A stretch of DNA of 33,461 bases from contig NZ_JANIBJ010000043.1 in the NCBI RefSeq assembly GCF_024505185.1, positions 1-33,461 on the forward strand, in the 5' to 3' direction. Within the stretch, counting starts at the first letter, position 1; every line of letters starts with the position of its first letter. Positions 1 through 33,461 of this stretch are shown here, one piece after another. The notes beneath the pieces are model-generated. The model made no database searches. It saw nothing but the letters and a program-made list of their open reading frames with translations, and was not told the DNA's origin. The translations under genes and the position numbers were made by a program. The stretch comes from Methylomonas subterranea. GTDB taxonomy: Bacteria; Pseudomonadota; Gammaproteobacteria; Methylococcales; Methylomonadaceae.

Positions 1-28
1 ATAGACTTGACAGAGAAAGGGGCTATTT

Positions 29-42
29 TTCCCGAACGGGAA
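29..42. promoter_or_regulatory. hipBA operator 1
   Basis: Inverted repeat TTCCCG-AA-CGGGAA. It is the first of three near-identical copies upstream of hipB, with centres at 35.5, 85.5 and 135.5, exactly 50 bp apart. HipB-family antitoxins autorepress through such palindromes; assignment to this HipB is inferred from position. Confidence 0.75.
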
Positions 43-77
43 CTTCAATGCTTGTCTATCGTAAATTCTAAATTAAT

Positions 78-93
78 TTTCCCGTACGGGAAA
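78..93. promoter_or_regulatory. hipBA operator 2
   Basis: A perfect 16-bp palindrome, TTTCCCGTACGGGAAA, the most symmetric of the three copies. It lies just upstream of the presumed -35 box, 50 bp from the operators on each side. Confidence 0.78.
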
Positions 94-99
94 TTAAAC

Positions 100-128
100 T
101 TGCATATTCGTTGCTCTCGCCTAATAAT
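100..128 (+). promoter_or_regulatory. Probable sigma-70 promoter of hipBA
   Basis: A -35-like TTGCAT at 100-105 is followed after 16-17 bp by TAATAAT (122-128). The transcript would start near 134, inside operator 3, leaving a leader of about 16 nt with little Shine-Dalgarno sequence. The call rests on box matches and the operator geometry only. Confidence 0.45.
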
Positions 129-143
129 TTCCCGAACGGGAAA
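128..143. promoter_or_regulatory. hipBA operator 3
   Basis: Inverted repeat TTTCCCG-AA-CGGGAAA ending 6 bases before the hipB ATG. It overlaps the end of the presumed -10 box and the predicted start of transcription, so a bound HipB would block RNA polymerase. Confidence 0.78.
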
Positions 144-149
144 AACCTT

Positions 150-383
150 ATGATCAACATCCAATCTACCCAACAACTTGGCCAGGCGCTACGCACCGCC
201 CGCAAACAGCTCGGATTAACTCAATCCGAATTGGCGTTGGCGGCAGGTGTTGGCGTTCGCTTTATCGTCGACCTAGAAGCAGGCAAGCCGACCGTGCGTC
301 TGGAAACGGTGATGCGTGTGATTGAAGCACTGGGCGGGCAGGTCATGCTCGATGGCCTGCCGGACATGAACAAAGCAACATGA
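150..383 (+). CDS. hipB: HipB-like XRE-family antitoxin
   Basis: A 77-aa helix-turn-helix protein, the antitoxin and autorepressor of the HipA kinase downstream. After a short N-terminal arm (MINIQSTQQLGQAL) comes an XRE-type HTH, roughly residues 8-62: RKQLGLTQSELALAAGV, then VRFIVDLEAGKPTVRLETV. The C-terminal stretch (GGQVMLDGLP) is typical of the HipB/y4mF group. The frame is open from 111, but that extension would be translated from operator 3 itself, and the family begins near the ATG at 150, so I take 150. The stop overlaps the hipA start (ATGA), so the two are translationally coupled. Three palindromes upstream indicate autoregulation. Confidence 0.9.
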   Translation: MINIQSTQQLGQALRTARKQLGLTQSELALAAGVGVRFIVDLEAGKPTVRLETVMRVIEALGGQVMLDGLPDMNKAT

Positions 384-1642
384 GTTATTTGCTCGCCGTC
401 TATTTATTCGATCGTCGAGTGGGGGATTTGGCCCTGGTTGAAGGCAGACTGCGATTTAGCTACAACGCCAACTGGCTTCAACATGCCGACGCCGTCCCGC
501 TATCCTGCTCGTTACCGTTGCAAGTAGAGGTTTTCAACGACCAACAGTCGCGGCCTTTCTTTGCCGGACTGTTACCGGAGGGCAAGTTACGCCAACTAAT
601 CGCACGCCAATTTCAGATCTCGAAGCAAAACGACTTTGCATTGCTCAATCATATCGGAGGTGAATGCGCCGGCGCCGTTTCGCTATTGCCGCCAGACCGA
701 TTACCCGCTGTATCTGAACCAGCGCACGAGGTCGACTGGTTATCCGACTCCGACGTACTGGCCTTGCTGGACGAATTGCCACAGCGGCCGATGCTGGCCG
801 GTCAGGATGGTTTGCGCTTATCACTGGCCGGCGCTCAGGACAAATTACCGGTGGTATTTGATGGTCAACGAATCGGTCTGCCCCGCAATGGTACGCCCAG
901 TAGCCATATTCTCAAACCGGCTATCGCTGCCGTTGAAGACAGCGTGATCAATGAAGGGTTCTGCCTGGCATTGGCAGCTGCGATGCAATTCCAGACCGCA
1001 CAGTCGAGGATTTGTACCATTCGCGACCGCTCATTTTTGCTGGTCGAGCGTTATGACAGAACTCAAGCTACAAATGGCCAACGCTTGCGGCTGCATCAGG
1101 AAGATTTCTGCCAGGCACTTGGCGTGGTACCGGAACTCAAATACCAGAACGAGGGTGGGCCGGGTTTGGACCAGTGTTTTGACTTGGTCCGCCGCGTGAC
1201 CCGACCGAGTGCGCCACAGGTACTGCGTCTGCTGGATGCGGTGATTTTCAATGCCTTGATTGGCAACCACGATGCTCACGCCAAGAACTTTTCTATCTTG
1301 CATGCCGACAAGGGCCCAGTTCTGGCCCCGCTCTACGACGTATTGTCAACCGCCGTTTATCCCAGCCTGACGCCCAAGATGGCGATGCAGTTGGGTGGCA
1401 AATACAAATTCAGCGAATTGCAGGCAAGACACTGGGATCGCTTTGCCCAAGCGGCGGGCTTATCGGTAGCGCAAACCCGAAAACGCATTCTAGGTTTGTG
1501 CCAACGGCTACCTCTGGTGGCTCGCAGGTTGCAAACATCGGCCGACCATGAATTCGCCGAAAATCCGGTGGTTGAACACATCGTACAGCTGATCGAGCAA
1601 CGCGCGGCACTGACGGTCAGGCGCTTGACTGATAACGGATAA
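380..1642 (+). CDS. hipA: HipA-family serine/threonine kinase toxin
   Basis: A 420-aa HipA toxin. In E. coli HipA phosphorylates glutamyl-tRNA synthetase and causes persistence; the target here is unknown. The N-terminal HipA_N region (residues 1-105) is followed by the kinase core. LSLAGAQDK (147-155) holds Ser148, matching the autophosphorylated Ser150 of E. coli. HILKP (176-180) supplies the ATP-binding Lys179, and LHQEDFCQALG (238-248) is conserved. GNHDAHAKN (295-303) carries the catalytic Asp298, and LYDV the Mg-binding Asp320. Length and all key residues are intact, so it should be active. It is coupled to hipB by a 4-base overlap and convergent with the element operon ending at 1693. 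Confidence 0.93.
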   Translation: MSYLLAVYLFDRRVGDLALVEGRLRFSYNANWLQHADAVPLSCSLPLQVEVFNDQQSRPFFAGLLPEGKLRQLIARQFQISKQNDFALLNHIGGECAGAVSLLPPDRLPAVSEPAHEVDWLSDSDVLALLDELPQRPMLAGQDGLRLSLAGAQDKLPVVFDGQRIGLPRNGTPSSHILKPAIAAVEDSVINEGFCLALAAAMQFQTAQSRICTIRDRSFLLVERYDRTQATNGQRLRLHQEDFCQALGVVPELKYQNEGGPGLDQCFDLVRRVTRPSAPQVLRLLDAVIFNALIGNHDAHAKNFSILHADKGPVLAPLYDVLSTAVYPSLTPKMAMQLGGKYKFSELQARHWDRFAQAAGLSVAQTRKRILGLCQRLPLVARRLQTSADHEFAENPVVEHIVQLIEQRAALTVRRLTDNG

Positions 1643-1692
1643 GGCTAATCGGCTGTCATTGATCCTGGCCTTGTATTGTCTCGTTGAGACTG

Positions 1693-2223
1693 TTATTGCA
1701 TCGCAGAAAATTCCTGATACCGCCGCCATTTATCCACCACAATCCGCCAGCCGAATTGACTGCATCGTTGTTCTGACACTTGCAGCAATCGACAACTGGC
1801 ACAGCGCACGAATCTCCGCGTATCGCCGTGGTGAATTCGCAATGTGTCTTCGGCCAGTTGCAAGGCGTAATGCAGGATGTCGGGGCTTGCCGCACATTCG
1901 CTGAGAAACTCGTCGATGACCGTTGAATCGGTTTCGCCAATGGCGTTCAGATAGGCCAGAAGTTTGCTTTGATCTTGGACGTTGAGCTTGTTGACGTTGT
2001 TTTGTTGAGGCTTGCTGTTTTGGGGTGTTACCGGTATTACTGGTATTACGGCCAGTCTTGGCGCGGGTTGCTGGGGTATTACCGATTCAGGATCGGGTAA
2101 CACCGGTGTTAACGCTAAATTATTTTCACTTTGCGTTGCGTGGTGTTGATCGACTGGTTGAGACTGCAGGTCGATTGAATCTGCCAGATAATGCCGGATC
2201 ACATCAGCCAACATGGTCGTCAT
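1693..2223 (-). CDS. Hypothetical protein with C-terminal Cys cluster, element operon
   Basis: About 176 aa, function not recognised. The middle (residues 20-80) is Gln/Pro/Asn-rich and includes a VIP-VIP-VTP tripeptide repeat, probably a disordered linker. A helical segment follows (LLAYLNAIGETDSTVIDEFL), then a Cys motif, CASC with a further Cys about 11 residues on, and GWRIVVDKWRRYQEF at the end. It could be a small zinc-binding domain, but only three Cys are visible. It is the last gene of the alpA-DUF927 operon and its start overlaps the DUF927 gene by about 20 bp. I use the ATG at 2223 rather than the in-frame TTG at 2226. The linker DNA carries iteron-like 9-bp repeats. Confidence 0.7.
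   Translation of the reverse strand: MTTMLADVIRHYLADSIDLQSQPVDQHHATQSENNLALTPVLPDPESVIPQQPAPRLAVIPVIPVTPQNSKPQQNNVNKLNVQDQSKLLAYLNAIGETDSTVIDEFLSECAASPDILHYALQLAEDTLRIHHGDTRRFVRCASCRLLQVSEQRCSQFGWRIVVDKWRRYQEFSAMQ
2024..2113. repeat. Iteron-like GGTRTTACN repeats
   Basis: Three tandem 9-bp units (GGTGTTACC, GGTATTACT, GGTATTACG at 2024-2050), a fourth at 2075-2083, an inverted copy GGTAACACC at 2096-2104 and an abutting GGTGTTAAC (2105-2113). The last two form a 14-bp perfect palindrome (2098-2111). All lie inside the coding region of the 176-aa protein, where the tandem units encode VIP/VIP/VTP, so protein repeat and DNA site cannot be separated by eye. Confidence 0.6.
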
Positions 2224-4090
2224 CAAATTGAATCACGTAAAACCACGCCGAGCCGCTGTAGAGTTTGACCTGGGTGACATGCTTTTTGGGATTGGGGCCG
2301 GATTTCAGGATGCCTTGACCGATCAGCAGTTTAACCGCTAATGCCAAATCGGCATAACCAATCGCCTTTTTGAAACCGGCCGAGCTGAACAACCATTGCC
2401 GGCCTCGTTCGGTTTGGCGCCAATAACCGGAACGCTCGCCATGCAGTCGGTTGGGATCGTCGGTTTTGGTAAAACGGCTGTCACCATAGAGTTCGATGTA
2501 CTGCCGCAACGTATTGGCCAATTGCTGAGGTTCCAGTTCACCGGTTCCACGCTGTTGGCGCCAATGTTTGAAGCAGATCAATGCCGTCTCCATGGCAATG
2601 CGTTCAGGCCAACCCGTGACGCCATATTCGCTGACCAACTCGCCAGCCAGACCAATCAAGGCAAAACCGCGGGCGGCTCGGGCTTCCTGAGCCGATAAGG
2701 GACCGAAGCGCTGTTCGAAAATGCGTAAACATTGGTCTAGGTAGGCGGCAAAATCGCGTGAATCGCGGGTCAATCGCTCCAGAAAGGCGATGCCGGCGGT
2801 GCCATATTGCTCAGACGTGTGCTGATGCAGCGCGGTGGCAAAGGCACGGCCACTACCATAGTCATGCAGATGGTCAAAGGCGCCATGCTGACCAAACACC
2901 TGCAACTGCAGAAAGCGCACCAATTCGCCGGCTTTGACCGGAATACCGGCCTTACTCAGATGAGCTTCAATCGAGTCTTCACCGTTGGACAGAATCGCTA
3001 CCCGCCAATGCTGATGCAGCATGGCTTTACCATTGACCATGGCCCGTTGTTTGCCAACGCCATTGGCCAGTAGATACAGCGACTTGCTGACATCCTGGGC
3101 ATCGGCTTTACTTATCTCATCCAGACACAGAAAACCATCATTAACCTGCACGGCGGCTGATTCCAGGCCATTCAAGGTTGCCGTCCAGGAGCGCTGGAAA
3201 CGTTTCGGTTCGCCCCAGACACTGGCAGCCACTTGCATGCCGCTGGTTTTGCCTTGACTGGAGGGACCATAAATATGGATGGCCAGACTGTCCAAATGGC
3301 ATTTAGCCAGTAAAGGACCACAAAAGGCCAGCGAGACAACGAACAGCAAAAAAGGATTACCGGGACATAAATCCGCGACCTGTTGTTGCCAGGCGGACAA
3401 GGTACCAGCTGGCCGATAAAGACTACTGTGTATATTTCCCTCGGACTGCAGAATCACGGCATCACTTGAATCACCAATACTACGATCCGGCAGCACATAA
3501 ACGTGATCAAACCAACCGGGTGTGGATGTGATCCAGACTGTTCGATCAGGGTGTTGCTGACACAGATATTCCGCCAGACGACTGCGTTGCGGGTAGTGAA
3601 TATCCAGGCCTTGGTCGAACAAGGCTTTCTGCAATTCATCGCCGCGGCCGGCCAGCAATCGGAATGGCATATTCCACTGTTTGAGTTGTCCTAGACGATC
3701 GCGAAATTCCAGCAATAAGCCGAAGTCGCCACCTTGCCGGTTGCGGGCAATGGCCACCGCATTCAATACGCCACAAATTCTGACATCGCGCAGCGCCGGC
3801 GGCTCCTTGGCAGACGATTTGCCTAGAAAATGGTAATACACACCGGCGGGCCAACTATGACCAGGACCGCAGGTATGTTCATAAACTTGGTAACAGGGCC
3901 GACTATCGGCACAGGGAAAAAGTGCTGCCGCATCCTTCTCGGATGAGGCAGCAACCATGGATTGACGGGCTTGCTGAATCTCGGCCAAATCCGCAGGCGA
4001 CAACCGCGCTGGCAAAAATCGGTCGAGAGCGGATGTCAATCCGTCCTCGGCCTCGTCATCCAATAACGATTTGGCGTCAGCGTCGGTCAT
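2204..4090 (-). CDS. DUF927 superfamily helicase/ATPase of an integrative element
   Basis: About 628 aa. The N-terminal region resembles zinc- or primase-linked domains of element replication proteins. The DUF927 core starts near residue 95 (LRDVRICGVLNAVAIARN, later WNMPFRLLAG and TPGWFDHVYVLPD). A P-loop GPSSQGKT is at 275-282 and a Walker B CLDEISKAD near 322. DUF927 proteins occur in phages, plasmids and integrative elements as putative replicative helicases or primase partners. The frame is open to a TTG at 4120, but the ATG at 4090 follows ACAGGG and overlaps the upstream gene by only 14 bp. It sits in the alpA operon. Its role in element replication is inferred from family and context. 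Confidence 0.82.
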   Translation of the reverse strand: MTDADAKSLLDDEAEDGLTSALDRFLPARLSPADLAEIQQARQSMVAASSEKDAAALFPCADSRPCYQVYEHTCGPGHSWPAGVYYHFLGKSSAKEPPALRDVRICGVLNAVAIARNRQGGDFGLLLEFRDRLGQLKQWNMPFRLLAGRGDELQKALFDQGLDIHYPQRSRLAEYLCQQHPDRTVWITSTPGWFDHVYVLPDRSIGDSSDAVILQSEGNIHSSLYRPAGTLSAWQQQVADLCPGNPFLLFVVSLAFCGPLLAKCHLDSLAIHIYGPSSQGKTSGMQVAASVWGEPKRFQRSWTATLNGLESAAVQVNDGFLCLDEISKADAQDVSKSLYLLANGVGKQRAMVNGKAMLHQHWRVAILSNGEDSIEAHLSKAGIPVKAGELVRFLQLQVFGQHGAFDHLHDYGSGRAFATALHQHTSEQYGTAGIAFLERLTRDSRDFAAYLDQCLRIFEQRFGPLSAQEARAARGFALIGLAGELVSEYGVTGWPERIAMETALICFKHWRQQRGTGELEPQQLANTLRQYIELYGDSRFTKTDDPNRLHGERSGYWRQTERGRQWLFSSAGFKKAIGYADLALAVKLLIGQGILKSGPNPKKHVTQVKLYSGSAWFYVIQFDDDHVG

Positions 4091-4526
4091 CCCTGTCCAC
4101 GTCCAGTCGATAAACCACAATCATCTCCCGCACCTGCACCCAACGCTCACCCACCGGTAACCGGGCGTCGTATTCAACGGCCAATTGACTGAAATCCACC
4201 CAACTGGGCAAGACGGTAACACTTTCGGCACCATAGTCCAGCAGCACTTTGACCAGCACCAATACCTCATCGTGACCGGCCGTGTGATCACGTTGCCAGT
4301 CGACGATTAACATCAGCCCCAGCACCGGCCATCGATACTGGGCCGGTGCTGAGTTAGCAGGACTTACCAGTGTCCATACGGTGGGATTGGATTGCCATTG
4401 CCGCGCGCGCTGCCAGGCACCACGACCGAAGCAAATCATAATCGGCCAGGGTGGTGAGGCGGATTGCAGTCTGACAATCAGCTCCTTGCCAAACGGCGGC
4501 AACGGTAAGCGTTGACTAGGCAGCAT
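4077..4526 (-). CDS. Hypothetical protein, second gene of the element operon
   Basis: A 149-aa protein I do not recognise. It alternates Trp-rich stretches (WPIMICFGRGAWQRARQW) with hydrophobic strands (YRWPVLGLMLIVDWQ, DEVLVLVKVLLDYGAESVTVLP), suggesting a compact alpha/beta soluble fold. No membrane segment or catalytic motif is visible. The ATG at 4526 is preceded by GGTGGAGA. A longer frame would need a TTG at 4541. It overlaps alpA by 11 bp and the DUF927 gene by 14 bp, so translation of all is probably coupled. Position between an excision regulator and a DUF927 helicase suggests an element-maintenance role, which is inference only. Confidence 0.65.
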   Translation of the reverse strand: MLPSQRLPLPPFGKELIVRLQSASPPWPIMICFGRGAWQRARQWQSNPTVWTLVSPANSAPAQYRWPVLGLMLIVDWQRDHTAGHDEVLVLVKVLLDYGAESVTVLPSWVDFSQLAVEYDARLPVGERWVQVREMIVVYRLDVDRDDRR

Positions 4527-4755
4527 TCTCCACCCATGCAATACCCAGCCGTTCCATCAGTGCGCGAATATCTTCCACCCGCCAGCCGATGGTGCGTTTA
4601 CTCAATCTGACTTGCTTGGGATAAATGCCGTCTTTTACACCGGCCCACCAAGTGGACTTACTCACCGGAATCAGTGGCGGAATCGGTGGATTGACGGTTG
4701 GATCGCCGATAATATGTTTCAAACGTAGAAAACCCGTTTCAGGTAATTTAATCAT
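4516..4755 (-). CDS. alpA: AlpA-family excision/transcription regulator
   Basis: A 79-aa small DNA-binding protein with an AlpA/excisionase-type winged helix-turn-helix. The signature runs from residue 28 on: SKSTWWAGVKDGIYPKQVRLSKRTIGWRVEDIRAL, including the family's xGxxPKxVxLSxRTxGW pattern. AlpA proteins regulate excision and integrase expression of cryptic prophages and integrative islands. A good ribosome site (GAGG, 9 nt spacing) precedes the ATG at 4755. It leads the operon of four overlapping minus-strand genes ending at 1693. The upstream 700 bp are non-coding and dense with dyads that may be its targets. This is strong evidence that the left flank belongs to a mobile element. Confidence 0.88.
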   Translation of the reverse strand: MIKLPETGFLRLKHIIGDPTVNPPIPPLIPVSKSTWWAGVKDGIYPKQVRLSKRTIGWRVEDIRALMERLGIAWVENAA

Positions 4756-5462
4756 GTCTATTAACCTCAGAATTATTGAAAAAATGGGGTAGTAGCCTTG
4801 GGTTCACATGAATTCAAGTGATCTATCCACCCATACTCAGACCGTTGCCGGCCCAGTCTGCAATCCATGGGATTGCGTAATGTCGCGTCGGACAGAATAT
4901 CCAAATCGAGTGGCCACTCGCTTGCAGCTAATGACGAATTTGGCATCAGCTGCAAGATCGGAAAATTATTTTTGTCTGATGCGATCTTAGGACGTATTTT
5001 TCAGCAAAATTTTTGAAATCAACTTGCAATAAATTGCGAATTCGCAATTTATTGCAACATTAATAAAAAAATTTCGCTTGATACCGGCCAATGCCCGTGA
5101 AACAGGGTTTCACGAGATGGCAGAAGCCCAAAAACGTCCTGGAGGATATTGTGAAGCGTAATTTTGGAAGGTCGTCTTCGAAATCGCGATAATTAGTGCG
5201 ATTTCGATAATTGGCGAAAAATTATTTGCCAACCCGACAGTGATTAAGCATATAAAAAATTTACTCGGCTTTGATTAGCTGACCCAGAGTTGTGGAAGTA
5301 ATTTGGCGATGGGACACGTTTTTTACAGGATAGTAAATTCGATGATCTAACGGTTAGGGTAAAAATATTTGTAACCCACAAGTTTTGTTATTTTTTAATT
5401 GGGCTATTCGTTTCTTTGGGTTTATTCTACATGCCAATTTGCTGACTAGACTGCTCGATCAA
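4756..5462. other. Dyad-rich non-coding region between alpA and the CARF activator
   Basis: A 707-bp gap without a convincing gene, becoming AT-rich after 4960. Exact inverted repeats are: 4860-4866/4870-4876 (GCAATCC, 3-nt loop); 4921-4929/4948-4956 (CTTGCAGCT); 4954-4960/4982-4988 (AAGATCG); the 34-bp palindrome at 5024-5057; 5096-5103/5107-5114 (CGTGAAAC, 3-nt loop); 5179-5187/5198-5206 (CGAAATCGC); and 5211-5215/5228-5232 (TTGGC). It must hold the promoters of alpA (leftward) and the activator (rightward). It could also be an element origin or transfer site. Confidence 0.65.
5024..5057. repeat. Perfect 34-bp palindrome
   Basis: Two exactly complementary 17-base arms with no loop; the left arm is TTGCAATAAATTGCGAA. 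It lies 268 bp upstream of alpA and about 406 bp upstream of the CARF activator start. It is too long and too exact for chance. It could be an operator for a dimeric or tetrameric regulator, or a recombination or replication site. Confidence 0.85.
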
Positions 5463-6980
5463 ATGAATACAAACATTCTGTTGTCTTGGCTGGGCATTAC
5501 CGATCTCAAAGCAGCCAGCTTGCTGCCTGACTCGTCTCAAACCCCAATAGGTGATGGGCCCATATTAGGTGCCCTAAAAAATCTCTCATTCGACGAACTT
5601 CACTTGCTGCATGATCAAGATCCTCAGCAAGTCCATGCTTATATGGATTGGTTAAGTCAGTATAGCGGTATCAAAATTTTCCCCATCCCATGCTCTCTGC
5701 GTTCCCCAATCGATTTCGGCGACATACATCAAGCGGTAGATGGTTATCTGCAAAAGCTGACTCGTGAACAGCCTGATCTGGATATCAGCATCCACCTGTC
5801 TCCCGGCACACCCTCGATGACAGCGGTTTCCATTTTGCTGGGTAAAACCAAATACAACACACGGTTCGTTCAGTCGACTAAGGAGAAAGGCGGTGAGTTT
5901 GTTGCCATACCATTCGACATCTCTGCCGAATTCGTTCCTCAAATCGTCAAGCGTGCCGATCAAAAGCTTAGCGCGCTGGCCCTGGATCAAGCGCCTACGT
6001 CAGCAGCGTTTTCAGACATCATTACTCAAAACCCCGACTTTCAGCGTGTCATTCGAAAAGCGGAAAAAATCGCGCTGCGCGATGTTCCGGCACTGATCAT
6101 GGGGGAATCTGGTACCGGCAAAGAGCTTTTTGCCAAAGCTATTCATAACGCCAGCCAACGTCAAGGCAAGCCATTTGTAACTGTCAATTGCGGCGCAATC
6201 CCCAAAGATTTGATTGATTCAGAACTGTTTGGCCACATCAAAGGCGCGTTTACCGGCGCAGTCAGTAACAAAATCGGCTATTTCGAGGCAGCTGATAGTG
6301 GCACCTTATTTTTAGATGAATTTGGTGAACTGCCGGAAGACGCTCAAGTGAGGTTGCTCCGTGTCCTGCAATCCGGCGAAATCAGCAAGGTTGGCGACAG
6401 CAAAATGCATATAGTCGATGTGCGCGTGATCGCGGCGACCAATCGCGATCTCGCGCAACACATTGCTGACGGGCGTTTTCGTGAAGACCTGTTTTACCGC
6501 GTCGCCATTGGTGTTTTGACATTGCCCCCGTTGCGAGAGCGCAGTGGTGATCTCGCTTTGTTGGTGGATCATTTAATGACATCAATCAATCGTGAAGCAT
6601 CCAATCAACCGGGCTATGTTGATAAAAAACTTTCTGTAAAAGCTAAAAATATTATCTTGAGCCATACTTGGCCGGGTAATATACGAGAATTACACGGCAC
6701 GTTATTACGCGCTTCAATCTGGGCGGAATCGGATACCATAAGCGAGTTTGATATCAAGGAAGCTATGATTAGCCGACCGGTCAACGGCAATAAAAGCGAT
6801 TTGCCGGAAATTGGCTCAGGCCTTGATATTCAAGGTTTACTGGACAATATCAAACGACAATACATTACCAAGGCACTGGCACAGGTGGCCGGTAATAAGA
6901 AAAAAGCCACAGCGTTGTTAGGTCTGCCGAACTATCAAACCCTCAGCAATTGGATGGACAAGCTGGGTTTAGAGGAATAA
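5463..6980 (+). CDS. CARF/RtcR-like sensor fused to a sigma-54 activator (bacterial enhancer-binding protein)
   Basis: A 505-aa transcription activator of sigma-54 RNA polymerase. Residues 1-165 form a sensor like the CARF domain of RtcR: NILLSWLGITDLKA at the start, a Rossmann-like series, then HLSPGTPSM at 111-119, the GT/P-x-M type ligand loop. CARF domains bind cyclic oligonucleotides, and RtcR senses RNA ends; the ligand here is unknown. The AAA+ domain has Walker A GESGTGKE (214-221), the sigma-54 contact loop GAFTGA (261-266), Walker B LFLDEFGEL (near 285) and arginine finger FREDLFYR. A Fis-type HTH ends the protein (GNKKKATALLGLPNYQTLSNWM). The frame is open to a TTG at 5385, but that adds a hydrophobic tail absent from the family pattern, so I choose the ATG at 5463. 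It probably drives the two sigma-54 promoters at 20615-20630 and 20805-20820. Confidence 0.9.
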   Translation: MNTNILLSWLGITDLKAASLLPDSSQTPIGDGPILGALKNLSFDELHLLHDQDPQQVHAYMDWLSQYSGIKIFPIPCSLRSPIDFGDIHQAVDGYLQKLTREQPDLDISIHLSPGTPSMTAVSILLGKTKYNTRFVQSTKEKGGEFVAIPFDISAEFVPQIVKRADQKLSALALDQAPTSAAFSDIITQNPDFQRVIRKAEKIALRDVPALIMGESGTGKELFAKAIHNASQRQGKPFVTVNCGAIPKDLIDSELFGHIKGAFTGAVSNKIGYFEAADSGTLFLDEFGELPEDAQVRLLRVLQSGEISKVGDSKMHIVDVRVIAATNRDLAQHIADGRFREDLFYRVAIGVLTLPPLRERSGDLALLVDHLMTSINREASNQPGYVDKKLSVKAKNIILSHTWPGNIRELHGTLLRASIWAESDTISEFDIKEAMISRPVNGNKSDLPEIGSGLDIQGLLDNIKRQYITKALAQVAGNKKKATALLGLPNYQTLSNWMDKLGLEE

Positions 6981-7074
6981 TCGGCGCGATCTTCTCGTGA
7001 GAAACACCATGGAGTAGAATTGACATGAAATTTTTAAACAGACACCCCATTGACAACTAATCAAGGATTACAAA

Positions 7075-9801
7075 TTAAACAAAAGCAATCGCAGCAATTG
7101 GCCAAACAGCATGTCTAATTCCACGGGAAATTTCTTCATCGCTTGGCATTCGAAGTTTCGGAATCATTTCATTTTCAACAGCTTTCATTTTCATTCTGAT
7201 TTCAGGCGAAGCAGGCTCTTTAGAGCGTTGGGCTTTAGTAATAGAGCGAACAACTTCGGCCTGTCTATCGGACGTCAATTCCGTTACGTCCCCTGAGCTT
7301 GATAGCGCAACGCCAACAAGCGACAAAGCAACCTCTCGGCTATTACCAAGTTCATAATGAATAGTCTGCCTTATAAAAAAAAGTAAGCCTATGATTGATT
7401 CAACATTTAGGGCAGATTGAATATCTGAATCGAGTCTAAGTAGCGCACAACCAACTAATTTATCAGGTATAAATCGGCTCCTTAATATTTCCGTAACTTC
7501 CGGCAAATTCAGCCCTAATGAATAAACTGACCGCCCATTAAGTGAATCGATAGGCAAACCGCCAGTATCTCCACAAGCATAGATTTTCGATCCAAATTCC
7601 AAAGCTGGTAACTTTTCTTCAACGGCGACAATCTCATCATCTCTGAATTCAAAAGTAGGCAAACCAACATCATCTGTGGAGGAAGCGTCCCCGTATCTTG
7701 TTAAGAATGTTGCTAAGTCACTCCAGGATGCAGCTCCAGGATCAATAGCACGTATCTTTTCTGCTTCGTGGCGGTAAGTATCGTCAAATGAGTTCCACGT
7801 TTTGAATCCTTCGGTTACCAATTTACCAATAGCATTGGACTCTTGAAGCCCTAACGGTCCTGGAGGAGCTCCACCTATTACTCCCTCCAATTCCTTAGGC
7901 GGCACTAGTGACATAACGCGGCTAAATAGAATCTCAAATTGTTCGGGGTCTAGCTGTGAAGAAATAAGGGCCAATTTCTCCCTGGCAATACGATACATAT
8001 CGACTTCACGGCTACCAGCCACAACCGTTGTATCAACGATAATCGTTTTACGAGAACCGAACCGATGAACCCGACCGACACGCTGCTCAAGATCCATCGG
8101 ATTCCAGGGCACATCTAAATGAACTAATCGTCTAGCACGCTGCATGTTAAGACCTTCACCACCAGCACGCGAAGATACTAAAAACCTCGGTCCTTCAGGA
8201 GATTGGAACTGTCTGACTTGGGATAAACGCTCATCGTCGCTCTGGTTACCTATGATGATTGCAGGATCAACACCAAATCGTTTTTTCAAAAATGTTGCTA
8301 CAACGCCAACGGTTTCGACTGGTTGAGCAAAAAATACAATTTTTTCGTCACCAGCCGCTTCGATAACTTTGCATAACGCCTCCCACTTTGCATCTGCGGC
8401 TTCGGTTTGCAGGAGAGCAATCCCTTCACGTAATAGCTCACTTAGTTGAACTGGATCGGGTGTCCAAACTTCATCATCAAGTTCTTCAAGATCACTAACG
8501 GTATCGTCGCTTTCTTTCTGAAGACCGATTTGTTTTAGTAATCGGGCATACAAGGATGGAATAGATTCATCTGCTGGACCACCACGATAAGGGCGCAGAG
8601 CACCAATTGCATCATGAAGGGTTTTGTGAGTTATGTCCCAACCAAGTCTACGTAGACTAAGCCGAACAAGAAAACCCAAACCAGCCTGCACACTTGATGC
8701 CGCCCATTGTAATGCTTGTCCCTTAGCCCAGCCAGTAGCTCGGTTACGACTGCTGCTACCATTTGTGGGTGCATCGTAAAGCTGACAGATGCCTTCGTAC
8801 CACTTTTCATACGCTCCACCTAAAGAAACAACGATCGGGGGATTGATTTGGCGACTTGGAAATAGCGGTTGTCCTCGCCAATCTCTGACTCGATCCTTTG
8901 TCCGGTAAATAACTTTTCCTGCAACGCTTTCGAGAGTTTGACCATCATCCGCCAATAAGCGAAGTAAATTTTTAAATCGTGCCTCACTTCCTTGATGGGG
9001 AGTTCCACTCATTAAAAACAGACGACCATCGGCGGGTTGACAATTAACGAGTTGTTGCACCAGACGAAATGACTGATTTGGCTTGCCCCCGGAAATACCC
9101 CAATCAGACAAGTGATGGCATTCGTCAACAAAGATCACATCCCATGGACCACTATTCACAACCATTTTGGGATTGTCACCAAAAACCGCCTTATTGATAC
9201 TGGCGACAACAAGACGGTCTGCCTCAAGCCTGGCATCACCAGAATTTCCTGCTGACCATTTTCGAGCGTCGAGGTCTAGTTTGTCGCGTAATTCATTCAC
9301 GACGTTACTTACCAATCTGGCCGGAGCAAGATATAACACTCGTATTGCAGCATTTTGATCCAGCAGCCTTCGGATTAATAAACCAGCCTCAATCGTCTTA
9401 CCCAGTCCGACTTCATCGCCTATCAATACCTTTTTTAGATTGGGGTCGGTCAATATGTGTTGCACCAAACTAACTTGATGCATCAGTGTTGCTGCCTTAT
9501 GAACATCTAGTCGGCGTTGAGGGTCTTCGGCAATTAAATACGCAGCATGTAGTCGAGCTAATGTTCGTGACGACATAGCCAGCCAATTGTCGCCTTCCGG
9601 CAGAGCATCCATTAACGTTGTCGTCGTTGGTTGGCTGGTTGTTCGTCGCTTGTCTACGTTGTGTTCAAGCAATGGAATTGGGCTCGTGCTACCGAGTAAC
9701 CTGCGTGGAGGCGATACCAAATCATAAGAATCGAATCCAAAATCATTGACAATCCGTAATATCGCCCTTGGTATACCGCTATATTCAATGAGTGATGACA
9801 T
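7075..9801 (-). CDS. SNF2/RapA-like superfamily 2 helicase
   Basis: A 908-aa DNA translocase of the HepA/RapA (COG0553-like) group. Residues 1-100 are an N-terminal extension. Motif I is GDEVGLGKT (128-136), motif II DECHH (226-230), motif III SGTPHQGS (265-272), and motif VI QRVGRVHRFG near 575. The Q-motif area reads HQVSLVQHILTD. The C-terminal 300 residues have no motif I recognise. SNF2 helicases occur in DISARM, Dpd and other defence systems, usually moving on DNA for a nuclease partner. It is the last gene of the minus-strand cluster, 11 bp after the dynamin gene, with no clear ribosome site, so it may depend on coupling. It is convergent with the CARF activator. Confidence 0.9.
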   Translation of the reverse strand: MSSLIEYSGIPRAILRIVNDFGFDSYDLVSPPRRLLGSTSPIPLLEHNVDKRRTTSQPTTTTLMDALPEGDNWLAMSSRTLARLHAAYLIAEDPQRRLDVHKAATLMHQVSLVQHILTDPNLKKVLIGDEVGLGKTIEAGLLIRRLLDQNAAIRVLYLAPARLVSNVVNELRDKLDLDARKWSAGNSGDARLEADRLVVASINKAVFGDNPKMVVNSGPWDVIFVDECHHLSDWGISGGKPNQSFRLVQQLVNCQPADGRLFLMSGTPHQGSEARFKNLLRLLADDGQTLESVAGKVIYRTKDRVRDWRGQPLFPSRQINPPIVVSLGGAYEKWYEGICQLYDAPTNGSSSRNRATGWAKGQALQWAASSVQAGLGFLVRLSLRRLGWDITHKTLHDAIGALRPYRGGPADESIPSLYARLLKQIGLQKESDDTVSDLEELDDEVWTPDPVQLSELLREGIALLQTEAADAKWEALCKVIEAAGDEKIVFFAQPVETVGVVATFLKKRFGVDPAIIIGNQSDDERLSQVRQFQSPEGPRFLVSSRAGGEGLNMQRARRLVHLDVPWNPMDLEQRVGRVHRFGSRKTIIVDTTVVAGSREVDMYRIAREKLALISSQLDPEQFEILFSRVMSLVPPKELEGVIGGAPPGPLGLQESNAIGKLVTEGFKTWNSFDDTYRHEAEKIRAIDPGAASWSDLATFLTRYGDASSTDDVGLPTFEFRDDEIVAVEEKLPALEFGSKIYACGDTGGLPIDSLNGRSVYSLGLNLPEVTEILRSRFIPDKLVGCALLRLDSDIQSALNVESIIGLLFFIRQTIHYELGNSREVALSLVGVALSSSGDVTELTSDRQAEVVRSITKAQRSKEPASPEIRMKMKAVENEMIPKLRMPSDEEISRGIRHAVWPIAAIAFV

Positions 9802-9812
9802 ATAGATTGTGG

Positions 9813-12269
9813 CTAGACAGCTTCAGCCGAAGGTTCGCAAATTGGACATTGAGCTAAAACCGCTTCAATGTCGGCCAACACTTTTGACCTTCTTTGCGCA
9901 TCTGAACGTTTCATTCTTTCCTCATGCCTTTCTACAATAAGGTTTGCAGTATCTAGTAAAGGCTCACCCCATTGGGAGAAGGTAGTTTGAATTTCCTCTC
10001 TGACAACTTTGTAGTTTGATTGCAATATTTCGATGGCAGGTTCTTTTGCTGCGTCAGTAGCCTGCCTAGCTAAGGCATTAAACAAATGAAGTATGCGTGT
10101 TTTTACGCCTGGACCTATATCGTTGCCATCAGCCACAAATTTTTGACAAGCATTTTCAATAGGCTTACGGATTGCTTCTCTTAGTTTTTGTTTTACTAGA
10201 GCCCGTAACTCATCAACAGCTTCCTTGCCGACTTGGTTCATCTGATCCGCTTGATTTGAAATCCGGGTTTGCTGGTTTTCTAAGAGTGTTTTGTTGATTT
10301 GGGCGCCACCATTTTCGATCGCCCACTCACAAATTTCTTGTACCATTTCGGCTATATCCGAAGACAAATCTTTCGTTCGTTTTCTAATTCCTTTGAGCAG
10401 TTTTTGCCCCCAAACCGCCGCCATAGGCTCTTGAAAGTAGTTTGCAATGTCATCTGGCAGACTGATTGTACGGCTTCCATAAAAGGTACCGCCGCGACGA
10501 ACGGCAGCCCTAAGTGTCGCCCAATGCGCCCACTGTAAGTCATACAAATAGCTGTTTACTTCCGTTTCCGCGACGCCCCGAGCTTCCAAAACCAATTCGC
10601 GGATTGAAGCTTGGACTGTTTCTTCGAGGAACTCCCGAAAGCCCCCGACCCGAAGGTCGTACTCCTTTTGCTTAGGACCCATAAATTGTTCTAATGCATC
10701 AGCTAATTTCTCAGCCTCTTCCGCTGCGCGTGTTCTCTCTTTCCACTGTGCTTCGATGATGGATAATTCATTGAGCAAATTGTCCGATAGTCGTTTCGAA
10801 ACTTCATCGATTCTACGACGCAGATTTTGGCGTTCCCCTTCGCTTAAGTCTTTTAGGCTTGCTTGCAGAGTAGGAATACCGGTTTGTTCTAAATCGGGTA
10901 AAAAAGCTTTATCTTCATCATCGTCGATCAATATCTTCCGGTATTCGGGTGCGGAAACAGGATGGATTTGCAAAGAATCCAAAATGTTCTCGCGTGCTTG
11001 CTCACGTGCTCTGCGTACAGTTTCGTTATCTGAAGTACCAATCTTACTAAGCTGTTCTTTGATCTGGCTGAGCATTCGAGGACGAAACTCCTCAACTAAG
11101 TTTGCAAAGACCTCACGTTTTTTCGGTCGTTTGCCATCAGAGTCTTCAACTGTGTTTCTCCATTCCTCTGCTGCGACATCGTCAACTTTGGTAACCGTAA
11201 TGAGCATTGAGCAAGGATCGCTTTCTGGGTCATCAGTCGCTCCCACCAACCGATCCCAATAACCACTGGTACGTAGCAACTCAATTGTTGATTCTGTCGG
11301 TCCAGCCCGATCAACTACAACAATGACAGCGCGTGCTTCTTCACCCACATATCTGCTAGTGACGGTGCGATAAGTGTCATTTGCAATCCCGACGCCTGGT
11401 AAATCTACTAATGTCACGCCAGCTTTGAGAACATCGGAAGGCCAGCCGACATGAATTTCCTCAATCAATGGAGACAAAAATCCAGCAGCATGGGCCTTGA
11501 GATCGTCCATGAACTCTTTTTTATCATCACCTTGGCATTTTTCGTGGCTGCGATTCGTGCGACTAGGCTTAATAACTTCCTTAACTCTATCGATTCGCTT
11601 TTGATCATCCGTATCCAGAGTGGAATGCCATCTTAATTTGCCATCACAGGCAACGCGGAGTGCATCGACAAGGTAAGCAAGGGGTTTGTCGCTGAACTGA
11701 TTGCCGGTAACGATTTGTTTAGCCTGTTTTATAAACCCTTCGATTGGATCATGAGTCGGCCCATCACTACTGGACGATTCGGCTGTAATGGTTGCACGCT
11801 CAAGCAAATCCTGTCTTTCATCATCATTTAATTCATGTTGAAAATCACTAGGTTCATCAACTGTGGGTTCTTTAGTTAAGGTAGTATTCTGCTTTGCTTT
11901 GGACTTTTGTTGATGAGTCAGGCGACTTTCCAATGCAAATGCAACGTTCCATAAATGCTTGCGAGGTTGGTATGTCACCTTAAAAGTAGGAATCTCACTA
12001 TAAAACACCTTAGTAGCCTGAGCTGTTAAAGGACCAATACCACCAGCAGGCAGAACCTGCTCCTTACCGGCTGCTAGTGCATTCAGCAGTGTGCTTTTTC
12101 CGATGCCAGAGTTTCCAAGAAAACACACCGTGATCGAATCAGGCATTGCCAAAAGCTTTTTTAGCCGCTCATAGTCGTTTTCGAAACCAGCAATCCGGTC
12201 TTTTGAATAAGTTTCAAAAAAAGGTTTTGCATGTGTTTCATACCATTGCAACAACTGCTGCTCTTTCAT
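9813..12269 (-). CDS. Dynamin-like large GTPase
   Basis: An 818-aa GTPase of the bacterial dynamin-like group. G1 is GNSGIGKST (52-60), G3 DLPGVG (289-294) and G4 TKVD (360-363). A long charged insertion (about 120-180, KSKAKQNTTL and acidic runs) lies within the G domain. From residue 480 to the end it is mostly helical and coiled (SEGERQNLRRRIDEVSKRL), as in dynamin stalks; no transmembrane segment is evident. The C-terminus carries a short CPIC. AGGAG sits 6 nt before the ATG. It is 36 bp after the PLD-like gene and 11 bp before the helicase. Dynamin-like proteins in defence loci (for example Eleos/Leo-type) are thought to act on membranes after infection; that role here is inference. Confidence 0.88.
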   Translation of the reverse strand: MKEQQLLQWYETHAKPFFETYSKDRIAGFENDYERLKKLLAMPDSITVCFLGNSGIGKSTLLNALAAGKEQVLPAGGIGPLTAQATKVFYSEIPTFKVTYQPRKHLWNVAFALESRLTHQQKSKAKQNTTLTKEPTVDEPSDFQHELNDDERQDLLERATITAESSSSDGPTHDPIEGFIKQAKQIVTGNQFSDKPLAYLVDALRVACDGKLRWHSTLDTDDQKRIDRVKEVIKPSRTNRSHEKCQGDDKKEFMDDLKAHAAGFLSPLIEEIHVGWPSDVLKAGVTLVDLPGVGIANDTYRTVTSRYVGEEARAVIVVVDRAGPTESTIELLRTSGYWDRLVGATDDPESDPCSMLITVTKVDDVAAEEWRNTVEDSDGKRPKKREVFANLVEEFRPRMLSQIKEQLSKIGTSDNETVRRAREQARENILDSLQIHPVSAPEYRKILIDDDEDKAFLPDLEQTGIPTLQASLKDLSEGERQNLRRRIDEVSKRLSDNLLNELSIIEAQWKERTRAAEEAEKLADALEQFMGPKQKEYDLRVGGFREFLEETVQASIRELVLEARGVAETEVNSYLYDLQWAHWATLRAAVRRGGTFYGSRTISLPDDIANYFQEPMAAVWGQKLLKGIRKRTKDLSSDIAEMVQEICEWAIENGGAQINKTLLENQQTRISNQADQMNQVGKEAVDELRALVKQKLREAIRKPIENACQKFVADGNDIGPGVKTRILHLFNALARQATDAAKEPAIEILQSNYKVVREEIQTTFSQWGEPLLDTANLIVERHEERMKRSDAQRRSKVLADIEAVLAQCPICEPSAEAV

Positions 12270-12305
12270 TCGATCTCCTTATTAAGTTTTTCTTCTTATT
12301 AACAA

Positions 12306-13193
12306 TTATTGGCCTGAACCTTCAATCACAAAATTATGGCAACTGTTTTGTTCCCATTTATTCCATTCATCCGTAAAGTTATCATTCGATAACCGAGTAA
12401 CTAAAACATCACCATCGCCTTCATCCAAACCGATACCGTATTGCAAGCAGCCTCGATCAGTTAACACAAACCTGTCATGCAATAACCGTTTCGCTTTAAT
12501 AAAAAATTTGACGCTAATTCCGGTCGGTAATAGCGTATGTAAGACAGACTTGCATTCACTTTCGAATTGTCCAATTGTTCTGTTATTGCTTTCGTAGGTT
12601 GTAACGTATTTGATTTGTAAGATTTTCGGTGCGTGGGCTTGTGCTTGCAGGCGCCTAGCAAATTCAATCAATACCTTTGAAAACCTAGCATCGGCAGGCT
12701 CAAAGTTCCGATCAATTAAAACCAAAACCCTTGAAAGATGTAGCAGTGGCGATGCCGCATCCACCATTTGCTTTGCGTTTCTGGAAACGGAAAAACTAGG
12801 TGGACTTTTCCATTGAGGAACCTTCCATGTATCAGCGATTGTGGTCACGTCGGCTTGCTCAGTAGGCTGGTGATTTAGTATTGCCCTAAACGGTCTTCGA
12901 CTGTGCTCGTCAACAGCATTTTCTATCCATTTTTTGTTGTCATCCCAAATAACCGATTGCCTCTCGTACAAGGCTCGTTTTTCAAGTGCGATTAGCAATT
13001 CTATTAGAGCATTTCGCTCTGAGTCGTCACGAGCATGCTTTTTAATTAGCTCTCTAGCATATTGAGTCCATTTACGCTTCCTTGGGTATTCACTAATCAA
13101 TCGGCCTTGGTCAATTCCAAAGGCTTCATAAAGAAAAGCAACGTCACTAATATTTTTAAATAAAGCGGGTGAAACAGCATATTCGTAGATCAT
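12306..13193 (-). CDS. PLD-like single-HKD protein (putative nuclease)
   Basis: A 295-aa protein. The N-terminal half (1-130) is helical and unrecognised. From about 150 an alpha/beta region (SRVLVLIDRNF; ILQIKYVTTY) leads to LLHDRFVLTDRG, matching HxKx4D of phospholipase D-type enzymes with Arg for Lys: His239, Arg241, Asp246. It is followed by GIGLDEG (253-259), resembling the GSxN step. One HKD motif means it would act as a dimer if active. PLD-fold nucleases are common defence effectors. The start overlaps the stop of the ATPase gene by one base (TAATG), so these two are a coupled pair. The nuclease call is tentative, because the Lys-to-Arg change is unusual for a catalytic HKD. Confidence 0.7.
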   Translation of the reverse strand: MIYEYAVSPALFKNISDVAFLYEAFGIDQGRLISEYPRKRKWTQYARELIKKHARDDSERNALIELLIALEKRALYERQSVIWDDNKKWIENAVDEHSRRPFRAILNHQPTEQADVTTIADTWKVPQWKSPPSFSVSRNAKQMVDAASPLLHLSRVLVLIDRNFEPADARFSKVLIEFARRLQAQAHAPKILQIKYVTTYESNNRTIGQFESECKSVLHTLLPTGISVKFFIKAKRLLHDRFVLTDRGCLQYGIGLDEGDGDVLVTRLSNDNFTDEWNKWEQNSCHNFVIEGSGQ

Positions 13194-14752
13194 TAGTCGA
13201 ACATCCTTCCGATCTCTTCGGATAAATCTTCCAGATCACCGAAGTATTCCTTCTCCCGTTCTTCAAAGAAACCTCGTGGCCAGCGGTCATCAAACCGACC
13301 TTCTTCATTGATGCGAAGATGCTTCAATACCGTGCCTTGGCTGGAGGACTCGACGTAATACACCGCGACTCTGTCGGGAGATAGTTTTAGCTCTTCAGCT
13401 ACTTGGCCTTCACTCGATTGGCGTATCCGTCTCAAGAGTCTTAACAGCAAATGTTCACTATGGGTTTCGATCAGAAATTGCCGACTGAATCCCGCTTCAT
13501 CATTGGTTTGCTGAATGAACAGATCGCCCAAAGCAACCTGTACCGCTGGATGGATATGCAGTTCCGGTTGTTCTATCGCCGCGATACCGCTTTTTTGCGC
13601 TAGTGCGGCAACGACAACCGGTATAACCTGAGAAATACCTATTCCCACGTCTTGTGGCGCAACATCCAAAAAGTCCTTCTCTTGCCGTAATAACAAACGC
13701 TTTTTTTCCGGTAAGGCTTCGATTTCTTGCCGAATCATTTCGTAGTTATCCAGAAAGTCTTCACCCTGAGATAAGGCGGACATTGCCATGCCGTCCACGT
13801 CCAGTTCTTTGTATCGCTTAACGTCCACTCGGTAACCGGTATTCAATCGCGTTTCCCAGGTCAGCCACTTATTCAGTTCATCGACCTGCGACAAAGAGGC
13901 ATCGTTAATCCAGTCCCAAGCTGCTAAGCCTGTAGACCATCGGGATTCGTCGGGCGATTTGGAAGGTTGATAGGTACGATCCGGTACTACGCGAATCGGG
14001 CCAAGGTATTTAAGTTTTCTAAGATTGCTGCGTAGATACTCACCCGGAGAAATCAGGCAAAAATTAATTAATTCGCTGAATTCGCCAAGATCACGGGCCG
14101 CAAATACGCTCCGGATTTCGTCAAAGAGCGTCTCGTGTTTTGAATTAGCCCGCTGGGATAACTCATAGTCCACCGTCGTTCGGTCATCCCACTTGATGTC
14201 AACATCTGATGGCTCAAGCTCTAAACCCTCGCAAAACCAAGGATGGCGTATGTTAAAGCTCACCACATGCTGCAATCCGGTGCTGTCATCGGCTGTTACT
14301 TTGGCTGCGACAACACCATTGATACCTACTTCATAATCAGCTTGTGTTGGCTGCTCAAGAAAGCTGCTCCATTTAATGTCTAACTGTACCCATGCCGACA
14401 TAGCTTGACCACTCCATTCTTGGAAGGCTGGAGAATCTGGATAGTCGGAATAATCGACCAGATCAATATCCGTTAAATCAAGATCGAATCGGAGTGAGAT
14501 GGGTAAATTGGCATCATGGTTATGAACCAAGTTTCGAAAACCACCCAGGTCTACAGCATCACCGCCTTGAATGGTTTTGTCCGGATCAGTATTGGCACGT
14601 TCAAGGATTTCCCTGGCAAACAATAAGGCCTGAAGAATGGTACTTTTACCGGCGCTGTTTGCGCCAAACAACAAAGTAATTGGTTTTAGTTCAACACAAA
14701 CAGATTCACCGATGCCTTTGAAATTTTGCAGTGTGATAGATTTAATACTCAT
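13193..14752 (-). CDS. AAA_15/DUF3696-family ABC-type ATPase
   Basis: A 519-aa ATPase of the COG4938/DUF3696 type, related to the OLD and RecF/SMC ATPase heads. Walker A is GANSAGKST (30-38). A long insert (about 90-350) takes the place of a coiled coil. The signature region (VGIGISQVIPVVVAAL) precedes Walker B AAIEQPELHIHP (E394-E397), then IETHSEHLLLRLLRR. The C-terminal DUF3696 motif GRFDDRWPRGFFEER is at about 487-501. No TOPRIM nuclease is fused, so cutting would fall to the coupled PLD-like protein. A 177-bp gap separates it from hsdS, enough for its own promoter. Similar ATPase plus nuclease pairs occur in anti-phage systems. Confidence 0.88.
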   Translation of the reverse strand: MSIKSITLQNFKGIGESVCVELKPITLLFGANSAGKSTILQALLFAREILERANTDPDKTIQGGDAVDLGGFRNLVHNHDANLPISLRFDLDLTDIDLVDYSDYPDSPAFQEWSGQAMSAWVQLDIKWSSFLEQPTQADYEVGINGVVAAKVTADDSTGLQHVVSFNIRHPWFCEGLELEPSDVDIKWDDRTTVDYELSQRANSKHETLFDEIRSVFAARDLGEFSELINFCLISPGEYLRSNLRKLKYLGPIRVVPDRTYQPSKSPDESRWSTGLAAWDWINDASLSQVDELNKWLTWETRLNTGYRVDVKRYKELDVDGMAMSALSQGEDFLDNYEMIRQEIEALPEKKRLLLRQEKDFLDVAPQDVGIGISQVIPVVVAALAQKSGIAAIEQPELHIHPAVQVALGDLFIQQTNDEAGFSRQFLIETHSEHLLLRLLRRIRQSSEGQVAEELKLSPDRVAVYYVESSSQGTVLKHLRINEEGRFDDRWPRGFFEEREKEYFGDLEDLSEEIGRMFD

Positions 14753-14929
14753 GTCTTTAATACATAATCGATTTATAAATATTCATTTTATGAGTCATTT
14801 AAAAATTTTCGACAAATTCAGATTGGGCAAGCATATATTCGTGGCATTGAATCGTGCCCTTAAGTATTATTTATTGGATTAAAAATAATATAGAGCAAGG
14901 AGGGCTAAAAACTGAAAGGCAAAAGACCA
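14753..14929. other. AT-rich gap between hsdS and the ATPase gene
   Basis: 177 bp without a gene. On the minus strand TTGCTC (about 14899-14894) is followed 17 bp later by AATAAA, a weak sigma-70 candidate for the ATPase-PLD-dynamin-helicase unit. A GGGCACG...TGCC motif near 14860-14843 resembles sigma-54 boxes but its spacing is one base too long. An alternative is that the whole cluster is one transcript from the hsdR promoter. Confidence 0.35.
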
Positions 14930-15523
14930 TCACTCAGAATAGTAATTATCAAGGAAAGTTGACTTAATTAATTCATTCGTTAACTTAATAGCCTCCTGAT
15001 GTTTTCGACGAATTTCATAAGCCATCTTCAAAACCCTAGAGACTTTTTTTTGATCATCTATATCTGGCATTTCAAATTCAATATTTCCCAAGTTACTTCT
15101 TGATATTCTCTGCCGAGTCGCTCCTTTTACCCACTCTCCTATTCTATTCTGAAAAACATTTGAATTTAAAAAATAGAGTAACCAGTCTTTTTCAACAAGC
15201 TCAGAATCAACCCTCAATATGCAAACATCAACAACTGTGACACAAGGCTTTTCATCTCCTGGGAATATGCACGCCCGACCAATTGGATCAGGCATTCTTG
15301 CGATTAAAATATCGCCAGGCTGAAGAAACGTACACTTCAATGCTATTGCAGTATCTGATGTCATAAACCTTGTAGACTTATTAATGTATTCACCTATCCC
15401 AATATCAGCTAATTGAATAAGCCTAACATCACCTTTTGGATCCTGATCTTTGCTTTCAACCCAATCCCCATCGATAAATATTCCAGAATCACCCGTTAGA
15501 TCTGGCAATGTTGTTAATTTCAT
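14930..15523 (-). CDS. hsdS: Half-size type I restriction specificity subunit (single TRD)
   Basis: A 197-aa HsdS containing one target-recognition domain and one helical conserved region; full-length HsdS has two of each in about 400 aa. The TRD carries the typical [43 protein letters not shown] and [22 protein letters not shown] pattern, followed by a coiled spacer ([24 protein letters not shown]). It sets the DNA target of HsdM/HsdR. It ends cleanly and no second half is seen downstream, so it is either a natural half-S that dimerises to read a palindromic site, as proposed for AhdI-like enzymes, or a shortened remnant. It overlaps hsdM by 4 bp (ATGA). Confidence 0.85.
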
Positions 15524-17070
15524 TTTAATAAATCTTCCAGTTTAGCAGTGTCATCTATTATTTCTGACTCAATTTTTTTTAGTTCAAACAATACCTTTGC
15601 CGGTGCGCGATATTTGTCTACTTCATAGCTTTCTTTCTTATATCTATTAATTGAAAGTTCATAATTTTTTTCTCTGATTTCATCATTTGACACGAGAAAA
15701 TATTTTTCGCTACGGTCATGAACGTCAATTAACGCTCTCATTTTCCATCTTTCCAATAATTCGGGTAAATCACCCGCGAAGTCAGAGTCATATAAACGAA
15801 TGCGTTTGTCATCTAGGGAAAAACCATCATCCTCTAAGTCATAAAAAAATACTTCCTTCGTACGCCCACCCTTAGTAAATATTATGATGGCAGTTGATAC
15901 CCCAGCATATGGCCTGAATACGCCAGATGGCAATGAAATAACACCTTCTAGTTGATTTTCTTCAACTAGATGCTGTCTAAGGCCCTGATGTGCTTTGGTA
16001 GAACCAAACAATACACCGTCTGGTACAACCACGGCACAGCGACCACCGTTACGGAGCATGCGCAAAATCAGCGTAATAAATAGCAATTCGGTTTTTTTAG
16101 TTTTGACTTTACGTAATAAGGTTGGATGGACATCTTCTTCATCCAGACTGCCTTTGAAAGGTGGATTGGCGAGGATGACATCAAAGCCATTGGTAGCCTT
16201 ATCTGGAAATTTATCTGTGAAATTGCTGCTCAGTGTATCTTGATAATGAATGTCTGGTGAATCGACGCCGTGTAAGAGTAGGTTCATCGCAGCGATTCGC
16301 AGCATGGTGGCATCGAAATCAAAGCCATGAAACATGCCGGCGCGAATAAATTGCCAATGACTTTCCAGCAAGTCACCGGTATAGGTTTTTTCGACTTTAC
16401 CATTAACCGTATGCTCGATCACACCTTCGGGCGAGGTATGTTTTCGCAACAGATATTCCATTGCACCAACTAAGAAGCCACCTGTACCGCACGCGGGATC
16501 GGCAATCTTTTCAGTTGGCTTTGGATCAAGCAGTTCAACCATTAGCCGGATGATATGGCGTGGCGTGCGGAATTGGCCATTGATGCCAGCAGTGGTGAGT
16601 TTGGATAATAAATATTCGTACAAGTCACCCTTGGTATCACCTTCAGTCAACGGCAAATCATCGATCATGTTGACAGCTGACACTAACAAAGTTTCTTTCT
16701 GAATCATCAGCTGCGCGTCTTTGAAATACTCTCTAAAAGTCGTAGGTTGCGCACCGTCAGCGATATCTAGTTCGGAAATGGATTTGAAGTGCGGAAATAC
16801 TTTATCGCGCAACAATGGCAGCATTTGCTCTGCACCGAGTTGTTTGAAATGGGACCAGCGCAATTCCTGTTCCTCGTCATTAAAAATTCGATGGAAGGGT
16901 TTGCCGGTTCTGCTAGCTTTTTTTTCGTTACGCGTTTCAACGATGTCCAGCAAACGGGTGAACATCAAAAAAGTGATTTGTTCAATCACCGTCAGTGGAT
17001 TAGTGATCCCACCGGTGTGAAATTCCAACCAAAGTTTGTCTATGCGGCTTTTTAATTCGCCAGTAATCAT
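15520..17070 (-). CDS. hsdM: Type I restriction-modification DNA adenine methyltransferase
   Basis: A 516-aa N6-adenine methyltransferase. The HsdM_N helical domain (1-130) is followed by the SAM-binding motif [16 protein letters not shown] (about 190-204) and the catalytic motif [10 protein letters not shown] (about 299-306). [16 protein letters not shown] just before motif I is also typical. The C-terminal 100 residues contact HsdS. It methylates the host's sites and forms the M2S core with HsdS. It shares one base with the hsdR stop (TAATG) and overlaps hsdS by 4 bp. AGGAG lies about 10 nt before the ATG. All catalytic residues are present, so methylation should be active. Confidence 0.95.
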
Positions 17071-20000
17071 TATTGTGCTCTCTCCTGAGTGTGGCTGGGT
17101 TTGAATGTATTGATGATGGCAATCAGTTCTTCGCTGTCGGCTTCGTTATTGAATACGCCGTCTATGCCGTCGGCATCCACCAAGGTAAAAGGGTCTTCAT
17201 AAAGGCGTTCGATTTCAATAGCGCCGTATTTGGCAATATGGTTTTGCAACAGGCTTAAAAACTGGGTTTGTTTCGCGGTTAAGAGTGGATGCTTTTGGAC
17301 GAACCACTCAAAGCGTTCTCTAACGGCATCGGGCTCCATGCCGACAATCGACCGAATGATGTGATCCATTGGCAATGCTTCGCCATAAAAGCCTTTCAGC
17401 ACGTCCAGACGAACATCCGGATGTTGGATAAGCACCAGAGATGTTAAATTTTCCAACTCAATGGTCGAGACCGATTCGCCACGGCGGATTTTCTTTAGCG
17501 TCGGATCAGTGTCAAATAACTCGCGAAGTGCCTGGTCGACTTGTTGCTGATAGACCTTCATATCCACTGAGCGGATAGTCGAAGAACGTTGCCCGCTTTC
17601 TATTTGAGCTGTATCTTCGGTAATGTCGATTATTTTGGTTGTACTGGTGCCACCACCGCCACTCGACGCTTGGTGATGAATAATGTCACGCAATTGCTTT
17701 CGAACATCTTCAAGTGCTGGAACAGTGACTTGATTCCAAAATTCTGTTGCTCGCACATTTTTGATGAGTTCGGCTTTTTCGCGGACTTGATTTAAGTGCA
17801 TCTGTAGGCCATTAACTCGATCCATGAGGGTGATTTTCAGATCGTCGAAGCGACTGGAATTACGTAATAGTTCTATCTGCATCCGAGCGATCAGTAAATC
17901 CAGTTCGTAGACTTCGGTTGCCCCACGCACGCTTACCCATTGCATCAAAGGGGCAATTTCAGTTTTAAGACCCGCAACCGTAGCCGGTGCCCATTGGTGA
18001 AGTGTTTCCGGTTGGGAAAGATTCTGTTTAGTCCGCCATTTTTCCCGTACAGCAATGCTTTCATCTGGCAGTTGATTGATGTCTTTGGCAATCAAGGCTT
18101 CGGCGATTTCAAAAAACTCCGGTTCTGCAGCTTGCAGTGCCGCGTCGGCTAAAGCGATTCGCGTTTCAAAGAGCTGTTGCAATAAAGGTTTGCTGACGAC
18201 AGGTTCAACAGGTTTGTAATGAAACTCAAAATAGTCAAAGTTGCCCCAGTGATCGAAAATCCTGAATCCGGTTTTATCCTTACCCAAGCCAAAGAGATTG
18301 GGGCATAACCGAGTTCCGCGCCCAATCATCTGCCAAAATTTCACTTTGGAGAAAACCGGTTTGGCAAATACCAGATTTACTACCTCTGGAACATCGATAC
18401 CGGTGTCCAGCATATCTACTGATACGGCAATGGTTAGCTCGTTATCGAGTTGTTTAAAATCGTCGATTAGCTGTTCAGCGCGAGGATCGTAGTTATCGAT
18501 GACCTGGCAAACTTTGCCTCCATATTGCGGATACATTTCGTCAAAGACGTTTCTCAGCAACAGTGCGTGTTCATGATTGCGAGCAAAAATAATGGTTTTG
18601 CCAACTTGCTGGCCACTGGCATCGCGAATGCCATTTTCCATAAGGTTACGGATGATATGGCGATTGGTGTCTTTGTTGTAGACGTTTTTGTCGATGTCTC
18701 TGACTTCAAAGTTAAGCGTCTGCGCGTCTTCGCCTAAATCCTCGAGTTCTTGCCGCTGCTCATTGGTGAGTTGTTGGTATTTAATGCCGCGACGCAGAAA
18801 ATCGGTGGTGTAGGTCTGTACTTCAAACGGTACCAAATAATGTTCTTCGACCGCTCGCTCGAAAGAATAGTAAGCAGTGGGGGCTTGGTTTTCACACTCG
18901 AATAATTGAAAAGTGTTTCGGGTGACGAATTCGACAGGAGTTGCGGTAAGTCCTACTTGCAAGCAATCGAAATAACGAAAGATGTCGCCATACACGTTGT
19001 AAATCGAGCGATGCGATTCATCGGCAATAACCAGATCGAAGAAGCCAACATCAAACGTTTGAAAGACTTTTGCCATTGCCGGATAAGTAGCCAGATAAAT
19101 CCGTTTCTGTCTATCTTTGGCTGTGCTGGCTCCTACAGTGACTAAGGGCTCGTTGAGATAATCATTGAACGCATCTTTAGCTTGTTTGCGAAGTTCGCGA
19201 CGGTCGCAGAGAAATAGCACACGCTTGACCCAGCCGGCACGAATTAATAGCTCGGTCAGAGCAATGGCTACACGCGTTTTTCCTGTACCAGTTGCCTGAA
19301 CGATTAACCCTTTGCGATATTGATTGGCAAAACGCTCGGTAACACGCTTGATGGTTTCAATTTGGTAAAGGCGACCAGCAATCTCAGCTTTTGGCGATAG
19401 GCTATTCAATGCTTGTTTGGCACGACGTTGGTACACCAAATACTGCAAGCTGTCTTTGGAATAAAAGCCAAAAATTTTGCGTGGCGGATAACCTTGCTGA
19501 TCGTCCCAAATCCAAATATCAAAACCGTTGGTGTAAAAAATTACGGGTCGTTGTCCGTGATCTTTCTCCAAACCATCGGCGTATATACGTGCTTGGGTGC
19601 GACCTTTCTCGGCATTTTCAGAAGCTTTTTTTGCTTCGATGATTGCTAGTGGTTTGCCGTTGTCATCCCACAATACGTAATCGATTCGGCCTGTTTCTGA
19701 ATTGGTAGGTTGATGGTTGACTTCGATCTCTTGGCCAACTTGCTCTGTATTGGTACCGTTGTTACCAATATGCCAGCCAGCGTCTGCGATTTGCCGATCA
19801 ATCAGCCTTTTCCTGGTAGTGGCTTCATCAAATTTGAATACGTCGGCAACTTGCTGACCTTTGGCGGTTGATTCTGCTATGTCTGCTAGCTTTTGTTCCG
19901 CGTTTTGCACCTGCGTTCTGGATTGTTCCAGTTCAGCGAATAACGCTTGCAACTGTGCTTCTTGAGCTGACAATTTTTCCAGAATAGCTTTTTTTTGCTC

Positions 20001-20453
20001 CTTGAGTTTTGCTTTGCTGTCTGAGTCTTGATTTTCGGCTTTTGGCTCCTGATATTGCCCACATAGCGAGGCTTCGCCTCTGGCAAAAGCGACAAAAAAC
20101 CAGCGAGCCAGATCATATGCTTCTTTAATTAACCAAAGAGCTGTTTGCTTGGAAACCGTTTCTCCATGAGCTGCTTTATTGCCTGCATCCCTTATAGCGT
20201 GGAATTTTAAATAAATTGGCCTGGGTGCTAAATCACGAAAAACATCGTTGTTTAGCAAGTCATTTAGAGTAGGTTGAATAGGTTTGGGTAAACCATGCAT
20301 TTGGTAGAGCGCACCAACCATCCTTTCCACGAACAAACGCAGCTTGACCAACGCACTTTGCGGATCGCTGTGTGCGTAGGTTTCGCTAAAGCCGCCAAGA
20401 GCGGCCAAGTCTGGCCAACTCTTTTGCAGGAATTCGAAGTTAATGGATTTCAT
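17070..20453 (-). CDS. hsdR: Type I restriction enzyme motor/endonuclease subunit
   Basis: A 1127-aa HsdR. Residues 1-125 are a DUF4145-like domain ([28 protein letters not shown]), followed by a coiled segment (about 145-200). The nuclease domain has [24 protein letters not shown] (about 256-279), a PD-(D/E)XK site with Asp, Glu and Lys. The helicase motor has Walker A ATGTGKT (about 388-394), DESH (near 477) and GLTATP, and [11 protein letters not shown] as motif VI. The C-terminus matches the EcoEI-type R_C domain. It translocates DNA and cuts when unmodified sites are found. It is first in the minus-strand cluster, with a leader of about 151 nt from a strong sigma-54 promoter candidate at 20615-20630. 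Confidence 0.95.
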
Positions 20454-20614
20454 GTTGGATTTTTGTTTCCTAAAAATAAGGGCATTCCTTGCTCACGCTT
20501 TATTTTACGCCTGCTTTCAGGGTATCTATACACTTAGCAACGTCATTTCGTAAGCTAGGCAAAGCTGCTCATCCTCATCTGGTGGTGTTCCTCACTGAAA
20601 AGCTATTCATTAAA

Positions 20615-20630
20615 TGCAATAACGATGCCA
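20615..20630 (-). promoter_or_regulatory. Sigma-54 promoter facing hsdR
   Basis: The minus strand reads TGGCATCGTTATTGCA. The -24 TGGCA and -12 TTGCA boxes are exact, and GG and GC are 12 bp apart as required. Predicted transcription start is near 20604, giving a 151-nt leader to hsdR. Activation would need an enhancer-binding protein; the CARF activator in this window is the obvious candidate. Confidence 0.78.
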
Positions 20631-20677
20631 AAAAATATAAGATCATCTCGGGAGTGGATTCTAAAGGATTGTTAGAG

Positions 20678-20695
20678 TTTCTGAATAGTCAGAAA
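20678..20695. promoter_or_regulatory. Dyad 1, candidate enhancer site
   Basis: Perfect 7-bp inverted repeat TTTCTGA-ATAG-TCAGAAA. Its centre lies about 82 bp upstream of the predicted hsdR start and about 144 bp upstream of the predicted sbcD start, within the usual range for sigma-54 activator sites. Confidence 0.5.
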
Positions 20696-20700
20696 AACAA

Positions 20701-20724
20701 TAGATATAAAATATTTTTTATCTA
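20701..20724. promoter_or_regulatory. Dyad 2, candidate enhancer or bend site
   Basis: Inverted repeat with arms TAGATAtAAAA and TTTTtTATCTA, one mismatch. Its centre is about -108 for hsdR and -118 for sbcD, midway between the two sigma-54 promoters. The AT-rich tract could be a bent site rather than a protein target. Confidence 0.4.
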
Positions 20725-20804
20725 AAAGTAAATATTTTTATACTAACCAATATGCAAGCAGCCAAAAATTATCCATCTCACTGTTTTTTAAGTAAAAATT
20801 AACA

Positions 20805-20820
20805 TGGCACGAGAGGTGCA
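20805..20820 (+). promoter_or_regulatory. Sigma-54 promoter facing sbcD
   Basis: TGGCACGAGAGGTGCA: the -24 box TGGCACG is a full consensus match, and the -12 box has GTGCA for TTGCA, with correct GG-to-GC spacing. Predicted start is near 20831, 29 nt before the sbcD ATG. No clear Shine-Dalgarno sequence is seen in the leader. Confidence 0.8.
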
Positions 20821-20859
20821 TGTAAGAATGCATTATCGACTAGTAAATAAAAATATTTC

Positions 20860-22104
20860 ATGAAAATCATTCACACCTCTGATTGGCACCTTGGCCACAG
20901 CCTGAAAGGCTTTGACCGTCATTATGAGCATCAATGCTTCCTCGATTGGCTACTCGTGCAACTGCGCGAGCAAGACGTCGATGCGCTGCTGGCCACCGGC
21001 GACATTTTCGACAACGCTAATCCATCGGCGGCAGCACAAAAGCAGTTGTACCGGTTTCTGAAGGCGGCACGCGAAGCCGCGCCGCATTTGCGGGTGGTGA
21101 TGATTGCCGGCAATCATGATTCGCCCGGTCGCTTGGAAGCGCCTTCGCCGTTATTGGATTTATTCGATACCACGGTGGTGGGCCAAACGGGGCGTAATGG
21201 CGCAGGCGAAATCGATCTGGAGTCGTTGATCGTACCCTTGCATGATCGCGAGGGCCTGCGCCGTGCCTGGTGTTTGGCGGTACCTTTTTTACGCCCCGGC
21301 GATCTGCCGCGCGTCGAAACTGACGGCGACACTTATCTGGCCGGCGTGGATGCCTTGTATCGCGATGCCTTGCAGCAGGTTCTGCTGAAACGGCAAGCTG
21401 GCGAAGCGATTTTGGCCATGGGCCATTGTCACCTCGATGGCAGCGCGGTGTCGGCCGACTCGGAACGGCGGATTGTCGTCGGTGGCTTGGAAGCCTTGTC
21501 GGTGGCGATGTTCGACAAGCATATCGCCTATGCCGCACTCGGTCATTTGCATTTGCCGCAAAGTGTCGGTGGTCGCCATTGGGTGCGCTACAGCGGTAGT
21601 CCGCTGCCACTGTCGTTTTCCGAAATCGAGTATCCGCATCAAGTGGTGGTGTTGGAGCTTGAGGGCGAAGCAGTCAAATACATTGATAGTTTGCGCGTGC
21701 CGAGAGCTGTAGACTTGTTGCGAATACCCACGCGGCCGACACCGTTGCCGGAAGTACTGGCGCAATTAGAGCAATGGACAGCGGCCGAGCCTGAGTTGCC
21801 GGAAGAGCGTTGGCCTTATCTGGAAGTTCGGGTGTTGTTTGATGCGCCGGAACCCGGTGCACGGGTGGCGATTGAAGCAGCATTGGCCGGCAAAGCCCTG
21901 CGCCTGGCGGCGATTGATGTCAGTTACGCACGGGTTCAGCGTGCGGCGAATGAGGGTGCCGGATCGTTGCAGGGTGATCTGAGTCGATTGCAGCCGGAGG
22001 ATTTGCTGCAACGCCACTATCAAAATCAATATGGTTCCGCCTTGCCTGAAGAATTGTTACAGGCCTTTCAGACCTTATTGCTGGAAACGGGGGACGAAGC
22101 ATGA
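20860..22104 (+). CDS. sbcD: SbcD exonuclease subunit (Mre11-like)
   Basis: A 414-aa Mre11-family metallophosphoesterase; with SbcC it opens and degrades DNA ends, hairpins and protein-blocked ends. The five phosphoesterase motifs are visible: HTSDWHLGHSL (5-15), GDIFDNANP (about 47), GNHDSPGRLEAPSPLL (about 86), MGHCHLDG (near 188) and YAALGHLHLPQ (near 226). The C-terminal capping region is normal in length. The start follows a sigma-54 promoter by 29 nt. The stop overlaps the sbcC start (ATGA). It is more GC-rich than hsdR, so it may have a different origin. An sbcDC pair under sigma-54 control is unusual, because the pair is normally a housekeeping operon. Confidence 0.95.
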   Translation: MKIIHTSDWHLGHSLKGFDRHYEHQCFLDWLLVQLREQDVDALLATGDIFDNANPSAAAQKQLYRFLKAAREAAPHLRVVMIAGNHDSPGRLEAPSPLLDLFDTTVVGQTGRNGAGEIDLESLIVPLHDREGLRRAWCLAVPFLRPGDLPRVETDGDTYLAGVDALYRDALQQVLLKRQAGEAILAMGHCHLDGSAVSADSERRIVVGGLEALSVAMFDKHIAYAALGHLHLPQSVGGRHWVRYSGSPLPLSFSEIEYPHQVVVLELEGEAVKYIDSLRVPRAVDLLRIPTRPTPLPEVLAQLEQWTAAEPELPEERWPYLEVRVLFDAPEPGARVAIEAALAGKALRLAAIDVSYARVQRAANEGAGSLQGDLSRLQPEDLLQRHYQNQYGSALPEELLQAFQTLLLETGDEA

Positions 22105-25100
22105 AGATTTTGGCGATTCGCGGTAAAAATCTGGCTTCACTGGCTGGCGAGTTTGCCATCGATTTTCTGCAACCGCCGCTGGCATCGGCCGGATTGTTCG
22201 CGATCAGCGGCCCGACCGGTGCCGGCAAATCCACCCTGCTGGATGCGCTGTGCCTGGCGTTGTTTGATAAAACCCCGCGCTTGCACCAGGCCGGCAGCCG
22301 AGGCGTGCAATTACGCGATGTCGGCGATGAAACCCTGCCGCCCAATGATTCTCGCAACCTGTTACGCCGGGGCTGCGCCGAAGGCTATGCGGAAGTTGAG
22401 TTTATCGGCAACGACCGACAGCATTATCGTAGCCGCTGGAGCGTGCGGCGGGCACGCTTGCGGACGGACGGCAAGCTACAGGCGACCGATATGGAATTAT
22501 TTCGTTTGCCGGATCAACAGCCGATTGGCGGCAAGAAGACCGAAGTGCAGGAAGCAATTGTCGAACGGCTTGGCTTGAGTTTCGAGCAGTTCACCCGCGC
22601 GGTGTTGTTGGCACAGAATGAGTTCAGCGTGTTTCTCAAAGCCCCCGACGACGAACGCGCCAGCTTGTTGGAAACCTTGACCGGCACCCATGAGTACAGC
22701 CGCATCTCCATCCGGGCCTTTGAACGCGCCAAACAGGAGCGGCAAAAATTGGAGGCGTTGCAGCAACAACTGGTTAGCCAACAGCCTCTGGCCGAGGACC
22801 AACGCGAGGCGTTGCTGGGGCAAATTCAAGTGGCGCAGACTGCGGTAGATACCGCGCAGAACCAAAAATCCGAATTGGACGGTCATCTGGACTGGCATCG
22901 GCGCTACCGGGCCTTGCAAACGGCGGAACAACAAGCCCAAAGCCAATGGCAACAAGCTCAGCAGAGCCATGAACATGCGCAGCCGCAACGTCAGCACCTG
23001 GCGCTGATCGAGTCCTTGCAAGCCGCACGGCCATTTCTGGTTGATTTGGATCGCTTGCAGAGCGAATGTGCCGAAATGCAAACGCAGTTGGCTAAGGCTG
23101 AACAGATGGTAACGTCTGTCACAGCGTTGCATGAACAGGCGCTACTCAATCAGGCGAACGCCGAAACCCACGTACAGCAGGCCGAACAGCAAAAAAGCGC
23201 AGCGGAGCAGGACATTGTTCAGGCGCGCAGTCTGGATGCGCAAATCCAGACCCTGCAACCGCAACATCTGAAGCAACAACAGGATAAATTGACGGCCGTT
23301 CAGCAGATGGCTGATTTGCGCCGGAAATACCACCACACGCAGCAGAACGAACAACAACTGACCGGTGAATTGGTGCTGTGCCAGACTTGGCTGAACCAAT
23401 ATCAACATTGGCTGATCTTGAGCGAGCAATGGCCGCGTTGGGACACGCTATTCCGCCAAGGCAAAATACTGAACGGCGAAATGCATACTGCGCGCTCTGT
23501 GTTGACGCAATCTGAAAGCGCTTTGGCTCAGGCCGACGCGGCCGCGCAAACAGCCCGGCACGCACTCGACGTGTTGTTGCCGCAACTCTCAGCCGCCGAA
23601 CTGCAATGGCAAACGGCAGACGCCGAGGCTAAGGGGTTTGATGCGGATGCACTAACCCAAACATCGGAACGGCAACAACTCCGCTTATCTCAATTGCGTC
23701 AGGCTGATACCGTGTGGCGGGAACTGGCGCGGTTGAAATCAGAAGTCGATCAAAAGACAACCACGTTGCAAACCGTATCGGCCCAGCAACATCAAGCCAG
23801 CGCCGCGTTACAGGACGTCGAAACTGCGTTACCGCGTTTGATTGCCAGTCACGAACAGGCGACCAAGATGCTCGAATTGGCCAAACTAGCCTGCAGTGAG
23901 CGCGTGGAGGCTTTGCGCGCTCAACTCAAACCCGACACGGAATGCCCGGTGTGCGGGGCCATGCAACATCCGTTTGCCGAACACGATCATCCCCTGCGGC
24001 ACGAATTACAGGCGCTGGAACGCGAAGTCGAGGCGTGTTGCCAGCGTCGGCAACAGGCGGAAAGTGATCGTCAGCGTTGGCAACTAGACATCGCGCACTG
24101 CGACCAAACGATACAAGCAACCCATGATTTGCTGGCAACGCTGAGTCGCCAAGTCGAATCTCAACAGCAAAGCGGGTTGGCATTGGCAGCGGCATTATCC
24201 ATTGCGGACATGCCCGACGAAGGCATCGCCGTGTGGTTGGCGCAGGAAACCCTAGCGACGGAACAAGTCTTGCAAGGAGTTGGTGAGAGTTTGAAAGCCA
24301 TGAGCGCGGTGATGAAGGTTCGTGATCAGGCTTACGCAAAGTTGGAGCAACTCAAATCGCAACAGCAATCCTTGCAGCAGCAATGGGAGCAAGCCAAGGT
24401 TGACCGGCTCAGCGCGGATCAAGCATTAGTCAAGGCCCGTGACAATCTCCAAGCACTGTCTTTAAAGTTGGAACAGGTATTGGACGAACTGGATGGTGCC
24501 TTTGACGACTCGAGCTGGCGTCAAGCCTGGCAAACCGATGCGGAGGGGTTTTATCAAACCTGTTTGCAAAACGCACAAGCCTGGCACAGTCATCATCAAC
24601 AGCAAGCTCAGTTGAGCCAAAAACTGTCTATTCTTCAAACGGAATTGCAGGCGTTGCAGGGCCAGGTAACCCAAGCGGAACAACGACAAGCCGAAGCCGA
24701 TGCTGCATTTGCGGCCATAGATGCAGAGCTAGTCGCCAAACAGCAGCTGCGGCAAGGTCTGCTTAACGGACGTTCGGTCACGGAAGTCGAACAAGCGTTG
24801 GTCAAGACTTTGAACAACGCCAAGACCAAACTGCAGAGCGCCGTGACTGCCGTGCAGGATGCGGTAACCAAACTAGCCACGGCACGAGAGGCTGTTAGCC
24901 AAATCACTCAGTCGCTTACCGCGCGGCAGACCGCGTTGCATGCCGCCGACGCGGCGGTGTCGAGTTGGCTGCAAACCTTTAATGCCACGCACCCCAACCG
25001 GGCGGCCCTGGGGCTCGACGATTTGCGCAGATACTTGCTAAAGGATGCGGCCTGGTTGCAGCGCGAACGCGAGGTATTGCAACAATTGGATCAGACATTG

Positions 25101-25835
25101 ATGCAGGCGCAAACGGTATTGGCCGAGCGTCGCGCGCAATGCGAACACCAGTTGCAATTGCGCCGCTCTTTGGAAAGTTTCGAAAGCTTGGAAATTCAGC
25201 TGACCGATCTTGCCGAACAAATTAAGGCGTTGACCAAGCAACTGAGCGATTTGCATCTGCAACGCCGCCTGGACGATGAGCGCCGCCAAGCTTGCGCAGG
25301 TTTACAAACCCAAATTGCCGCGCAAACTGCCGTCAACGACACCTGGGCCAAGCTCAGCAGCCTGATCGGTTCTGCCGACGGGAAACGCTTTCGCAATATC
25401 GCGCAGCAACTGACGCTGGATATTTTGCTGGGTTATGCCAATCAGCATTTGAAAGACCTGAGTCGGCGTTATTGTCTGGAACGGGTTAACGATAATCTTG
25501 CACTGCAAGTCGTCGATCAGGACATGGGCGACGAAATCCGTTCGGTTCATTCCTTGTCCGGCGGCGAATCCTTTCTGCTGTCGTTGGCCCTGGCTTTGGG
25601 GCTGGCCTCGCTATCCTCGAATCGGGTGTGCGTCGAATCGCTGTTTATCGACGAAGGCTTTGGCAGTCTGGATGCCGACACGCTGCGCGTGGCAATGGAT
25701 GCTTTGGACAGTCTGCAAGCCATGGGCCGTAAGGTGGGGGTGATTTCCCATGTACAGGAGATGACAGAGCGGATCGGCACCCGAATCGAAGTCAAACGGG
25801 TTGGCAGCGGCTTGAGCAATGTCAGGGTGATTTGA
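22101..25835 (+). CDS. sbcC: SbcC ATPase subunit (Rad50-like)
   Basis: A 1244-aa Rad50/SMC-type ATPase, the partner of SbcD. The N-terminal ATPase half has Walker A GPTGAGKS (37-44) and the Q-loop (LLAQNEFSVFL). Two very long Gln-rich coiled coils flank the zinc hook CPVCG (Cys615, Cys618). The C-terminal half has the signature SLSGGESFLLSLALALGLAS (about 1150-1169) and Walker B LFIDEGFGSLD. All elements of an active complex are present. Length is somewhat above the E. coli protein, within family range. A 132-bp gap follows before the next plus-strand gene, without a clear terminator. Confidence 0.95.
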   Translation: MKILAIRGKNLASLAGEFAIDFLQPPLASAGLFAISGPTGAGKSTLLDALCLALFDKTPRLHQAGSRGVQLRDVGDETLPPNDSRNLLRRGCAEGYAEVEFIGNDRQHYRSRWSVRRARLRTDGKLQATDMELFRLPDQQPIGGKKTEVQEAIVERLGLSFEQFTRAVLLAQNEFSVFLKAPDDERASLLETLTGTHEYSRISIRAFERAKQERQKLEALQQQLVSQQPLAEDQREALLGQIQVAQTAVDTAQNQKSELDGHLDWHRRYRALQTAEQQAQSQWQQAQQSHEHAQPQRQHLALIESLQAARPFLVDLDRLQSECAEMQTQLAKAEQMVTSVTALHEQALLNQANAETHVQQAEQQKSAAEQDIVQARSLDAQIQTLQPQHLKQQQDKLTAVQQMADLRRKYHHTQQNEQQLTGELVLCQTWLNQYQHWLILSEQWPRWDTLFRQGKILNGEMHTARSVLTQSESALAQADAAAQTARHALDVLLPQLSAAELQWQTADAEAKGFDADALTQTSERQQLRLSQLRQADTVWRELARLKSEVDQKTTTLQTVSAQQHQASAALQDVETALPRLIASHEQATKMLELAKLACSERVEALRAQLKPDTECPVCGAMQHPFAEHDHPLRHELQALEREVEACCQRRQQAESDRQRWQLDIAHCDQTIQATHDLLATLSRQVESQQQSGLALAAALSIADMPDEGIAVWLAQETLATEQVLQGVGESLKAMSAVMKVRDQAYAKLEQLKSQQQSLQQQWEQAKVDRLSADQALVKARDNLQALSLKLEQVLDELDGAFDDSSWRQAWQTDAEGFYQTCLQNAQAWHSHHQQQAQLSQKLSILQTELQALQGQVTQAEQRQAEADAAFAAIDAELVAKQQLRQGLLNGRSVTEVEQALVKTLNNAKTKLQSAVTAVQDAVTKLATAREAVSQITQSLTARQTALHAADAAVSSWLQTFNATHPNRAALGLDDLRRYLLKDAAWLQREREVLQQLDQTLMQAQTVLAERRAQCEHQLQLRRSLESFESLEIQLTDLAEQIKALTKQLSDLHLQRRLDDERRQACAGLQTQIAAQTAVNDTWAKLSSLIGSADGKRFRNIAQQLTLDILLGYANQHLKDLSRRYCLERVNDNLALQVVDQDMGDEIRSVHSLSGGESFLLSLALALGLASLSSNRVCVESLFIDEGFGSLDADTLRVAMDALDSLQAMGRKVGVISHVQEMTERIGTRIEVKRVGSGLSNVRVI

Positions 25836-25967
25836 GGGAAGAAACTTTGGACCTTCGCAATTCGTGCTGGTGCTGGTGTTGGTTTCGGCCATCACCGACC
25901 ACAGGGTTTGGTATGCTGAGGTAATTTACCGTCTCTAACCTTTAGATTACCATCGATAATCAATCCC

Positions 25968-26402
25968 ATGTCCACCAAATCCAGCATCGCCTGCGGGCCG
26001 AATTTTCACTTTTACCACGAAGCGTTTGAGCAAGATGACGTCTATCTGGAACTGGAGCAGGCATTTTTCGAAGCCTCACCCGATAAAATCACGGTGGCCA
26101 TACCGGTTGTGGTTTGGGAAGTCATCCGCCAGTATGCCGGTGCCGATTTGTCCTGGGTCGCCAAATCCGATGAGGAGATTCAGCAATGGGTGGAACATGA
26201 AGTGGGTGAACGGATTGCGTTGAGTCAGACCGCTACCGCTAATCGTGCATTTTTCCGGATGTGTGGGGATTTGACGTTCGGTTCTGTTGACGATCCTAGA
26301 GAAATGCAGCTCGAGCGCGGTCTGGCGCATTGTTTTGAAATGCGGGAAAAGCAACGCCAGTTGATTGCTCAGGTGAATGAATTGATGAGCAATCAGCGTT
26401 GA
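25968..26402 (+). CDS. Conserved hypothetical protein downstream of sbcC
   Basis: A 144-aa soluble protein of unknown function. It begins with SSIACGPNFHFYHEAF, a pattern I recall from uncharacterised proteins but cannot place. A strand-rich part with VYLELEQAFFEASPDKITVAIPVVVWEVIRQY follows, then an acidic helical half (EEIQQWVEHEVGERI) and a basic helical tail (MREKQRQLIAQVNELM). No enzyme motif, signal peptide or membrane segment is visible. It lies 132 bp after sbcC and 48 bp before the zinc-ribbon gene on the same strand, so it may be read through from the sbcD sigma-54 promoter. No good ribosome site is seen. It may be an accessory of SbcCD or of the induced response; this rests on position only. 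Confidence 0.72.
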   Translation: MSTKSSIACGPNFHFYHEAFEQDDVYLELEQAFFEASPDKITVAIPVVVWEVIRQYAGADLSWVAKSDEEIQQWVEHEVGERIALSQTATANRAFFRMCGDLTFGSVDDPREMQLERGLAHCFEMREKQRQLIAQVNELMSNQR

Positions 26403-26450
26403 GCCTAATATTCGCTGACGAATCACTGTCACAACTACATTAGTAAATCC

Positions 26451-26660
26451 ATGGCCAACCAATTCACCAAGAAAGCAGAACAACGTTGGAACGCATTGCC
26501 GGAACATGACCGGCAACTATTCTTGAGCACGGTTTGGTGCTCGCAGTGTCGGGGTAACACCACCATGCTGGAACCAAGCTGTTCGACGGTACAAAACGAC
26601 TTGTTGCTGGAGGGCAAATGCCAGCATTGCGGCGCTAAAGTCAGTCGCTTGATCGATTAG
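26451..26660 (+). CDS. Small zinc-ribbon protein
   Basis: A 69-aa protein with CSQC (residues 30-33) and CQHC (about 59-62), a four-Cys zinc ribbon, after a helical N-terminus (FTKKAEQRWNALPEHDRQLFLSTVW). The intervening segment (TTMLEPSCSTVQNDLLLEGK) would be the ribbon strands. Such ribbons bind nucleic acid or protein, and the function here is unknown. It is 48 bp downstream of the 144-aa gene and is the last gene of the sbcD-side plus-strand group before the composition change at the STAND gene. No strong ribosome site precedes the ATG. Confidence 0.75.
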   Translation: MANQFTKKAEQRWNALPEHDRQLFLSTVWCSQCRGNTTMLEPSCSTVQNDLLLEGKCQHCGAKVSRLID

Positions 26661-26745
26661 TGGACGGCATGAGTATCAATATTACTAATTCCGGGCGGTA
26701 GATAAACCTTTAACTCCGCAGCAGCAACGCGCGTCTGGTTAGATC

Positions 26746-26774
26746 TCAAAGACCAATTCTACACTAGTCTTTGA
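26746..26774 (+). promoter_or_regulatory. Hairpin abutting the STAND NTPase start codon
   Basis: Exact 8-bp inverted repeat TCAAAGAC (26746-26753) and GTCTTTGA (26767-26774) with a 13-base loop. The right arm ends at the base before the ATG. In mRNA it would cover the ribosome-binding region, where no Shine-Dalgarno sequence is visible; in DNA it could be an operator. Confidence 0.5.
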
Positions 26775-29700
26775 ATGACTTCCCCGACTAAAGAAACATT
26801 GGAACACTTGGTAGATTGCATGAATGGCCCAAGCCAGAAACGAGTTTCAAGTCCGATTTCCACCGGTGGTGAGGGCGTGTTCTTCGAGCAACACGTCGCT
26901 GCGTACTGGCTCGTCCAGTTGCTCGTCCGCAGCATCCCGCCGATCTTGACCGATACCGGCGTCACCGAAGTCCATTTCCAGACTGAGCATCTCGGCTTCA
27001 ATACGGACGACGTCCTAGTCGTCTGCGCGCGCACAGGGGCGGCGACTGCGCGCCTCGTCGGGCAGGTGAAGCGCAGCTTCACCATCAGTGCTGCCGATGA
27101 TGAATGCAAGAAGGCCATTGGCGATTTCTGGAAGGATTTCAAGAAGGCCGCCCCTTTCAATCCTCAGTACGACCGCTTTGTTCTAGTGACGCTGCGCGGC
27201 ACGAACGTGCTCCTCGAGAATTTTGTCGGGCTGCTCGACTGCGCCAGAGGCGCGGCTGACGGCGAGGAGTTCGAAAGACAGCTGTCCCTCGACGGTTTTA
27301 TCTCAAAGAAGTCCGTCCATCAGTGCAATCAACTTCGCGAGATCGTCAGCAAACTGGAAGGGACGCCCGCCACCGCCAAAGACCTGTGGCCCTTCCTGCG
27401 CGTACTGCACGTTCTGAGCCTCGACCTGCATACCTCCACGCGCCAGACAGAGGCTCTCATCAAGACGCTGCTTGCCCTCAAGTCAACCGATCCGGATCCT
27501 GTCGCGAGCGCGACAGCCGCGTGGAACGCCCTTCTGACCTTCGCGAGCGAGGCCGGACCGGGCGCGCTGAGCCTGAAACGCGCCGACCTTCCAGCTGCTC
27601 TCGTCCAGGCGTACGGCGAGGTGGGCACGAACGAGCAGCGTGTACTGACGGCACTGAAGAACCACACAGACTTCGTGCTCCGAAAGACCCGGACCACGAT
27701 CGGACCGGCCTTCCATCTACGGCGCGCCGGTATCGTCCAAAAGGTACTTGCGGCCATCGAGGCGAAGCAAGTCGTCCTGATAACGGGGCCGGCCGGCAGC
27801 GGCAAATCCGTCATTGGGAAGGAGGCGGTGGCCTTTCTATCCCACGAATTTTTCGCCTTCGGGTTCCGAGTGGAGGAATTCGCCGTCGCTCACATCGACG
27901 AAACACTCCACAACAGCCAGATTCCTGCGCGAGCCACCGAGCTTCAGGCCATCCTCGGCGCGCAGGGCCGCAAGGTCCTCGTGATCGAGAGTGTCGAACG
28001 CCTGCTCGAAAAGCCGACGCGCGACGCGTTCAGCGACCTCATGACTCTCGCCCAGGGCGACGACGGCCTCGGCATCCTCATGACCTGCCGCGATTATTCC
28101 GTGGAGCAGGTGCAGGCCAGCTTTCTCCAGGCGGCGGGGATTGAACACGCGGTCATCGAAGTTCCGCCGCTTGACGACACCGAATTGCAGGAGGTCAAGG
28201 CCGCCTTTCCGTCGCTGGCAGTGCCACTCGCCAACCCCGCCCTGCGCGAGATCCTGCGCAACCCGTACTTCATCGACAAGGCATTGCAGATTCCGTGGGA
28301 TGCAGGACGTCCGCTTCCGGAGAACGAGCGCGATTTCCGCGCCGTCTTCTGGCGGCAGATCGTGCGCGCAGACCAGAGCCCGGCCGGCGGCATGCCGCGC
28401 CTGCGCGAAGTGGCTTTGCAGGAGCTGGCGGTGCGCAGGGCGCGTGCCCTGTCGGATTACGTGCCAGCGACGGGACTCAATGCCGCAGCCATCGCCCTCC
28501 TCAAACAGGACTCCCTCGTTGTTTCTCCCGACACCAATCCTTTGCTCGTGGCCACGACGCACGATGTCCTCGAGGACTGGGCCATCCTGCAATGGATCGA
28601 GGAACAGCACCTCACGGATGAGACGGCGTTCAATGCACTGTCATCAGCGATAGGGCCGCATCCTGCGGTGCGCCGCTCTTACCGGAAGTGGGTTGCCGAA
28701 CTGGTCGACCGCGACGCACCCGCAGCGGACCGGCTGTTCAGCGCGGCCATCGCCCAGCCCGACGTGCCCGCCCAGTTCCGCGACGATACGTTGGTCTCAC
28801 TGCTGAAAGCACGGTCGGCGTCAGAATTCCTGACGCGGCACGAGGCCGAGCTGCTCGCCAATGACCGCGCAATCCTCAAGCGGGTCATCCACCTCCTGCG
28901 CGTCGCCTGTGTGACGTCGCCCGCGTGGCTTGCCGACGTGCGCGGCCACAGCTCCATCCTGAGCGTGCCGGACGGCGCGGTCTGGGCAACCGTCGTGGGA
29001 CTGGTTCACCGCAACATAGGTAGCTTCGGAACGGAAGACGCACCGCTGCTTCTCGCATTGATCGAGGATGCCGTGCGCGGCGTCAGTTGGTGGGCACCGG
29101 ACATCGACGGGGCCGAACATGTTACCGGCATTGCCCATTGGCTCCTCCCACACTTTGATCACTACAGGGGAGACGATGCCCGGAAACGCATTCTGAAGGT
29201 GATTGCGAAGATCCCGAAGGCCGCCCCCACGCGCTTCGAAGCCGTTTTGCGCGGACAGATTAGGGAGGGATGGCATCGCGATCCCGTCGCCGAGGAGTTC
29301 CGCGACATCCTCCTTGCGGGCCTGGAAGGTGCCCCTGCCGCGCGCGACCTGCCGGACCTTTTGATCTCCGTGGCACTGGATAGCTTCCTCGCGACGGAGG
29401 AGTATCTGCGCGAGGAACCGTACGGCCGATCGTCCATCGACGTTGACCTTTACTTCGGTATCAAGGAGCACCTGCATCACGATTTTTTTCCTGCCAGTGC
29501 CTTCCGGGGGCCGTGGATCAACCTGCTCACGCACCATCCGAGAAAGGGTCTCGACTTCCTGATCCAGGTCTTCAATCACAGTGTCGAGTGGTACGTGCAT
29601 CCGCGTCTTAGCGACCGCCTCGAACCCGCCTGGGAGGTCGAGCTCACGTTTGCGAACGGGACCACGCGGAAGCAATGGGTCAACCCGCGCCTCTGGTGCC

Positions 29701-31892
29701 TGTACCGCGGTATCACCGTCGGTCCTTATGTGCTCCAGTCGCTGCTGATGGCCTTCGAGAAGTGGTTGCTCGACTACGCCGAATCCCATCCCGAGGGGCT
29801 CGACGCGGTGCTGCTCGAAATCCTCCAGCGTAGCGATTCCGCAGCGCTTGCAGCTGTGGTCGCAAGCGTGGCGACCGCTCATCCTCACCGGTCAGGCGAG
29901 GCCCTACTTGTGCTGCTGTCGGTGCAGGATTATGTCGAGATCGACCGCAGCCGGATGGCCGCCGAGCACCAGACCTCGAGCCTCACGGGATTGTTTCCTG
30001 ACTTCCGCGCCGACAACAAAATCTACGAAGAGGAGCGGAAGAAGTCGAACTCACTGCCGCACCGCATACATGACCTTGAAGCGGCTATCGCAAACCTGCA
30101 ACTCGGTCCTCTGGCTCCGCGGGTTCACGCCATCATCGACCGCTACATCGCGGCACTACCCGCACCGAAGAAACGCGACAAGGAAGACATCACCTGGCAG
30201 CTTTCACTGCACCGAATGGACTTCCGGCAGTACGACGTGGCCGAAATCCAGCCAGCAGAGGACGAGACACCGGCAGACGACGGCGAGGAGCCTCAGAAAA
30301 ACTACATTCGGCTCGAACCCAAGCCTCTGGCTCCCGAAGTGCAGCAACTCGTTGACGAGAGCAAAAAGACACTGGGCGAAATGAATGCCCGGCTGGCTGT
30401 GCTCATGTGGGGCCTCAAGACCTTCCGGCGCGACGCAGACTCTGCCGACCCTGCGCGGTGGAGGGAGATGTTGGCAAGTGCCAAGGGCATGGACCGCACC
30501 GCGGAACATCCGGACAACAGCCGCAACGCTCCGGGATTTGTCGCTGCCGTCTGCGTCCGCGATCGCTGGGACGAGATGTCGCCGGAAGAGAAGGACTGGT
30601 GTGTCGACGTCATCTGCTCCGAAGTCTCACTGCACGCCGACCAATGGGGAACAATCGACCGCTTACAGCGTTTCTCGATGCTAGCGGACCGCCCGTGTGC
30701 CTTTGTTGTGCCGTTGGTGCTCTCCAGGGAGACCCAGACGCCGTGCGTGCGCCAAGCCTTTGTTGCCGCGATTACCCATCCGATTGACGAGGTCCGTTGG
30801 TACGCCACCTGGGGCATTGACAACAAGTTCTGGGCCGCGAACCCCGCCCTTGCCCTGCGCGCCGTCAATGCAATCGCAACCGAGGCCGCTATTGCCGACC
30901 GCGACTGGAACGCCGAGGAGAAGAAGCATTACGACGAGCGGCGCACGGCGAACTCGATCTCCGCCGCCGCGGCTGAAGATGTCCGACAGCGGTTCTGGAT
31001 CGAAGGGGAAGTCGCCGAAGATGCGCACGTCAGGTTCGACATCACCGAAATATTCGGAGCCGAGGCGCACGCGAAGGTGCTCGCAATCCTCGGCCAGGTG
31101 CCCAACGAGCCTTTGGCGGTGGCTGCACACCGACGCGCCAGCGAAGACTTGGTGGAGTGCTGGAACCGTGATCACGATCGTTCTCCCGACCGGCGCGATA
31201 GGAACTTTCACAGGGAGCAGGCCATATCGGACCGCATTCAGCAATTTGCGATGCGGGCGTCAGATGCCGATGCCGAGCAAGTCCTCCAGCCGATCCTCGA
31301 GGCCGTTGACCGGCATCCGCGAGAGGTCCACAGCGTCATCCAGGGGCTCACGAGCAGCGAGGACAGCAACCCCAATACGCCGCATTACTGGTTCCTATGG
31401 AACCTGTTTGCCGAGCGGGTCAAGCGCGCCAAGTGGCTCGAGCATCTGGACTGGGAGCATCCCCACGGCAGCGAGGTGCTGTCGACGATCTTCCTGACCG
31501 CGTGGTGGAAGGACAATGTGCGGCACTGGCGGAGCCTTGAAGGTTACGCCCACAACGTCGACGTGCTGTTCGACGCGCTGCCGTCGGTCTGGATCGTGCT
31601 GGACAGCTATGTCCGCTTCCTATACCACATCGGCGAGCGTTCCATGCCCGCCGCGTTTGTGCGAATCGCGAACGCGCTTAGGCGTGGAAATCACGCCGAC
31701 ATGCTGCGCGAGTCCAACACCGTCTTCATGCTCGAAGTTCTTCTCCAACGGCATGTCTACGCGCGGCCGCTGGAACTCAAGCGCGATCCGGCCCTGCGAG
31801 AGGCGATCCTGTATGTGCTCGATGTTCTTGTCGAGAGCGGTTCTTCCGCCGCGTTTAGGATGCGGGACGATTTCGTTACACCAACTGCCTGA
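26775..31892 (+). CDS. Avs-like STAND NTPase with N-terminal PD-(D/E)XK nuclease
   Basis: A 1705-aa single-protein defence candidate. Residues 1-170 look like a Cap4/DUF4297-type nuclease: GGEGVFFEQHVAAYWLVQLL, then NTDDVLVV with the acidic pair, and GQVKRS as the QxK motif. A STAND/NACHT-type NTPase follows, with Walker A GPAGSGKS (about 337-344), Walker B VLVIESVERLL (near 405), ILMTCRDYS (near 438) and the winged-helix HDVLEDWAILQWI (near 596). The remaining 1100 residues are helical, like an Avs-type target-recognition region, with no repeat I can name. Avs proteins recognise phage proteins and then cut DNA. The gene is markedly GC-rich compared with its neighbours. A second in-frame ATG at 26820 is possible. 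Which Avs class it belongs to, if any, is uncertain. Confidence 0.82.
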   Translation: MTSPTKETLEHLVDCMNGPSQKRVSSPISTGGEGVFFEQHVAAYWLVQLLVRSIPPILTDTGVTEVHFQTEHLGFNTDDVLVVCARTGAATARLVGQVKRSFTISAADDECKKAIGDFWKDFKKAAPFNPQYDRFVLVTLRGTNVLLENFVGLLDCARGAADGEEFERQLSLDGFISKKSVHQCNQLREIVSKLEGTPATAKDLWPFLRVLHVLSLDLHTSTRQTEALIKTLLALKSTDPDPVASATAAWNALLTFASEAGPGALSLKRADLPAALVQAYGEVGTNEQRVLTALKNHTDFVLRKTRTTIGPAFHLRRAGIVQKVLAAIEAKQVVLITGPAGSGKSVIGKEAVAFLSHEFFAFGFRVEEFAVAHIDETLHNSQIPARATELQAILGAQGRKVLVIESVERLLEKPTRDAFSDLMTLAQGDDGLGILMTCRDYSVEQVQASFLQAAGIEHAVIEVPPLDDTELQEVKAAFPSLAVPLANPALREILRNPYFIDKALQIPWDAGRPLPENERDFRAVFWRQIVRADQSPAGGMPRLREVALQELAVRRARALSDYVPATGLNAAAIALLKQDSLVVSPDTNPLLVATTHDVLEDWAILQWIEEQHLTDETAFNALSSAIGPHPAVRRSYRKWVAELVDRDAPAADRLFSAAIAQPDVPAQFRDDTLVSLLKARSASEFLTRHEAELLANDRAILKRVIHLLRVACVTSPAWLADVRGHSSILSVPDGAVWATVVGLVHRNIGSFGTEDAPLLLALIEDAVRGVSWWAPDIDGAEHVTGIAHWLLPHFDHYRGDDARKRILKVIAKIPKAAPTRFEAVLRGQIREGWHRDPVAEEFRDILLAGLEGAPAARDLPDLLISVALDSFLATEEYLREEPYGRSSIDVDLYFGIKEHLHHDFFPASAFRGPWINLLTHHPRKGLDFLIQVFNHSVEWYVHPRLSDRLEPAWEVELTFANGTTRKQWVNPRLWCLYRGITVGPYVLQSLLMAFEKWLLDYAESHPEGLDAVLLEILQRSDSAALAAVVASVATAHPHRSGEALLVLLSVQDYVEIDRSRMAAEHQTSSLTGLFPDFRADNKIYEEERKKSNSLPHRIHDLEAAIANLQLGPLAPRVHAIIDRYIAALPAPKKRDKEDITWQLSLHRMDFRQYDVAEIQPAEDETPADDGEEPQKNYIRLEPKPLAPEVQQLVDESKKTLGEMNARLAVLMWGLKTFRRDADSADPARWREMLASAKGMDRTAEHPDNSRNAPGFVAAVCVRDRWDEMSPEEKDWCVDVICSEVSLHADQWGTIDRLQRFSMLADRPCAFVVPLVLSRETQTPCVRQAFVAAITHPIDEVRWYATWGIDNKFWAANPALALRAVNAIATEAAIADRDWNAEEKKHYDERRTANSISAAAAEDVRQRFWIEGEVAEDAHVRFDITEIFGAEAHAKVLAILGQVPNEPLAVAAHRRASEDLVECWNRDHDRSPDRRDRNFHREQAISDRIQQFAMRASDADAEQVLQPILEAVDRHPREVHSVIQGLTSSEDSNPNTPHYWFLWNLFAERVKRAKWLEHLDWEHPHGSEVLSTIFLTAWWKDNVRHWRSLEGYAHNVDVLFDALPSVWIVLDSYVRFLYHIGERSMPAAFVRIANALRRGNHADMLRESNTVFMLEVLLQRHVYARPLELKRDPALREAILYVLDVLVESGSSAAFRMRDDFVTPTA

Positions 31893-32026
31893 TGCTCCCC
31901 AATATCTTCCCAAATAATTGGCTGTAAGATGTGCCGAGGACTTTCTCAACGATTTAGAACGTCACTTGCTATTGATTTAAAAAGCGTGGTGGTCGGCTTT
32001 TGGCCCAGACCTGCAGATGGCACAGT
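31893..32026. other. Convergent gap between the STAND NTPase and DUF1173 genes
   Basis: 134 bp between two converging genes. GC content falls abruptly from the STAND gene. No clear hairpin terminator, attachment repeat or gene is seen. It marks the right edge of the high-GC insertion. Confidence 0.4.
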
Positions 32027-33265
32027 TCATGTCTTAACCGGAAATGCCGGTATCACTTTATCGACTGCAGGTTCCCATTGCCAACATTGAATGCCATGGT
32101 CTCGATAATACTGAAGCTTTTCCAGTTTGTGAGCTTGGTATTGGTCATCATTGGTGATGCCAAACACCTCCATGACCCATGGAACCTGGCAGTCGTGCAA
32201 CAGATAATCCGGCAGGTAGCGTAGTTCGCCCTCCAATTTCAACGGCTTGCTAAATCTGCGTTGTTCGGCAATCAGTTTGTCGGCCACCTGCAGTTCATAG
32301 GATGAGTCGACCGGAATGAATTGCCGGTTGGTACGGATCAGTCCAATGTCGCTGACGACAAAACTGGTTTTGCTACGAAATACTGCCGCAATCGCCAGAA
32401 TGCGCCGGTCGGGTTTGCCAATTTCGTCGAATAACTGGCCAAAGCTGTTGGTTGCCTTTTTGGCCAAAGGTGGTGGCAGCCACAGCGGGACGTTCAACAG
32501 TTTCAATTTGAGCCCAAGGGAGCCTTCGACCTTGGTGGAGTTCCGGCACGCCATGATTTCACCAACCACGATGGCGGCTTGTTGTGGATTGGCCGTTCGG
32601 GTTTGCAGCGCAGCGAGGTTGATGGCTTGGCTATGTTCCAGGTTCTGTTCCCAGAGGGTAATGACCAGGCGTTCCGCGACGGGTTGCTGTTTTTCCAGGG
32701 TGACGGTTTGCGCAGCTTTCTCCAATGCTCGGGTAGATGCTGCAAACGGGCGTTCCGTTTGCTGCGACTGCCAGTCGTTCAGTTGGGCTTTCTGAATCAG
32801 GGCATGGAAAAATCCCACCAGCCCGGTGGACGCCCGACCCGGTTTAAGGCTGGGCGCCTTGCTTCGGGGGAGATTGGGGTTGTCTTCGGCAACCGGCTTG
32901 TCGTCAGTTTGCATTGTCGCGAAACTGGTGCGCATCAGCCGAGTCTGCAGTTTCACATTGACGATATCGCCTTCGTACTGGATGGCGGGTTTTTGTTTGG
33001 CTGATGGGCCTGCCGTTTCCGGTGGTTCGTACAAGAGACACCATTCGGCATGGTGGTGGCTGGTGTCGGCTTTCCGGGCCAGATAATATCGTTGACCACG
33101 GGCTTTGATGACCAATTGCCGATTCCGTGTATCCCTCAGACACTGACAGCAGGGTCGTTCGGTGCAGCCATGATACCGGCGCAATATCTGTTGGGCTTTG
33201 GCATGGCTACGATCGGTCAACCACAAATAGTCGTAGGTTTCGCCGTCCAGAAGTAATTCGCTCAT
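32027..33265 (-). CDS. DUF1173 protein of an integrative element
   Basis: A 412-aa protein matching the pattern of DUF1173, a family of unknown function common in integrative elements and plasmids. The N-terminus has LLDGETYDYLWL, a Cys cluster (C, CCQC over residues 34-43) and HHAEWCLLYEPPE, probably a metal site. The middle (110-200) is Gln/Ala-rich and low in complexity. The C-terminus reads LRYLPDYLLHDCQVPWVMEVFG with a following HKLEKLQYY, resembling a nuclease-like fold (PD...ExF...K). A strong AAGGAGG lies about 7 nt before the ATG. It overlaps the upstream gene by 4 bp. It marks the right flank as part of a mobile element. Confidence 0.82.
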   Translation of the reverse strand: MSELLLDGETYDYLWLTDRSHAKAQQILRRYHGCTERPCCQCLRDTRNRQLVIKARGQRYYLARKADTSHHHAEWCLLYEPPETAGPSAKQKPAIQYEGDIVNVKLQTRLMRTSFATMQTDDKPVAEDNPNLPRSKAPSLKPGRASTGLVGFFHALIQKAQLNDWQSQQTERPFAASTRALEKAAQTVTLEKQQPVAERLVITLWEQNLEHSQAINLAALQTRTANPQQAAIVVGEIMACRNSTKVEGSLGLKLKLLNVPLWLPPPLAKKATNSFGQLFDEIGKPDRRILAIAAVFRSKTSFVVSDIGLIRTNRQFIPVDSSYELQVADKLIAEQRRFSKPLKLEGELRYLPDYLLHDCQVPWVMEVFGITNDDQYQAHKLEKLQYYRDHGIQCWQWEPAVDKVIPAFPVKT

Positions 33266-33461
33266 GACTGATCCTCCTTAGGTTCGGATTTGGCAATACA
33301 TAGCGGCTTTGGTGGCTGGCCCGGTTTATCGGTCCATTCCCAGATCACGCATAACGCCAGCCAATAGGCATGGGCGGTTTTCGGTGCCAGGTCGCGGTGG
33401 GCTTTCCAGAAGGCAATGATGTGGCGTTTGCCGATTTCGTGCAGGTTATGCGGGTGTTCGG
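33262..33461 (-). CDS. Integrase-like (core-binding domain) protein, 3' end only
   Basis: An open frame entering from beyond the window; about 65 C-terminal residues are visible. They include HEIGKRHIIAFWKAHRDLAPKT then AYWLALCVIWEWT, which looks like the helical SAM-like core-binding domain of tyrosine recombinases, and a tail KPGQPPKPLCIAKSEPKEDQS. No catalytic Arg or Tyr follows, so it is probably a stand-alone accessory of the type found next to DUF1173 genes in integrative elements. Its TGA overlaps the DUF1173 ATG. The part beyond the window cannot be judged. Confidence 0.6.
   Translation of the reverse strand, partial: EHPHNLHEIGKRHIIAFWKAHRDLAPKTAHAYWLALCVIWEWTDKPGQPPKPLCIAKSEPKEDQS

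Follow-up and report, generated by a model that had tools for sequence, protein, structure and literature searches.

Within a 33,461-nucleotide stretch of DNA from the methane-consuming bacterium Methylomonas subterranea (hereafter the window), the intergenic gap of 406 bp between the starts of hsdR (20453, minus strand) and sbcD (20860, plus strand) carries two outward-facing sigma-54 -24/-12 elements. Judged from the sequence and its comparison with relatives, one enhancer gated by a CARF-type activator probably switches on both a type I restriction operon and sbcDC through this divergent sigma-54 region. Both boxes are well supported as sigma-54 elements, the hsdR box better than the sbcD box. 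The coordinates of the features are collected in Table 1.

Table 1 Features of the window, with coordinates counted from its first nucleotide
Feature	Position	Strand	Remarks
CARF-AAA-HTH sigma-54 activator	5463..6980	+	PADLOC RtcR_PspF2--CARF_AAA_HTH best family, E 7e-192; GAFTGA and Walker motifs
Decayed sigma-54 element	6982..6997	+	abuts activator stop in relatives; 5/16 positions differ from G061, -12 GC included
SNF2/DEAD-type helicase, DrmD/BrxH-like	7075..9801	-	
Dynamin-like GTPase	9813..12269	-	
295-aa protein	12306..13193	-	pairs with ATPase; without Pfam match
AAA_15/DUF3696 ATPase	13193..14752	-	recurrent cargo of CARF-activator islands
hsdS, 197 aa	14930..15523	-	G010 homologue has 398 aa
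hsdM	15520..17070	-	
hsdR, type I restriction subunit	17070..20453	-	heads leftward operon
sigma-54 -24/-12 element TGGCATCGTTATTGCA	20615..20630	-	faces hsdR; inferred start site ~20604
AT-rich dyad TAGATATAAAATATTTTTTATCTA	20701..20724		adjoins candidate UAS; possible second UAS half
Candidate enhancer (UAS) AAAGTAAATATTTTTATACT	20725..20744		centre 104 bp to hsdR box, 71 bp to sbcD box
sigma-54 -24/-12 element TGGCACGAGAGGTGCA	20805..20820	+	faces sbcD; inferred start site ~20831
sbcD	20860..22104	+	
sbcC	22101..25835	+	4-nt overlap with sbcD
144-aa orf	25968..26402	+	kept beside sbcDC in G061
Avs4-like STAND NTPase	26775..31892	+	same strand, after sbcDC; shared transcript only possible

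Divergent sigma-54 elements between hsdR and sbcD

Both gap boxes show the GG-N10-GC spacing within a TGGCA and TTGC-like context, the -12 of the sbcD box reading GTGC; the hsdR box lies 177 bp upstream of its gene. A previous reading of the window made from the letters alone (the sequence-only reading) had proposed two such outward boxes, and their positions and spacing bear it out. Scored with a first, approximate sigma-54 matrix, the hsdR box reached 15.3 and the sbcD box 17.0 (maximum 19.5). Elsewhere in the window the sole score above 15 was 16.7 at 1518 on the plus strand, within a hipA frame (1518-1533). A second matrix was built from 47 boxes of other genomes, themselves chosen with the approximate matrix, and ranked the gap boxes 1 and 2 in the 33-kb window (16.3 and 16.2; next 13.0). 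Deviations from these reference boxes are a G in the sbcD box where 37 of the 47 carry T (G in 6/47), and a T and a C in the hsdR box where C and G prevail.

The pair had been called unlikely by chance, and this judgement held in simulations: among 200,000 first-order Markov sequences with the composition of the 406-bp gap, not one reached a score of 15 on both strands and seven reached 13 on both; 0.24 % contained any site with a score of 15 or higher. A loose pattern with two mismatches allowed gave 60 matches over the window for 63 expected, which is not significant; since loose matching stays at the chance level, it is the strength and the placement of the sites that matter. The exact motif TGGCAYN6TGCW occurs 58 times on both strands of the own genome vs 14 times for the reversed control, and this 4.41-Mb genome, of which the window forms one contig, holds one match to sigma-54 (PF04552; rpoN; E 4.4e-68). 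A scan for sigma-70 promoters remained near the chance level (3 found vs 1.8).

The exact divergent gap was present in one of 37 genus genomes, the own one. A direct search of these 37 genomes with the gap yielded, besides the own copy, a 41-bp match in G206 that covers the sbcD end of the gap. The own genome has two further places where exact TGGCAYN6TGCW sites form an outward pair (G000:C24:70760-70945 and G000:C2:75991-76319). Another outward pair of sigma-54 boxes was observed in locus L069 (16745-16974), with a malic-enzyme/RND-efflux gene run on one side and a 412-aa frame lacking Pfam matches on the other, about 11 kb from a CARF activator.

On the leftward arm the frames of hsdR, hsdM and hsdS overlap (17070; 15520-15523), so that restriction and methylation would be induced together, with the nuclease gene first. 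HsdS has a single specificity domain and is a half-size subunit.

The activator-promoter unit in relatives

Most relatives have the orthologous activator immediately 5' of hsdR, and a sigma-54 element starts a few bases from the activator stop. Methylotuvimicrobium buryatense 5G (L067/L094) shows this canonical order of activator, element and hsdRMS. The CARF loci were the best 80 of 214 found in public genomes, of which 53 were used as intact (activator longer than 400 aa with GAF[TS]GA). An element scoring at least 11 was located near the stop in 47 of these 53, at an offset of 0-4 in 36 cases; random windows contain such an element in 2.8 %. Without any matrix, TGGCA alone was detected near the stop in 46/53 vs a mean of 4.6 by chance. 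Among 16 loci with non-CARF activators, none of the nine scorable ones had a stop-adjacent sigma-54 element. An hsdR-like frame starts within 1.5 kb behind the activator in 33/53; the cargo in other CARF loci is the pair of ATPase and 295-aa protein, a VWA protein or other genes. The activator-plus-promoter unit also heads defence genes in other bacterial phyla. In L125, L159 and L161 the AAA_15 ATPase and 295-aa pair follows the CARF activator and an hsdR match is absent from the locus, hence the pair looks like a separate defence module. In G072 (L068 2263-18095) the CARF activator and its sigma-54 element head an Mko-like (MkoA/MkoB) operon instead of a restriction-modification (R-M) operon.

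The sequence-only reading regarded both boxes as conserved if real, and on the hsdR side this expectation stood. Apart from the own genome, 13 of the 201 genomes in a family sample encode HsdR at 46-56 % identity to the window HsdR, and in all 13 relatives of at least 45 % identity a sigma-54 element is located 42-47 bp before hsdR. Full-length HsdR at 31-35 % identity had a facing element of at least 11 within 700 bp in 0 of 11 cases. These counts come from 39 matches among those listed, 30 with loci; left out of the tally were one locus with 110 bp of upstream sequence and four distant ones in which the match begins within the protein. Among these four, L198 has a site of 12.5 at about -446. 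Three genomes of one genus (G032, G055, G005) lack a CARF-type activator match and retain only remnants ahead of hsdR; their hsdR elements score 12.3-12.4 vs 13.5-15.4 in the other ten. In G028 the activator is interrupted, yet the box is kept (13.5), which counts against a strict coupling.

Among the best 80 of the 214 CARF loci, 66 have a complete activator; of the others, 8 are below 440 aa and 6 are cut off by the contig end. At the stop of these 66 activators, the pattern TGG[CT]A-N8-G[C/A] was present in 58, with a -12 GC in 47 and GA in 11. All 11 GA forms (activator stop codons of L100, L102, L107, L110, L112, L113, L115, L118, L122, L128 and L131) fall into a single 12-protein clade with hosts from four phyla (GA forms: three). 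The six activators with GAFTDA in the sigma-54-contact loop all have GA promoters, and GAFTDA was combined with a GC promoter in 0/47. Shared ancestry may explain this pairing. The GAFTDA/GA clade lends itself naturally to testing how the loop relates to the -12 contact. Activators lacking GAFTGA were considered as a promoter-less control and ruled out, as most carry GG-N10-GA.

Probable cassette replacement, candidate enhancer and the sbcDC arm

That the window encodes a sigma-54 activator, as the sequence-only reading had stated, is confirmed by the gene at 5463-6980. Its assignment to the CARF type rests on PADLOC; the N-terminal domain (first 175 residues) has a predicted alpha/beta fold with a mean pLDDT of 86.6, and no PDB sequence matched the CARF alignment at E 0.01. 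Upstream of the gene, at 5024-5057, a perfect 34-bp palindrome TTGCAATAAATTGCGAATTCGCAATTTATTGCAA lies within a 98-bp stretch (4961-5058) that is missing from G061, perhaps a small mobile insertion.

DNA identity with G061 extends over 5059-7026 at 88.7 % and again over 20860-29696 at 93.5 %. One breakpoint falls at the hsdR start behind the activator, the other at the start codon of sbcD. The intervening 13.8 kb appear to be a replacement cassette containing a related, oppositely oriented R-M operon. It brings both gap boxes, and a decayed copy of the old hsdR element stays behind the activator. The canonical layout, i.e., an element abutting the activator stop followed by hsdR, is not present: as this element has decayed and hsdR is located at the far end in opposite orientation, the window represents a rearranged variant. 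It would work like the CARF-bEBP R-M module, yet departs from the canonical layout of that module.

A candidate enhancer lies between the two boxes. The UAS matrix was trained on five activator-upstream sites of other genomes, with the window left out, and had its top match in the window there (13.2; next 11.3), a score that 95 of 4000 shuffled gaps reached (2.4 %). The site has one mismatch and is embedded in AT-rich DNA; sites without a nearby box in L074 (14.5) and L068 (14.0) outscore it. In the family, a dyad RTAAATNNATTTAY is located about 85-105 bp before the activator start; it is perfect in 4 of 13 activator loci (L064, L065, L066, L070) and deviates at one position in M. lenta and at two each in the window and G061. 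The G061 dyad (L063:9052-9073) was absent among the 45 best UAS-matrix matches. In G028, three of the six perfect dyad sites in 5 Mb fall into the activator island, one of them before the activator; the other two form a tandem pair that precedes another sigma-54 box by 81 and 101 bp, and the next same-strand gene behind this box is a transposase. Over seven genomes the dyad was found 28 times vs 17 for the reversed control, a weak enrichment; the own genome has one perfect site, on another contig. Inside the activator gene of canonical loci no UAS was located; AT-rich matches roughly 350 bp ahead of the stop were set aside, as they seem to fall on conserved codons. From the position of the candidate UAS, a single bound activator could act on both promoters, for which the sequence gives moderate support; the candidate itself and its tie to the activator of the window are likewise moderately supported.

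The decay of the element adjoining the activator implies that the activator could be an orphan. Both boxes would then be real sigma-54 promoters driven by another activator, the CARF activator having lost its targets through the cassette swap. At least seven activator-type matches in the own genome, the window CARF activator included, and the moderate UAS support agree with this explanation. We consider it unlikely, however, because the CARF activator is intact and shares 93 % identity with its G061 counterpart, the strongest window match to the activator-upstream motif of relatives sits between the boxes, and HsdR of this clade occurs together with this activator in 10 of the 13 relatives in the family (one copy interrupted).

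The sbcD half of the expected conservation did not stand. Within 700 bp, a facing box of at least 11 was found in 0 of 29 other family sbcD loci, two of them with shorter upstream sequence; the scan covered 30 loci, the own one included, out of 59 genomes with a match. As the window alone of these 30 loci has a facing box, sigma-54 control is not a general sbcDC trait in the family. The outcome fits, as expected, a sigma-54 dependence of sbcDC inside islands only, yet it amounts to no conservation. Three genomes have sbcD inside a CARF-activator island (window, G061 and M. lenta). In G061, sbcD overlaps an ASCH-domain gene and a sigma-54-like box precedes the ASCH-sbcDC run, scoring 13.9 with the approximate matrix and a weak 10.3 with the 47-box matrix; the window cassette has no counterpart of this ASCH promoter, yet carries strong boxes on both arms. 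In M. lenta, sbcD shares the strand of the activator, follows it at 8.7 kb inside the activator-hsdRMS island, and has no box of its own.

The scan of the 29 loci and the boxless sbcD of M. lenta would also fit sigma-54 control of hsdR alone, with a fortuitous match before sbcD and sbcDC transcribed otherwise. This is improbable as well: both matrices put the sbcD box first in the window, its GGTGC form of the -12 recurs among the boxes at activator stops, and a sigma-54-like box stands before ASCH-sbcDC in G061. That both matches arose by chance and the genes are constitutive is very improbable: the loose pattern at chance level and the third good match inside hipA speak for it, but the simulated gaps, the comparative evidence (activator-stop elements and hsdR elements of relatives) and the near-chance sigma-70 scan speak against it.

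Proposed induction and relation to known systems

Sigma-54 polymerase forms closed complexes, whose opening needs an ATP-driven activator at an enhancer. According to the favored reading, the joint control of both arms by the CARF activator, sigma-54 RNA polymerase would wait in closed complex at both gap boxes. The CARF domain may sense a nucleotide or RNA ligand derived from infection or damage, and binding of the ligand would relieve the activator, which would then bind the AT-rich dyad between the boxes and open both promoters. Leftward, the genes for HsdR, HsdM, HsdS, the ATPase, the 295-aa protein, the dynamin and the helicase would be induced; rightward, sbcD and sbcC and perhaps orf144 and avs4. 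SbcCD would process broken or palindromic DNA ends. We infer the silence of both arms until one signal arrives, as well as the ligand and the extents of the transcripts. The host genome would be unmethylated at induction if the uninduced level is really nil.

The link between such activators and restriction has been known since 2014. CARF-NtrC-like proteins are described as often located beside R-M systems and as likely sigma-54 activators of downstream genes (Makarova et al. 2014, PMC4012209, in the sections consulted). The window shares with these the domain architecture and the R-M association; promoter elements, an enhancer or an sbcDC arm are not named in those sections. It differs from the CARF-NtrC/R-M module by its divergent box pair, which sits at the far end of an oppositely oriented operon. 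The RtcR-rtcBA system likewise comprises a CARF-gated sigma-54 activator, a UAS and a -24/-12 promoter (PMC9650030, consulted in part), but targets rtcBA, the window R-M instead. On the NCBIfam RtcR model the window activator scored 331 bits vs a cut-off of 650, and rtcA/rtcB families were detected in none of the 17 window proteins scanned. CoCoNuT systems have, as the window does, an RtcR-like gene before long defence operons, in which type I R-M is possible; the window differs from these superoperons, as portrayed in the consulted part of PMC11090510, in the lack of an McrBC-type gene and in targets on both strands. McrBC-type families (CnuB/CnuC/CnuH-like) were detected in none of the same 17 proteins.

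In Xylella, a computed -24/-12 match precedes the type I R-M operon of XF2724, as in the window; it is a low-scoring table entry, and the passage concerned leaves activator and conservation undiscussed (PMC3224663). An ntrC mutant had a type I R subunit among its raised genes, according to the consulted part of PMC5491218, and the corresponding part of PMC12316311 mentions neither restriction nor CARF. A literature search, covering titles and abstracts among the matches listed, with bioRxiv and most subscription journals outside, gave no such promoters, no such enhancer and no sigma-54-controlled sbcDC; promoters, enhancer and sbcDC arm were thus found in no paper.

Type I restriction is usually viewed as a constitutive barrier, for which the methylase must precede the nuclease. 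If true, a sensor-gated sigma-54 R-M operon with the nuclease gene first would be an induced response in an unmethylated host, and such induced R-M would resemble CRISPR type III signalling more than classical restriction. A wider reading is possible but doubtful: a CARF sensor and sigma-54 promoter may form a transferable unit that makes whole defence islands inducible, the GA clade included, in an unmethylated host where the burst would hit phage and host. If so, a burst of HsdR, SbcCD, dynamin and helicase would act on both alike, and one multi-phylum clade would have switched the -12 from GC to GA, with the contact loop altered in some members. The conserved promoter at the activator stop provides a handle for the CARF-family regulon and for the question of the CARF ligand. 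Carriers of the unit include named isolates, e.g., Methylotuvimicrobium buryatense 5G, which is genetically tractable.
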